Assembly: GCA_029834535.1 (NCBI GenBank)
Contig: JAQMWT010000435.1
Coordinates: forward strand, 151,839-215,838
Source of the DNA: Chrysophaeum taylorii
Lineage: Eukaryota; Sar; Pelagophyceae; Pelagomonadales; Pelagomonadaceae
Direction: 5' to 3'
DNA length: 64,000 nucleotides
Shown here: in pieces, positions 1 through 64,000 of the stretch
Layout of the letters: every line of letters begins with the position of its first letter
Position numbering within the stretch: position 1 is the first letter of the stretch
Position numbers and translations under genes: made by a program
The notes under the pieces: generated by a model
Database searches by the model: none
What the model was told of the DNA's origin: nothing
Seen by the model: the letters and a program-made list of their open reading frames with translations, nothing else

Positions 1-1946
1 GGACGCGGCGTCGCGGCTGCTCAAGGCGTGTGCCAATTGCTCGGGGCGCATTCAGGCGCGCGTCGACGAGCGGCTGGCTAGCGAGGCGGAGATTCGCGAG
101 GCGTGCTGCGAAACGCTGCGGCTCCGGCCGCACCAGCAGGTCGGCGTGAACTGGCTGCTGCTGCTCGAGGAGGTCGGGGTGAACGGAGTGCTCGCCGACG
201 AGATGGGCCTCGGAAAGACCGTCCAGGTGAGCGAGACGCGTGCTTTTATTTGATGGTGTTGTCGTCCAGGCGATCGCGTACCTGTCGATGGCGCGGAAGC
301 GGCGGAAGCGACGGGGGCTCGACGCGAAGGATCTCGTCGTCGCGCCGGCGTCGACGGTGGACAACTGGGCGTCGGAATTCTCGAGATTTTCGCCGAGGAC
401 AAAGGTGTGCGTGTACCGCGGGTCGACGGAGGAGCGCGCGGTGATGCGCCAGGAGTTCGACGGTTCGGCGGACGTCGTTATCACGACCTACACTTGGTGG
501 GAGCGCGACGCGTGCGAGAACGATCGCTCGTTCTTCCGACGAGGGTTCGCGCACCTCGTGCTCGACGAGGGACACAGCCTAAAGAACCCCGAGGCGAAAC
601 GGTCGAAACGGCTGCGCGAGCTCGGGCGACGGTGCGAGCACCGGACAATCTTGTCGGGGACGCCTATCCAAAACGCCCCCCTCGATCTCCTCGGGCTCCT
701 CGCGTTCTTGATGCCTTCGCTCTTCGACGGCGACCTCGACGCGCTCTCGAGGAAGCTCGACCTCGACAAGCTCAAGACGACGCTCGTGCCGTTCGTGTTG
801 CGGCGTCTCAAGCGCGACGTCCTCGCGTCGCTTCCCCCAAAAACTACCACCCTCGTGAGCGTGTATCTCGACGACGCTCAACGAGCGTTGTACGATTCTC
901 GAATCTCCCGACAACTCGATGACGAGAAGAACAATAAGCGCAAGGACGACGCGCTCTTCACCGAGCTTCGCAAGGCAGCCAACCACCCCATGCTCGTCCG
1001 GACCTCCGCATACGAGGGCAAGGTCTTCAATGCCATCGTCGACGCGGCCTTCCGGCGCCAGCACTTTGGCGAATCGGTTCACAAATCAAAGATCCGCGCC
1101 GAGCTCGAGACTTACTCCGACTTCGACCTCCACCAGCTCTGCCTCGAGTACGAGGAACTCAGGGACTACGGCCTCAAGAGGGACGCGCTCCTGCAGTCGG
1201 CGAAATGCCGCCAACTGCGAATCCTCCTCCCCCAACTCCGGGCGCAGAACCGTCGAGTTCTCCTCTTCTCGCAGTGGGTCCGCATCCTCGACCTCCTCGG
1301 CCTACTCTGCGAGGAGGATCTCGACATGCGCGTCTGTAGGCTCGACGGCAGTACCGACGTCACCGAGCGACATCGCTTGATCAAAAAATTCAACAACGGC
1401 GACTACGACGTCTTCTTGCTCTCGACGCGCGCGGGCGGCCTCGGGATTAACCTCACCGCCGCCGACGCCGTTATCCTCCACGACGTCGACTTCAACCCCG
1501 AAGTCGACCGCCAGGCCGAGGACCGCGCCCACCGCATCGGCCAGACCAAGCCCGTCACGGTCTATCGCCTCGTCGCCAAGGACACGGTCGACGAGGTCAT
1601 CAACGACATCGCCACCAAAAAACGTCGCCTCATCGACGAGGTCATGGCCGACGCCGACGACAGCCCCGCCAGCAACAACCAAGACTACCGCACGGCGGTC
1701 GCCACGGCGATCGAGAGAGTGCTCCGCGACTACCACGCAAAGCACCCCCACCACCACCACCACAAGCCCTCCGCGCCGCTGCCGCCGCTTCGAGAAAAGA
1801 AGTCTCGAGAAGCGCCCGCCGAGGCGACGACGACCACCTCCTCCTCTTCCAACGGGCCGCCCGCCCTACCCACGTGCCGCCCGCTGTCCTCCTCCTCCTC
1901 ATCCTCGTCCTCGTCGTCCACGTTGTCGCCTATCGTCATCTCTTGA
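1..1946 (+). CDS. SNF2-family chromatin remodeller, Fun30/SMARCAD1-like (5' end outside window)
   Basis: ATP-dependent DNA translocase that remodels nucleosomes in the nucleus. Reading from base 2, the first exon ends at 226 with the Walker A segment [12 protein letters not shown] 43-nt GT-AG intron (227-269, phase 0) follows and the second exon runs 270-1946. The DEAH-box position reads [11 protein letters not shown]; a DEGH box is characteristic of Fun30/SMARCAD1 rather than Snf2/ISWI. SGTPIQN (motif III) and the C-terminal helicase half with [13 protein letters not shown] and [11 protein letters not shown] (motifs V and VI) are all present, so the motor looks intact. The C-terminal tail of about 90 residues is low-complexity (His, Thr, Ser runs) with no recognised domain. 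The N-terminal region, where CUE domains would sit in SMARCAD1, lies outside the window. Family assignment is strong; subfamily rests on the DEGH box and the motif III surroundings. Confidence 0.9.
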
Positions 1947-2281
1947 GTGGGATGCGCCGCGTCGTCGTCGTCGTCGAGAGCCTCGCGCCCGCGTGTTCTT
2001 TTCTCCCGGGCACGCAGGCCGCCGTCCCTGCTTGTTGCTTGTTGCTGCGGACGACGTTCTTCATCATTTTCTCCGGAAGTGACGAGTGGGCTTTGCGTCT
2101 CTTTGTTTGGTGTTGTCTGGCGCCGAATCGATGGCATCGTGTAGTTAGTTCATATAGCTAGCAAGGCGCGAGTCCGATAATTAAGTAAGTAATTAATTAC
2201 TAAAAAAAAAGAGTCGATAAACCACCCACCCACTCACTCGCCACAAAGCGGAAGCTTCATGCATAACCCTCCGTCGGTCGG
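1947..2281. other. Intergenic, 335 bp between convergent genes
   Basis: No gene seen. An AT-rich patch at about 2175-2210 (TAAGTAAGTAATTAATTAC followed by an A run) lies between the 3' ends of the SNF2 gene and the minus-strand SPRING-like gene and may hold 3'-end processing signals; this is inference only. Confidence 0.5.
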
Positions 2282-3390
2282 CTACCAATGCGAGAAGAGG
2301 CGCCGCCGACTCTTGTTGTTCTGCTTCCTTTCCGCGTCCTTCGAAGTCGCTTTCGTCTTCTTTTTTCTCGGCTTTGGCGGCTTCGGTTTCGGCGCCGCCG
2401 CCTCTCGCAAGAGGGAGCGGTCCTGCTCGGGCGCGGCGCAGCCCTCGACGCGACACGGAAAGGTAAACCGCTTCGCACTGGGACCTCGGCCCGCGACGTA
2501 CGGGTCGGCGCGATCGACGTCGATGCCGTCGGGTTTAAGGTCGGGGTCGACCGAGTTCACCGACATCGACGGGTCGAGGACCGCGCGATGCAGACCGAAG
2601 CAGTGCTTGAATTTTGACCGAAACGAGTTCTGGTGCAGCACCGAGCCGCTGTTGGTGAGACACCGGAAGCGGCAAAGGTCAAAATCGTCGTCGGCAAACG
2701 CGAGGAGCGCGTGGCTCGCCCGACGTCGCACCGCCTGGAGCACAGCCGCGTCCGCGCTGACCTGCGGCAAGTGGGACCACGCGACGCACCGCGACGCACG
2801 CAACTGGCGACGCAGTGCTCGTAGATCGCGCAGCACTGTTGCTCGAAAGAGCATTCGTCGCGCGACGCGCCGCCCGACTCGCCGCCGCAACACCCGGTCT
2901 CCTCCTGCGCGACTCGTCGCCTTTGTCTCATCCAAAACGTCTCACGAGCTCCGTGATTCCGCACACGTGGCCCCGCGAGTCGGCGACGAGCGTCGCCTGC
3001 GTCGGAGCGTCCAGGAGAAGAAACAGAAGACGCGCCGAGCTGCCCCACGTATTCTCGCAGGTCCCGTCGCCCGTCGAGGTCAACGGCCGCCCCTTCAACG
3101 ACGGCGGGGCGGGCGGCTTGGTGCCAAGCTGCACCGGCGGCAAACCTGTCGTCGTCGACGACTCATCGTGCGCGCGGGAAACCCCGCCTACTCATCGCCT
3201 TGTAGTGAACAAACAGGATCCCGCCGCTGCTGAGCGCGGCCTGCCACCACCACCGTTCTATCGTCGTCGTCGTCGTGACGCATTGCAACAACAACAACCG
3301 GCGCACCAATCCGATTGCAGCTACTCGCGTCCGTCGTCGGCGTGGACGGCGCATGGTGCGACGCGACGACGCATTCATACATCCAGACAC
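2282..3390 (-). CDS. SPRING1: SREBP-regulating gene protein (SPRING/C12orf49) homologue, four exons
   Basis: SPRING is a Golgi/ER membrane glycoprotein that in animals supports SREBP processing by the S1P protease; the role in algae is not known. The conserved cysteine-rich core lies in three frames joined by very short GT-AG introns: minus-strand exons 3390-3192, 3145-2946, 2904-2800 and 2761-2282, with introns of 46, 41 and 38 nt. The joined frame is open for 327 codons. Exon 2 carries ADSRGHVC, exon 3 TGCC and QQCCAIYEHCVASC, exon 4 FDLCRFRCLTNSGSVLHQN and KHCFG. These match the family order (GYVC, GCC, CCSAYEYCVSCC, CRTSSQSVQHEN, YCYG). The tail is Lys/Pro-rich. The N-terminus, expected to hold a membrane anchor, is only weakly hydrophobic and the first exon and start are uncertain. 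Divergent from the FHA gene with under 100 bp between starts. Confidence 0.72.
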
Positions 3391-3485
3391 ATGATCAAGC
3401 CCTTTTTTTGGGGGGGTCCCCGAGTCCTGTCTTTCTTTCCAACGGACGCGAGGTGCTGGCAGTTGACGATTTTATCATAAGCGCG

Positions 3486-4061
3486 ATGGGTGGCGTCGTC
3501 CCCGCCGAGGAGGTCAACGCACGGAAGCGCGCGCGGCGCGCCATCGGGACCGAGGAACTGAGCGCGCACACGGTCGAAAGCTATTTGACGCTCCAGCGCG
3601 ACAAGCTAGTCCAGGAAATGGACGCCTTGACCGGAGCATTGGTCCAGGAATTGCACGAGGCGTGCACCAAGGCCAAGGCGTCGCTCCGTGCGGAATTCGG
3701 GCCCGAGGCGCAGGTCGAATCACCCGAGACCTACACGCTCACGATGACAACGACAGCCGGGCCACACGTTGGTGCCAAGTTCACGCTGAGCGTGGGTCCC
3801 GAGTCGTGCTTCATCGGTCGCTCCTCGGGAAAGAAGTTCCGACTCAAGGGCGTCAGTCTCCCAAAAGACAACGAGGTTTCGACAACGCATGCCAAGATCG
3901 AGCTCCAACGCGGTCAGCTCGTCATCGTCGACGTCGGCAGCACGAACGGCACGATCCTCGACGGCGTCGAGCTCGACGAGGCCAAACCCTACCCGCTCGA
4001 GAAAGGGACCACGATCCACATCGGCTCCTCAAAATTCCACGTTGACGACATTAAAAAGTGA
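3486..4061 (+). CDS. FHA-domain protein, 191 aa
   Basis: A phosphothreonine-binding forkhead-associated protein. The start at 3486 (MGGVVPAEEVNARKRARR) was preferred to an upstream in-frame ATG at 3315, because the upstream extension reads through low-complexity sequence that belongs to the divergent gene. Residues 1-75 are basic then helical (about 25-65 could be a short coiled coil). The FHA domain fills the C-terminal half: FIGRSS (strand 3-4 loop Gly-Arg), STTHAKIEL (Ser and His that contact phosphate), VDVGSTNGTILDG (Asn-Gly after the last binding loop). All key residues are present. FHA domains usually read DNA-damage, cell-cycle or splicing phosphorylation. No second domain is visible, so the pathway is open. 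Confidence 0.85.
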   Translation: MGGVVPAEEVNARKRARRAIGTEELSAHTVESYLTLQRDKLVQEMDALTGALVQELHEACTKAKASLRAEFGPEAQVESPETYTLTMTTTAGPHVGAKFTLSVGPESCFIGRSSGKKFRLKGVSLPKDNEVSTTHAKIELQRGQLVIVDVGSTNGTILDGVELDEAKPYPLEKGTTIHIGSSKFHVDDIKK

Positions 4062-4481
4062 TCATCGGGCCTCCCGCTTTTCACGCGTAGCTCTCTTCTC
4101 TAGCTCCGGCGGGCACCCCCGTTGTCGTCGACGCTCTGGCTGGCTGTCGCGTGGACGCGAGCGGACGCCCTATCTGCTCTCTCACGCACGTCTTTTTTCT
4201 TGACGCGCGCGCCCAGGTTCGAAACTCGAGCAGCAGGCAGACAAAGACACGACTCGTATATGAATATAAGTACACCACCAACGGTAGCACGTATGCACGC
4301 AACGAAAGGAGAAGAAGGGCGCGAAGCCCGCCACACGCACGGGGTCCGACCGACCGACCGACAGACCGACCGACCTACCTTGGAAAATAGAAAATCAAAG
4401 ATGCCCCTGCCTGGGGAGAAGACCTTAATAAGGAAGAGGAAGCAGGGAGTGATCGACGGGCGGTACGAAAGGAGCACCGAC
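4062..4481. other. Intergenic, 420 bp between convergent genes
   Basis: No gene seen. A short GACC/GACA-type simple repeat occurs at about 4348-4378. The region separates the 3' ends of the FHA gene (plus) and the small plastid-type gene (minus). Confidence 0.5.
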
Positions 4482-4949
4482 TCATGACAACATCGGTGGG
4501 TGGGCCTTGAGGTATTCTTGGTAGATGACGAACGCCGTGAAGAGGACCGAGACGACCGCGATGGCGATTTTCTGGCGTTTCTTCTGGTTCTCCTCGATGG
4601 TCGCCTGGCGCTCGTCCCACGCATCCTGGCCGTACTCCGTGATGAACATTTCCTCGAACGTCGAGTAGCCGCGCTCCTTGAGCTGCTCTTGCATTTTGAC
4701 GAGCGCATAGCCATTCGGATCGTAAAGGTAGTTATTGTAGCGTTCGACCGCTTCCTCGCGCGAGCACTGCTCGCGGGTCATGGTTTCGGCGACGATCGAC
4801 TCGTACTCGTCACTGTTCAAGGTCTTCTGAATGAAGCCGCTCATCGCCGGCGAGAGGAACCCGGCTGGCGAAACGCGATGGCGGTGCACGAGCGTTGTGG
4901 GCGTCGTGAAAGCATGGCAAACAGCGGCGACCAATGCGACCGCTCTCAT
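4482..4949 (-). CDS. Small single-TM protein with plastid bipartite targeting signal, 155 aa
   Basis: Function not recognised. The start at 4949 gives MRAVALVAAVCHAFTTP, a short signal peptide followed by an Ala-Phe cleavage motif like the ASAFAP signature of secondary-plastid import. A second Ala-x-Ala-like site (FLSPAMS) follows near residue 35. The middle (residues about 45-125) is acidic and helical (DEYESIVAETMTREQCSREEAVERYNNYL, quoted in part: key residues Glu/Tyr-rich). A transmembrane helix IAIAVVSVLFTAFVIYQEYL sits at about 128-147, and the protein ends PPMLS. This looks like a small plastid or thylakoid membrane protein of an alga-specific family (inference). It is divergently arranged with the kinase gene; the ATGs are 74 bp apart, so the two probably share a promoter. 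Confidence 0.72.
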   Translation of the reverse strand: MRAVALVAAVCHAFTTPTTLVHRHRVSPAGFLSPAMSGFIQKTLNSDEYESIVAETMTREQCSREEAVERYNNYLYDPNGYALVKMQEQLKERGYSTFEEMFITEYGQDAWDERQATIEENQKKRQKIAIAVVSVLFTAFVIYQEYLKAHPPMLS

Positions 4950-5023
4950 TGTTCTGCAAAACTTCAAAAATGATCCTGTGGCTGGTGGTTGCGCGATGTG
5001 GAAGTGTTTTGTTCGCCGGGACC

Positions 5024-5906
5024 ATGCAGCGGACGTACGAGACCCTCGCCGACCGCGCCATCGGGGAGGGGCAGCGGTGGATCGGGATCGCGGGAGGGCC
5101 TGGCGCGGGCAAGTCGACCGTGGCGAACGCCGTCGCCGCGACCTGCCTGTCGCGGGGGGTCGAGGCCGTCGTGCTGCCGATGGACGGCTTTCACTATTCG
5201 CGCGCCAGGTTGAAGGAACTGGACCCGCCCGAGGCGGCATCCTTGCTGCCGAGGCGAGGGGCACCGCCCACCTTTGATGCCGAGGGGTTTGTGGACGCGC
5301 TCGTCGCCGCCAAGCGACGAGGCGCGGCGTCCCTCCCAGCATACTCGAGGGCATTGTCCGATCCCGTGCCCGACGCGGTGTGCCTCGAGCCTTCGCACCG
5401 CGTCGTCTTGGTCGAGGGAAATTACCTTTTTCTCGGCTTCCTCGACGACGACGACGACGACGAGATGAGAAGATGGCGCGGCCTTTGTCCTCTCTTCGAC
5501 GATCGCTGGTTTGTCTCTCCCCGAGGCGGCGTGAAAGAACAGCGCGCGAGACTCGTCCGGCGCCACCTCGAGACGTGGTCCGACGCCAAGACCAAGCGAG
5601 TAGTGTTGTTGTTTCGAGGCATCCTAACGTTGCCGCAGGGCCTGGGCCGGTAAACTTAAACTGCGCAACTTCCTATCACTCACCGTCCCTCGCAGCTTCT
5701 TCGCCGGAGGAGGTATGCCGTCTTGTTGCTTCACGACGGAAAAGCGAGGTGCGCCAGGGCGCTGCCAAGCGAACTGACTTCAACGACGTCCCCAACGTCG
5801 AGACACCCGGCGTTTGGACTTTGTTTCCATTTCACCGTGCTTTCATCAGGCCTGGCTCGTCGAAAGGACGCGCCCATTTGCCGATCTCCAGGTCGAGACC
5901 TTTTAG
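5024..5906 (+). CDS. P-loop kinase of the phosphoribulokinase/uridine kinase superfamily, multi-exon
   Basis: Small-molecule kinase with GGPGAGKST (Walker A), LPMDGFHYS (substrate loop), VVLVEGNYLFL (Walker B region) and RHLETWSDAKTK (lid). Such proteins phosphorylate sugars, glycerate or nucleosides; the substrate is not readable. Continuity past about 5600 requires introns. The family's closing block NDVPN lies at 5758-5811 (GAAKRTDFNDVPNVETPG). A 38-nt GT-AG intron (5812-5849) then leads to the last exon 5850-5906 (AWLVERTRPFADLQVETF, stop). Between 5600 and 5757 one or two more short introns exist but the exact joins could not be settled by frame alone. Start 5024 (MQRTYETLADRA) was chosen; an upstream ATG at 4970 would add a hydrophobic MILWLVVARCGSVLFAGT that could be a targeting signal but leaves almost no intergenic space. 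Confidence 0.75.
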
Positions 5907-6311
5907 CCGCCGGGCAGCAATGCGGCCCTCGCGTCTTTGGATTCTTACGTGTGCGGTTTTGGCAACCGAAAAAAGCCTCGTCTGCGCTAAGCTTGTTGTT
6001 GCCGCCGCGCGCTATTGTTTTGTTCGTTGCTGTCCGCCGGCTACAGTCTGGGGCTAGAGAAGTGTGGTTGCGGTGTGGATGGGGCGTCTACGAGGAGCAA
6101 ATCCTCCGCGGTTGGCGTCACTCTCCCCTTCCCTCGCGCGAAACGCGACCCAAATAGTTTCTGCACAATCGAGAGATATCATCGCTAACCCCGAAAGTCT
6201 GGCCTTACCCTTAGAGTTTGCTTATTATCACTTACCCCTTAGAAAATCTGTTGTTGTGTGTGGATATCTCGTGTTAGGATATATGTAGCAGCGCAACTTC
6301 TTGATGAGCAA
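5907..6311. other. Intergenic, about 405 bp
   Basis: No supported gene. An open stretch beginning at about 5921 in the upstream frame is short and has no recognisable domain. The region should hold the kinase terminator and the promoter of the C2-TORTIFOLIA-like gene; no specific element is recognised. Confidence 0.45.
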
Positions 6312-9300
6312 ATGGGGACCTCCTCGCGATTGAAAGCGATCAAACAGCGGCGTGTCGTCAACCCGACTCACTTTTCAAGCTCGAATGCAAAACGCTTCAG
6401 CAATGAGCTCGCCGCACAGCATCGTATCGTCGTTCGCGTCCTCGCTGCAAAAAGGCTGCTGGCGTCTGATCCCGTCAGCGGGACGAGCGATGCGTGTGCG
6501 GCTGTGTGGTGCAGTCGCCTCGACGACACACGAAGCGGGCGAGCCGAGATGCAGCGATCCGCAGCTTGCCCCGGAAGCGTCGATCCACGCTGGGAATCAG
6601 GAAACGAATTTTGTTTCGCGGTCGCTATCGACGCGCCCGAGGACATCAACGAAGGCTGTGTCGTCGTGTCGCTGCGCGACGAACAGGTATATGTCGCCGA
6701 AGCCGTCGACGCGAGTCGTCAGGAAGATGCGATTTACGAACTCGGAGAAGCTGTGCTTCCATTCCGCGATCTTTTTTACCGCGGCAAGGCGATGGCCGGC
6801 ACGCGTACTGTCCAGTTGACGGCACAATGGCTCCAGCTGCGTCGTGCTCCTGGTATGGTCCGCGTTGCTGGTCAGGTTTTGGTTTCGGCGGTCTTCTTTT
6901 TTGCTCGCGGAACCTCCCGTCAGGCTTTTGAAACCGATATCGCGCGCATTTCGGGTACTGAAAATCTCGTCGAAGATGAGATTCCGGAGGACCGCGCGAC
7001 CACACCTAAGACACCGCACGTCTTCGAACTGCCTAATACGCCCGTTTTCGACATTCGCGGACTCGCTCCATCTCTTGACTTGGGTGAGATGCTGAGGACG
7101 CCGCGACGAAAGCCGAGCGATACGACGACTGTTTCACCTCGCGCGCATCTACAACGCCTGCGCAGAGCGGCGAACCACGCCGAAAAATCGTTGTTGCGCT
7201 CAAGCCCGTTGGCGCGAGAGACAATGCAAACGTCGCTACGCGACAGAATCAGAGACGCCTTGGTCGGTTTGCGAGAACGCGACTCTCGTGCCGCGTCCGC
7301 CGGCGCTCTTTGGGCCGAGTTACGGAACGCCGACGATCAGCGCGCCCTGATCTTCATCGACGAAATCCTCGGACTCCGACAAACCGCTACTGCTGGAGGC
7401 ATCGCTTCCGGCGTGTTGACCGACGAACTGGCGCCCGTTTCCGCTCGACGGCAGACCCTTGCGTTGCTCGCGGCCGTCGCGGTCTCGCATCCGCGAGCTT
7501 GCGTGCCTCGACTCCGCGCGGCTCTTCGCACGGTGGCGCTGGCGTCGCAGAGCGGTGGCGGCCCTACGTCGGTTTTTTCGCTCGAGTGCGCCCAGGTTGC
7601 TGGTGGTTTAGCACGCGCCGTCTTTCCGCACGCCGCTGTCGCGCGCGGCAGTTGCGTCGCTGGAGATGCCGACTTCGTCGTGGGAGCACTCATCACCCCG
7701 TTCACGCTCATGCTATCAAGGCCTCGGGCGCGAGGACGCCGCTCCGTGGCCGCCTGCGTTGCCGCGGTCATAGGAGCGTCGTCTGGACCTTGTACGGTGT
7801 GGCTTGAACGCTCGGCGGCAAAGCGACCATCGCGCACGCGACCAGCCAGCGTAGTCGAGGACTTGAGACGACACTTAGCATCTCGGGGCATCTCGCTTGT
7901 GGGAAACGCCATGACCCCCCTGCCAAATTGCACTGGCATGGTGATACATTGTGGGGAAAGCGAGATGGCCCGCGACCTTTTGAGTGCATTAGAATTTCGC
8001 GACGCCTTGCCGCACGATTGGCATCTCGACGCTGACATGATGCTGCGTTTTGAGAACGACGGCGACGCACAGAACCAAGGGCAGCTTCGCCGAGGTCTGT
8101 CGGACGAGCACGAGAGCCTTGCCGCATTCATACTTGCCGTTTGGAGTCCAGTGTCCTTGGAATGAATGTTTTTTTTTGCTTTAAAACCACTGTCGTTTCG
8201 TTCGAGGACCGTCGCCGTAGGTCTCGCCCGGCGCGGCGGCCATTGCTGCATGGATCGAGGAAGCGTGTAGGCGACATACGGATGCCCTAGAGCCGTTCTT
8301 CGACGCCGCCCAGGCTCTGATCGTTCTCTACCGCACCGCGGCAAGCATGTCCGATGATGCGGCTGCAAGAAATATCCCAAAAGTCAACGACTCGCAACAA
8401 CATATCATGGTGCGCGTGGCACAAACGATTGCGGCCGCCATCGCGGAGGCGGCGCCACTCTTCGCTCGGCACGCCGCTCGCTGCATTGACGGCGAGATTA
8501 CCGTTGGCATTGTGAATGATTCGGTTGGGTGGCGAGATCGCGTCGCGGCTTTAGAGCTCGTGGAAATGCTTGCCACGTCGGATTGTTGCTGTGACGCGAC
8601 CAGTCACCTCTGCGTACCTCTCCTGGAAGCCGCCAACAGAGCGAGACATGATTCTGTACGCGCTGTGCGGGAGGCGGCACATCGCGCCGTGCTTGCGCTC
8701 GAGGCACTTCGCACATCGTCCAAACGTCGTGAGGCGTCCGCTGGAAATCGACGACACGACTCGCAACACCTCAGCATGATACTCGGCTCGCGGTTCCAGA
8801 ACAAATTCTTGTCGTCGTCCTGTGAGGCTCCTGCTCCGGCATTCATCAACGCCACCACCGATTTGAATCGCTCGAAAAGCTCAGATCTGGTACCGATTCA
8901 AGAGGGAATGCCGCCTATCGCGGAACCACCCCGTGCAAACGAGCCGACGAGGCGGATGCTATCTGGTGAACTCTCACGTTCCCCCAGTGCGGGCTTGCGT
9001 TCGATCGGAATTGGCTCGCAAACATCTCGCTGCTCGTCCGTAAGAAGACGAGAGCTGCCTCAAGAAAAACCAGACCTCGTCGCACATCCCGTAGTGCGAG
9101 AAGGAAGGTGTGACGACGACTTAATAAGCAATGCCGCACATCAAAAGTTCAGTTCCAATCCGACGATGGCCGCAATTCGTCAAGAAGTCAGGTCATTGCG
9201 GCAGCGCGTAAATAATATCGCAGATCGGTGCGGCGAGTTCCAGTCGATGCTCGCTCGCGGTCCCGAACAAGGTTCCTGCCACGAGGCCGAGACCTCCCCA

Positions 9301-9789
9301 AGATATGCTGATGCGGGGCCTCAGCTGATGATTGACCCAACATGCCGAGACCTAGTGAATCTGTTAAGAGGTGGTCACGTCGACGAGGCATTTAATCGCG
9401 CCTTGTCGAGCGCTGCTCGCGGTCCACTGCGGCACATCCTGAAAGTCGCTTCCCCAACGACAGACTATTACGCCTTGGATAGCAAGGCCACTCGACCGAA
9501 AGTGTTGATGAAGTTGGCAACGCTACTGGTGAGTGATCCAGACGCGCACGTCGATCAGCTGTTGGTTTGGCTAACTGTCGATCTGGCAGAAGTGGCTGGC
9601 ACCCTTTCTTCGCACCCTGCTCTAGCCAACGACGTCTTTCACAGAGTAAGAATGCTCGCCTGCGAGCCTTCTGAGCGTGGCGTCATGGCGTCAGCATTGT
9701 TGTTTTCGCTGGAAAATATTTACACGTGTCAACCCGAACATAGTCCGCTCGCAAGGACGACCACCACCTGTACTCTGTCGCGCGCGTAA
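6312..9789 (+). CDS. C2 domain fused to TORTIFOLIA1/SPIRAL2-like HEAT microtubule protein
   Basis: Probable microtubule-associated protein of about 1,130 aa. Exon 1 is 6312-8150 and exon 2 is 8221-9789, joined by a 70-nt GT-AG intron at phase 0; the frame upstream of the ATG at 8347 stays open back to the acceptor, which argues for one gene. Start MGTSSRLKAIK follows an in-frame extension without domain. Residues about 40-200 read as a C2 domain (VRVLAAKRLLASD, then DPRWESGNEFCF). HEAT/TOG-like helices follow (RDRIRDALVGLRERDSRAA; later WRDRVAALELVEMLA). A short coiled coil (QEVRSLRQRVNNIADRC) precedes a C-terminal helical domain (NLLRGGHVDEAFNRALSS, LLVWLTVDLAEVAGTL) that resembles the C-terminal domain of plant TORTIFOLIA1/SPIRAL2. 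The C2 end is unlike the plant proteins. Family call by pattern recognition only. Confidence 0.65.
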
Positions 9790-10161
9790 AGCCCGTCGAC
9801 GACGCGGCGCATTCCAGCATGTCGTGCTTTGATTTCTAGAAATGAAGTGACTCGCATGGCACTATATCCTATGATTAGCTCTTGAATTTCATAGGACCCA
9901 TAACACGCTGATGACAAGCTTTCCTCGGGCATGTCACGCTAAATGAGAGACGCATATATTATAGGAAGCGTGACCTATAGATTGTTGCAGCCCGGCCAGA
10001 GGAGGGGGTAGAACTCATAGAGTATAATCCTGCAATGCCGCAAGAAGAAGAAGCACAATAATACACCGCGACTATCAACTCCGGTATGGTGCGTCGCGTC
10101 GTCAGCGATGAGAGAGGCGGAACATAGGGATCGTACGTCTACTACATAAAAGCCACTCCCC
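9790..10161. other. Intergenic, about 370 bp between convergent genes
   Basis: Nothing recognised. The stretch is less GC-rich than its neighbours and contains no long open frame with domain content. Confidence 0.5.
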
Positions 10162-11628
10162 CTACTGCGCAAGGGTCGAAGAAGCTGTCCTTGTCTCGAT
10201 ACGGTCGCGCCGGTCGTCGTTCGTGCCATGGTCCCTACTACCGCCCCCCTCGCGGCAGCTGGAGCTCGGGTGGTGGCGGAGGGATTTCGCAAAGCGCAAG
10301 AGCGAAGGCTCGACGCGAGAAGCGAAGAAGGCTGCGAGCGGGTAGGTCAGCGCAACGGTAATTGCGAACAACGAGAGCCCGATCCGCACGGATACGACAC
10401 GAGGCTTGGGTAAAAAACGGACGACTTCGAAAAGAATAGGCCAGTGAAGGACGTACAACCAGGACGACGTGCGAGCAATCGAGCGAAAGATAGGACTCGA
10501 CATAAACGTGGCAGTTCGAGGGGCATGCTGTGGGTGGGAGGCGGGTAGGATGGCGTAATAGGTGATAGTGGCCACGGCCATGCTGAAGATGGTCATCCCA
10601 AAAATTTCAAAGGCGACGACGACGGGCTTTGGCGGGAGGTTGTCCACGTCGATGGGTGCGAGGAGGACGCAGTGCACAAAAATGATCGATAGTGCGAACC
10701 AGGGCAGCACGCGCTTCGTTTTTTTTTCTTTGGAAGGCATGAACTCGCTTCGAAAACGGTGAGCGTGGTAGTTGCAGGCCATGATGGCGCCCACGAAGAA
10801 GGGCGTGATGCGGGCGTGCGTCGGGAGGTACGTGCTTACGAGCACGTGCTGACCGTCGGGAGCGGCGAGGGGGCAGCCGAGGGGCGCGGGCTGCGTCGAA
10901 TAATCCTGATGGAAGGGATAATGCAACACGGTCGTCGCGAAGTGGTGCGTGACTTTTGGCGCCATCATAAAAATATTGATCGGGTGCCAGTCGGGAAAGT
11001 GAAAGATGGAGCACGAGCACTCGGGCGGATGACGCAAGACCATCAGCGCTCGCGCGGCCGTAAAGCCGACGAGAAGCACGACGAAGGCTCGAGCTTTGAG
11101 CGCGATGGTACGGTGCCTCAAGGCCGCAAGCACTACAATCAAGACCATAGAGCTCTGAAAATCGACGGCTAGCGACCAGCACGGCACGAGGGAGGGGTCG
11201 ATCATCCACTCGACGGGACGAGTCCCGTAATTCCCGGTGAGCGTCACCCATCCAACAAATCGCCAAAACCCCCAGTACGCGCGATATCGCACGAGGCTAT
11301 GAAGAATTGCCGGGAGCACGAGCGCCGCGAGCCTCACGAACCTCGAGAGAACGAGTCGTACCGCGGAAATTGGCGCGCCTTGTTCGAGAAGAGGGAGCGT
11401 TGTCAGGAATCCGCTCATCATGAAAAACACGGGGACAGCGTATAGTCCAGTCAAGCACAAAAAAGGAACGGCCCGACCGCGTACAAATGCTGCCCAATCG
11501 GGGTCATGCGCGAGCTTGTTTGTCGACCACGTTCCCAGCGCAAACAGGATGTGGTACGAGACGATGCCCACGGAAAAGTACGCGCGCAGGAAGTAGAAAG
11601 GAGCGAATGCCCGGTTGTTCCTGCCCAT
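10162..11628 (-). CDS. Membrane-bound acyltransferase 3 family protein, about 488 aa
   Basis: Integral membrane O-acyltransferase of the AT3 family (acylates sugars, sterols or lipids; substrate not readable). From MGRNNRAFAPFYFLRAYFSVG (first residues quoted in part) the protein shows about ten hydrophobic helices. Family signs are the early conserved His in SYHILFALG, the VFFMMSGFLTTLPLL helix (FFxxSGFL), a basic loop RFVRLAALVLPA after it, and VPCWSLAVDFQ in the position of the family's W-S/T-L-xxE segment (here Asp). The C-terminal helices include SWLYVLHWPILFE, the usual HxP motif. The upstream ATG at 11652 adds only eight residues, so 11628 is preferred. Arranged divergently with the acidic gene at 11787. 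Confidence 0.82.
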   Translation of the reverse strand: MGRNNRAFAPFYFLRAYFSVGIVSYHILFALGTWSTNKLAHDPDWAAFVRGRAVPFLCLTGLYAVPVFFMMSGFLTTLPLLEQGAPISAVRLVLSRFVRLAALVLPAILHSLVRYRAYWGFWRFVGWVTLTGNYGTRPVEWMIDPSLVPCWSLAVDFQSSMVLIVVLAALRHRTIALKARAFVVLLVGFTAARALMVLRHPPECSCSIFHFPDWHPINIFMMAPKVTHHFATTVLHYPFHQDYSTQPAPLGCPLAAPDGQHVLVSTYLPTHARITPFFVGAIMACNYHAHRFRSEFMPSKEKKTKRVLPWFALSIIFVHCVLLAPIDVDNLPPKPVVVAFEIFGMTIFSMAVATITYYAILPASHPQHAPRTATFMSSPIFRSIARTSSWLYVLHWPILFEVVRFLPKPRVVSVRIGLSLFAITVALTYPLAAFFASRVEPSLLRFAKSLRHHPSSSCREGGGSRDHGTNDDRRDRIETRTASSTLAQ

Positions 11629-11786
11629 TGTTTGTCCTCTTCGTGCGTGCACTTTGTTGTTGGTTGGTCGTCCGTCCTCCCACGAATTCGTTCTGGTGAC
11701 GTGGCGCCACCACCTTTCCTACTAGAGGTTCGTTCGTTCTTCTTCCCCAACGGATAGCACTTGTTCCGGCACCGAATTTTGATGAG

Positions 11787-12483
11787 ATGATGGCTGTCGA
11801 CGACGACGACGGTGTCGAGCGTGAGGATATTAAGCTGGACGAGGACGAGAAGGTGGATGACGAGGAGGTTGGGACGGAGAACGATGAGAAAGTCGCTCGC
11901 GAGTTGGCGAAGCAGCTTGAGGCCGAGCTGGCCCTCGAGGAGCAGCAGGACGAGGCGCTGGCGCAATCAATGGCGGAAGAAGACGTGGTCGTCCTGACCG
12001 CCAACGTGCACTGTATCTCCGACCTCGAGCCTCCGCACTCAAACGACCTGTTTGGCGCCCAGCCCTTGCGCGTCCGCGTGGCCGCGGCGGTCGCCTCGAA
12101 CGGCGAGCTCATCGCGAGCGAGAGCACGGATCTCGTCGACGTAGATCCCAAAGCGAAGAGCGCGAATTGGACCTCGAGCCGCGGCGATTCGATCCAGTTT
12201 ACGTTATCCAAGTCATCCCTATTGCACAAGCCGGCGACCCTTTGCTTCACCTTGTTTTTGTCTCGAGAAGATCAGCTCGGGTGCTGCGCCCCTTGTTTTC
12301 CTGCGACAGACGCGCAGCCCTTTGCCGCGACCGGCGTCCTTCCGCTCTGTTCGCGCGACGGTCTTGCCGCCGACTGGCTCGACTCGGCCCCGCGCGACCA
12401 CATCCTCGACGACGGCGCGGTCCTCACGGTGAGCTCCTCCCTCGCGGTGCCTCCCTCGCTAGCAGCAGCAGGGCCCGCTGTCG

Positions 12484-12522
<39 letters not shown>

Positions 12523-12530
12523 AGGCGTGA
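11787..12530 (+). CDS. Acidic protein with a possible ubiquitin-interacting motif, 247 aa
   Basis: Not assigned to a family. The first 40 residues are extremely Asp/Glu-rich. They are followed by a helix LEAELALEEQQDEALAQSM at about residues 44-64 whose acidic-x-x-x-Ala-x-x-x-Ser spacing resembles a ubiquitin-interacting motif (inference). Residues about 70-215 look like a beta-rich domain, with alternating hydrophobics and paired cysteines (GCCAPCFPAT). The protein ends in a run of eleven threonines encoded by an (ACG)n microsatellite at about 12485-12522 that may vary in length between strains. It is convergent with the NCBP1 gene, about 195 bp away. Confidence 0.6.
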
Positions 12531-12725
12531 TCCAAACTCTAGCGCCGCCGGCCTGCGCCTTTCCCAAAAAGAAGAAGGATGGTGGCCCTTGTAGGATGTA
12601 GATGTAAGTGTTTTCTTCCATTGCGCAATCAATAAATAACGGTGATCGAGAGCACGAGCCTCGGTCCACGAAACAAAATACCAAAGTACCCCAAAAAGAA
12701 GAAAGAAGAGGGCGTGGATCATCAA

Positions 12726-15281
12726 TCAGCCAAGAAGGAAACAGGCTCGGATTTTGTCGGCGAGGCCGGGCTCGATGCCGTCATGGACGACAGTGGCCTG
12801 GACATGCGCGGGGTCGAAGACGCGCGGGAGCGGTCGCGACGGCGAGGAGCGGCGGGTGGCTTCGAGGCAGGCGCGGCGCGCGCGGTCGTAGCGGGCGGCG
12901 AGATCGCGGATGACCGAGAGTGCCGCGGCCGACCACGCGACCGCCGTATCGTCGTCGTCGTCGTCGTCGTCCATGCGGTCGTCGTCGTTAATTTTTGCGG
13001 TAGCGTAGGCGTCGAGCTTGGCGACGAGGCGAGCAAAAATCTCGAGGCAAACCTCCTTGGCCTCGTCGAGCTGGTCGGCAACCAATTCCGAGCTTTCCGG
13101 GGGTTGGTCCGGCTCGGTTTGCTCGGCAGCGCGGAGCGCGGCGGCGACGAGGTCGAGGCTGCGGTCGACGGCGAGGTCGATGATCTCGAGGGGCGCGGTC
13201 GATGCGACGATGTTTGCGGCGGCCCAGCGCGTGTCGTTGTCTTCCCGGAGGACCCAGGCGGCGAGGGCGCGCGGGCGAAGGATTCCGCGGCGGACCATCG
13301 CGTCGGCGAAGAGGGCCACGTGGAAGGTCGAGTTGGCCCAGACGGAGGCGAGCGCGTCGAGACAGGTCGCCTCGCAGTTTTCGTCGCCGCGCGCGAGGTC
13401 GCCGAGGGGCGCGGCGATGGCGTCGAGGGCGGCCATCGCGTGCGAGACCGAGGCGCGGCCGACGAGGAGCGCAGCGCGCGCGGCCGCGCCGCAACGCTCG
13501 ACCGAGTCCCCAAGGGCCCGGAAGGCCGCGGAAAGGGGGGTTGGCTCTCCAAGCTGCTGCTGGTCGTTTTCGTGGTTGTCTTCCTCGAGCGCGGCCGTCA
13601 TCGCGTCTCCAAAGCCGGGGCCCGCGGCTTGGATTGCGAGGGCGACGGCGTTTTCGGCGTCGGTAGCCGGCTCGGCCGGCGTCGGGTCGCGCGGAAGGTA
13701 GGGATGGAGGGCTTCGGGGAAGCCGTCGGCGCACTTGATGCGGTCGACGTAGCTGAGGCGCACGAGGGCCTCGAAGAGGTTGCAGAGAAAGCGACGCTGG
13801 GGGTCGGCGACGGGCGCGTCGTCGACGGCCGTCGCCCAGTAGCCCCAATAGGGCCACTTGAGGTCCGTGTTGTTGAGGAAGTGCGCGAACCAGACGGCGA
13901 GGCGGGCCGCACAGCAGTAGTCGATCTCGTCGATGTCTCGGAACACGAGCTCGATCCGCGCCGCGAGTCGCACCGCGAACGACGGCGACTCGCGGCAGAG
14001 CTCTAGAGAAACGTGGAGCGCGTCGAGGCACGCGTCGCCCGCGCGCGAAGCCCCCGTCAGCGAGCCGTCGCTCGTCTCTCCCGAGGCAGCGATCCCCAAG
14101 ACGACGCCCGCGACGAGATCCTCGATTTCGCCGCGGCGCGCATCACGAAATATCTCGGGGATGCCGAGGAGCTGCTTGGCGACCTGCGACCGGTCGCCGA
14201 CGACGATTCCGTCCCAGCGCGCGCCCGGCCGAAACGCCGCACACACTTCCTTGGCGAGCTCGCTCGCGACGAACCGCTCGACGGGGGTCAAGGGCGTTCC
14301 CCCCTCCTCGCCCCCGACGCCCGAGGCGTCGCCGGGGATTTTCGGCAGGACGTACGCCGACGCGAACCGCGCGACGCTTTCGCGAACCGTGACGGCGTCC
14401 GTCCCAAATCCTCCTTCTTCTTCTTCTTCTTCTTCGTCTTTTTCTTCCTCGAACCCCGCGAGCGCCTCCTCGAGGGTCTCGAGATTGGGCGCGAGGTCGC
14501 TTTCCGCCATCAGCGCCTCGACGCCCGCGACCAGCGAGTCGGCGCGCCGGCCGGCGACAAACCTCGCGAGTTCCGCGACGAGCTCTCGGCGGTCGTCGAG
14601 CGCGATCGTCCGCGACACGGCGAGGCACAGCGCCAGCATCGCGGCCCCGGCCTCGGTCATGTCGGTAGCGAGCGCGCGGAAGAAAGCGTGGGGCGCGGGG
14701 CACGCGCCCGCGTTCGCGAGCTCGCACAACCACCGCGCGGCGAGCCGCGCGTCGACGTGCCGTCCGCTCGCGAGCGCGTCGCCCAACGCCGTCTCCGCGG
14801 CCGCCCGCACCGCCGCGCGCGCGCCCCTGCGGCACAGCAGGGCCCCGAGAACCCCAAAGGCCCGCACGCCCAACGGCGAGCTCCGCGCGACGAGCCCCAC
14901 GAGCTTGGCCACCCGCTCGGCATCTCCCGCGATTTCGCCTTCCGCCGCCTCTGCCAAAGCCGCGAGGTTCTCGCACAGAGAGGACCCCGCGTCCGTCGTC
15001 GCGCGCGCGTGCACGTCGGCCACGCGCACCAGCAGCTGCACCAGCCGCAGCGACGCCACCCCGCCCACGACCGACATCCGCTCGTCCCCGCCTTCGACGC
15101 GACGCCGCTTGTGGCTACTCCCGTGCCGCGGGGACCTGTCGTTCGTCCGCCGCCGATCCCCGCGCCCGAATCGACCGCGCCGCCGGTCCCCGCCGCCCCG
15201 CCACCCCTCCCGATCACCCTGCTGCCGCCCGCGCCGCCCCCCCGCGTGATGGTACCCGCGCTGTCGCTCGTGGTACGGCAT
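12726..15281 (-). CDS. NCBP1: Nuclear cap-binding protein subunit 1 (CBP80), 851 aa
   Basis: Large subunit of the nuclear cap-binding complex. It holds CBP20 on the m7G cap and couples transcription to splicing, export and decay. The single exon gives an RG-rich N-terminus (residues 1-70) with a basic HKRRR patch that could act as a nuclear signal, then repeated helices of the MIF4G-like type. The most diagnostic stretch is LAVWFAHFLNNTDLKWPYW (family pattern LADWFSHHLSNFxFxWxW), followed by FLCNLFEALVRLSYVDRIK. The later SVERCG and AMAALDAIAAPLGDLARG helices fit the third MIF4G domain. Length is close to human CBP80 (about 790) plus the RG tail. A six-Glu run with Asp at about residues 285-295 is encoded by a TTC/TCC repeat. 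A mobile element begins under 50 bp upstream of the ATG, so the promoter of this housekeeping gene lies next to or in transposon sequence. Confidence 0.8.
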   Translation of the reverse strand: MPYHERQRGYHHAGGRRGRQQGDREGWRGGGDRRRGRFGRGDRRRTNDRSPRHGSSHKRRRVEGGDERMSVVGGVASLRLVQLLVRVADVHARATTDAGSSLCENLAALAEAAEGEIAGDAERVAKLVGLVARSSPLGVRAFGVLGALLCRRGARAAVRAAAETALGDALASGRHVDARLAARWLCELANAGACPAPHAFFRALATDMTEAGAAMLALCLAVSRTIALDDRRELVAELARFVAGRRADSLVAGVEALMAESDLAPNLETLEEALAGFEEEKDEEEEEEEGGFGTDAVTVRESVARFASAYVLPKIPGDASGVGGEEGGTPLTPVERFVASELAKEVCAAFRPGARWDGIVVGDRSQVAKQLLGIPEIFRDARRGEIEDLVAGVVLGIAASGETSDGSLTGASRAGDACLDALHVSLELCRESPSFAVRLAARIELVFRDIDEIDYCCAARLAVWFAHFLNNTDLKWPYWGYWATAVDDAPVADPQRRFLCNLFEALVRLSYVDRIKCADGFPEALHPYLPRDPTPAEPATDAENAVALAIQAAGPGFGDAMTAALEEDNHENDQQQLGEPTPLSAAFRALGDSVERCGAAARAALLVGRASVSHAMAALDAIAAPLGDLARGDENCEATCLDALASVWANSTFHVALFADAMVRRGILRPRALAAWVLREDNDTRWAAANIVASTAPLEIIDLAVDRSLDLVAAALRAAEQTEPDQPPESSELVADQLDEAKEVCLEIFARLVAKLDAYATAKINDDDRMDDDDDDDDTAVAWSAAALSVIRDLAARYDRARRACLEATRRSSPSRPLPRVFDPAHVQATVVHDGIEPGLADKIRACFLLG

Positions 15282-15319
15282 TCCTATGCCACCTCGTCAA
15301 AAAAGAGTAACACCGAGTG

Positions 15320-15640
15320 CAGCCCCAGTAAGTTCACCTAGTCCCAATCTCTAACCCCAGTAAGTAAGTTCACCTGGTCCCAGTAAGTTTTTTCATATAA
15401 GTTCACCTGGTCAGTAAGTTCACCTAGCTCACACCCACTCCTTTTTTCAGCTCGTCGCTCTCAACCCCCCCAACCCAAGCTGCTTTGATCCGCACGCGCC
15501 GCCGACCTTTGAGTTTACTCTAAAAAACCCAGTAAGTTCACCTGGTCCCAGTAAGTTCACGTGGTCACTCAGTTCACCTAGTCCCAATCTCGAACCCCAG
15601 AAAGTGCACCTGGTCCCAGTTATAGTTCACCTACAGTGCG
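15320..15640. repeat. Subterminal AGTAAGTTCACC repeat array, copy A
   Basis: Irregular direct repeats of AGTAAGTTCACCTGGTCCC alternating with CCCAATCTCTAACCCC-type spacers. The same array bounds copies B (22970-23285, inverted) and C (53895-54280), always next to the helicase end, so it belongs to the element. Confidence 0.7.
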
Positions 15641-15649
15641 CGTGTAGAC

Positions 15650-16222
15650 GCCGGGAGGGGGCTTATCGGTATTGCGCAGCGCGTGTGGGGTAGGGTGGAG
15701 TCGTCGACTCAGAAGAGCATATCCTCGGGGTTGCCGATCGATCGACAGAGAGCCACGTAGAGCTGGACGTGACAGAAGACGACGGGCTTGTGGGCAAGAG
15801 GACGCGGACCTCGCGGGGCGTCTGGCCCTGGCTCTTGTTGATCGTTTGGCGTCGGCGGGCCTTAAGGGATACAGGTTGGAGGAGCCTCGGTGACACGACA
15901 CGATCGATCATGTATCTGGTACCGTTGCAGTGGCCGTGCGACGGGTCGAGGTTGCGAAGACTTTAAGCTCGCGATCAAAGTCAGCATGCCGTTGGTTGTC
16001 AGGGAGTTGAAAACTCGACTGTAAAGAGCGAGGCGTCGTCTTCCGACCCAACCTAGTCGGCCGAAAAGAACTCCGACGCCTCGTCTCCGGGAAAAAAAGG
16101 CCGCGGTCATGCGCGCGTTGTCAGCATCGACAACATCGTTTCGACGGGGCGTGAGAACGCTGAAAGAGCCGCCGCGGGTCGTGGAAATAGTCTGCGAGGT
16201 CGCCGTAGACGGCTTCGGAGGA
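15650..16222 (-). pseudogene. Helitron/Pif1 helicase C-terminal remnant, copy A
   Basis: Conceptual minus-strand frames give, in order, QAVYGDLADYFHDPRRLFQR then AILTPRRNDVVDADNARM, FNSLTTNGM, LRNLDPSHGHCNGTRYMIDR and TINKSQGQTPREV. These are the closing blocks of Pif1-type helicases as found in Helitrons (AIL-P-N, LRNLDP-GxCNGTR, TxNKSQGQT). They lie in different frames, so the gene is dead. All three copies show the same loss of one T before FNSL, showing the frame was already broken before they multiplied. Confidence 0.75.
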
Positions 16223-16253
16223 TCAACGGCTGGCTCGCGGGCCTACATGATCC

Positions 16254-18596
16254 TTACCCTAAATCGAGGGACAAGCGGCCCAGGCCCTCCCACACCTCGT
16301 CGACCTTCGCGATCCTACGGGTGCCGTGGAGGTCCCTGGCTACCTCCCCCGCCTCGCCTCGGTCCTGGGTGCCACTTCTTTTCGCACAGGTAACGAGTTG
16401 CACCGTTGGCACCACCTCCTCGCATCCGGTTGCCGCCTGGGGCGAGCACTCGAGACTGCGTGGGACGGACTTCGGGCTGATCTCAATACCACGCTGGCTT
16501 CCCACGGCGGCGCTGGTTCCGGCGACCCCGCCAACGTTCATCTCGTCGACGGTCCTCTCTCCCACGAATTCGTCTCCATGGGCGTCCTCGTCGACCCCAC
16601 CATCTCGACACCCGTGCTCATACCCCAACTCCAGCGTGCTCTAACCTCCCAGCGCGAGACAGCTCGGGCCACTGCACTCCAGCGCCTTGCGGCCACCCTT
16701 CCCATCACCGATGCACTTCGAGTAGCGGCGTCCTCATGGGATCGCTTCTCGACCACGTTCATCAGCTCGTGGCCCAGCTCTGCCCTTCAAATCCCCAACC
16801 GCTGCTGGGCTGAGATGTGTGCCCAGTACTTTGGCTACCCCTCTCCAGCTTGTTCGGGCCTCGTGGGCACTCGCATTCTGGGCACTGACGTCGTTCTCGA
16901 CGCTCGCTGCAAGGTGCTTCTCACGCGGGCCAACCTTGTCAACCTCGGCGGAGCGCGGACCACTTGGCACGACAGCTTGCTCGATTGCGCCCTCTCCACC
17001 ATCAAAGAGGCCGGCATCCCAGCCCTGTCCGATGTTTTCGGCATCTTTGCTGACGTCGTCGCCCCTACCATTCGCACGCGCCTCTACGGCCGGTACCAAG
17101 GCAATCTCGCCCGACGCCAAGTCGTCCCAGACATCCTCACCACGCTCGACAACAAGGAGCAACTCTACGACATCAAAACCCTCGCTTGGGGTTCGTTGTA
17201 CACCGCCCACGCCCTCCATCCCTCCCACCCGTCGCCTGTCGATCGGCGCGCAGCGCAAGTCCACTCCGAATACCTCGCTCACGCCCACGGCATCGACGCC
17301 ATCATCCCCCAGCCGGGCACAGCACCACCGCCTGGCTTCTTGGGCCCTGTCGAACAGCGGCTATGTAGCTACGGCACCGTCGCCGGCCTCGTCTTTGGTG
17401 CCTTCGGTGAGGCCAGCGCGGCGTGCCAGGCTCTCGCCCAAACATGCGCAGAGCGCATCGCTGCGCGAACCTGGGTGACAAGCGGCTGCGCCAACTTCAC
17501 AGAGGCAAAGGCAGCCCAAACTCGCCGCATCTACCGTGAGTGGGGGATCGCCAACGCATTAGGCCGGGCTCGCTGTGCCCTCACCGCCCTCACCCCTGTC
17601 GCCGCCTCGGGGAACCCCACCCAGGCCGCCCGATCCCAGCAGGACGTCACCCTTCGTCGCACATACGTCCGGCGGCAGCATGCGTACGACCTACGGGCGG
17701 GGCCCGTCCTCTCTTCGCCTGCCCCGCGCCTCGGCGATGACCCCGCCTAGGTCCCGCGTACTTATCTCTGCCCGTCAGGCACATCCCTCATACCCCACAA
17801 TCCTCACCACGCTCGACAACAAGGAGCAACTCTACGACATCAAAACCCTCGCTTGGGGTTCGTTGTACACCGCCCACGCCCTCCATCCCTCCCACCCGTC
17901 GCCTGTCGATCGGCGCGCAGCGCAAGTCCACTCCGAATACCTCGCTCACGCCCGCGGCATCGACGCCATCATCCCCCCGCCGGGCACAGCACCACCGCCT
18001 GGCTTCTTGGGCCCTGTCGAACAGCGGCTACGTAGCTACGGCACCGTCGCCGGCCTCGTCTTTGGTGCCTTCGGTGAGGCCAGCGCGGCGTGCCACGCTC
18101 TCGCCCAAACATGCGCAGAGCGCATCGCTGCGCGAACCTGGGTGACAAGCGGCTGCGCCAACTTCACAGAGGCAAAGGCGGCCCAAACTCGCCGCATCTA
18201 CCGTGAGTGGGGGATCGCCAACGCATTAGGCCGGGCTCGCTGTGCCCTCACCGCCCTCACCCCTGTCGCCGCCTCGGGGAACCCCGCCCAGGCCGCCCGA
18301 TCCCAGCAGGACGTCACCCTTCGTCGCACATACGTCCGGCGGCAGCACGCGTACGACCTACGGGCGGGGCCCGTCCTCTCTTCGCCTGCCCCACGCCTCG
18401 GCGATGACCCCGACTAGGTCCCGCGTACTTATCTCCGCCCGTCAGGCACATCCCTCATACCCCACAAACCCACCCACATCCTTCATGCTCCCCACACACA
18501 CCCCCCTCTTAGCAGTCGACATTTAAAGACAAACCCACCCACATCCTTCATGCTCCCCACACACACCCCCCTCTTAGCAGTCGACATTTAAAGACA
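16254..18596 (+). pseudogene. 5'-truncated LINE: endonuclease end, with internal duplication, copy A
   Basis: The piece matches copy D from 62420 to its 3' end. An ORF from 16326 to 17750 starts inside the element (MEVPGYL) and is open for 474 codons, so this part is better preserved than copy D. It contains WHDSLLDCALSTIKEAGI (HD helix) and then VVPDILTT with YDIKTLAW, a PD-(D/E)XK nuclease signature (PD, then DIK), and GLVFGAFGEAS near the end. No RT remains. A direct duplication follows (17137-17801 and 17802-18466). Two copies of a 65-bp 3'-UTR unit ending ATTTAAAGACA close the element. Confidence 0.75.
17137..18466. repeat. Direct tandem duplication of about 665 bp
   Basis: The segment beginning ATCCTCACCACGCTCGACAA and ending in CATCCCTCATACCCCACA occurs twice head to tail, with only scattered base differences. 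It covers the nuclease domain and LINE 3' end, so the nuclease reading frame is present twice (ORFs ending at 17750 and 18417). Confidence 0.85.
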
Positions 18597-18691
18597 AACC
18601 AAACAAACAAACAAACAAACAAACAAACAAACAAACAAACAAACAAACAAACAAACAAACAAACAAACAAACAAACAAACAAACAAACAAA
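18597..18691. repeat. (AAAC)n microsatellite tail, about 24 units
   Basis: An uninterrupted AAAC run directly after the LINE 3' unit ATTTAAAGACA. The other copies end with GACA or AAAC units at the same place, so this is the LINE tail, expanded here. Confidence 0.9.
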
Positions 18692-18732
18692 CATCTGTCG
18701 ATTAGTAGTTAGGACAAGGGTTTCGAAAATGT

Positions 18733-18935
18733 GTTTCCGGTAGGTTTCCGGTAGGTTTCCAGTAGGTTTCCGGTACGTTTCCGGTAGGTTTCCGGTAGGT
18801 TTCCAGTAGGTTTCCGGTAGGTTTCCGGTAGGTTTCCGGTAGGTTTCCGGTAGGTTTCCGGTAGGTTTCCGGTAGGTTTCCGGTAGGTTTCCGATGGGTT
18901 TCCGATGGGTTTCCGGTAGGTTTCCGGTAGGTAGG
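18733..18935. repeat. 11-bp minisatellite (GGTTTCCGGTA)n just before a Rab gene
   Basis: About 18 units of GGTTTCCGGTA with single-base variants (CAGTA, GATGG, GTACG). The array ends 14 bp before the Rab ATG, so it makes up the 5' UTR or core promoter. A minus-strand ORF through it (RKPTGNLPETY repeats) is only a by-product of the 33-bp period. Confidence 0.9.
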
Positions 18936-18948
18936 GAGTCTACATAAA

Positions 18949-19596
18949 ATGGAGGACAACAAGACCAAGCCGACGCTGCTCAAGTGCGTGGTGCTCGGGT
19001 CGTCGAACGTTGGTAAAACGTCGCTGTTGACAAAGTTTGTCCACGGAAAGTTCAGCGAGGAACGACGGGCGACGACGGGCGCGGACTTCGCGTCCAAGGT
19101 GCTCAAGCTGGGCGACGGCAACGAGGTGCGGCTCGTTATCTGGGACACGGCGGGCCAGGAGCGGTTCCACCACGGGACGCTGGGCGCCGCGTTTTACCGC
19201 GGTGCCGACGGCGCGCTCCTCGTTTACGACACCACCGACATTCGCACATTTGAACAGATCGAGATGTGGCGGGGCGAACTTTTGCAACGGGTAGAAGCTC
19301 CCGGCGACTTTCCTGTTGTCGTGGTCGGCAACAAGATCGACCTCCCGAGCGAGACGCGCGACCAGGAGCAGACGGCCGTCATGACCTGGTGCCGCGATCT
19401 TGGCATCGGCCTCGTGAACACCTCGGCCAAGGATGGCACGGGCGTCGACGCCGCGATGGAGGCCATCGCCGCCCTCGCCCTCGAGAATCGTCGTCGGCGA
19501 GACGCCCGGGCAAGCCAAGCGCCGAGGGAACCCTCGGCCTTTACGCTCGATACCCTCGACCGCCGGGACTCCACCTCCTCCTCCTGTTGCAAGTAA
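18949..19596 (+). CDS. Rab-family small GTPase, Rab7-like, 215 aa
   Basis: Membrane-traffic GTPase. All nucleotide-binding motifs are present: GSSNVGKTSLL (P-loop), ATTGADF (switch I Thr), WDTAGQERF (switch II), VVVGNKIDLP (G4) and NTSAKDG (G5). The C-terminus ends SSSCCK, giving adjacent cysteines for prenylation, though with one extra Lys after the pair. LLTKFVHGKFSE and FYRGADGALLVYD favour the Rab7/late endosome branch, but the switch I sequence ERRATTGADFASK is not the exact Rab7 form, so the subfamily is inferred. Single exon. The start is the first ATG after the minisatellite (ACATAAAATGG). Confidence 0.88.
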   Translation: MEDNKTKPTLLKCVVLGSSNVGKTSLLTKFVHGKFSEERRATTGADFASKVLKLGDGNEVRLVIWDTAGQERFHHGTLGAAFYRGADGALLVYDTTDIRTFEQIEMWRGELLQRVEAPGDFPVVVVGNKIDLPSETRDQEQTAVMTWCRDLGIGLVNTSAKDGTGVDAAMEAIAALALENRRRRDARASQAPREPSAFTLDTLDRRDSTSSSCCK

Positions 19597-19820
19597 CGTC
19601 TAAGTCGCTTCTAAAATACGAACTAACTAACTACCTAACTCCCCACCACCACCACCACGGCTTTCTTTTGTAGTAATAATAAGCATATTCCCCTTCCGAG
19701 TGAGTAATAAACGACGAAAAACCTTGCTTCGGTCTTCTCCGCCGGACCATCATTCTGTCGAGATAAAGATTATTATAGCTTTTCGTACGAGGCAGGTCAG
19801 GTGGGTACGTCCGGGCGGGC

Positions 19821-20504
19821 CTAAGCTGCTGCTGCGACGAGGACGTCGTTGGTGCGCTTGTTGAGGTAGACGCACGAGCCGCCGGCGTCTTCGATCGCCT
19901 TCTTCGCCGTGGCCGTGAAAGCGTGGGCCTTGACGGTGAGACCATTCGGCACCGTGACGTCGGACTTGGCGCCGACGACCTTGTAGATGGGAAACTTGGT
20001 CTTGGTGATGTCGCCGGAGGTGAGGAGGGAGTCGTAATCGACCTCTGATTTCTCGGGGACATCGGCGAGCTTGTCGAGCGTAATGAGCGAGAAGATCTCG
20101 CGCTTGTGGCCGGGGCCCATGGGCCGGCCGACTAATTTGGGGAGCCGCCGGTAGAGGGGCGTCTGGCCGCCCTCGAATCCCGGGCGCGCGGGTCGGCCAG
20201 ATCGCGACTTTTGGCCGCGCATTCCGAACCCACAGGAGCGGCCCTTGCCGGAGCCTCGGCCCCGACCTTTACGAATCTTGCGGTGTTTGGACCCCGGCGC
20301 CCCGTGGATGTTCGTCACGCGGAACTCTTGGGAGTCCACGCGTATGAGCGCGCTCTCGTCGACCTCGCGCCGTTTCCAGTCGAAGATCTTCATCGAGATC
20401 GCGGCGGTCGTACTCCGCCGCACCGCCGCCTGCGGTCCAGCCCGCGGGACCAACCCGAACGCCCCCATGGCAACGCAGAGGGTGACGACAACCCTCATCA
20501 TCAT
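19821..20504 (-). CDS. rpl15: Ribosomal protein bL15, plastid-targeted
   Basis: Large-subunit ribosomal protein L15 with an N-terminal targeting leader. MMMRVVVTLCVAMGAFGLVP is a signal peptide ending in a Gly-Ala-Phe motif of the secondary-plastid ASAFAP type. A transit-like stretch (RRSTTAAISMKIFDW) precedes the mature protein. The L15 core is clear: KHRKIRKGRGRGSGKGR and SCGFGMRGQKSRSG, then GFEGGQTPLYRRLPKLVG, and the C-terminal KAHAFTATAKKAIEDAGG. The start at 20504 was chosen over 20543 because it puts the hydrophobic helix at the N-terminus. It shows that the nucleus encodes plastid ribosomal proteins here. Confidence 0.9.
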   Translation of the reverse strand: MMMRVVVTLCVAMGAFGLVPRAGPQAAVRRSTTAAISMKIFDWKRREVDESALIRVDSQEFRVTNIHGAPGSKHRKIRKGRGRGSGKGRSCGFGMRGQKSRSGRPARPGFEGGQTPLYRRLPKLVGRPMGPGHKREIFSLITLDKLADVPEKSEVDYDSLLTSGDITKTKFPIYKVVGAKSDVTVPNGLTVKAHAFTATAKKAIEDAGGSCVYLNKRTNDVLVAAAA

Positions 20505-20720
20505 CGCTACAGGACGGACGTCCGTCACAGCAACCTCAACCACCTCCTTCGAAAAACTTACCCTCGTCGTGATGGACGCCCGCCCGAAGAAGCCTGCCTC
20601 CCTCCTCGTCGACGAAAAGCGACTTCTTGAGGCGAGCTCCCGCCGCCGCCTCCTCCCAATTATTTCGTCCGAGGAGGCAACGCAACAAACACTCGCGCCG
20701 ACTTTCGTTTCGCGCGACCG

Positions 20721-21776
20721 TCATCCAAAAAATTTCCGGCGTGCCTCGGATATTCTTCTGACCTCGTGTTTGACGAGGCCCAGGACGCTCGGCGGGAGGA
20801 AGATTGGGAGCAGGTGGGCGTTGGCCGCGGCGTCCTCGATGAGCGTTTCGACGTCGCGGTGCGCGGGACCCGGAAGTGGCCAGAGGTCCATAAAGCGCGT
20901 CGCTCCGAGCACGAAACTCTGAAAGGAAAAGTGGGGCGCGCGCGGCCTGTACCCGCCGACGATCTGGGCGCAGCGACCTATCCGGAGGTGACGCGGGCCA
21001 ATAAAACCATTCCCAGCCGCGGCGGGTCTCGAGGGGCGATCGCAGGCGCAGGCGCCGTCGCGCGCGGAGCAGTTTGTCGCCGCGTCGTGCATGGCCGACT
21101 CGTGCGCTCCGAGCGGACTCGGCCCGAGCGGCAGCGGGTGGACGGAGAGCAACGACGCGTCATCGGCCAAGAGCACGGCGGCCTCGCGGACCCAATCAAC
21201 GCGGGCTCTGTCGACCTGGACCAAGGCGCCTTCGATCGTGACGACTCGGAGCTCGCTTCCCGGATACCCGAGCGCCGGAAGCAACTCGACGTCTTCGTCG
21301 ACGTGCACGATGACCTCGACCACCTGGGCGAGACGGGCGATCCCCCACATGTAGGCGATGGTGTTTTTGAATAATAACAAACGAGTCTCGCTGCTGTTCA
21401 AGACACGGCGCCGTAGTTCGAGCCCGTAGCACGACTCGCCGTCGATTACGTCGACGGCCACTCTTATTCGCGGATCAAAGAGCGACGCGACGTCGCCGAG
21501 ATCCTCGTGACGCCGCAAGGAGAGTTTCTTTTTGTCGCGGCTGTCGACGGCGACCATCACGCCCGCAGGGACCATCCCGCTCGTCGCCGCGAGCTGAGCG
21601 GCCACGCGCTCGACGGCGCCCTTCACCGCACGCCCCGGGCTCGTCTCCGTCGACCACAACGCGACGTTGACCAGCCACCCGACACCATTTCGAGGCCCCT
21701 CCCAAAGACGTTCGTGTCGAGGCGCATCGACGCAGGCCACTGCTGCTGCGACCGGGACGAGAAAGAAAATGGTCAT
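20721..21776 (-). CDS. Secretory-pathway protein with DxD motif, glycosyltransferase-like, 351 aa
   Basis: Not firmly assigned. MTIFFLVPVAAAVACVDAP is a signal peptide. The middle carries VEVIVHVDEDVELLPALG, where hydrophobic strands lead into Asp-Glu-Asp, the layout of the metal-binding DxD motif of GT-A glycosyltransferases. A later block GNGFIGPRHL and FQSFVLGATRFMDLWPLPG would fit the acceptor side. One N-glycosylation-type NCS and a cysteine pair (CACD) are present. Likely Golgi or ER lumenal enzyme of an algal family (inference). Single exon; the gene lies upstream of rpl15 on the same strand, and its 5' end abuts composite element copy B. Confidence 0.55.
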   Translation of the reverse strand: MTIFFLVPVAAAVACVDAPRHERLWEGPRNGVGWLVNVALWSTETSPGRAVKGAVERVAAQLAATSGMVPAGVMVAVDSRDKKKLSLRRHEDLGDVASLFDPRIRVAVDVIDGESCYGLELRRRVLNSSETRLLLFKNTIAYMWGIARLAQVVEVIVHVDEDVELLPALGYPGSELRVVTIEGALVQVDRARVDWVREAAVLLADDASLLSVHPLPLGPSPLGAHESAMHDAATNCSARDGACACDRPSRPAAAGNGFIGPRHLRIGRCAQIVGGYRPRAPHFSFQSFVLGATRFMDLWPLPGPAHRDVETLIEDAAANAHLLPIFLPPSVLGLVKHEVRRISEARRKFFG

Positions 21777-21830
21777 GGTGCGCGTTGTGATTGATTATTA
21801 GCGTTAATTAATTACCCTGCTGGGGGGTAG

Positions 21831-22330
21831 GTGTTTGTCTTTAAATGTCGACTGCTAAGAGGGGGGGTGTGTGTGGGGAGCATGAAGGACGTGGGTGGGT
21901 TTGTGGGGCAGGAGGGATGTGCCTGACGGGCGGAGATAAGTACGCGGGACCTAGGCGGGGTCATCGCCGAGGCGCGGGGCAGGCGAAGAGAGGACCAAGG
22001 GCCCCGCCTTGGTAGGTCGTACGCATGCTGCCGCCGGACGTATGTGCGACGAAGGGTGACGTCCTGCTGGGATCGGGCGGCCTGGGTGGGGTTCCCCGAG
22101 GCGGCGACATGGGTGAGGGCGGTGAGGGCACAGCGAGCCCGGCCTAATGCGTTGGCGATCCCCCACTCACGGTAGATGCGGCGAGTTTGGGCCGCCTTTG
22201 CCTCTGTGAAGTTGGCGCAGCCGCTTGCCACCCAGGTTCGCGCAGCGATGCGCTCTGCGCATGTTTGGGCGAGAGCGTGGCACGCCGCGCTGGCCTCACC
22301 GAAGGCACCAAAGACGAGGCCGGCGACGGT
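21831..22330 (-). pseudogene. 5'-truncated LINE 3' end, copy B
   Basis: Reading the minus strand, it starts in the GTVAGLVFGAFGEAS region of the LINE protein and runs through the last coding part (TWxxSGCANFTEAKAAQTRR) to the 3' UTR and ATTTAAAGACAAAC tail. The nuclease PD/DIK segment is gone. Confidence 0.75.
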
Positions 22331-22377
22331 GTCCCCCGTTCAGGGTAAGGATCAGGTAGGCGTGCGAGCGAGGCAGT

Positions 22378-22950
22378 GATCCTCCAAGCCGTCTACGGCG
22401 ACCTCGCAGATTATTTCCACGACCCGCGGCGGCTCTTTCAGCGCGCCATTCTCACGCCCCGTCGAAACGATGTTGTCGATGCTGACAACGCGCGCATGAC
22501 CGCGGCCTTTTTTTCCCAAAGACGAGGCGTCGGAGTTCTTTTCGGCTGACTAGGCTGGGTCAGAAGACGACGCCTCGCTCTTTACAGTAGAGTTTTCAAC
22601 TCCCTGACAACCAACGGCATGCTGACTTTGAGCGCGAGCTTAAGGTCTTCGCAACCTCGACCCGTCGCACGGCCACTGCGACGGTACCAGATACATGATC
22701 GATCGTGTCGTTGTCACCGAGGCTCCTCCAACCTGTATCCCTTAAGGCCCGCCTACGCCAGACGATCAGCAAGAGCCAGGGCCAGACGCCCTGCGAGGTC
22801 GGCGTCCTCTTGCCCAAGCCCGTCTTCTGCCACGTCCAGCTCTATGTGGCTCCCTGTCGATCGGCAACCCCGAGGATATCCTCTTCTGGGTCGACGACTC
22901 CACGCTACCCCACACGTGCTACGCAATACCGATAAGCCCCCTCCCGGCGC
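22378..22950 (+). pseudogene. Helitron/Pif1 helicase C-terminal remnant, copy B
   Basis: VILQAVYGDLADYFHDPRRL then LTPRRNDVVDADNARM in one frame, FNSLTTNGML in the next, LRNLDPSHGHCDGTRYMIDR and TISKSQGQTPCEVGVLLPKP after that. The frame breaks are at the same places as in copies A and C. The invariant Lys-Ser-Gln-Gly-Gln-Thr block is retained. Confidence 0.75.
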
Positions 22951-22969
22951 CTACACGCGCACTGTAGGT

Positions 22970-23285
22970 GGACTTACTGGGCCAGGTGTGCGTACTGGGG
23001 TTAGAGATTGGGACTAGGTGAATTTAGTGACCAGGTGAACTTATTGAGACCAGGTGAACTTACGGAGGCTTTTAGAGTAAACTCAAAGCTTAGCGGCGTT
23101 GCGGATCAAAGCAGCTTAGATTGGCGGGGGTGAGAGCGACGAGCTCAAAAGGAGAGTGGGGCGAGAGTGCGTGTGGGTTTACGCCGAATTTACTGCGGCT
23201 AGAGATTGGGACTAGGTGAACTTAACGGGAACAGGTGAACTTGCTGGGGTTAGAGATTGGGACTAGGTGAACTTACTGGCCTGCA
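22970..23285. repeat. Subterminal repeat array, copy B
   Basis: Inverted version of the copy A array: units GGTGAACTTACTGG and TTAGAGATTGGGACTAGGTG, ending 23285 next to the element terminus. Confidence 0.65.
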
Positions 23286-23508
23286 CTTGTCCTATCCAAT
23301 CCAATCCAATCCAATCAGTAGGCGACCAATAATTCGAAGCAGAACGCGTGGTCACGACCGCTTTCGGCCGGGCAGAAGATGCCAAGCACGACGACGAAAG
23401 GTCCTTTCTAAAAAAGTATTACCGACTAGAGAAGAGGAGCCGCTCGTGGCGTAGACGCGGAGCGGCGGCGGACGAGGGTTTATTGGGTCTTTGGGCTCGG
23501 CGGCGGCA

Positions 23509-24828
23509 TCAGAGCGCAGTCGTGTCGTTGTCTTCCTCCTCCTCGGGAGAAGACGGCGGGTTCTCGGACGGAGGGGAATCGCCGGGCGGAGGCGGTCGGT
23601 CGTCGTCGAGGGGCTGGGGTTCGGCGTTGGCGGCGCGATCGGCGGCGGGGGCAACGGTCGCGGCGCGGAGCGCGGCCTCGTCGATGAGGGCGAAGACGCG
23701 GTCGGCCGGCACGACGGCGTCGCGGTCGAGGGTGCTGGGCAGGACGGCGAGGGGTACGTAGCGGACGTCGGTGTTGGCGTCGCCGTCGAGAGCGACCGGA
23801 TTGGCCTCGAGGGCCGCGGGGGGGCTGAGGTGTCCGGGATTGGAGGAGGGGAAGAGGGTCGAGGATTGCACGGGAAACAAGTCCAGAGCGTTGAGCTTGC
23901 GGCGGGGGTCGGGTTGCGTCGCGGAAATAAAACGGCGCAGCTCGGTTGCGGGGTCGACGTCGTCGAGGACGCGCGCGAGGGTTTGGAGGTCGTAGTGGCG
24001 GTTCGAGAGAGCGCTAGATTCGAAGACGCAGAGTTTGCGGAGCGCGTCGCGGAGCTCGCAGACGGCTGTTTCTTCGAGCCGCTGGTACTCGGTGAGGACG
24101 CGTTGCGCTTCGAGCATCGCGGCCCGCGCTTCGCCGGCGAGCTCGTCCCAGAGTCCGTCCGCCGCGATTCTCGCGCGATCGGCCGATTCGGCGGCCGTCG
24201 CCGACAAGTGCTCGCGGTCAACCTTCTTCGACGGCGCCGACGCGGCCGCCAACGCGCTCGTAAACCGCCCCGTCCAGCTGCTGCTGCTGCTGCTGCTGCT
24301 GTGAGGCGCATCCTCCTCCTTGAAACGGTGGCGAGGGTCCTCGCCGTCGCGCGCGGCGTCGGCGATCGTCGCCGACTCGGTCAGCAGGTGACGGTACCGC
24401 GCCGCCGCCTTGCGGTACTTTTCCTCGGCGCCCTTGACTTGCTTGGAGGCCGCCGCACACCGCGCCGCGAGGGCCTTGGCGGAGGCCTGGGCCTCGGACT
24501 TGGCGGCGACGAGCGGAGAAACGACGTCGGCCGCGACGCTCGCCGCGAGCTGCGTGTGGATTTCAGAGGAGTGGTGGAGGTTGGATCGGAGGGAGGCGAG
24601 GCCGTCGAGGACTCCCACGAAATCGTCCTCGCGCTTCGCCTGGAGGTGGTTCGCGACGCGCCGCAGACCCTTGCTGTAGCTTTCTTCGACAACCGCGAGC
24701 TCCTTCATCGCGCGCACGAGGTCGCCGTACTCGGCCTGCGTCGTCGAGGACCGCTTCCGCACGCGCTCCATGTCGCCGCAGAGCTCGGTCGCGAAAGAGA
24801 GGCCGGGACTGCGCACCTCCTCGTCCAT
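23509..24828 (-). CDS. F-BAR (FCH) domain protein, 439 aa
   Basis: Membrane-curving protein. Residues 1-60 read as an FCH domain (LSFATELCGDMERVRKRS, AEYGDLVRAMKELAVVEE with YSKGLRRVANHL). They are followed by long amphipathic helices up to about residue 300 (QVKGAEEKYRKAAARYRHLL, ARAAMLEAQRVLTEYQRLEE), as in F-BAR dimers. A serine run of eight (about residues 178-185) is coded by a TGC/GCT repeat in the linker between helices. The C-terminal 110 residues are acidic, Pro-rich and disordered with no SH3 visible. F-BAR proteins shape endocytic or cleavage-furrow membranes and tie them to actin. The start at 24828 is 33 bp from the divergent ATG at 24862. Confidence 0.78.
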   Translation of the reverse strand: MDEEVRSPGLSFATELCGDMERVRKRSSTTQAEYGDLVRAMKELAVVEESYSKGLRRVANHLQAKREDDFVGVLDGLASLRSNLHHSSEIHTQLAASVAADVVSPLVAAKSEAQASAKALAARCAAASKQVKGAEEKYRKAAARYRHLLTESATIADAARDGEDPRHRFKEEDAPHSSSSSSSSWTGRFTSALAAASAPSKKVDREHLSATAAESADRARIAADGLWDELAGEARAAMLEAQRVLTEYQRLEETAVCELRDALRKLCVFESSALSNRHYDLQTLARVLDDVDPATELRRFISATQPDPRRKLNALDLFPVQSSTLFPSSNPGHLSPPAALEANPVALDGDANTDVRYVPLAVLPSTLDRDAVVPADRVFALIDEAALRAATVAPAADRAANAEPQPLDDDRPPPPGDSPPSENPPSSPEEEEDNDTTAL

Positions 24829-24861
24829 TTTCTAGTATTGGGGTCTTTCTTATTAGTAGCG

Positions 24862-25968
24862 ATGGAGGAGGTCGTGTCTTTCTATGCGTACTGTGCCGTC
24901 GATCCCGAGCCCCACGCTGTGTGGCAGCGCGAGTTTGGCGCCAAGCTCGGGCTCCTCGGGCGCGTGGTTGTGGCGGCCGAGGGAATCAGCGGCACCCTCA
25001 GCGGGCGCCCGGCGGCCATCGACGAGTACGCAAAGGCCGTCGCGGCGCGGCTGCGACCGCTTGATCTCAGGCGCGCGCCCCTGGGGGTCCGAGCGTTCCC
25101 CGACCTCTACGTCAAGACGAGTCGCGAAATCGTCGGCACCGGCCTGCCCGCGGGCGAGCCGGGCGAGCACCTCGAGCCTCGCGAGTTCAAGCGAAGACTC
25201 GTCGACGACGCGATCGTACTGGACGTGCGCAATGGCTTCGAGTACGACGTCGGGCACTTCCGCGGTGCCGTCCGCGCGCCGATCCGGACGATGGCCGAGT
25301 GGGCGCGGTGGGTCGATCGCGAGGGTATCGTCGAAAAGTGCCGGAACCGAGACGCGCTCCTCTACTGCACGGGCGGGGTGCGGTGCGAGAAAGCGTCCGC
25401 CTTTCTCAAGGCGCGCGGCGTCAGGAGCGTCGCTCAGCTCGAGGGCGGCATCCACCGCTTCCTCGACGAGCTGGGGGACGATGACCTCTGGCACGGGAGA
25501 AATTTTTGCTTCGACGCGAGAGAGGTCGCGCCGGCGCCTTCGCGCGTCGTCGTCGGCCGCTGCGCCGACTGCGGCGCCCCCTGGGAGACGCACTCGGGCC
25601 GCAACGTTTGCACCGTCTGCGAGACCCTCGTCCTCGTGTGTCCGGCCTGCGCTCGCGAAAATCACGAACACTACTGCGACGTCCACGCCTATTTACGCTC
25701 CGCCTACTGTCACTTCCTCGACAGGTATTCCGACGCCGAGCTCCAGGTCCAGGCTGACAACCTCCACGCCATCCTTCGAGACTCGGACAGGGCGCGCGAG
25801 AGCCCTAACGTCCGGCGCGCCCTCCGGAGACAGATCGACCGGATTTCTGCGAGGGCGCGAAAAGACACCCCCGCCTACGACGGCCCCCCGCGCTGCCGGT
25901 CCTGCGGCCAAGCCAGCTGCGTGGGCGCCTGCTGGGGGTTCTGGAAAGCCGCCGCCGCCCCGCTTTAA
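24862..25968 (+). CDS. tRNA uridine 5-hydroxylase TrhO / rhodanese-like TSTD2, 368 aa
   Basis: Rhodanese-fold protein of the TrhO (YceA)/TSTD2 family; the bacterial enzyme makes 5-hydroxyuridine at tRNA wobble U34. Residues 5-95 form the N-terminal acylphosphatase-like domain (FYAYCAVDPE, VVVAAEGISGTLSGRP, FPDLYVKTSREIVGTG). Residues 105-205 form the rhodanese domain, with DVRNGFEYDVGHFRGAV and the active-site loop LLYCTGGVRCEKAS, catalytic Cys near residue 169. The C-terminal extension has two Cys clusters (CADCGAPWETHSGRNVC with CTVC; CRSCGQASCVGAC) that look zinc-binding, as in TSTD2-type eukaryotic members. An ORF extension to 23491 overlaps the F-BAR gene antisense and is rejected. Confidence 0.88.
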   Translation: MEEVVSFYAYCAVDPEPHAVWQREFGAKLGLLGRVVVAAEGISGTLSGRPAAIDEYAKAVAARLRPLDLRRAPLGVRAFPDLYVKTSREIVGTGLPAGEPGEHLEPREFKRRLVDDAIVLDVRNGFEYDVGHFRGAVRAPIRTMAEWARWVDREGIVEKCRNRDALLYCTGGVRCEKASAFLKARGVRSVAQLEGGIHRFLDELGDDDLWHGRNFCFDAREVAPAPSRVVVGRCADCGAPWETHSGRNVCTVCETLVLVCPACARENHEHYCDVHAYLRSAYCHFLDRYSDAELQVQADNLHAILRDSDRARESPNVRRALRRQIDRISARARKDTPAYDGPPRCRSCGQASCVGACWGFWKAAAAPL

Positions 25969-26011
25969 TTATATTAGGAGGAATCACGGGCCCTTTCTTC
26001 TTCCAACGTCG

Positions 26012-27115
26012 TCAGAGGAGGTCGATGCCCCGCGGGGGCCTCGTGGGCGGGCCGGGCCGGGGCGGCTGCTGCTGCGGGGGCATGCCGCCGCCGCCGCCGC
26101 CGCCGCCATAGGGAGGAGCTGCGCAGGAGGGAGGCGTGTGACCGCACAACAACAAAAAAAAAACCGAGGAGAAATTCTCCTCGCTCACAAACTCACCGCG
26201 GGAAAACTTGTCGCGGAGCATCTCGATCTTCGCGCGGCGATCGGGAGGAAGCTGGGCAAGCTGCTGAGGCGAAAGGGCGAGGGCCTCCTTGACGAGCTCG
26301 GGCGGCGGGACCTGGGGCTGCTGCTGGGATGGTCCCGGTTGGTAAAAGCCGCGCGGCGGTCCGCGGGGGTCGGCATAGGCGGGAGGAGGTCGCGCGGGCT
26401 GGGGCTGGGAAAAGTGCGGCGGACCGGGAACGCCGCCGCGCGGAGGGGGAGCGCCCGACCTGGGCGCGAACTGCTGCGGCGGGTGGGTGTAGGGCCTCGG
26501 GGGCGGGGTGAAGCGACTCGGCGCCGGCGCGGGCTCGAGGGGCCTTGCCTCGGGCGGAGGCTCTTTGATCATGCCGAGCACGAGCATGGCATGAACGAGG
26601 CCGTCCACGAGCGCCGAGTTTTCCTCGAGGAGCCGCCGGAGGCGCGCGCGGTCGGCGTCGGCGACATCTTTCGCATCCTTGACCACCTCCCAGACCTCGC
26701 GCTTCGACATGCTCTCGACCACCGACTGCGCCGTTCGCTCGGGCTTAGTCGCGGGCCCCGAGTCGCCCACCGACTGCGCGTAGTCGACGAGATTCGAGTT
26801 GTTCGAGAAATTCACGCGCAGCGGACGACCGTTGATCTCGCGATTGTTCAAGTTACGGATCGCCGACAGCGCCGTCGCTGCGTCCTCGTACTCGACGAAG
26901 CAATACCCGCGCGACTTGCCGCTCTCTGCGTGGGTCGCGAGCCGCACGGCTACCACTCGCCCCACTTCGCTAAAGATCCGTTTCAGGTCTTCCTCGCTCG
27001 TCCCGAACGCGATGTTTCCAACGAACACGTCATTCCGACCGTGCCCGCCGCCGCGGGGATTCCCACCAACGTCGCGCTTCATCGAGACATCGCGACGATT
27101 TTTGCCTTCGAACAA
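26012..27115 (-). CDS. CSTF2: Cleavage stimulation factor 64 kDa (CstF64/CSTF2) homologue
   Basis: RNA 3'-end processing factor that binds U/GU-rich sites downstream of poly(A) signals. Exons are minus 27115-26197 and 26118-26012, joined by a 78-nt GT-AG intron (26119-26196, phase 1). The intron length is a multiple of three, so the unspliced frame stays open with an out-of-character insert (FVSEENFSSVFFLLLCGH). The RRM has RNP2 DVFVGNIAFG and RNP1 SRGYCFVEYED. The hinge (VESMSKREVWEVVKDAKDV) binds CstF77 in animals. A Pro/Gly-rich linker leads to the C-terminal helix bundle ALSPQQLAQLPPDRRAKIEM (family LTPEQIAMLPPEQR). After splicing the protein ends in a Gly run and PPRGIDLL. The C-terminal bundle is normally the last element, so the extra 30-residue tail is unusual. 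Confidence 0.87.
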   Translation of the reverse strand: MFEGKNRRDVSMKRDVGGNPRGGGHGRNDVFVGNIAFGTSEEDLKRIFSEVGRVVAVRLATHAESGKSRGYCFVEYEDAATALSAIRNLNNREINGRPLRVNFSNNSNLVDYAQSVGDSGPATKPERTAQSVVESMSKREVWEVVKDAKDVADADRARLRRLLEENSALVDGLVHAMLVLGMIKEPPPEARPLEPAPAPSRFTPPPRPYTHPPQQFAPRSGAPPPRGGVPGPPHFSQPQPARPPPAYADPRGPPRGFYQPGPSQQQPQVPPPELVKEALALSPQQLAQLPPDRRAKIEMLRDKFSRGEFVSEENFSSVFFLLLCGHTPPSCAAPPYGGGGGGGGMPPQQQPPRPGPPTRPPRGIDLL

Positions 27116-29317
27116 TACCCGCCCTTAACCCTAGCCGTGCCCTCGTCGCCTCCACCACGCACCGCCCCGAGGCGATAGCACGAAGGTTTCCGATCCTCTC
27201 GAAACTCTCGCGAGCGAGCATCGCCGACAATTTCCTCGCCCTGTCATTCTGGCTGCTCCTGGGCGACCCAAACTTTGTCTGTCACCTGAAGAAGCCACAC
27301 ATCACAAGATGATCATCCTCTGAAGGCCAGCAAGACGCCCTCGCGATTGTCGGCCACGCACCCAACGGCGAGGCTTCCCACGACGAGCTCCGACGATTTT
27401 ACTCCCTCGCGAAAACCTGACACCAAACGAAACAGCATCTTTTCCTTTCGTTCAGCGACTAACGACTAATTCTCGGACTCTGCTTACGTAATCGCGCACC
27501 GCGAGCTCTGCAGCACACTCGCGGACGATCGGCCCATCTTCGATGCAGAGTTAACGATATTCCTCGCAGGCATCCACCCCAAAAGCGCTGGCGAGGAACT
27601 CAACTCCGACGTCTGGCCTCGATCAACGACTTCTGCCGTAGTAATGCCGCGCGTCGGCCTAGCCGCGGCGCCACGGCTGTCAAAGCGCGTCGGGTGAACA
27701 CCCGCCGACGGATTACTTCAAGGATGTCCACCACGCTATGAATAAGGAGGTCCGCCCAGGGATCCACAGCAACGATGTCGTCGACGAGTTCGACGCGCGC
27801 CGGCCGCGTTACCCCGTCTCTGCGATTCGTTCAGACCGTCTGGCGCTGCCTCCAACTGAGCAGAAGCCCCAGTTCGGTCTTGACCTGGTCTTGACCGCTA
27901 ATTTTATCCGTTGCTGCAGTTGTCTGATACCTACGATGCCTCGGACGCCAACAACAAGGATGTCATCGCCGTTGCCCCCCGCGGAAAGACAAGTAGGGCA
28001 CCTCCTCGCCAGTCGAGGCGTGGAAGTTTCACTCACGCGGAGTACTTTCTCAGTGACTTTCGTGGTCGTTGAGCAGTCCCAATGATGAATGGCGCATCGT
28101 CGCCGACGCGGCCTCGATAAGAAGAAGCGACGTGTCGTCGCGCCCGACAATCAAAGAATACGACGACGACGTAGCGCTTAGCGCCGCCCAGAGCGAACGT
28201 GACACCAAGGGTGTCGACTTTTGCATCTGTATGGTCCTCGAGGCCGCCAAGCAAACCGATAAAACTCTCGGCGTCAGAAAAGGCCGCAACGGCTGGAACA
28301 ACAGCGCGACGGACGAGTGGCACTTCGAAGTCCGCTGGTTCAGCGAATACGCTGATTTTCGGAGTTTGCGACTGGGAAGACACCCAGCTCCTCGGGCTGG
28401 GCAACCGCCGCTTCCTGTTGGGGGTAGGGGCGCGCGAGAACACCACGACCCCCCCCCCCCCCAGCACGAAAGTTTCGCGCTGGGTGGTCGGTACGAAAGT
28501 TTCTCGCTGGATGGTCGGTGCCTTTCCCGTATCGCCGGGGGGTTGATGACCCCTCCCCGGACGACGGGCATTGCAGCACCAGAGTGGCTCTAAAAGAACC
28601 AATGTAGGCTACAGATAAGCAGGGCAAATGGAGTCCGAGGGGGGTGAGCAGCGGCGCTGGATGGGCCGTAAGGAATGCGGCGGCCTCGTGGTAGTATGCG
28701 GCGCCTCGGAGGTCCTTGAGGTAGTCGTGGAGGTTCTCTTCGGGGGCGGGGCTCTCCTCCTCCTCCTCGGAAGCGTGGTCGTCGAGTCGACAGAGTCTGG
28801 CTCATTGGCCTCGTCAATGTTCTCCTGGGACGGAGAACATGGACGGTTCGTTGTCGTCATCGTCGTCGTCTTGAGAACAGGACGTATACAGAACCTCGTC
28901 AATTTTTACGGCCCGGGGTTGTGACAGTCAAATCCTTAAGTAGCGAAAATGAAATGGGAATGGGAAATCAGGCAGATCCGGTGAGGCCATCAATTTTTAC
29001 TGCTACAGGAGTCGCGCGTATGGCCACGGCACTATGATCTCCCTGCTGCAGCGCTCCCTCTGGTCCTATTCTTCAAAGCCTATGCCTGCGAAGATCGCGA
29101 GGATAGTAGAAGCGCCCCTTCCCGGTCGAGTCGCCGGCACCCAGTCCGCGGCCGTCCGTAGGTCTATAGCCCTGCTAGCCGACTGGGCGCCTGGCGAGCA
29201 AGGAAGGCAAGCCTCTTGTTTTTAGGCTTCTTCTGGCGTGCGCGCGCGCCCCTCCTACCATGAAGCTTTTGTGCTGGGGGGTCACAGCCCCCGCCCCCAC
29301 CTTCAGCGCTGGGGGGC
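27116..29317. other. 2.2 kb without a convincing gene
   Basis: Several open stretches exist (27738-28085 and 28069-28593 on plus; 28033-28602 and 28609-28902 on minus) but none has a recognisable domain and they overlap on both strands. A 27-bp direct repeat (CGAAAGTTTC...GGTCGGT) occurs twice at about 28467-28522 next to a run of 12 C. The composition and broken frames suggest decayed repeat or gene sequence, but I cannot name its source. Confidence 0.4.
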
Positions 29318-29459
29318 GTAGTGGTTTTCTCAGATACCCGCCCCTCCTGGCCGGACCAGGGGCTTCAACAACCCTTTCTCCCAACCCGAACCGCGGGTGA
29401 AACCACCACACGCCCGATCTCAGCGTAATACCTCACGCCATCACGAAATCGGACAATCA
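29318..29459 (-). repeat. 3' LTR remnant of gypsy copy II
   Basis: Matches the last about 140 bp of the LTR (from GATTGTTCGATTTCGTG to GAGAAAACCACTAC) in minus orientation. The first half of this LTR is missing, cut off by a (TTAG)n-tailed fragment. Confidence 0.8.
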
Positions 29460-29513
29460 CTAACTAACTAACTAACTAACTAACTTCGGACCTCTCCCAG
29501 GCATGGGAGCCAG
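29460..29513 (-). repeat. (TTAG)n-tailed short element, 3' fragment (part 1, split by copy I)
   Basis: Minus-strand reading: CTGGCTCCCATGCC, GGGAGAGGTCCGAAG, then (TTAG)n. The upstream part of the same fragment is on the other side of copy I (35557 to about 35576). The same 3' end closes the elements at 35903 and 46035. Confidence 0.7.
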
Positions 29514-29845
29514 TGTGGCAGTAATGCCCATTTCCCCCACTTGCCTGCCTGCCACCTGACTTACCCTGATTGTTGCCCTGGTATTGACCTTGCATTTAGG
29601 GGGGGGTGTCATCTTGACACCTTCACCTGCGTTTCCACTGGACCCAATGTACCGGGCATTTGTATTGCTTTCTTGCTGTCTTCTTGATATTACCCTCTTT
29701 TGATTGTTCGATTTCGTGATGGCGTGAGGTATTACGCTGAGATCGGGCGTGTGGTGGTTTCACCCGTGGTTCGGGTAGGGAGAAAGGGCTGTTGAGGCCC
29801 CCGGTCCGGCCAGGAGGGGCGGGTATCTGAGAAAAAAACACTACA
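29514..29845 (+). repeat. 5' LTR, gypsy copy I
   Basis: 332 bp, TGTGGCAGTAATGCCC to AAAACACTACA. It contains a run of eight G followed by TGTCATCTTGACA, a small inverted repeat. Promoter elements were not identified. Confidence 0.93.
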
Positions 29846-29846
29846 G

Positions 29847-29862
29847 TGGTCTCAGAAACGGG
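29847..29862 (+). promoter_or_regulatory. Primer-binding site, gypsy copy I
   Basis: TGGTCTCAGAAACGGG begins one base after the LTR; the leading TGG pairs with tRNA CCA-3'. The identical sequence sits beside the copy II 5' LTR (44916-44901, minus). The tRNA species is not assigned. Confidence 0.7.
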
Positions 29863-29863
29863 A

Positions 29864-29892
29864 ATCGATAGTCTAACTCCCGGACTATCGAT
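29864..29892 (+). promoter_or_regulatory. Stem-loop after the PBS, copy I
   Basis: ATCGATAGTC and GACTATCGAT form a perfect 10-bp stem with a 9-nt loop. Copy II has the same structure with an 11-bp stem (44870-44898) and a different loop order, so the stem is kept although the loop differs. A packaging or dimer signal is possible (inference). Confidence 0.6.
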
Positions 29893-30350
29893 CTCCTGTT
29901 TCTCGGCGGCGAGTCGGTTCGTAACGGTCGAGTGAGTGCGAAGCCGACGCATTTGTGGGTGAAGATCCAGAGGATCACGGGTACCTCCGCGGGGTTCATT
30001 TCATTTTACGTGATTCGGATCGAACGGGGAGCGGAGTCACTACGACTCATTTTGCATACTTTTGCATATCGACTCATTTTGCATACTTTTGCATATCGAT
30101 CGTCATACTGTAAGGCATTGTTGTAAGACCTAACTAGCTCGTGCGAGGCAGACCACCTCCCTGACGGCGAGCGACTACACCGGGAAGGCCGTCCATAGTC
30201 TTCACGCGCAAGGCAAATGCTTCCGTAAGACCAGCGCACCGGTACAGCGCGCAGTAGTCAGACGGCTGCCGGCAATTGTCGTCTGACGAAAAGAATACAA
30301 GTGAGCTGTGAACATCCGGAACAAACATATTATCCGGGCAAATCGCGATC

Positions 30351-31709
30351 ATGGCAGAGAGGCCAATGACAGAACCATCGCAGTGGTTTCGGGACGCACA
30401 GGGGCGTCTGCAACGATTCAGTGCAGGGACTCCGTTTGCGTCTATTGGAAGAACACCGTTCAGTACGCCCTTTCAAGGACAGGAAGCCGAGGAAAGCGGC
30501 ATCGGAAGAGAGGCCAGATCATATGATAGCCTCGACAGCCCCCCGAGCGTGGTCATCCTTCCGGATCCACGCGGCGACGAAGGGGGAGATACGGTTGCGC
30601 CAGACGCAACTTCAAGACAAGGGGAGCCTACGTTCCCGTACGCACAACCCTACGAACGTGCGATGAATACTACGGAGTCATCTCGAGCGGAACCCGAACC
30701 GTTTACGGCGATGCGTGGACCAGAGGAGAGTGCACCTCCTAGGCCACCATCTGTGAATACGAGAGCGACAGATTTTCGCGGGGATGTCGACCCCGAGGTT
30801 CTGCAGACCATCAACGAACGATTCGAGATGTACCCGTCGCAGATGGAGCAAATCATACGTGAACTTGAGAACACCCGCCGCGACGCTCAACAACAACGTT
30901 CAGAAGTGGAGCGACAGCGGATCGACAACGATCGACTTCGGCGAATGATGGAGGAATCCATGCGGGCGCATGCTCGAGAGGCACGGCCAACCTCTCCGAA
31001 TGCTACGCGTGTTACGCCCGACGACGATGAGGACGCTGTATCGGCACTGACCGACGATCCGCCACCGCGAAGTCGACCGGAGCCTACCCCGCACTATCAT
31101 ACTGACCCCTGTTCGGCGCGTCCTCGTGACGAAGAAGAAATACTTCGTGTCAGGAAGGGAGCTGCTGGTATGACACGTATCACATTCTCGAATCTCACGG
31201 GGCAAATTACCAAGGACCGTGATGAGGTGGACGCGTGGTGGATGCAATTGCGGCGTATGATGGAAGGCGGGATCATACCGCATGAAGGATGTGTCAACAT
31301 GCAGCTAGAAGCCACTGATGACGTGTGTCATGCCACTCTTACGGCTGCTGTTGACGACGACGAAGTCGAGGAGGATGTCCTGAGTGACAGACCTCCTCCT
31401 GAGCCACCTCCAGATGAAGAAGTGAAAAAAACACCAGAAATGGAGATGGAGGCGACTGTTAAGGAGCTGCTATCTAAGCACGCCTCCTTGGTTTGGATAC
31501 CCATCACCGACACCTTCGTCGTCGTCTATTTTGCTGGCGCTGGAGGATCAACGTTGGGTATCCGGCGATGCAATGAGCTATATGGCAGTTCATTTCGCAT
31601 TGTCCTGGCTTTGGATGCTTGTCCTCAAGCCCGAGCCACCTTTGAACTCATTTTTCCGAAGATTCCCTATGTTTTGCATGAGTTGGGGAAATCTCATCGT
31701 CGTACATAA
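30351..31709 (+). pseudogene. Gag N-terminus fused to methyltransferase N-terminus, copy I
   Basis: A 452-codon frame. Residues 1-305 match the start of the copy II gag (coiled-coil region RRDAQQQRSEVERQRIDNDR). At MMEG the sequence jumps to IIPHEGCVNMQLEATDD, which in copy II lies about 2.6 kb further on. It then enters the methyltransferase (VVVYFAGAGGSTLG, motif I; VLALDACPQARATFE, motif II) and stops at TAA (31707-31709) where copy II has TAC (Tyr). The stop therefore is a point mutation, not a designed ORF end; the same frame resumes immediately. Confidence 0.85.
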
Positions 31710-32368
31710 GACCTGGTGTTGTCGTATTTGCATTCAGATTTTTGGAAGCACTCTTATTTTCACGCCAGTCCGCCGTGTATCTATGGATCGACTGCCAATT
31801 TGCACTACAGGGACGCACGCAAGGGCGCTACTATTACTTCTTGGGTCCTGCGTCATTTCCGCAACGCACCTTATGTGATTGGACGATGGACACTCGAGCA
31901 GGAACCATCAGTGATCCCTTTTGTGCATCACCAATTTTATGTGCCGCGTATTGTTGATTTCTATAGTATCACGCCAGAGCTGCCGTGCTCGCGCACGCGC
32001 CTACTTGCTTGCAATGTTCGCTTGGAACTGCCGTTATTATCGCGTGTACCACCGAATTTACGGGACCGTTTTGGCCCAGCATTGGGATTTACAGGTGGTC
32101 ACCCGCTCATTATAGTGAACAGTTTCTCATCTACGCGCCCGGCTATCGGCCCTGCCTTCACGGTGACGCGCAATAAGCTCCGCTTAGGACCTCATTTCTC
32201 GAACACCCATCCACTCACGTTGCAGATGCACCAGGAAATTATGACCGTTCCTGCTACGTGGCAATGGGGTGAGACAGTTTCAGAGACAGCAGCTATGAAG
32301 ATGCTTGGCAGTATGGTGCCACCCGCGACTATGACGCGGATTGCGCTAGCAGTGCACAATTCGTTTGA
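31510..32368 (+). other. Cytosine-5 DNA methyltransferase domain, copy I (one nonsense codon)
   Basis: Domain limits within the two ORFs. Motif I FAGAGGSTLG; motif II LALDACPQA; motif IV ASPPCIYGSTANLHYRD with the catalytic Cys after Pro-Pro; motif VI position WTLEQEPSV; motif VIII CSRTRLLACN; motif X GSMVPPATMTRIALAV. These are in canonical order and spacing for a minimal C5-methyltransferase of about 285 residues. No chromodomain, BAH or CXXC is attached. The TAA at 31707 splits it in this copy. Confidence 0.82.
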
Positions 32369-34514
32369 CCCTTCACTTCGAATTTTGGGTAAGTTGCGGA
32401 ATATTGCGACGACTACGCTAGCCCAACCTGATCACCATATTCTACGGTTTTCACCTTTTGCTGTAGAGTCGCGCATTCCAACGCTCGACCCTGCCACTCG
32501 AAGTGTATCATGGATTGCGCCCGATGAACTCTACTCTTCTGCGAGTCCTGCACCATCCGCTGCTGCCACCACCACCCCGCCACCACCTTCAGTTGCATCG
32601 CCTGGGACGGCTTCATCTTTTGCAGGGGGCACCGTCGCCACTGCTGTTATGCAGAGCAACCAAGTTGATAACCAGCCCTCCGCAACTGCTGAAGAAGAAG
32701 GCACCGCGAAAGAGCGACCAGCGTATTTCAATACGTGCGACGTTCCGTGGGCGGACGCGCCTCACGACGAACATGGTCAACCCTCACCGGTGATGCCTCC
32801 TCATTTAGCGGATCAGGAGAGCATGCAGGTCATCCCTCCGACCGTCGCGCAGGTCGAAATGGTGATGACTGAGTTGGGTATTACAGAGCATCCTGCCTTA
32901 GATGATGACGAGAAGCTGATGATGAAGCATTTAATCTCGTATTCGTGGGCATTCTTCGATGATGTGATGAGACCTGTTGATTCACCTGAAGTGACGCTCC
33001 GGTTCAAAGAAGAGAACCCGACTCCCGTCAAACTCTCGCCATATCGGTTGTCGAAAGAAAAGACTGAGTGTTTGCGGATGCAGATTGAAGCGTGGACCCG
33101 AGACGGAGTTATTCGTCCCGCGAATTCTCCATGGGGGTTCCCTATTTTGATGTTGCCTAAGAAAGGTGCTGAGCCTGGCATTTCCAATGCTTACAGAGCA
33201 GCTGTTGACCTACGGCGCCTCAATGCATTGCTCAAGGATGATAGCTGGCCGAGTGTGAGCATGGCTGACACGTTGATGTTTCTCATTGACAAGTTTTGTC
33301 GTTCCAGTTTGGATATTCATTGGGGTTATCACAATTTACGATTGTCGCTGGATGCACAATATGTGGTCACCTTCACTAGTCCTCTGGGAGCGTACAGCTA
33401 CATGCGTCTACCTTTGGGAGTCAAACCAGCCGGAAGTTTGTTTTGCAAGCAGTTGAACACTGACTTATCGCAATGGCTATATCGTGATCTCGTGGCATAT
33501 ATCGACGATATTCTCGCCGGTCACGCAGATACAAAGAATCACTTGCAGTGCCTTGTGCAAGTTATTCCCCATCTCGCCTTGAAGGGGTACAGTGCCAAGA
33601 TCAAGAAGATTCATTTTATGCAAGAAGTCATTGAGTTTTTGGGTCATTTATCTACCCCGAACGGACTTCTTCCATCACCAAGATCTTTAGAAGCCATCAG
33701 ACACATGCCAATCCCTGGCACTTTGTCGGATGCTGACCCTAAGAAGCAAGTGCGATCTTTCCTTGGAATGGGGGGCTTTTGCCGGCGTTATGTAAGGAAT
33801 TTTGCGAAAGTTGCAGGGCCATTAAGACAACTGACGTTGCCGGACGTGAAATTCACGTGGACGAAAGAGTGTCAGGAAGCTTGGGATGCCATTATCGAGG
33901 CTATTGTCACGTCGAAGGGCGTCTACCATCCTGATTACTCGTTGCCTTTTTACATTCGAACTGATGCTTCCGCGCATGGGTTGGGTGCTTACCTATTTCA
34001 AAAAGTACCAGTCGTTGACGACGATGGAAGAGAAAGAATCGAAGAGAGAGTTATCGAGTACTGGAGTCGAACCGTGCCTAAGTCGATGAGGAAGTATGAT
34101 CCTCGGCGCTTGGAACTCCTCGCAGTACTCTCTGCTCTCGAAAATTTCCGATTTTATATCGAAGGTCATCAGACAAAGTTAGAGACGGATCATCGTAACT
34201 TAACGTTTCTGCGGGATTCGAATCATACGTCTGGACAGTTAGCACGATGGGCTATGCGGCTTGCTGCGTTCGACCGGGAGCTAGGATACAAGCCTGGAAG
34301 CTCCCCTGGCATGCGTATTCCGGATTGTCTGTCGCGCAACCCTATCGACAAATTGATCGAAAAAGATGAAGACGGGGAACCGATCAATGAAGCTTTTTTT
34401 GATTTTCCAAGAAATCCCCACCGATATCCCTGGCACCGCTTGTTTTACCTTCTCTTCGGTGACGATGCCTATGCTGACGGACAGCGGACCCACCGCAGCT
34501 ATGGTAGCAGTTAG
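31716..34514 (+). CDS. Pol: methyltransferase C-part, reverse transcriptase, RNase H, copy I
   Basis: A 932-codon open frame in the same frame as the preceding ORF. It begins in the methyltransferase (motifs IV-X), passes a Pro/Ala/Thr linker (about residues 265-330), then a Ty3/gypsy RT: VDLRRLNALL, MRLPLGVKPAGSLFCKQL, and the catalytic YIDDILAGH. The thumb has EFLGHLST and RSFLGMGGFCRRYVRNFAK. RNase H follows with YIRTDASAHGLGAYL, RRLELLAVLSALENFRFYI (catalytic Glu) and LETDHRNLTFL. No RT defect is visible, so this copy could still encode an active RT-RNase H. The frame ends GDDAYADGQRTHRSYGSS, past the overlap with the integrase frame. Confidence 0.9.
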   Translation: MLSYLHSDFWKHSYFHASPPCIYGSTANLHYRDARKGATITSWVLRHFRNAPYVIGRWTLEQEPSVIPFVHHQFYVPRIVDFYSITPELPCSRTRLLACNVRLELPLLSRVPPNLRDRFGPALGFTGGHPLIIVNSFSSTRPAIGPAFTVTRNKLRLGPHFSNTHPLTLQMHQEIMTVPATWQWGETVSETAAMKMLGSMVPPATMTRIALAVHNSFDPSLRILGKLRNIATTTLAQPDHHILRFSPFAVESRIPTLDPATRSVSWIAPDELYSSASPAPSAAATTTPPPPSVASPGTASSFAGGTVATAVMQSNQVDNQPSATAEEEGTAKERPAYFNTCDVPWADAPHDEHGQPSPVMPPHLADQESMQVIPPTVAQVEMVMTELGITEHPALDDDEKLMMKHLISYSWAFFDDVMRPVDSPEVTLRFKEENPTPVKLSPYRLSKEKTECLRMQIEAWTRDGVIRPANSPWGFPILMLPKKGAEPGISNAYRAAVDLRRLNALLKDDSWPSVSMADTLMFLIDKFCRSSLDIHWGYHNLRLSLDAQYVVTFTSPLGAYSYMRLPLGVKPAGSLFCKQLNTDLSQWLYRDLVAYIDDILAGHADTKNHLQCLVQVIPHLALKGYSAKIKKIHFMQEVIEFLGHLSTPNGLLPSPRSLEAIRHMPIPGTLSDADPKKQVRSFLGMGGFCRRYVRNFAKVAGPLRQLTLPDVKFTWTKECQEAWDAIIEAIVTSKGVYHPDYSLPFYIRTDASAHGLGAYLFQKVPVVDDDGRERIEERVIEYWSRTVPKSMRKYDPRRLELLAVLSALENFRFYIEGHQTKLETDHRNLTFLRDSNHTSGQLARWAMRLAAFDRELGYKPGSSPGMRIPDCLSRNPIDKLIEKDEDGEPINEAFFDFPRNPHRYPWHRLFYLLFGDDAYADGQRTHRSYGSS

Positions 34515-34773
34515 TACGCGACAGAACGTACAACCGCCTCAATTCTCGTACGAGTCTGAGCCAATTGACTCCGTCGAACGTCTCCCTTTTGCGGATCAAG
34601 CGGAGGATGAGATCACTCTCGATGAGATAGCGAAAGAACAAGCTGGCGGATTACTACTCGAACGTCGAGCGGATTTTTGTGCGTCTCAAGACAAAAAAGC
34701 GAGCCCAGGAGACCACCCACAGTCTCCGAAAAGAGGCAGAAAGAAGACCGGAGAGACCAACCATAGTCTCTGA
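34366..34773 (+). pseudogene. Integrase ORF start, truncated, copy I
   Basis: Opens inside the RNase H ORF in the +1 frame, with the same N-terminal sequence as the copy II integrase (MKTGNRSMKLFLIF, later VQPPQFSYESEP). After EQA at about 34643 it departs from copy II, and the HHCC and DDE domains are absent. A 19-bp direct repeat (GAGACCAACCATAGTCTCT) occurs twice at 34762-34799 in the replaced section. Confidence 0.8.
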
Positions 34774-34899
34774 GACCAACCATAGTCTCTGGCGAGGCAA
34801 AAGGCTTGTGCCGTGTAAGTCCGTCGCACCGGTCAACCGCGCGAGTCGAACAGTAGCCGGCAAATTTTGCTGCTCGACGAGAAGTTTTGGTGTTCGAGA

Positions 34900-35191
34900 T
34901 AGCCGTTGATATCCGAGAGAAACCGCACCATGGAAACTAGAGGAGACTGACGTTTGTTCTGCGACCGCTTCTGCTGAAGAACGACGCTTAAGACCAGAAG
35001 ACAAAGACGGAGGTAGCTTCACATGCCTACGACCCAACATGGCGGGCTGTGAACCCTGTGTGACTGATTTTCGCACGGATGAAATCGATGTCCTCGTCAC
35101 TAACTTCGGTCTCCATAGCAACAAAGTTCCTGCTGATGTAGCTGAACGAGCTTATCGTACCATTCGTGAGCGTGACCTTCGTCACCCTTGA
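34900..35191 (+). pseudogene. Pol C-terminal remnant, copy I
   Basis: Frames match the end of the copy II C-terminal domain: ERRLRPED, GSFTCLRPNMAGCEPCVTDF and EIDVLVTN. The sequence upstream (34650-34900) has no counterpart in copy II. A purine-rich AAGTAGGGGGC just before 35227 is the likely polypurine tract. Confidence 0.6.
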
Positions 35192-35226
35192 AGTCGAGGA
35201 CGACTTCATCTCAAGTAGGGGGCTCC

Positions 35227-35556
35227 TGTGGCAGTAATGCCCATTCCCCCACTTGCCTGCCTGCCACCTGACTTACCCTGATTGTTGCCGTGGTATTGAC
35301 CTTGCATTTAGGGGGGGGTGTCATCTTGACACCTTCACCTGCGCTTCCACTGGACCCAATGTACCGGGCATTTGTATTGCTTTCTTGCTGTCTTCTTGAT
35401 ATTACCCTCTTTTGATTGTTCGATTTCGTGATGGCGTGAGGTATTACGCTGAGATCGGGCGTGTGGTGGTTTCACCCGTGGTTCGGGTAGGGAGAAAGGG
35501 TTGTTGAGGCCCCCGGTCCGGCCAGGAGGGGCGGGTATCTGAGAAAAACCACTACA
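35227..35556 (+). repeat. 3' LTR, gypsy copy I
   Basis: 330 bp, nearly identical to the 5' LTR; differences include one T indel, C/G, T/C and C/T changes, and the AAAAACCAC end. Followed by the target duplicate CCAG. Confidence 0.93.
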
Positions 35557-35623
35557 CCAGGCTGGGCCGGCAGTAACCGGTCCAGGATCACAGAGCAAAA
35601 ATCACACAGTTGGGGTAGAGGCG

Positions 35624-35903
35624 TAGGTTGGCACCTATTCGCCTCCCGGGCGGGCCGGTTGGCAGCCGGAACGTTCGCAGTGGGACGGGGTATGGCCGGG
35701 GGGCGAAGACGGGAGGTTATCGACGAGTTGGTTGTCAGTCACATCGCGAACTCCTCGTCGCATGGCGACAAGCTTGATGGTCACTCTCCGCCGACCGACC
35801 TTTCGGCGCTCCTCGTCTACAGGCCCGTGATTCCGGACTGGCTCCTGTCGGTCCGGCCTGGCTCCCATGCTCGGGGGAGGTCTGAAGTTAGTTAGTTAGT
35901 TAG
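35624..35903 (+). mobile_element. Short (TTAG)n-tailed element, SINE-like, 280 bp
   Basis: Bounded by a perfect 13-bp target duplication (TGGGGTAGAGGCG at 35611-35623 and 35904-35916). The unoccupied site is at 45901-45913, where the same gypsy 3' sequence runs straight through. It starts TAGGTTGGCACC and ends GTCTGAAG then four TTAG units. No clear tRNA A and B boxes were found, so it could be a SINE or the 3' end of an unseen LINE. Confidence 0.7.
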
Positions 35904-35916
35904 TGGGGTAGAGGCG

Positions 35917-36687
35917 AGGGATGAAAGGGCGTGGATGGCGGACCGCCACTGCGCGCGGTCTTGTGCGAGGTCGTGTGACGAGAACATCGATTTCATCCGG
36001 GCGAAAATCAGTCACACAGGGTTCACAGCCCTCCATGTTTGGTCGTAGGCGTGTGAAGCTACCTCCGTCAGGATCTTTGTATTCTGGTCTTAAGCGTCGC
36101 TCAGCCAGAGGCTTAGTAGGATCAAAGACGCGAGGATCATCGCGCGGTCCCAAATCGGTATAGTAGTGAAGCGCAACTGTATCATTGTCGTGGTCATATT
36201 CTTCGTAGACTTCGGCAACATAGATACGCTTCTTCCGCGCGTTGGATCGTCCTTTCACCCTGAAAATCACGAACTTACCATGTTTGAACCGGTCGCGGTC
36301 CGAAGGTAAATGCAGAGGGGCTGAAGAAGTGTCGATGGTTGGCACTTTCAAAGGCACAATCTGTTGTACAGATACTACAACCGATTCAGCATCATCGTCG
36401 TTGACGTCTTGAATTTTATAAACGACGGGAGAAATCTTTCTAGTAACCATGTAAGGTCCGCGCCAAATGGGCCGTAGCTTGTGGTGTGTCTTAGGCACGA
36501 AACGCAGAACATAATCACCTGGGGAAAACTGGATGTCAATTTGGTGGGCATCATAGTTGAGTTTTTGACTCTCCTGTGCTTTCTGGTGTCGTGTAGTGTC
36601 GTGTAACGAGTCGACTATAAAATTCAAACTTGTTCTTAAAGTCCACCAAAATCTGATGACGTGATTGCGGTAGATCACGCTGTTCAC
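35917..36687 (-). pseudogene. Integrase C-terminus and Pol C-terminal domain, copy II
   Basis: In a different frame from the integrase core, reached by a shift near 36600. FSPGDYVLRFVPKTHHKL and IWRGPYMVTRKISPVVYKI match the GPY/F-type integrase C-terminal domain of Ty3/gypsy elements. A further domain follows: FVIFRVKG, RIYVAEVYEEYDHDNDTVAL and HYYTDLG, a beta-rich stretch that may be a chromo/BAH/Tudor-like reader (inference). The end is conserved in copy I and in the fragment at 45.9 kb. Confidence 0.75.
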
Positions 36688-37828
36688 TCAAAAGATTGTA
36701 ATCGGGTGGTAACTGGGGTTGCTTGCCAGTACGCATCATGAAAGGTGAAATCTTCGTTCCCGGAATGTACATCCTATTGTACATGAATGACACATATGGG
36801 AGGAAATTCGACCAATCTGGCTGACGCTCTTCATCGATCGCAGCTCGCAAGAAGGCTTTGATGAATCGATTGACACGCTCAGTATGATTACTCTGAGGGT
36901 GATACTGAAGGGTAGTACGATAACGTACGTTGAATTGACGAACAAACGTGCGAAATAACCTGTTCGCGAACTCATTTCCATTACCCGTGACTATACACCG
37001 TGGGAGACACCCCTCAAGTAAAATCTTGTCCACAGACGCGTTCAAAATCGAATAGTCATGTTTTGTGTTGATCAGAGCTAATTTCAAGAAATGCGATGCT
37101 GCATCGTACATTGCGAGTATGTACGTGTACAGGTCAGCGCCTCGCAGAGGTCCAATCAAATCCATACCTAGGACATAGCAATCTCCTACGCGATTCGGTT
37201 GACAGAGCAAGCCATGACGTCTAGGCATGGTGGATCGGATCTTCTGGCAAATAATGCAGGAATTGACGAACTCAATAACTGATGATGAGACGCTTGGCCA
37301 CCAATACCGTTCTAAGATTTGATTCGCTGTGGAGTCTCGTCCTACATGGCCTCCGAACAATCCTCGGTGATGCATGGCGATCACACGCTTTTGCATAGAC
37401 TGAGGGACCACAATAAGACGCTGAGAGGCTGAATCGTCGACCTTATACAACACGTTGTCATCAACCTCATATGGTACGGATGACTGCTCGTCTTGATCTT
37501 TCTGTTCAGAGTCGAGATTTCGTCTGATGCGCTTGCATGTTTCATCCTCAGCTTGTTCTTTCGCTATCTCATCGAGAGTGATCTCATCCTCCGCTTGATC
37601 CGCAAAAGGGAGACGTTCGACGGAGTCAATTGGCTCAGACTCGTACGAGAATTGAGGCGGTTGTACGTTCTGTAGCGTGCTAACTGCTACCATAGCTGCG
37701 GTGGGTCCGCTGTCCGTCAGCATAGGCATCGTCACCGAAGAGAAGGTGAAGCAAGCTGTGCCAGGTACATCGGTGGGGATTTCTAGGAAAATCAAAAAAA
37801 GCTTCATTGATCGGTTCCCCGTCTTCAT
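36551..37828 (-). pseudogene. Integrase, copy II, catalytic Asp lost
   Basis: A 425-codon frame that overlaps the RNase H ORF at its 5' end. The zinc-binding part has HHRGLFGGHVGRD and CIICQKI. The core has LGMDLIGPL (first Asp) and YHPQSNHTERVNRF (Glu). The middle catalytic position reads IVTGNGNEF where the family has S-D-x-G-x-x-F, so Asp is replaced by Gly (GGT), one base from an Asp codon. The integrase of this copy is therefore expected to be inactive. Confidence 0.85.
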
Positions 37829-40800
37829 CTTTCTCGATCAATTTGTCGATAGGGCTGCGCGACAGACAATCCGGAATACGCATGCCAGGGGAGCTTCCAG
37901 GCTTGTATCCGAGCTCCCGGTCGAACGCAGCAAGCCGCATAGCCCATCGTGCTAACTATCCAGACGTATGATTCGAATCCCGCTGAAACGATAAATTACG
38001 ATGATCCGTCTCTAACTTCGTCTGATGACCTTCGATATAAAATCGGAAATTTTCGAGGGCAGAGAGTACTGCGAGGAGTTCCAAGCGCCGAGGATCGTAC
38101 TTCCTCATCGACTTAGGCACCGTTCGACTCCAGTACTCTATAACTCTCTCTTCGATTCTTTCACTTCCATCGTCGTCAACGACTGGTACCTTTTGAAATA
38201 GGTAAGCACCCAACCCATGCGCGGAAGCATCAGTTCGAATGTAAAAAGGCAGCGAGTAATCAGGATGGTAGACGCCCTTCGAAGTGACAATAGCCTCGAT
38301 GATGGCATCCCAAGCTCCCTGACACTCTTTCGTCCACTTGAATTTCACGTCCGGAAACGTCATTTGTCTTAATGGCTCTGCAACTTTCGCAAAATTCCTT
38401 ACATAACGCCGGCAAAAACTCCCCATTCCAAGGAAAGATCGCACTTGCTTCTTAGGGTCAGCATCCGACAAAGTGCCAGGAATTTGCATGTGTCTGATGG
38501 CTTCTAAAGATCTTGTAGATGGAAGAGTCCGTTCGGGGTATAGATAAATGACCCAAAAACTCAATGACTTCTTGCATAAAATGAATCTTCTTGATCTTGG
38601 CGCTGTACCCCTTCAAGGCGAGATGGGGAATAACTTGCACAAGGCACTGCAAGTGATTCTTTGTATCTGCGTGACCGGCGGGAATATCGTCGATATATGC
38701 CACGAGATCACGATATAGCCATTGCGACAAGTCAGTGTTCAACTGCTTGCAAAACAAACTTCCGGCTGGTTTGACTCCCAAAGGTAGACGCATGTAGCTG
38801 TACGCTCCCAGAGGACTAGTGAAGGTGACCACATATTGTGCATCTAGCGACAATCGTAAATTGTGATAGCCCCAACGAATATCCAAACTGGAACGAGAAA
38901 ACTTGTCGATGAGAAACATCAGCGCGTCAGCCGTGCTCACACTCGGCCAGCTATCATCCTTGAGCAATGCATTGAGGCGCCGTAGGTCGACAGCTGCTCT
39001 GTAAGCATTGGAAGTGCCAGGCTCCGCACCTTTCTTAGGCAACATCAAAATAGGGAACCCCCATGGAGAATTCGCGGGACGAATAACTCCGTCTCGGGTC
39101 CACGCTTCAATCTGCATCCGCAAACACTCAGTCTTTTCTTTCGACAACCGATATGGCGAGAGTTTGACGGGAGTCGGGTTCTCTTCTTTGAACCGGAGCG
39201 TCACTTCAGGTGAATCAACAGGTCTCATCACATCATCGAAAAATGCCCACGAATACGAGATTAAATGCTTCATCATCAGCTTCTCGTCATCATCTAAGGC
39301 AGGATGCTCTGTAATACCCAACTCAGTCATCACCATTTCGACCTGCGCGACGGTCGGAGGGATGACCTGCATGCTCTCCTGATCCGCTAAATGAGGAGGC
39401 ATCACCGGTGAGGGTTGACCATGTTCGTCGTGAGGCGCGTCCGCCCACGGAACGTCGCACGTATTGAAATACGCTGGTCGCTCTTTCGCGGTGCCTTCTT
39501 CTTCAGCAGTTGCGGAGGGCTGGTTATCAACTTGGTTGCTCTGCATAACAGCAGTGGCGACGGTGCCCCCTGCAAAAGAGGAAGCCGTCCCAGGCGACGT
39601 AACTGAAGGTGGTGGCGGGGTGGTGGTGGCAGCAGCTGATGGTGCACGACTCGCAGGAGAATAGAGTTCATCGGGCGCAATCCATGACACACTTCGAGTG
39701 GCAGGGTCGAGCGTTGGAATGCGCGACTCTACAGCAAAAGGTGAAAACCGTAGAATATGGTGATCAGGTTGGGCTAGCGTAGTCGTCGCAATATTCCGCA
39801 ACTTACCCAAATTTCGAAGTGAAGGGTCAAACGAATTGTGCACTGCTAGCGCAATCCGCGTCATAGTCGCGGGTGGCACCATACTGCCAAGCATCTTCAT
39901 AGCTGCTGTCTCTGAAACTGTCTCACCCCATTGCCACGTAGCAGGAACGGTCATAATTTCCTGGTGCATCTGCAACGTGAGTGGATGGGTGTTCGAGAAA
40001 TGAGGTCCTAGGTGGAGCTTATTGCGTGTCACTGTGAATGCAGGGCCGATAGCCGGGCGCGTAGATGAGAAACTGTTCACTGTAATGAGCGGGTGACCAC
40101 CTGTAAATCCCAACGCTGGCCCAAAACGGTCCCTTAATTTTGGTGGTACATGCGATAATAGCGGCAGGTTCAAGCGAACATTGCACGCAAGTAGGCGTGT
40201 GCGCGAGCACAGAAACTCTGGTGTGATACTATAGAAATCGACAATACGCGGCACATAAAATTGGTTGTGCACAAAAGGGATCACTGATGGTTCCTGCTCG
40301 AGCGTCCATCGTCCAATCACATAAGGTGCGTCGCGGAAGTGACGCAGGACCCAAGAAGTAATAGTAGCGCCCTTGCGTGCGTCCCTGTAGTGCAAATTGG
40401 CAGTCGATCCATAGATACACGGCGGACTGGCGTGAAAACAAGAATGCTTCCAACAATCTGAATGTAAATACGACAACACCAAGTCGTATGTACGACGATG
40501 AGATTTCCCCAGCTCATGCAAAACATAGGGAATCTTCGGAAAATTGAGCTCAAAGGTGGCTCGGGCTTGAGGACAAGCATCCAAAGCCAGGACAATGCGA
40601 AATGAACTGCCATATAGCTCACCGCGTCGCCGGATACCCAACGTTGATCCTCCAGCGCCAGCAAAGTAGACGACGACAAAGGTGTAGGTGATGGGTATCC
40701 AAACCAAGGAGGCTTAGATAGCAGCTCCTTAGCGGTCGCCTCCATCTCCATTTCTGGTGTTTTTTTCACTTCATCATCTGGAGGTGGCTGAGGAGGAGGT

Positions 40801-40988
40801 CTGTCACTCAAGACACCCTCCTCGACTTCATCGTCGTCAACAGCAGCCGTAAGAGTGGCATGACACACGTCATCAGTGGCTTCTAGTTGCATGTTGACAC
40901 ATCCTTCATGCGGCATGATCTCGCCTTCGACTACCGGGACTTCGGGGTCGATACCAATGGGTCCGTCACCAATGTGCTCCACAGCCAC
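37680..40988 (-). pseudogene. Pol: methyltransferase, reverse transcriptase, RNase H, copy II (broken)
   Basis: Frames 40988-40317, 40707-38458, 38564-37956 and 37940-37680 together cover the same protein as copy I. Breaks: a 4-nt loss near 40710 just before the methyltransferase; a frameshift near 38530 in the RT thumb; a CAG to TAG change at 37956-37958. The segment 40707-38458 is open and includes the complete methyltransferase and the RT catalytic YIDDIPAGH (Pro for Leu after the Asp pair, compared with copy I). Confidence 0.87.
39828..40683 (-). other. Cytosine-5 DNA methyltransferase domain, copy II, uninterrupted
   Basis: All motifs of the copy I domain are in one open frame here: FAGAGGSTLG, LALDACPQA, ASPPCIYGSTANLHYRD, WTLEQEPSV, CSRTRLLACN, GSMVPPATMTRIALAV. 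Between the copies most differences are conservative, and the motif residues are identical. This copy shows the domain is one continuous part of the Pol frame. Confidence 0.83.
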
Positions 40989-43900
40989 ATGAACTTTGTT
41001 GGCTCGTCAGCGCAATACGATGAATAGGAGCCAGGTACAAGGCGGAGATCTTGGAGGAGTGACCGATGAGGTCGGAATACGTGACCCTTTTCCAGCGGCA
41101 CATCGCACTCCATCTCGAAGAAGTACGGTTGGCTTGGAAGAAGAAATCGAGTACTCGTCACGTACGCGAAATGAGGGATGATATCTTCCTCGTCTGCAGG
41201 GCATTTAAGTTGGCCTTCCGCTTTTTCAGCAGTCTGATCACCGGGAGGAGCGTGATGGTGACTCGCTCTGATACGAATAGAGCGCAGTAGACTGTCATAA
41301 CTCCACGGTTTACCAACTGGCGTCCAAGTTTGGATATTTCCGTATTGCACAGCAAGCTTAGCTGTCGGGAACATCTGCATTACCTGCGGAGTCGCATCGA
41401 ATGCATCATTGTAAACGACAATTCCATGCTGGTCTTGTGGCGAGGCGGAAGTCCGATTCTTGAGAACTCCAATGGTCAATTCAGAACGCCGAAAAATAGC
41501 TCTCTCTGTCGCATAATCCAAAATCGTACCCAAGAGTCGTAATTCTCGTGCTACGAATAGTAATTGCCCATTCGTTTGACCAACGAAGAACATAAGCAGC
41601 ATGGATGTCGTTGGCACCAAGGAGATCCGGAGAATGACCCATTCTCGAATAGCAGCTCCCGAACCTCCTGGCCCATTTAGAGTACGAATCGTTGGGAGTG
41701 GCTGACGATAGATGATTTTGCCGTCACGATAAAGCTTGCGATACAAGCGGTGATCGATGTAGGGGGGATCAGCCATGCCATCCAAACCGGCAGCGATATT
41801 GGAATATTTCGAACCATCTAACGAAGAGACAGCCACAGGCACATACGTCAAAGAGGCGGATCTCGTGCCATCGTACCTCACGGCTTTATTTTCACGATGG
41901 TCGGTATCCTGAGTGGTATTCAACGCAGTCTGAGGGCAGAAACTCTCGAAATCCGAAGAGATGGAAGGGTGAGCGGCATAACGCTCGGCGCAGTCGTCCC
42001 TCGGTGGCACTATATCCATAGCGACCAAGGTATCTTGTCCCACACGAACAATCGTATACCCCAATACGTCACGATTATCTTCGTCTTCCGAGGGACCTCT
42101 AGATGCAACTCCAGTCACTTCGGTACTTTGCTCCTGCTCCCCCACCCATGCATCTTCAGTGATGACCAAAAAGGAAGGAGGTTCCATGGAGTCTCCAGGG
42201 GAATAGCCTTCTGCAGAGAAGCTACCATCATCGCCCCCAACATCGTCATCGTCATACACGTTGCTCTCCATGAGCTCAGAATACTGCACAGTGCAGTAGT
42301 CCGCTCGCTTAGTGTCATCCTGATCTTCGCCAAGCACTTCAAGCCACTGAGCGGCGACACCATCATTGCGCTGGCTAGGGTTCGCTCTCTGAGACTGTTG
42401 CCCTCTACCCGGTGGAGCCGTCTGCTGTGCCTGACGAATCAAGTTCATCGTGTTGAGTACCGTAGTCAGATCCTCCAGGCGCACCGAGGTCTGAGCGGTC
42501 CGCTGCACTGCGGGCCGCCTTCGGACCACCTGTTGTTGAGAGCCTGCAACCGAACGCTGTTGAGTGCCTGCAACCAGCTGCTGTTGACCTGCACCTGGCA
42601 CCTGTGCTGCTGTGTAGACCACCTGCGGCTGTTGCACAACGCGCGGCGCTAGCTGAGTCACTGAAGCCTGTCCTGCTGCAGCTAAAAGCGTCCGTCGGTA
42701 TTGCTCCTGTCCCTCTGGCGTTGCTGGAAAACCCGCATTCGTCAACGTCTGAGCAGCACGCCTCTTCCTCAAGGGATTGTCCGGCACTGGACACACACCG
42801 CTGTCGTGGTGAAAACTACCATGCCGGCCGCAACTGGGGCACGTCGTATTTGCTTGACGCGTATGGTTATCTATCCCCTGTGGTAGCCAGGTTCCAACTC
42901 CCGAGTCAGTAACATAACCAACCCGTTGGACTGGCTGCAACTGCTGCCTCTGCTGCTGCTGCTCTCTCCTCATCCGTGGTGCGCGCTCCTTTCCCTTCTT
43001 CTTAATCGCCTCTTCGATGTTGGCAGTAGTGTTGGCTTCCAGAATCTTGGAAATCTGGATGGTCAATTGAATGACATCGTTGAGGGTGAGAGTAGATGCT
43101 TTCATATGCGGTGATGCCTGAGCAAGTTCGACGCTCGTCCGCAAGCGCTCAGAATTGAGCCCAGCAATGAAGTGCGAACGGAACGCAGCAGGATCAGTAT
43201 CACGACCTGACATTGCTCGCCACTGGCCGAATTTCTGCACCCATCGCGCAATATACTTATTCAATGACAAATTCCCCTGCCGTAAATTGAACCATTCACG
43301 TTCAAGCTCCTCAACCGTAGCCCGAGGTGGACAAGGAAGCTTCGTCGCCTCTTGCATAGCATCCACACAGTCCTCATCATGCTGGCGCAACTCTTTCAGT
43401 GTGATGGTCCCATTCTTGTATTGTTTCCACATCTGCGGCCGTTCAGCTTCCCATTTGCGATAAGCTCCCGTAGGGGCGAGTTGATACTCGCCTCCAATCA
43501 CATTCATCGCCATTGAGAGTTTATCAATCTTGCCTTCCATCATACGCCGCAATTGCATCCACCTTGCGTCCACCTCATCACGGTCCTTAGTAATTTGCCC
43601 AGTGAGATTCGAAAACGTGATACGTGCCATACCAGCAGCTCCCTTCTTGACATGAAGTATCTCTTCTTCGTCACGAGGACGCGCCGAACCGGGGTCAGTA
43701 TGATGGTGCGGGGTAGGCTCCGGTCGACTTCGCGGTGGCTGGTCGTCGGTCAATGCCGATACAGCGTCATCTTCTTCGGGCGTAACACGAGTAGCATCCG
43801 GAGAGGTTGGCCGTGCCTCTCGAGCATGCGCCCGCATGGATTCCTCCACCATTCGTCGAAGTCGATCGTTGTCGATCCGCTGCCGCTCCACTTCAGAGCG

Positions 43901-44444
43901 TTGTTGTTGTGCGTCGCGGCGGGTGCTCTCAAGTTCACGTATGACTTGCTCGATCTGCGACTGGTACATCTCGAATCGTTCGGCGATGGTCTGCAGAACC
44001 TCGGGGTCGACACCCACGCGAAAATCTGTCGCTCTCGTATTCGCGGATGGTGGCCTAGGAGGTGCACTCTCCTCTGGTCCACGCATCGCCGTAAACGGTT
44101 CGGGTTCCGCTCGAGATGACTACGTAGTATTCATCGCACGTTCGTAGGGTCGTGCGCACGCGAACGTCGGCTCACCCGGTCTTGAAGTTGCGTCTGGCGC
44201 AACCGTAGCTCTCCCTTCACCGGCGCGTGGATCCGGAAGGATGACCGGGCTTGGGGGGCTGTCGAGGCTATCAGATGATCTTGCCTCTCTTCCGATGCCG
44301 CTTTCCTCGGCTTCCAGCCGTTGAAAGGGCGTACTGAATGGTGTTCTCCCAATAGACGCAAATGGAGTCCCTGCACTGAATCGTTGCAGACGCCCCTGTG
44401 CGTCCCGACCACTGCGGTCGTTCTGTCATTGGCCCCTCTGCCAT
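40931..44444 (-). pseudogene. Gag and protease region, copy II
   Basis: The ATG at 44444 corresponds to the copy I start, but the frame is lost within about 15 codons and resumed by the 1,051-codon frame 44086-40931. This holds a coiled coil, a capsid-like region (WRAMSGRDTDPAAFRSHF, a Gag-type interaction patch), a Gln-rich linker, and a Cys-His cluster CPSCGRHGSFHHDSGVC resembling a zinc knuckle. Farther on, AAGLDGMADPPYIDHRLYRK and then RISLVPTTSMLLMFFVG look like a degenerate retropepsin (DGMA in place of D-S/T-G-A). It overlaps the start of the next ORF by about 57 nt in another frame. Confidence 0.72.
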
Positions 44445-44869
44445 GACCGCGCTTTGCCCGGATAATAGGCTTAACCCGAACGCTCGCAAGTCGTTTGTTG
44501 CACTCTTTTTTCGTCGGACGACAATTGCCGGCAGCCGTCTGACTGCGCGCTGTACCGGTGCGCTGGACTTACGGAAGTATTTGCCTTGCGCGTGAAGACT
44601 ATGGACGGCCTTCCCGGTGCTGTCGCTCGCCGTCAGGGAGGTGGTCTGCCTCGCGCGAGCTAAGTTAGGTCTTACTCTGTCTTTGCCTGGTTAGGTCTTA
44701 CGATGCTTTGCCTGGTTGAGTCCGTAGTGACTCCGCTCCCCATTCGATCCGAATCACGTAAAATGAACCCCGCGGCGGTACCCGTGATCCTCTGGATCTT
44801 CACCCACAAATGCGTCGGCTTCGCACTCACTCGACCGTTACGAACCGACTCGCCGCCGAGAAACAGGAG

Positions 44870-44898
44870 ATCGATAGTCCGGGAGTTGGACTATCGAT
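44870..44898 (-). promoter_or_regulatory. Stem-loop after the PBS, copy II
   Basis: Perfect 11-bp inverted repeat ATCGATAGTCC / GGACTATCGAT around a 7-nt loop, three bases from the primer-binding site (44901-44916). Confidence 0.62.
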
Positions 44899-44900
44899 TT

Positions 44901-44916
44901 CCCGTTTCTGAGACCA
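44901..44916 (-). promoter_or_regulatory. Primer-binding site, copy II
   Basis: Minus-strand TGGTCTCAGAAACGGG, identical to copy I and one base from the LTR. Confidence 0.7.
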
Positions 44917-44917
44917 C

Positions 44918-45245
44918 TGTAGTGGTTTTCTCAGATACCCGCCCCTCCTGGCCGGACCAGGGGCCTCAACAACCCTTTCTCCCAACCCGAACCGCGGGTG
45001 AAACCACCACACGCCCGATCTCAACGTAATACCTCACTCCATCACGAAATCTATCAAATGAGGGTAACATCAAGAAGACAGCAAGAAAGCAATACAAATG
45101 CCTGGTACATTGTGTTCGGTGGAAGCGCAGGTGAAGGTGTCAAGATACACCCCCCCATAAATGCGAATGCATCAATACCAGAGCAACAATCAGGGTAAGT
45201 CAGGTGGCAAGCAGGCAAGTGGGGGGAATGGGCGTTACTGCCACA
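44918..45245 (-). repeat. 5' LTR, gypsy copy II
   Basis: 328 bp, TG...CA on the minus strand. More diverged from the copy I LTRs than those are from each other (for example CATTTATGGGGGGGTGTATC in place of the G-run segment), consistent with an older copy. Confidence 0.9.
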
Positions 45246-45576
45246 GGGACGCCCACCCCCCCCCGCCCACCTATTCCGTTGTTCTCGGCGCGCCACCACC
45301 CCCATAGAGGCGGCGAGCGTCCAGCCACGAGTTGATCATATAACTCCCTGCAGGGGAGACTAGCCCGATCAAGAACGGCGGGACGCCAGCGATATTCGCC
45401 GCAGGTGAGCGCACGCCAACAAAAAATGACGCTTCCGGCAATGACGGGTGGTCCGCGCGCCGAAAAACAAAAACTGCACAACGGACGTCGACCATGCAGC
45501 GCCGAGCTCATCAGCCTGATTCCGGCCAACTGCGGGTCTGACATTGACGACTCGCGCTGCGACAGTCTCGTCATTA
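45246..45576. other. Flank without a gene
   Basis: 330 bp beyond the copy II 5' LTR. Short frames on both strands, none with a recognisable domain. A run of ten C occurs at 45255-45265. Confidence 0.4.
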
Positions 45577-45859
45577 TCGTCCTTGTCCTATGGTAGACAG
45601 CGCTAGACCAACAATGGAAAACATCCTGCGCAGTGGCCTGTTATGCCCATAGGTGGCGACTATCCCTGGCGGCGCTCTGGGCCACTCGACCTAAATCTAT
45701 TATTGTTTCGTATTGTCGACAGTCCCGTCATCATCTTCCTTGTCCTGCGGTGGTAGACAGCGCTAGACCAACAATAGAAAACATCCTGCACAGTGGCCTA
45801 GGTCGCGACTATCCCTGGCGGCGCTCGGGGCCACTCGACCTAACTCTATTATTGTTTCG
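45577..45859. repeat. Tandem direct repeat, two units of about 150 bp
   Basis: Both units contain GTAGACAGCGCTAGACCAAC, ACTATCCCTGGCGGCGCTC and CTATTATTGTTTCG; they differ by small indels. Origin not recognised. Confidence 0.75.
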
Positions 45860-45875
45860 CTGAACCCCGTGTCCA

Positions 45876-46035
45876 GGATCACAGAGCAAAATCACATAGT
45901 TGGGGTAGAGGCGAGGGATGAAAAGGCGTTGATGGCGGACCGCCACTGTGCGCGGTCTTGTGCGAGGTCGTGCCACGAGTTGAAGCTCCTGCCGGCCCAG
46001 CCTGGCTTCCATGCCCGAGAGAGGTCCGAAGTTAG
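45876..46035. repeat. Fragment III: gypsy 3' end joined to (TTAG)-tailed element 3' end
   Basis: 45876 to about 45980 matches the copy II 3' UTR and last Pol codons (minus). About 45981-46035 is the 3' end of the short element (plus), ending GAAGTTAGTTG. It supplies the empty sites for both insertions described above. Confidence 0.7.
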
Positions 46036-46280
46036 TTGAACCCCGTGTTATGTGAACAACATCAGCATGCATAAGTGACATGCTCCGCTTAAATCTACTT
46101 GTGCCACCAGGAGGTGTGATCACTAAAATGCGACGGTGGTCAGTCGCCGATGATGACGATACACCGGCCAACTCACGGGGCGGGAAGACTCCGCCATCGC
46201 GGTCCTGGGGGTTCGCAAGTGGTTAAGGGCATGTTCCGGGGGGGGGGTCGGTGTTGATCGTATGCGCTAGGGATATGCCC

Positions 46281-47445
46281 TCATGTCTCGTCCAAATGGA
46301 AGCGTCTGACGGTCCTTTCCGCATCTTCGTCACTCTCGCAACAGCAGCACCACTTATGCGTCCATTTGTTTTGGGTGTTCGTTTCTTGATTCCAGGTTTG
46401 TTCCCAGAAGTCGACAGTCGCAATGGACGCGTATGCAATGTCGGTGTCGCTGATGCTGGCGTTGAACGAGCTGACGGTGGCATCATCCGATTCGAAGGTC
46501 ATGCAAGGGAATATCTGAAAATCGTGGATATATTTTGTATACTGAGAGTTGCGATTCTGGACGAAGTCGTCTTCGACGAGGTTGCGGTACTTGCACCAGC
46601 TGAGGGACTCGCAGACCTACAACGGGAAAAGGTGAGTTCGATCAACGAGCGGCGCAGTCGGAGCATACAGTACGACTCACACTAAGTTCGAAAAATTCGC
46701 TCTTGGCGTGGATGCGCAGCTCGAGGACCGAGCGCATCATCAGGAGAAACCGCTTGGAGAAACCTTCAACGTGTTCGAGCTTACGGCGCTTCATGTCGTC
46801 TGGCAACGTCGGCCAGCCCGGGTAAGTAATATTCGTAGGAGACCGAGCATCCTGGGCGACGACGTAGTCGATGGTCTCCTTCCTCATAGCCGCGTTGTAG
46901 AACTCGAAGAACTTGAAGGTCGACCCCGTAAAGAAGACGTCGTTTTCGATAAACCAGACAAAATTGTACTGATTTCCGACTCGGTTGTACCAATCAACCT
47001 CGAAGGGCGTGTGAAACGTGTAGCTCAAGACACCGTGCGCATTGATGGACCAAGGCATGCCCGGATACTGTGCACGTATCGTATCCCCAGTAGCCTGCCG
47101 CCAGACGCGAAAGAGCTTCCGACCGGCGTATTTCATCGACATAACGTCTAAAGCCCGCTGCATTCCACCTGCGTCACCGTCGTGCATAACGTGGGCATCG
47201 ATGCCGGCTGTCGCCGCTTCTTCGGCCATTCGCACCCACGTCAATAGACGCGTCGTGCACACGTGCATATTTTGGTACGTCGAGATCACCATTGCCACCA
47301 CGTTGGTGTTTGGATTGTCGAGCCGGACCTGGTCGTCGAGGCGATATTCTTCAAACAACGTGGGATCATAGCCCAAGGCTTGTTGCGCAAGAAGCAAAGC
47401 ATGGACGAGGGAAAAGCGGTGTATCATCTTCACGAGGTGTGCCAT
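46281..47445 (-). CDS. Secreted glycosyltransferase-like protein, two exons, 366 aa
   Basis: Not firmly assigned. Exon 1 is minus 47445-46681 and exon 2 is 46616-46281, joined by a 64-nt intron with a strong GTGAGT donor (phase 0); the joined frame is open to a stop at 46281. MAHLVKMIHRFSLVHALLLA followed by QQALGYDP is a signal peptide. VVAMVISTYQNMHVCTTRLL and IDAHVMHDGDAG resemble the first nucleotide-binding strands of GT-A folds, and FVWFIENDVFFTGS holds an Asn-Asp in the usual DxD place. Exon 2 has a Cys pair CESLSWCKY and a C-terminal CCCC cluster. Lumenal enzyme or secreted protein of an algal family (inference). Divergent from the TACO1 gene. Confidence 0.65.
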
Positions 47446-47868
47446 TGATTATTAACGGTTGAGTTTTTCTTTCGTATTGCGGTCTTTAAACTCAAGTATG
47501 TAACCGAAGCATAATTTTTAGGAGGATGCGTCGCCGCTTCTCGAGGAGAGAGAAAAGTACTTCGACACGTCAATTAACTTCAATTAACCGAATCTCTCGG
47601 TTACCCGCGAGTGGGGGCAAGTGACGCAGACAAAAAAAACGGGTTAGCGTTGGGTATCCAAGTTGCGCAAGCAACCCGACCACATCGCTGGCCACCTTGG
47701 ATTGAAGTCAGCATGAACGGCGGTGCTGATCTCGCCGAGCACTTGCACGCAAACTAAAGACAGGGGTGTTAGTCGAATGTGCTGCTCGTAGCGTGTCCTT
47801 GAAGTCGACTTTGCTTGTTGGGTGTGTCCTTCGAGTTTGCCATCAATTTGTGCTGAATCTCCTCCAGT
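47446..47868. other. Divergent intergenic region, 423 bp
   Basis: Lies between the starts of the glycosyltransferase-like gene (minus) and the TACO1 gene (plus), so it should hold both promoters. No specific element recognised; a short inverted patch TTAATTGAAGTTAATT-like occurs at about 47573-47590. Confidence 0.45.
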
Positions 47869-48597
47869 ATGCGGCGTAGCCTAGCGAGGCACGCCGGTCA
47901 CTCGAAATGGGCCAACATAAAACACAAAAAAGGCGCGAACGACGCGAAACGGGGTATACTGTTCACAAAGCTGGCTCGGAACGTAGAGGCGATGAGCCGT
48001 GCTTGCGGCGGCGACAGAAACAACATGGCACTCGCCGCGTCAATCTCGCGCGCGCGAGAGCGGTCTGTCCCAAAGGATACTATCGAAGCGGCGGTCCAAC
48101 GTGGCGCCAAGATTCGCTCGGACGACGCTTCCCTCTCCGAGGTCCTCTACGAAGGCATGCTCGGGGGTATTGGCGTCATCGTCGAAGCCATGACCGACAA
48201 CAGGAACCGGACCGCCCAGGAAATTCGTGCGCTGTTCCGCAAGCACGGCGGCGCACTCGGTGCCTCCAACTCGGTCGCCTGGAGCTGGACGCGCGCGGGT
48301 CACTTGCGCGTGGATGCCGGTGATCGCGACGCTGCCTCCCTCGCTGCCATCGACGCTGGCGCTCTCGAAATCGACGATACCGACGAACAGCATCTCCATG
48401 TCTACGTCGAACCCAGCGACCTTCGTGGGGCGCGCGACGCCCTCGACAAGGCCGGCTTCAAGAGCGAGGCCGACCTCATCTGGCGCCCTTCGAGACGCGC
48501 CGACGTTCCCGATGTATCCGCTTTCCTTGAGGCAATCGACGCTCTCGAACACCACGAAGACGTCTCCGCCGTCTACCACGACGCGGCCGACCCATAG
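47869..48597 (+). CDS. TACO1: YebC/TACO1 family translational activator, 242 aa
   Basis: Members relieve ribosome stalling, in bacteria generally and for mitochondrial COX1 in animals. The protein starts MRRSLARHAGHSKWANIKHK, where HSKWANIKHKK is the family signature and only nine residues precede it; these could be the end of a short organelle signal. KRGILFTKLARNVEAMSRACG and SISRARERSVPKDTIEAAVQ continue domain I. YEGMLGGIGVIVEAMTDNRNRTA and RALFRKHGGALGASNSVAW are the second signature. Domains II and III follow to the end (LRGARDALDKAGFKSEADL). Length matches the family (about 240-250). Single exon. Confidence 0.92.
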   Translation: MRRSLARHAGHSKWANIKHKKGANDAKRGILFTKLARNVEAMSRACGGDRNNMALAASISRARERSVPKDTIEAAVQRGAKIRSDDASLSEVLYEGMLGGIGVIVEAMTDNRNRTAQEIRALFRKHGGALGASNSVAWSWTRAGHLRVDAGDRDAASLAAIDAGALEIDDTDEQHLHVYVEPSDLRGARDALDKAGFKSEADLIWRPSRRADVPDVSAFLEAIDALEHHEDVSAVYHDAADP

Positions 48598-48856
48598 AAC
48601 TCGCCCGACTAAGTTCCCGGCGGGACTACGATGCGACGCAAGGTCGGTCGTCGTAAAGCGAGATTTCCTATCAACAAAATCATGGGTCGCGAATGTCGGC
48701 ACACCGTCGCGTTTCCGCATACAGTGTGGCCGCACGCGGAGTGGCTTGTTTCGCCATACGCGCGTGCGCTCTACTTTGGAAGAAAATACACCCCCCGGCC
48801 GAAATATTAAAGAAGGGGAAAAAGAATCCTATCATTGCTATAGCTCGTTCTTTTGG

Positions 48857-50272
48857 ATGCGAGTGGTTCACTTCTTCGCGGCTACCGTGGCCGCGCTCTG
48901 CCCGGAAAAGCCCTGTCCTTTGGGGTCCTGTTGCTCGATCTGGGGCTTCTGCGGCGCGACGGAGGATTATTGTGGTCCCGCAAGCTGCGTCGCGGATTGC
49001 TGGAGATGCAACGGGGATGAAGTTTTGGCTTGCAGCGCAGCCCACGAGGTCGTGAGCGGCGAAACGGTCTCCGCGATTGCGGAGCGGTACGGGGCGACCT
49101 CTGAAGATGTATTAGCGGTGAACAGCGACGACATACGGGTGGGGCGCACGCTTCAGATCCCTCCGTGCGAATGCGCGAAAGCGACGACGAGACCGTCTCG
49201 TCGCGTCCATAGCTCAAACGTGGCGGCCGCGGACTTGAAAGCTATCGCGAGCTTCGTCCCGGACCTTGTGAACGACTTGGTGGCCAACTTCACGATGGCC
49301 GCGACCGCGGAGAACGAAGCGAAACTGAGGAGATCTCTGGCGTACGCGTTCGCGAGCGACGGCGACCGCGTCCGGGCGCTCGTTGAGAATGACGCGTCGT
49401 TCCGCGAGCTCAATGGTAATGTCACCGACGACATGCAGCAAGAGCTCTGTGAATTGGTGAGCTCGGAAACTAGCCGAGTCTCGGAGATGACGATCGCGTG
49501 CGTGTGCGGTCTGACGCGAGAGCCATTTATTTACTGCGAGGCACTCTTGGAGAAGGAAATCCTCGAATTCACCAATGATGGGATCTCGGAGCGGCGGCGA
49601 CGACGACGACGACGACGACTTCTCGACGAAAACCCTCCCAGTTGCGACGACGATTTCCCGGGCAACAATGGGCTCGCGCGAACCTTCGAGGGCATGGCGC
49701 AGGTCGTCGTGGACAACGTCCTCGCCGACGCGAACGAGACCAGACCTTTTAAAGTCTGCGTGTCCGGCGACTGCTGCGTTGGAATTCCTCAGTTCCCACA
49801 CTTGAAGCTTTGTCCTAGCGAAACATGCAGCCCGGGGATCGCGGCGCGGGCGGTAAACTCCACTACGGTCGAAGCGTGTCGCGAATCCGCTTGCGAGCAC
49901 TACTCAAAGGGTCACCCGTCGTTGGTAAAAGAACTAACGACGCTTGTTGTGCCTGTCGATTACGAGGTTTGCGTCGTGGGCGCGGAAGAACTTGAACTCG
50001 TGCTCGCCTTGCTCGGGATCGATTTGTGTCTGCTCAATTTCGAGCTTTCTTACTGGCCTTTCCGGTCGTACTTGCGCGGTAGTCTCGACGCGCGGTTTCT
50101 GGTGCTTTATGCTCGACTTGACGTGGAGTACATGATCACGCACGCGACGAGCGATGCATTGGGAATCTGTTCCACCCACGAAGACGACGATTTCTGCCGC
50201 ATGAACGCTGGCGCCCAGAGATTCTCCAGCGAGCTCGGCGTCGAATTCTTTCTGTGGAAGCATCAGTGGTAG
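48857..50272 (+). CDS. Secreted hevein (CBM18)-LysM protein, 471 aa
   Basis: Extracellular or cell-surface carbohydrate-binding protein. MRVVHFFAATVAAL is the signal peptide. Residues about 16-50 form a hevein-like chitin-binding domain with the dense cysteine pattern CPLGSCCSIWGFCGATEDYC. A LysM domain follows at about 62-105 (VVSGETVSAIAERYGATSED, then IRVGRTLQIPPC). The remaining 360 residues have no recognised domain: Cys-containing blocks (IACVCGL, CVSGDCCVGI, CSPGIAARA), N-glycosylation sites and a stretch of eight Arg (coded by a CGA repeat at about 49590-49620). The pairing of CBM18 with LysM suggests binding of chitin or related GlcNAc polymers. The start at 48857 was chosen because it places the signal peptide at the N-terminus. 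Confidence 0.78.
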   Translation: MRVVHFFAATVAALCPEKPCPLGSCCSIWGFCGATEDYCGPASCVADCWRCNGDEVLACSAAHEVVSGETVSAIAERYGATSEDVLAVNSDDIRVGRTLQIPPCECAKATTRPSRRVHSSNVAAADLKAIASFVPDLVNDLVANFTMAATAENEAKLRRSLAYAFASDGDRVRALVENDASFRELNGNVTDDMQQELCELVSSETSRVSEMTIACVCGLTREPFIYCEALLEKEILEFTNDGISERRRRRRRRRLLDENPPSCDDDFPGNNGLARTFEGMAQVVVDNVLADANETRPFKVCVSGDCCVGIPQFPHLKLCPSETCSPGIAARAVNSTTVEACRESACEHYSKGHPSLVKELTTLVVPVDYEVCVVGAEELELVLALLGIDLCLLNFELSYWPFRSYLRGSLDARFLVLYARLDVEYMITHATSDALGICSTHEDDDFCRMNAGAQRFSSELGVEFFLWKHQW

Positions 50273-50332
50273 TTCATTCCCCGCCCGAATGGAAGGAACT
50301 TGAGGTCGAGCTCCTCCATAAGTACTAGAGTC

Positions 50333-53300
50333 CTAACATCTTTGCTGGCCCGTGTGCGTGAACACAGTCGCCCCGCCAACGCCGCAGTAGCCAGCCTCGA
50401 CAGGCTTGGGGTCTGCCGAGCCGAGGGGACAAAAGAACCCTTCGCCGCATTCTCGTGCTCGAGCATGCGTGCTGCCAGACGGGCAATAATACCCCGGTTC
50501 GCAGAGTGCTGCCGCACATACGCTCGGTATCTCCCCTGCGTGTGGGTGACATCCTGAGGAGCAGGCAGGCGTAGTGAGGCCCGACGAGTTGCCGTACCGC
50601 CCCGCGGGGCAGTACGTTGGTACGGCGGAGCCGGCTCGCGCGTATGTTCCACGGGGTGTTTTGGAACAATCGAACGACGACGCGAGGCCGGTAATGTTTC
50701 CGAAGCGCCCGGGGGGGCACGGCCACGGACGATCGGAGTTGGCAGGGCAATAATGACCCTTCGGACAACGCGCGCAGCTCGCGTCACCGGTTGGTGACTC
50801 GCCGACGACCCGCGTGGCCCACGTTTCTGCCAAAGCAACGTCGACCTCGAGGCCAGGATCACTATTGTACGTGCCCGCCGCACACGGGAATCGGAATCCC
50901 CGAATGCAGGCAAAGCCTGCCTCGCACAGGTTTTCGCGCGTTCGAAAGCCTCGAGAGCCGCCAATTACGTAATGTCCCGCGGATGCGAAGACCGGGCGCC
51001 CCGACGACGGAGGGCAGTAGACGGCCCGCTCGACACCGCTCTGATCGAATGCCGTGGCGCCGCAAGGCTCAGCCGTTGCGTTTAGGCTCGCCTCACCACA
51101 AACGTAGCCGGCGTCACATTCGCCGGAACAGCTCGCGTCCTGCAATCCTGGCGAAGCACCGAATCGTCCTGGTGGGCACGCGTGCATGTCGGCTCTCGTG
51201 CTTGCCTCGCCGCACCAGTGTCCAAGAGCACACAATCCACTGCACACGGGGCTCGTTAATCCTGGAATCGATCCGTACCTACGCAGACGGCGACTCGACA
51301 TAATATAACGGCGAAACGCACGCACCTCCCCGCAGGACATTTATTCGCAGGACTGGCGCCACCCAAACAGTATTGGCCAGGAGCACATAACTCTGGCACG
51401 ACCGAACCTTGGGGACAGGAAACGCCGGCGCTTCGGCACAGCGCGCTACAGCCTTTCGACCTTAAGCCCGACGCGTTTCCGTACGTTCCGCGAGGGCACG
51501 GCCGTGCCACGCCATTGATGCAATAGAATCCAGGCTCGCAAAGCTTAGATTCGACGGGACCAGCCATATGATGACTACTACCGTTGTTTCCAGCCGCTGC
51601 GTAGTACCCGGCAGCTACGATTCGCGGGAAGTCTGACCCAACGGGGCAGTACGCATTTTGCGGACAAGGCTCTTCGTCAGTGGAACCCAACTCGCAGAAA
51701 AACCCTGCCTTGCATAACGAGCACTCGCCGCTCGACGTCAAAAAATAGCCGGCAGGACAGGGGCGACAAGCGAACTCGTCGTCCGCAGGCTCGTTGAATA
51801 ACAGCCGAGTGCCGAAAGGGCAAGCCGGGATCTCTGGCGCGCAAGTGCCGTCGGCATCGCAAAATGACGACGCACACGTCCTGTCAGGACCGAGAAGTCG
51901 GCACTGAAAGCCACGACTCGCGGCGTCGCAACTCCCGCATCGCATTCCTGCCGGTCGTCCGTCAAAGGGCGTGACGGTCGTGAATTCAAAGTACGCGCCG
52001 CCGTTGTCGCCGTAAGTATTCTCGGCAATCCCTTTCGTGTTGCGCACTCGATGCGCGAACAGCACGTCATACCGTCCAGTGAGTGGTTCCTCCCCGTTTA
52101 CCGCCCCCTCGAGCTGAAAGTATTTTGGGCAGTCGAGCGCGCCCACGTTAACAAGGGATGCGTGTTCGACAGCGCATTTGATGCGGATTGAAGCGGGCCG
52201 GAGCGTTCCCGCTTCCCCAACGTCGAAAGTCAAAGTTTGAGTTTGGCTCAAAGCGCCATGCCAGCCACCAACATCGTCGCTCTCCCAAAAACTCCCGCTG
52301 TCGCCATCCAGTGCTTTCCAGCAATCATGCGACAACGTCGTCGCCCAGCATCGCAGCGGAGAAGGCGAGAGTTGTCCAGTCATCGGCTCGGGGGGAACAG
52401 TGCTACGACCATCAATCATAAGGCCCCCGTAGATCTTGATATCATTGAGTTGAAGTCGCCCACCCGCGCGGCTCCGCAGTGTTTCGTTCACTACAAGACG
52501 TAGGTATCGATACCCGGGCAGCTGTCGATCGACGCGACGCCACATCTCGCCGTGAGACCACTCGATACGATCGGCGTCGCCGAGGCCTGAATCTCGAAAA
52601 AGAGAGCCCGTTGAGGTCCCGATTTCGCCGCGAAACATGACGTTGCGGATGGTGAAGGCATCGTCGTGCTCGCCGCCGATGCTGCCCCAGCGTCGTGGTG
52701 TTGGCACTTCCACAGCCAGGAAGTGAACACCGTTCGAGGCGACGTCGACGAAACCTCGACCGTCGGACCACGCACCTCGAAACTGGCGCCCGTCAGCGTT
52801 GGACGGCCGCACTACTACGGTCACGTTGACCGTGCGGTTGGTGGCATCGACGACAGTTGGAAACACGACGCGCTGTTCGACCCGCAAACTGGCGATGTTT
52901 TCGCGCAACGTTGTCTCAAAAAACGGGTCGTCGCCTACGTAAATCTTGGTGACGAGCGGCGTGATGCCTTCGGCTGTCACGCGCAATTCCACGTGTTGCG
53001 GCGGACCGTATCGTCCCGGAAGTACGGTCCTCACGCTGAAGCGGCCATGGTCATCTGTCGTCAGCGCCGCGCGACAGCCTGTTTCCGACCTCTCGCTTTT
53101 TGGCAGCGACCCCGCGGCACGATGCGCTTCAGCAAGCGGCGTGGCAATCTCACCGAAACGGCCATACTGGTCGGCGTGCCAAATTTCAACGGTCGCGCGC
53201 GGCACCGGACGTGCCTGGGAGTTCACCACTCTTCCATACAGCACCATGTTTGCGTTCGCGTAGCTCGAGCCACTCAGCGGATTTCTGATCGCCGCCGGCA

Positions 53301-53733
53301 GCGCGACGAACCCGCACGCCGTCGCCTCGCTAGCGCCGACGTGCGTGGACGCCGCGTAGAAAGGAGACGGGATGTCGTTCTCCCACGGCTCTGCGTCCCG
53401 CATGTTCGAACTCATGCACTTTGTGCCCCCGCAGTCTCTGCCGTCGAGGCCCGCGCTGTTAACACACACTGGATGGACCGCCATCCCTTGCGTACGCTCT
53501 TTGCGCGGCGTTACGCCCGATCGCTCAGCCCCGCCGCACGAGGCTCGCTCCACCCACCGCTCGTGCGTCGCAAGCCACAGCTCCTCGGTTACTTGGGATT
53601 GTAAAAGCGCCGAATGAGGCGATAAGCTGCTGAGGTCGAAGCCGATGGCCGTTAGCAATTCGGACCTCCACGTCTCCCCGACCTCTAACGCGCCACACGA
53701 ATTGGAGATGAGCCAAGCATTTAGGGCTCGCAT
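50333..53733 (-). CDS. Large extracellular-type protein: intradiol dioxygenase-like domain plus cysteine-rich CPxG repeats
   Basis: Exons minus 53733-51326 and 51278-50333, joined by a 47-nt GT-AG intron (phase 2) that restores a repeat (CPAGR then YGSIPGLTSP); 1,117 codons. Residues about 165-290 read as an intradiol ring-cleavage dioxygenase fold: YGRVVNSQARPVPRATVEIW, TDDHGRFSVRTVLPGRYGPP and VTKIYVGDDP. The His and Tyr ligands are only partly evident, so activity is uncertain. A galactose-binding-like region follows (CWKALDGDSGSFWESDD). From about 640 on there are at least ten cysteine repeats of the ephrin-receptor/GCC2-GCC3 type (CPAGYFLTSSGECSLC, CPRGTYGNASGL). No signal peptide is visible at the chosen ATG, and the true N-terminus may lie upstream. 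Confidence 0.68.
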
Positions 53734-53894
53734 TTTATTTCGAAGCGCGATGGCGACGATTGCTCTGCAGGCGGCAGGGCGTTGTTGGCCTTTATAAAGC
53801 CGTTGAGTTGAAGGAGCGGTACCATGTACGGAAAACCGGGATTTGATGTCGAAAGGATGATGCAGAGGTGGACTAATAATAATGACAAGTGCAG

Positions 53895-54280
53895 GCCAGT
53901 AAGTTCACCTACTCCCAATCTCTAACCCCAGTAAGTTCACCTAATCCCAGTAAGTTTCATATAAGTTCACCTGGTCAGTAAGTTCACCTATTCCAAACCT
54001 CTAACCCCAGTAAGTTCAGGTCTTGTCCAGTAAGTTTCATATAAGAAGTTCACTTGGTCAGTAAGTTCACCTAGCTCACACCCACTCCTTCGAGCTCGTC
54101 GCTCTCGCCTCCGCCAATCTAAGGTGCTTTGATCCGCGCACGCCGCTAACCTTTGAGTTTACTCTAAACCCCCCAGTAAGTTCGCTTGGTCCCAGTAATT
54201 TCACCTGGTCACTCAGTTCACCTAGTCCCAATCTCAAACCCCACTAAGTTCACCTGGCCCAGTAAGCTCACCTACAGTGC
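53895..54280. repeat. Subterminal repeat array, copy C
   Basis: About ten AGTAAGTTCACC units with CCCAATCTCTAACCCC and TTTCATATAAGTTCACC variants. Confidence 0.68.
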
Positions 54281-54299
54281 GCGTGTAGACGCCGGGGGG

Positions 54300-54862
54300 G
54301 GGCTTATCGGTATTGCGCAGCACGTGTGGGGTAGGGTGGAGTCGTCGACTCAGAAGAGCATATCCTCGGGGTTGCCGATCGACAGAGAGCCACGTAGAGC
54401 TGGACGTGGCAGAAGACGGGCTTGGGAAAGAGGACGCCGACCTCGCGGGGCGTCTGGCCCTGGCTCTTGTTGATCGTTTGGCGTAGGCGGGCCTTAAGGG
54501 ATACAGGTTGGAGGAGCCTCGGCGACAACGATACGATCAATGATGTATCTGGTAACGTTGCAGTGGCCGTGCGACGGGTCGAGGTTGCGAATAGATTAAG
54601 CTCGCGATCAAAGTCAGCATCCCGTTGGTTGTTAGGGAGTTGAAAACTCTACTGTAAAGAGCGAGGCGTCGTCTTCCGACCCAGCCTAGTCAGCCGAAAA
54701 GAACTCCGACGCCTCGTCTCCGGGAAAAAAAGGCCGCGGTCATGCGCGCGTTGTCAGCATCGACAACATCGTTTCGACGGGGCGTGAGAATGGCGCGCTG
54801 AAAGAGCCGCCGCGGCTCGTGGAAATAGTCTGCGAGGTCGCCGTAGACGGCTTGGAGGATCA
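54300..54862 (-). pseudogene. Helitron/Pif1 helicase C-terminal remnant, copy C
   Basis: Same blocks as A and B; the end is the clearest here: TINKSQGQTPREVGVLFPKP and VFCHVQLYVALCRS, matching the family's TxNKxQGQT..VG..LP.PVFSHGQLYVALSR. Cys replaces Ser in the last motif. Confidence 0.78.
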
Positions 54863-54923
54863 CTGTGTGGCTCGCGGGCCTACATGATCCTTGCCCTAAA
54901 TTGGGGGACGCCTCGGCGATGAC

Positions 54924-55135
54924 CCCGCCTAGGTCCCGCGTACTTATCTCCGCCCGTCAGGCACATCCCTCATACCCCACAAACCCACCCACATCCTTCA
55001 TGCTCCCCACACCCCCCCCCCTCTTAGCAGTCGACATTTAAAGACACCCCACACACACCCCCCTCTTAGCAGTCGACATTTAAAGACACCCCACACACAC
55101 CCCCCTCTTAGCAGTCGACATTTAAAGACAGACAG
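54924..55135 (+). pseudogene. LINE 3' terminal fragment, copy C
   Basis: Starts at CGCCTCGGCGATGACCCCGC (last codons of the LINE protein) and continues with the 3' UTR; the closing unit CTCTTAGCAGTCGACATTTA is present three times. The tail is GACAGACAGACAAAC. Confidence 0.75.
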
Positions 55136-55213
55136 ACAAACATCTGTCGATTAGTAGTTAGGACTGTCCGTTGACCCCCCCCCAAAAGCAAAATTAAGTA
55201 ATGCCCCCAATAC

Positions 55214-55288
55214 TGTGAGGAAGCTATGACACTTACCCCTGCACCACGTCCCCATTATAGTTCTCTCATCCCCTTTTCAGTTCTCACA
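55214..55288 (+). repeat. 5' LTR of the copia element
   Basis: 75 bp, starts TGTGAGGAAGCTATGAC and ends TTTTCAGTTCTCACA; six-base inverted ends TGTGAG/CTCACA. Confidence 0.85.
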
Positions 55289-55299
55289 TGGTAGCAGGT
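55289..55299 (+). promoter_or_regulatory. Primer-binding site of the copia element
   Basis: TGGTAGCAGGT abuts the LTR; copia elements commonly use TGGTATCAGAG, complementary to initiator Met tRNA. Confidence 0.65.
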
Positions 55300-55339
55300 G
55301 TTCGTTTTTTTTGTTTTTAGCTCCCATTGCACAGGCGCC

Positions 55340-55567
55340 TCGTTCTGTATTTTCCGCTATTCGTTGCTCCACCCCTCGTCCTGTATTTTCCCCTCGTCGT
55401 TGCTCCTCTCCTCGTTCTGTCTTTTCACCTCGTCGTTGCTCCCCTCCTCGTTCTGTATTTCGCCTATTCGTTGCTCCACTCCCCGTTGTGCATTTTCAGC
55501 TATTCGTTGATCCACTCCCCGTTGTGCATTTTCACCTATTCGTTGATCCACTCCTCGTTGTGCTTGT
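55340..55567. repeat. 36-bp tandem repeats, about 6.3 units
   Basis: Units of the form CCTCGTTCTGTATTTTCC then CTATTCGTTGCTCCAC, 35-36 bp each, in the copia leader. Open in more than one frame (12-residue repeats), but no protein function is inferred. Confidence 0.85.
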
Positions 55568-56219
55568 CGGTTTTGGTAAAACCAGCGAATCACGTTCCAT
55601 CGCTCATTTCACCTGCCACAACTAAGCTGTGCCTGTCAATTTTTCGCGTGCGCAGTTTTCGTGCTTCCTATGTGGTTGGATCGCCCATCTTCGGGATCCT
55701 AGACAGACGCTTCTTTGCTGTGTGATTTGTGGTTCTCCTTCACGCACTTTTTCGCCGCTTTTCTGACCTTTAAAATTCGGTTTTGCTATCGACGTGACTT
55801 CCGTGCTCAGCACCCGCGACGCTATCTGCAATGTTCTTACGTGCCACTGCGACGCTATCTGCAAGCTATCTGCAACGTTCTTACGTGCCACAACTGTTTT
55901 GCCACTGTCGCCAACTTCTACCGCAGCCTATTCGAGTATGACGAGCGAAGCTCGCCGCTTGCTCCTCCAACGTTGGCTCATATTAATTTCGTTCTTGCGA
56001 CAGCGAAAACGGGCCACTTTCTTATGTGTCACAGCAGGCTGGCATACAGCAGCCTGGTCTACCTGTGTTCGTTCCTTACACCGCTGGCGCGTCCGAAGTC
56101 TTCTATCTTCGCGTACAGGACGCGGTCGTGCCCATGGCAACTTGCTCGCGCCACAACAACCAAACACTCACGTTCGCATCAAACCTGTTTACGCTTGTTT
56201 TGGATTCTGTCGACTACGA

Positions 56220-56309
56220 CCATCGTCATACCCTGGTCACTATGCAGCATATTTACCCAAAGGCCATCGTCATACCCTGGTCACCATGCAGCATATTTGC
56301 CCAAAGGCC
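56220..56309. repeat. Two direct repeats of about 46 bp in the copia interior
   Basis: ATCGTCATACCCTGGTCAC, TATGCAGCATATTTACCC and AAAGGCC recur as a pair with two base changes. Confidence 0.8.
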
Positions 56310-56485
56310 ATGTTCTCATCAGACGTCTGGTACACGCCATCATATGTACCAGCCTGTGTTTCCGCTATCTTTGCCCCGCTGCGACAATCGTCTAACGCAC
56401 GTCATCCCAGGCACTTTTGTCGCTATTGTTCTTCAGACCTCGATTTTGCTGACAGTTTCACTTACCCGATTTCCTGCAATGTCAA

Positions 56486-56744
56486 TAGGGTCGGATAAGA
56501 AAACGAGACTAGCCCGCGCCGCAACGACGGGTCCTACAACGCGTGGGCTTTTTCCTTTTTTTGCGTGAGGGGACGAAAGGATGCCGACTTCACTATGGGG
56601 ACTAGTTCCATCGCGACGATCTCGCGGCGTGGCGGCACATACTGCTTGAGTACAAATGAACATAGCTCAGCGATCCGTTGAGTATGTCTTAGTACAAACT
56701 GAAACATAGTTAACGGCTCGTACGAACTTTCTTATCCGACCCTA
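56486..56744. mobile_element. hAT-like MITE, 259 bp
   Basis: Perfect 17-bp terminal inverted repeats TAGGGTCGGATAAGAAA / TTTCTTATCCGACCCTA, flanked by the direct repeat ATGTCAA (56479-56485 and 56745-56751; AATGTCAA if the end A is shared). TAGGG ends and a 7-8 bp duplication fit the hAT superfamily. No coding capacity. It lies inside the copia element and so is younger. Confidence 0.75.
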
Positions 56745-57289
56745 ATGTCAACCACCGAAGGAACTTCAACGTTGTTCTGACTTTCTCGAATCACGCTTCC
56801 AAGCTCTCGTCTATTGTTCCCCCATTGTCCGCTGTTCTTCCGCTGTTGCCCCCTTGTCCGCTGTTGCCCCCTTGCCCCCTGTGTTTGATGAGAATGCGCC
56901 GGTTTTACTGGGACTGATCACCCCATCACGTGAACCGACCATTCTACGAGCTCGAGAGAAAAGTACAAAAGAGCACCAAAGAGAGAAAACAACAGAAAGT
57001 GCAAAACAAAGTCGCGCCAAACGGAGCCGACCGCGCAAAGTCGACCAATGCGCGTTACAACAACCAACAAACTTTTTTTTACGGGCCATTCTGTTTCATC
57101 CTGTCACAATGTTGATACGGGCCATTCCAATGTTGATACGGGCCATTCTGATGTCGATACGGGCCATTCTGTTTCCTCCTGTCACGATGTTGATTCTGTT
57201 TCCTCTGTCGCTTCTGTTTCCCCCTGTAACTCTTTGTATGTCTCTTCTGTTAGCTTTCGTTTGTTAGTTCATTAGGTCTTCCTTCCCCT

Positions 57290-58340
57290 TTGTTTAGCTA
57301 ACACCCTTGTTGATCCTCATGCACACGTTTATTACTCTGCTTCCGAAGAACTGTCGCAATATTCCGACCTTGACGAATACACTATCACTTCCACCCATCT
57401 ACGTGAAGCTCTAGCTCCGACCAATCCTGAGCGCCCTGGCTGGTTGCAAGCCATCGCTAAAGAATACAGCTCTCTTGGTCAGCTTGGTTGCTGGGATGTT
57501 ATGCGCCTTCCTTCGACGTTTTCTGGCAACATTTGTACCCTCAAGTGGATCCTCCGCAAGAAGTATGACTCTGGCCGCTTCAAATCGTACAAGGCTCGCC
57601 TCGTTGTCCGCGGTTACACCCAGGTTCACGGCATTGCTTACCACGACACGTGCCGTCCTGTAGATGTCATCTCTGCTTTCACACAAGCCCCTGTCTGGCG
57701 TTGCTGTTCATGACTGGGATTTGCATAAGTTGGATGTCAACTCCGCTTTTATCCAAGCTCTCATTGACGAAGACATCTATGTCTGGCCACCCGAAGGCTA
57801 TGCTCCTCGCCAACCCACCGATGGTTCCAAAATCGTTTACAAGCTCCGTCGCTCTTGGTATGGTTGCAAACAAGCTTGTCGCAATTGGTGGCTTTATTTG
57901 GAACGCTTCCTTCTCAATGATTGTGGCTTCGTCCGCGGATCTGGTGACACTTGCCATTACAAGCTCGTGCTCAATTCTACCGTGGTCCTCCGTCTCGTTT
58001 TAGTCTTTGATGATCTTCTTGTGGCGCACCCTCGTCATTGCATTGGCCATTACCAAGCCTTTTTCCTCCATATCCGCGCTTTCACTGACGTCAATGAACT
58101 TGATCTCACCTCTTACGTTGGCTTTTGAAGCTGAATTGCTCGCTCTTTACGCCGCTACTGCTGAGCTCTATTGGCTTCTCCAACTTTTTGATGACTTTGA
58201 TCTCCATCGTCACACGGTACCAATGTATGTCGATAATAGCACCACCGTCACCCAAGTCCGTCTCCAATGTCTCCCGCGGCGCACCCGCCATATTGATATT
58301 CGCTTTTACCGCCGAATATCATCGCAACCACATCATTGAC
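57290..58340 (+). pseudogene. Copia reverse transcriptase and RNase H remnant
   Basis: Frames 57444-57713, 57664-58128 and 58007-58339 contain in order WLQAIAKEYSSL, LKWILRKKYDSGRFKSYKAR, LVVRGYTQVHGIAYHDTCRP, LDVNSAFIQALIDEDIYVW, LRRSWYGCKQACRNW and VFDDLLVA (RT active site, Phe-Asp-Asp). Then FEAELLALYAATAELYWL and YVDNSTTVTQ with RRTRHIDIRF form the RNase H part. At least two frame breaks (near 57690 and 58120) separate them. Confidence 0.85.
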
Positions 58341-58595
58341 CTCCAACATAGCGATATCTTCACCCGCAGTACGGAAGCTCCTTCCTTCCTCCGGCTTCGT
58401 GCTCGTTACCTCACCTCGCGACTTCGCCCTGATATCTCCTGTCTCTTTCTGCCACACTGCCTCTCCTGACGTCTTCCTTCAAGCTTCTCCTCTGTGAGTG
58501 TCTCACTTACCCCTTTTCCTTTTCTTTCTTTTCCAGCACCTGTGTGAGGATCTCACTTACAGCTTTTTATCCTTTTCTTTCTTTTCCAGCACCTG

Positions 58596-58670
58596 TGTGA
58601 GGAAGCTATGACACTTACCCCTGCACCACGTCCCCATTATAGTTCTCTCATCCCCTTTTCAGTTCTCACA
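58596..58670 (+). repeat. 3' LTR of the copia element
   Basis: Identical in length and sequence to the 5' LTR. Immediately upstream a 60-bp pyrimidine-rich unit (CTTTTCTTTCTTTTCCAGCACCTGTGTGAG) is duplicated; only key parts are quoted. Confidence 0.85.
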
Positions 58671-58843
58671 AATACATTAAGAATCCCCAACGTTGTACTC
58701 CCCCTAATAGCTAGCTAGCTAGCTATATCGCGCCCAACATCTTCGGCAGATGCCAGCGCCGTTTTCCAGCAGGTTCGACGCTAAACGGATTGCCGACCAT
58801 CAACAGCCCCCAGCGCCAGCCCTTCTTTAAAATGTAGCGCTCC

Positions 58844-59629
58844 TCAGCTTATCTGCTTCTTTCTCTCGCAGGCTGGCTGCGGTTTTCTGGGTGGTATGGA
58901 CACCCGGAACTTCGCTGATTTGAACACGTAGAAGATGGCGAACGGGACGTCCTCGGAGAACGAGCGTGGCAAGTCCACAACGATCTCTTCTCCGAAGGGC
59001 ACTTCCTGCTTGTGGACGTAGCCAGATAGTGCGGCGTAAACATTCGCGTAGAAGTATTCAGCGACAGCCTGTGTTTCGTTCTTTGCGTTTATCCACCCAG
59101 GCATCTGCTTCACTCGCTTTGCGATCTTCGTTTCGTTCATCATCTTCGACACCAGCGTGTTGTTCTTGGCGAAGAAGGTGTTTATCTTATCCTTGTACGT
59201 CCTACCGCGGCAGTCGAGGATGATGGTCTCGATGACGTTTCGCAGCTCAAGTTCTTTTAATTCACTCAAAAACGCGCCTCTCTGCAGCAAGAGTGCGTCC
59301 CGTTCAGACGTCAACACCCTCAATTCTTCCGACAGGTCCTTGGCTTCGAGAGCCACCTTCGCCACCTGGGCGGCCGCGTCGGCCACTTGGTCCTTGGCTT
59401 CGAGAGCCACCGCTGCCACTTGGTCCTTGGCTTCGAGAGCCACCTTCGCCACTTGGTCCTTGGCTTCGACCAACTCTTCCAAGCTCTCGTAATACTTTTC
59501 TTTCCATTCTCGTTCGACCGTCGCCCGGGGAGAGAGGACACGGCAACTGTGGACTTGACGTGCCGGCGCTTGAAACGCACATGCGAGATAATCGCCGGCG
59601 AGAAGAAGATTGGCACACACAAAGAACAT
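58844..59629 (-). CDS. Plastid-type targeted coiled-coil protein with AKDQVA repeats, 261 aa
   Basis: Function not recognised. MFFVCANLLLAGDYLACAFQAPA is a signal peptide ending in Cys-Ala-Phe-Gln-Ala-Pro, close to the ASAFAP import motif. Residues 40-125 form a long coiled coil with a repeated ALEAKDQVAKV-type unit (three to four copies of 24-27 bp at about 59340-59480), resembling LEA-like 11-mers. The C-terminal 130 residues are globular (IETIILDCRGRTYKDKINTF, VAEYFYANVYAALSGYVHKQ, VPFAIFYVFKSAKFRV) and rich in aromatic residues. The start at 59629 is supported by the leader. It may be a stromal structural or stress protein (inference). Confidence 0.65.
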   Translation of the reverse strand: MFFVCANLLLAGDYLACAFQAPARQVHSCRVLSPRATVEREWKEKYYESLEELVEAKDQVAKVALEAKDQVAAVALEAKDQVADAAAQVAKVALEAKDLSEELRVLTSERDALLLQRGAFLSELKELELRNVIETIILDCRGRTYKDKINTFFAKNNTLVSKMMNETKIAKRVKQMPGWINAKNETQAVAEYFYANVYAALSGYVHKQEVPFGEEIVVDLPRSFSEDVPFAIFYVFKSAKFRVSIPPRKPQPACERKKQIS

Positions 59630-59762
59630 CGTCGCCTGAGCTCCGAAGTACCGTTTTGTTCAGAGGAGCGAGAGGTTGTTAAAGTCTAACAGTCCGTTGA
59701 GTCGCGCCAAAAGCAATAAATGTCTCGCACTTCGAGGTCTGTCGCCCGCCTTTGACTGGCGA

Positions 59763-60017
59763 ATGCAGGTCGGTGAGGGCGGCGTGCGGCGGCGGCAGGT
59801 CGAGAACGAGCCGCCCGAGTTCGAGAAGCGCGCCGAGAAGCCCATCACGGAAGAGGAGGCTCTGGCGAGGTTGTCCAGTTTCATAGCCACGGCCGCAAAC
59901 GGCGGTCCGTTCGCGCCGCGAGACGACGTCCTCGCGCGGCTCCACATGATCCACAAAGCAATGAGTCGCGAAGCACCATCGCAGCCCAAGAAGCAGCGCA
60001 GAGAGTCGGCGCCCTGA
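59763..60017 (+). CDS. Small hypothetical protein, 84 aa
   Basis: Weak call. The frame MQVGEGGVRRRQVENEPPEF then EKRAEKPITEEEALARLSSF is open and has a predicted helical, polar composition ending KKQRRESAP. No homologue recognised, and an opposite-strand frame of similar length exists. It may be the exon of a gene whose other parts are not visible. Confidence 0.25.
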   Translation: MQVGEGGVRRRQVENEPPEFEKRAEKPITEEEALARLSSFIATAANGGPFAPRDDVLARLHMIHKAMSREAPSQPKKQRRESAP

Positions 60018-60394
60018 ACGAAGGTATGCACACGCAGAAAGGAGGTTTTGCTCCGAAGACAAACGACGGAGACGTCCACCGGCTGCCTGAAATACATAGT
60101 GTGCGGATTGGACTCCTCGCGGAGTGAGTGGCTCCACCCCTCGCATTACGCCCGCCATCGATGGCGGGCTCTTGTATGTTTGGTGAAACCCTTGGCACCG
60201 AGTTGCAGAAGAAATCAAATAGGGAGGGTTTTGTATGAACAGTGATTTGAATTGGGGTGTTATTATTAGTCCGTCGACGCTGAGGTTGGATGGAAGGCGA
60301 GCAGCAGGAGGAGCGGCTTGTCGATGCAGAAGTTGCCGAGCAGCAGCGGAAGGGCGGCGACACCGTCGTTGGCCCAGCCGTGGGAAATTTTAGC
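60018..60394. other. Intergenic, about 375 bp
   Basis: No gene seen. Contains a perfect 18-bp palindrome CCCGCCATCGATGGCGGG at 60151-60168. Confidence 0.5.
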
Positions 60395-63300
60395 GTTCAA
60401 TACGCGGGCCTACGTGATTACGCGGGCCTACGTGATCCTTACCCTAAATCGAGGGACAGACAGACAGTCACGTGACCTGAGCGATTTGCGCTCTGCGATC
60501 GACGAGGTCTCCATCAAAGACCTCATTATATCGCCGTGCTCTTGCATTCGCACCATTCCCGCCCAATTCCGCGAGGCATGGGCGAGCGCAATGGCTGAAG
60601 TGTGTTCATGGTTTGAAGACGCCACTTCCGATAACGCTCGTGACCGTGCCCTCCTTTGGTACATGAGCCTTCACAGCCTACTTCTTCGGCGAGCACCACG
60701 AGGCGGCGCCCGTCGGCCCGACGTGCTCACTGACCGCTTTACAGCCTTCGCCGCAGGGCGTTACGACCTCCTCGTTGACGGCTACCTCCACGACGTGACT
60801 CGCGTGCGCTCCCATGTACGCTCACGGGCGGCCCCCGACGATGACGCGGACGCACTTCGTGCATTGCGACTCGCTGAATCTGGCGACCTCTCTCGGGCGT
60901 GCCGTATTCTCACCAGCCTGGGCATCGCCGACCCCTGCCACCCAGACGTCATGCGCCAACTCGTGTCCAAACATCCTGCTCGCAAGGAGGACCTTCACAC
61001 TTTCCCCAACCACCCGCAAGGGCTCGCCACACTCTCGGTCGCCCTGCGTGAAACTTACCGCACGCTCCGGCCGAAGGCTGGTGTGGGCCCCGACCAGTGC
61101 CGCAATGAATTCCTCTCCGTTTTCGCCCAGCCCTTCCCGAGCAACGTCAAGGCACGCTCGGCGATGGACAAAATCGACAACCTTGAGACCTTGTTCGTTC
61201 GGGGGGGAGCTCTTCCTGACTGGTATTACTTCATCACCACCACGGTAACCCTCATTCCGTTGGTAAAACGACGCGCCGCTGACGCTAACCAAGCACCTGA
61301 CGTTCGACCTATCGGCATTGGCACCGTCCGCCGCCGTGCCACTGGACGGTGCCTTGTGCGTAGCCTCCACTCCGAGCTCTCTGAGGCACTGTACCCGATC
61401 AACGTTGCCGTCGGGGTCAAGGGCGGCCCCTCGCGCCTCGTCTTTGGCGTCCGCATCCACGCGGAGCAGTACCCCGACCAGGTCATCATCAAGCTGGACA
61501 AACGCAACGCCTTCAACGAGCTCAAGCGCCGGACCGTCGTGGACAAACTCGCAAACCACGCCAACGCTAAGCTGCGTGCCTTTGGCCACTTTATGTTCAA
61601 GCAATTGCGGCCGGCATCCTGGGTGGCCCTCCACGGCCCCACCGGCCTCGATCGTGCCCCCTTCGACTCTCAAGAAGGCGGCCAGCAAGGCGACCCCACC
61701 TATCCACCGGCGTACTGTCTGGCAACGCATGACGCCGCTCAGGCCCTTGACACCCGCTTACGTTCATGTGCCGGCTACGCCCGATTTGGCATGGACGACG
61801 GCGTCATCTCTGGTTCCCCTCGTGAAGTTGTCGACGCCCTCCTGCAGTACGCCCGCGACATCCAAGCTAGCGGCGAGGAGCTCCGCCTCGACAAGTGCGA
61901 GGCGTTCTGTCCGGCACTTGGCATGGGGCTTCTCGACCACCCCGATGTTCACGACCACGTCCAAGTTGCGCCTGACGGCACGCGTACTCTTGCTGGTATC
62001 CCCGTTGTCGCCGACGGCCTCGTAATCTACGGTGTCCCCATCGGCTCCCCCGGCCACGCCGGAGATGCCTATGTCGAAGCTACCTTGCAACGCGAGGTTG
62101 ACGCTCAGGTGAGCTACATGAGCCGTATTCGCACAAGCAGCTCAGAACGTCTCCCTCCACTGCGTACTCGTTGGGCCGCTACTGCATCGCCGCATGGACT
62201 ACATCGCGCAACACTGCTACCCCGCCAATGCCTTGAGCGCGCTCCGCCGCTTCGACGTTGCCGCCCTCAGCTTCGTCGCCACAGCACTTGGCGCAGATCC
62301 GCGTCAGGTTTTTGACTCCAACGGCATCGTCCTCCAACGCCTCCGTCTTCCTGCTCGAAGTGGGGGTGGCGGCATTCGCTCCTGCGCCGACCTCAGCCCC
62401 GCCGCCTTTGTTGGCACGGCGGCCCAGGCCCTCCCACACCTCGTCGACCTTCGCGATCCTACGGGTGCCTTGGAGGTCCCTGGCTACCTCCCCGCCTCGC
62501 CTCGGTCCTGGGTGCCACTTCTTTTCGCACAGGTAACGAGTTGCACCGTTGGCACCACCTCCTCGCATCCGGTTGCCGCCTGGGGCGGCACTCGAGACTG
62601 CGTGGGACGGACTTCGGGCTGATCTCCGTACCACGCTGGCTTCCCACGGCGGCGCTGGTTCCGGCGACCCCGCCAACGTTCATCTCGTCGACGGTCCTCT
62701 CTCCCACGAATTCGTCTCCATGGGCGTCCTCGTCGACCCCACCATCTCGACACCCGTGCTCATACCCCAACTCCAGCGTGCTCTAACCTCCCAGCGCGAG
62801 ACAGCTCGGGCCACTGCACTCCAGCGCCTTGCGGCCACCCTTCCCATCACCGAAGCACTTCGAGTAGCGGCGTCCTCATGGGATCGCTTCTCGACCACGT
62901 TCATCAGCTCGTGGCCCAGCTCTGGCCTTCAAATCCCCAACCGCTGCTGGGCTGAGATGTGTGCCCAGTACTTTGGCTACCCCTCTCCAGCTTGTTTGGG
63001 CCTCGTGGGCACTCGCATTCTGGGCACTGACGTCGTTCTCGACGCTCACGGCAAGGTGCTTCTCACGCAGGCCAACCTTGTCAACCGCGGAGGAGCGCGG
63101 ACCACCTGGCATGACGGCCAGCTCGACTGCGTCCACGGCAGCGTCAAAGAGGCCGGCATCCCAGCCCTGTCCGAGGTTTTCGGCATCTTTGCTGACGTCC
63201 CCTACCATTCGCACGCGCCTCTACGGCCGGTACCGAGGCAATCTCGCCCGACGTCAAGTCGTCCCAGACATCCTCACCACGCTCGACAACAAGGAGCAAC

Positions 63301-64000
63301 TCTACGACATCAAAACCCTCGCTTGGGTTCGTTGTACACCGCCCACGCCCTCCATCCCTCCCACCCGTCGCCTGTCGATCGGCGCGCAGCGCAAGTCCAC
63401 CGAATATCCCGCTCACGCCCGCGGCATCGACGCCATCATCCCCCAGCCGGGTACAGCACCACCGCCTGGCTTCTTGGGCCCTGTCGAACAGCGGCTGTAG
63501 CTACGGCACCGTCGCCGGCCTCGTCTTTGGTGCCTTCGGTGAGGCCAGCGCGGCGTGCCACGCTCTCGCCCAAACATGCGCAGCGCATCGCTGCGCGAAC
63601 CTGGGTGACAAGCGGCTGCGCCAACTTCACAGAGGCAAAGGCGGCCCAAACTCGCCGCATCTACCGTGAGTGGGGGATCGCCAACGCATTAGGCCGGGCT
63701 CGCTGTGCCCTCACCGCCCTCACCCATGTCGCCGCCTCGGGAACCCCCCCCAGGCCGCCCGATCCCAGCAGGACGTCACCCTTCGTCGCACATATGTCCG
63801 GCGGCAGCATGCGTACGACCAACGGACGGGGCCGTCCTCTCTTCGCCTGCCCCACGCCTCGGCGATGACCCCGACTAGGTCCCGCGTACTTATCTCCGCC
63901 CGTCAGGCACATCCCTCATACCCCACAAACCCACCCACATCCTTCATGCTCCCACCACACACCCCCCCTCTTAGCAGTCGACATTTAAAGACAGACAGAC
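60395..64000 (+). mobile_element. LINE copy D, longest copy, runs to the window end
   Basis: The element whose 3' pieces form part of the composite elements. The upstream flank again reads GCGGGCCTACGTGATCC, CCCTAAATCGAGGGACAGAC, here with a 17-bp duplication (TACGCGGGCCTACGTGAT). The body starts after a GACA repeat at about 60455-60465. The 3' end has the same UTR and ends ATTTAAAGACAGACAGAC at the window edge, so GACA repeats lie at both ends. Length about 3.5 kb. Confidence 0.8.
60465..63870 (+). pseudogene. LINE protein: RT and PD-(D/E)XK endonuclease, frameshifted, copy D
   Basis: The frame to 62315 holds an N-terminal helical part (LRLAESGDLSRACRILTSLG, then VSKHPARKEDLH), then RT blocks RPIGIGTVRRR, VIIKLDKRNAFNELKRR, EGGQQGDPTYPP and YARFGMDDGVISGS, where Met-Asp-Asp is the active site. 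A +1 shift near 62145 moves to the frame with RRMDYIAQHCYPANALSALR. More shifts (about 62490, 63200, 63500) follow; copy A shows the intact version of this end. The nuclease signature VVPDILTT...LYDIKTLAW is at about 63260-63330. The C-terminal nuclease and the absence of an APE-type nuclease place it with R2/CRE-like LINEs (inference). Confidence 0.78.

What the first reader, a model, noticed from the sequence alone, without database searches (positions are those of the whole stretch)
31510..40683. Cytosine-5 DNA methyltransferase encoded inside a Ty3/gypsy retrotransposon, in two nested copies
Both gypsy copies carry, between the gag-protease region and the RT, a stretch with C5-methyltransferase motifs in order: FAGAGGSTLG (I), LALDACPQA (II), SPPC (IV, catalytic Cys), LEQ (VI), CSRTRL (VIII), GSMVPPATMTRIALAV (X). 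In copy II it is continuous with the RT in one open frame (40707-38458). Copy I deleted gag core, protease and integrase yet kept methyltransferase, RT and RNase H. Acquisition of C5-methyltransferases by LTR retrotransposons is known from a few algal/protist lineages (dinoflagellate and charophyte cases). The position, and presence in what looks like a secondary-plastid stramenopile, may be a separate acquisition. A retroelement that writes 5mC on its own or its relatives' DNA would change silencing and mutation (CpG decay).
Basis: partly seen in the sequence, partly recalled or inferred. Interest (0 to 1): 0.92.

Follow-up and report, generated by a model that had tools for sequence, protein, structure and literature searches.

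The report
Methyltransferase genes inside algal retrotransposons
A marine alga's jumping genes carry their own enzyme for chemically marking DNA, in two unrelated families of jumping gene with two different versions of the enzyme, which suggests that these parasites repeatedly gain something by writing the very mark that hosts use to silence them.

Summary
Between protease and reverse transcriptase, both Ty3/gypsy copies encode a cytosine-5 DNA methyltransferase domain (copy II: PF00145, 4.8e-7, over the curated cut-off, in one frame with the RT). Copy I's domain has a stop at codon 74. The domain belongs to the family: at least 60 genomic places match the MTase-RT, many truncated. It is under purifying selection (dN/dS 0.067 between two subfamilies; RT 0.037; linker 0.35) and mostly keeps its catalytic residues. 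Homologues with the same motifs adjoin RT in an environmental protein and an Aureococcus anophagefferens model, so the acquisition looks old in pelagophyte algae; assembly size suggests Chrysophaeum taylorii as host (inferred). In print I found a Gypsy-DNMT case in a charophyte and DIRS/LINE cases in dinoflagellates, and no described pelagophyte case. CpG decay shows at most a mild, inconsistent signal. Activity and target are untested. Best reading: each element methylates its own cDNA or new copy during retrotransposition. New variant of a known kind.

The parts
35975..45247 (-). Ty3/gypsy copy II body (5' LTR, gag, protease region, MTase, RT, RNase H, integrase); its 3' end is cut off
44918..45247 (-). 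5' LTR of copy II; TGGTCTCAGAAACGGGAA primer-site-like sequence follows one base after it
40931..44086 (-). copy II gag-protease ORF (1051 aa); Retrotrans_gag is below cut-off (E 0.024); protease-like motif recognised by eye
39832..40707 (-). C5-methyltransferase domain of copy II (residues 1-292); Cys97 at 40417-40419, Glu137 at 40297-40299, R169 and R171 within 40195-40203
   Evidence: PF00145 4.8e-7; alignment A1
38548..39039 (-). reverse transcriptase (RVT_1) of copy II, same frame as the MTase
37956..38564 (-). RNase H of copy II, in another frame
   Evidence: PF17919 6.8e-24
35896..37828 (-). integrase of copy II in two overlapping ORFs (H2C2, rve-like, p58_C); the last 80 bases lie beyond the last base alignable with copy I (35975)
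29319..29459 (-). remnant of copy II 3' LTR
   Evidence: 98% to 44919-45051
29514..35556 (+). Ty3/gypsy copy I, flanked by CCAG (29510-29513 and 35557-35560), lying in the tail of copy II
29514..29845 (+). 5' LTR of copy I
   Evidence: 98% to 3' LTR
35227..35556 (+). 3' LTR of copy I
31488..32363 (+). MTase domain of copy I, broken by TAA at 31707-31709 (residue 74)
31716..34514 (+). copy I ORF: rest of MTase, RT, RNase H; integrase deleted

Best explanation
This is a multicopy Ty3/gypsy LTR retrotransposon, most likely of a pelagophyte alga, whose Pol polyprotein contains a cytosine-5 methyltransferase between protease and reverse transcriptase. SHOWN: the domain, its place, its presence through the family, its purifying selection and its presence beside RT sequence in two further lineages. 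INFERRED: after cleavage, or as an MTase-RT fusion, the enzyme travels in the virus-like particle with RT and integrase and methylates cytosines of the element's own cDNA (or of the freshly integrated copy). The mark would make incoming cDNA look like host DNA, or place the new copy in a tolerated chromatin state kept by the host DNMT5. A Ty1/copia family in the same genome acquired another C5-methyltransferase in the equivalent place, apparently independently, so the advantage lies in having such an enzyme in the particle and not in one lineage's accident.
For: PF00145 over cut-off, collinear motifs. Multicopy: 60 places. Two ORFs of 2129 and 1812 aa read from gag through MTase to RT without a stop (Pfam for the first). 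dN/dS of the MTase between subfamily L029 and 20 copies is 0.067, against RT 0.037 and linker 0.35. Catalytic residues in the A loci with the residue aligned: Cys97 22 of 25, Glu137 24 of 27, Arg169 26 of 27, Arg171 26 of 27 (27 loci are 26 distinct places). Homologues P0001 (35% identical, with RVT_1 and RNase H) and P0005 (Aureococcus) keep SPxC, LEQ and RxR. Copia family: PF00145 1.1e-7 and RVT_2 1.6e-38 in one 1952-aa ORF; MTase dN/dS 0.13 over 69 pairs with dS above 0.5; catalytic Cys, Glu and Arg in 14 of 14 loci read. The genome has a DNMT5-like gene (3e-143 to PDB 7r76, named there 'DNA repair protein Rad8'; that this is Cryptococcus Dnmt5 is recalled). DNMT5a loss removes CG methylation in Phaeodactylum as in Cryptococcus (PMC9998398, passages). 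Precedent: two other retrotransposon DNMTs methylate CG de novo in yeast (PMC5890265).
Against: No assay, transcript or methylome was available. CpG o/e is not below 1 and the CpG mutation signal is mild and inconsistent, so lasting CG methylation of these copies is not clearly supported. The match to PF00145 is modest, motif VI is LEQ and not ENV, and P0001 and P0005 do not reach the Pfam cut-off; an RNA or DNA-RNA hybrid target is possible. Both AlphaFold models are unusable (pLDDT 36.7 and 32.0). All four gypsy copies whose pol region was read widely (copies I and II, L029, L030) have a frame break somewhere. Whether related elements without the MTase thrive in this genome could not be tested.
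Confidence: 0.6

Rival explanations
1. The enzyme acts on RNA (element RNA, primer tRNA or the RNA-DNA hybrid), as DNMT2-type enzymes act on tRNA, and aids packaging, priming or evasion of RNA sensing.
For: A profile alignment with host Dnmt2 over motifs I-IV (P 0.002, probability only 14%; DNMT5 was not compared this way); no clear CpG footprint in DNA; the stretch between motifs VIII and IX, where target recognition lies in other C5-MTases (recalled), is only about 50 residues in alignment A1.
Against: The Dnmt2 placement has weak support in the tree (60/84) and the tree tool warns that these long branches may meet falsely; the copia enzyme shows no such likeness.
Confidence: 0.2
2. A trans-acting weapon or regulator: the enzyme methylates competing elements or host regulatory DNA, as the reader proposed for relatives.
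For: At least 60 gypsy places, some open over the MTase, could supply enzyme in trans, and a copia family coexists.
Against: No data on where methylation falls; gypsy and copia sequences both show CpG o/e of about 1.0-1.07.
Confidence: 0.08
3. The domain is a structural or nucleic-acid-binding relic without catalysis, kept for polyprotein folding.
For: Degenerate motif I in P0001, SPSC instead of SPPC in P0005 and L017, modest Pfam scores.
Against: Cys97, Glu137, R169 and R171 are conserved down to 30% identity in all 13 rows of alignment A1 and in most other copies; the corresponding Cys, Glu and Arg are kept in the dissimilar copia enzyme.
Confidence: 0.12

Closest known systems
KnitGypsy-Dnmt3 of Klebsormidium nitens (de Mendoza et al. 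2018, PMC5890265)
   Same: Ty3/gypsy element with a C5-MTase inside the Pol ORF, purifying selection on it (their Ka/Ks < 0.2; here 0.067 between subfamilies)
   Different: Their DNMT is of the Dnmt3 class and their repeats have DIRS-like arrangement (figure legend); here ordinary direct LTRs with TG..CA and a 4-base target duplication, motif VI LEQ, Dnmt class unresolved, host probably a pelagophyte
SymbioDIRS-Dnmt3 and SymbioLINE-Dnmt of Symbiodinium (same paper)
   Same: Retrotransposons with embedded C5-MTases; two DIRS enzymes methylate CG in yeast
   Different: Tyrosine-recombinase or LINE elements, not LTR/DDE-integrase elements; that paper states that Symbiodinium Copia elements lack any DNMT domain, whereas here a Ty1/copia family has one
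Aureococcus anophagefferens AURANDRAFT_67346 (P0005) and environmental protein P0001
   Same: Same MTase lineage (tree 100/99, with a long-branch warning) with RT sequence in the same protein and SPxC, LEQ, RxR
   Different: 30-36% identity; P0005 is a patchwork gene model with only an RT fragment below Pfam's cut-off; neither is named a methyltransferase by its source
Dam-type methylases of DIRS elements (cited in PMC5890265 and PMC6338049)
   Same: Retroelement carrying a DNA methylase
   Different: Adenine methylases, structurally unrelated

Membership tests
C5 cytosine methyltransferase (PF00145) | Profile match over the curated cut-off | tested here: met
   29.9 bits against 22 for window copy II; 30.8 for L029, 32.1 and 34.0 for copia L032 and L031. 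Copy I's two broken pieces, P0001 and P0005 do not reach it
C5 cytosine methyltransferase (PF00145) | Ordered motifs I, II, IV (PC), VI (E), VIII (RxR), IX, X | tested here: met
   motif VI is LEQ and motif X GSMVPP, variants of ENV and GNxVPP (canonical forms recalled)
C5 cytosine methyltransferase (PF00145) | Rossmann-like MTase fold | tested here: inconclusive
   AlphaFold pLDDT 36.7
C5 cytosine methyltransferase (PF00145) | Methyl transfer to cytosine C5 | not testable with these tools
   needs bench work
Ty3/gypsy LTR retrotransposon | RT - RNase H - DDE integrase order | tested here: met
   copy II Pfam hits in that order (rve itself is below its cut-off); L030 by eye
Ty3/gypsy LTR retrotransposon | Direct LTRs TG..CA and short target duplication | tested here: met
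   copy I 98% LTRs, CCAG; direct end repeats 91% in L030 and 90% in L029
KnitGypsy-Dnmt3 | MTase of the Dnmt3 class | tested here: inconclusive
   no Dnmt3 sequence was at hand; deep forks unsupported
KnitGypsy-Dnmt3 | DIRS-like repeat arrangement | tested here: not met
   plain direct LTRs
SymbioDIRS-Dnmt3 | Tyrosine recombinase | tested here: not met
   H2C2/rve-type integrase instead
Ty1/copia (second family) | Integrase before RVT_2 reverse transcriptase | tested here: met
   L032 ORF: PF00145 at 349-475, rve-like 1016-1110 (E 0.006, below cut-off), RVT_2 1686-1933 (1.6e-38); one place of 14 was read that far without a stop
Ty1/copia (second family) | Direct LTRs | tested here: inconclusive
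   no LTR pair in the two 9-10 kb stretches read, which may be too short

The most novel reading that the evidence does not exclude
In this genome the two superfamilies of LTR retrotransposon, Ty3/gypsy and Ty1/copia, each captured a different C5-methyltransferase at the same spot of Pol, and these parasites are the main or only source of de novo cytosine methylation: the only host C5-MTases identified among the places examined are a Dnmt2 and a maintenance-type DNMT5 (16 of the 57 PF00145 places were identified, 41 not read), so element-born enzymes would seed the 5mC that DNMT5 then perpetuates.
Probability: 0.18. Interest if true: 0.88.

Novelty: new variant of a known kind. Interest (0 to 1): 0.64.

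Why it matters
Retroelements that carry the enzyme for the mark that silences them are a paradox, described in detail from two algal lineages (PMC5890265). A further lineage, with two unrelated element superfamilies that hold two dissimilar enzymes at the same place in Pol, turns an oddity into convergent evolution and argues that the enzyme does something in the particle or at integration. The host is probably a 71-Mb alga that has been cultivated and has a DNMT5-like gene, so whether transposons seed host methylation can be tested directly.

Tried and rejected
Origin of the enzymes: a 13-row tree with host Dnmt2, host DNMT5 and two viral MTases resolves only the two element clades; the tree tool warns of long-branch joins, P0001 with P0005 and Dnmt2 with the gypsy clade among them. 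Profile comparison of the two element enzymes finds no significant match (E 0.35), though low depth limits it, so 'two captures' is inferred from dissimilar motifs (SPPC/LEQ against LPCQ/ENV) and the tree.

Structures: two AlphaFold jobs gave unusable models; no fold search was run on them.

Relatives elsewhere: in viral contigs the two single-protein scans matched no pattern and the two alignment scans had 40 and 30 pattern matches, none a relative by tblastn. Plasmids, searched with A only, gave none. Phages gave one weak match for A and one genome under two accessions for B. The protein collection gave P0001 for A, then P0005 from P0001, and none for B.

CpG decay: no clear support. Column count: CpG 41 of 98, others 75 of 220, p 0.21; on the C side alone CpG is 22 of 40 against 25 of 89 before A or C, on the G side 19 of 58 against 27 of 95. 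Pairwise counts, which repeat shared changes, give a mild CpG excess (ratio 1.27, SE 0.105). C/T differences are commonest before T (23 of 36 columns against 25 of 89, p 0.0004, post hoc); unexplained and not tested elsewhere.

Not done: 18S identification of the host, the search for P0005 in the genome, and a survey of RT-bearing elements lacking the MTase, because the genome machine stopped answering. Transcripts and methylomes were not available.
Full report
WHAT IS THERE. The window is C435:151839-215838 of an unnamed 70.80-Mb, 697-contig eukaryotic assembly. Copy II of a Ty3/gypsy element runs on the minus strand from 45247; its ORF 40707-38458 (749 aa) is an uninterrupted fusion of a C5-methyltransferase domain and a reverse transcriptase. 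Pfam gives DNA_methylase 4.8e-7 (29.9 bits, cut-off 22) and RVT_1 5.8e-12, then RNase H and an H2C2/rve-like integrase downstream in other frames; the gag ORF upstream is in another frame too. Copy I lies in the tail of copy II in the opposite direction, with 98% identical LTRs, TG..CA ends and CCAG on both sides. Its deletion from gag to just before the MTase has the 6-base match GAAGGC at the junction, and its MTase has a TAA at residue 74.

IS IT A FAMILY TRAIT. A six-frame search with the MTase-RT protein found 72 matches that merge into 60 places on 56 contigs; only 60 of 1683 candidates were scored, so this is a lower bound, and many places are truncated. Of the 20 best-scoring places, both window copies included, 12 have no stop in the first 310 residues of the matched stretch and 8 have one. 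Two stretches read widely carry gag-MTase-RT in one frame of 2129 aa (L029) and 1812 aa (L030, the same place as L012), with end repeats about 9 kb apart.

SELECTION. Nei-Gojobori counts: between subfamily L029 and 20 main-family copies dN/dS is 0.067 for the MTase (dS 1.6), 0.037 for RT (dS 2.4, near saturation) and 0.35 for the linker; within the 20 copies the pooled pN/pS is 0.27 (MTase), 0.41 (linker) and 0.57 (RT). With 27 loci (26 distinct places, since L012 and L030 overlap) the MTase median is 0.10 and the mean 0.18 for 114 pairs with dS over 0.5; the gap probably reflects partial, frame-shifted copies. Pairs are not independent and many copies are dead, which raises dN/dS. Cys97 is kept in 22 of 25, Glu137 in 24 of 27, Arg169 and Arg171 in 26 of 27 each.

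RELATIVES. The protein search with the window MTase gave one protein, P0001 (982 aa, environmental, 35% identity over the MTase, with RVT_1 and RNase H). P0001 in turn found P0005, a 1640-aa Aureococcus anophagefferens gene model with an RT fragment below Pfam's cut-off. All share SPxC, W-T-L-E-Q (S for T in one copy), RxR and PP of motif X. The tree joins them at 100/99, with a warning that P0001 and P0005 are long branches. Neither reaches the PF00145 cut-off on its own, so in them the MTase identity rests on homology to the window family.

A SECOND FAMILY. PF00145 against the genome gave 57 places, none overlapping the 72 gypsy matches; only 123 of 474 candidates were scored, which may be why the gypsy MTases are not among them. 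One place is a Dnmt2 (3.9e-39 to PDB 1g55, DNMT2) and one a DNMT5-like gene (3e-143 to PDB 7r76, labelled 'DNA repair protein Rad8'; its identity as Cryptococcus Dnmt5 is recalled). Of the other 55 I read 14, and all 14 encode one further family of MTase, 72-96% identical to L032 piece by piece, three of them with a stop; they have FTLPCQ (FKLPCQ in one), VENV (VENA in one) and a conserved Arg. The remaining 41 were not read. In the one place read far enough without a stop (L032) a single 1952-aa ORF has, in order, a protease-like DGGAS motif (by eye), PF00145 (1.1e-7), an rve-like stretch (0.006) and RVT_2 (1.6e-38): a Ty1/copia element. A second wide stretch (L031) has protease-like motif, MTase and integrase-like sequence in broken frames, as read by eye. 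MTase dN/dS is 0.13 for 69 pairs with dS over 0.5. LTRs of this family were not delimited.

HOST. Published assembly statistics of the pelagophyte Chrysophaeum taylorii, 71 Mbp on 702 contigs (PMC10366177, passages), fit G000 (70.80 Mb, 697 contigs), and the nearest named homologue is from Aureococcus; the 18S check could not be run. This is inference. That paper's main text has no word beginning 'retrotransposon' or 'transposable'.

HOW IT MAY WORK. Shown: gene, place, family-wide presence, constraint. From knowledge: the Pol products of LTR elements are packaged and make cDNA in the particle. Inferred: the MTase marks element cDNA or the new insertion. de Mendoza et al. showed de novo CG methylation in yeast by two SymbioDIRS enzymes and suggested cDNA self-methylation, with protection from recognition as foreign DNA as one reason; their KnitGypsy enzyme gave no activity, which they call inconclusive (PMC5890265, text parts 1-4 of 7). 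A DNMT5 host could then keep the mark (DNMT5 in maintenance: PMC9998398, passages).

AGAINST. CpG o/e is 1.06-1.07 in the window elements against 1.23 for the whole window and 1.26-1.46 in the two host-gene loci: lower than genic DNA but not below expectation, while GC is also lower. Synonymous columns: CpG 41 of 98 polymorphic, others 75 of 220, p 0.21; the C side alone leans to CpG (22 of 40 against 25 of 89 before A or C), the G side does not (19 of 58 against 27 of 95), and CpT is higher still (23 of 36). Pairwise counts give a CpG ratio of 1.27, SE 0.105. So the copies show at most a mild and inconsistent sign of CG methylation. Fold prediction failed for both enzymes.

PRIOR ART. Searches of the open-access library: C5-MTases in retrotransposons are in print for dinoflagellates (LINE, DIRS) and a charophyte (Gypsy). 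One 2025 paper mentions 'LTR Copia and DIRS' while citing the 2018 work (PMC12344493, passage); the 2018 text says Gypsy for the charophyte and that Symbiodinium Copia elements have none. A 2019 opinion paper says, in one sentence, that DAM- and DCM-encoding Ty3/Gypsy and DIRS elements occur in groups that include stramenopiles, without details in the passage seen (PMC6338049). I found no paper on pelagophyte elements of this kind in these searches; most subscription journals, and preprints, are not covered.

Noticed in passing
L032:3097-8952, L031, L003-L008, L038-L043: Ty1/copia family of the same genome with a different C5-methyltransferase between protease and integrase; I found no description of a pelagophyte copia-DNMT element in the searches named in the report.
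   Followed up: yes
window 29460-29513, 35557-35982, 45871-46037: Short inverted-repeat (MITE-like) sequence with ACTAACTAAC ends between copy II and copy I; copy I seems to have inserted into it.
   Followed up: partly
window 29846-29920: The presumed primer-binding site directly after the 5' LTR forms one arm of a strong hairpin (-35.2 kcal/mol); the primer tRNA was not identified.
   Followed up: partly
window 15449-18600, 21832-23099, 54093-55142, 62490-63997: Another dispersed repeat, stretches mostly 80-100% alike in both orientations, including a 667-bp tandem duplication; three ORFs in or beside it have no Pfam match at 0.01.
   Followed up: no
window 18722-18940: Tandem repeat of an 11-bp unit, GTTTCCGGTAG.
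   Followed up: no
window 231-1943: SNF2-family ATPase ORF (SNF2-rel_dom 4.6e-44, Helicase_C 5e-26).
   Followed up: no
gypsy MTase-RT copies L009-L028: Synonymous C/T differences are commonest before T (23 of 36 columns); unexplained.
   Followed up: partly
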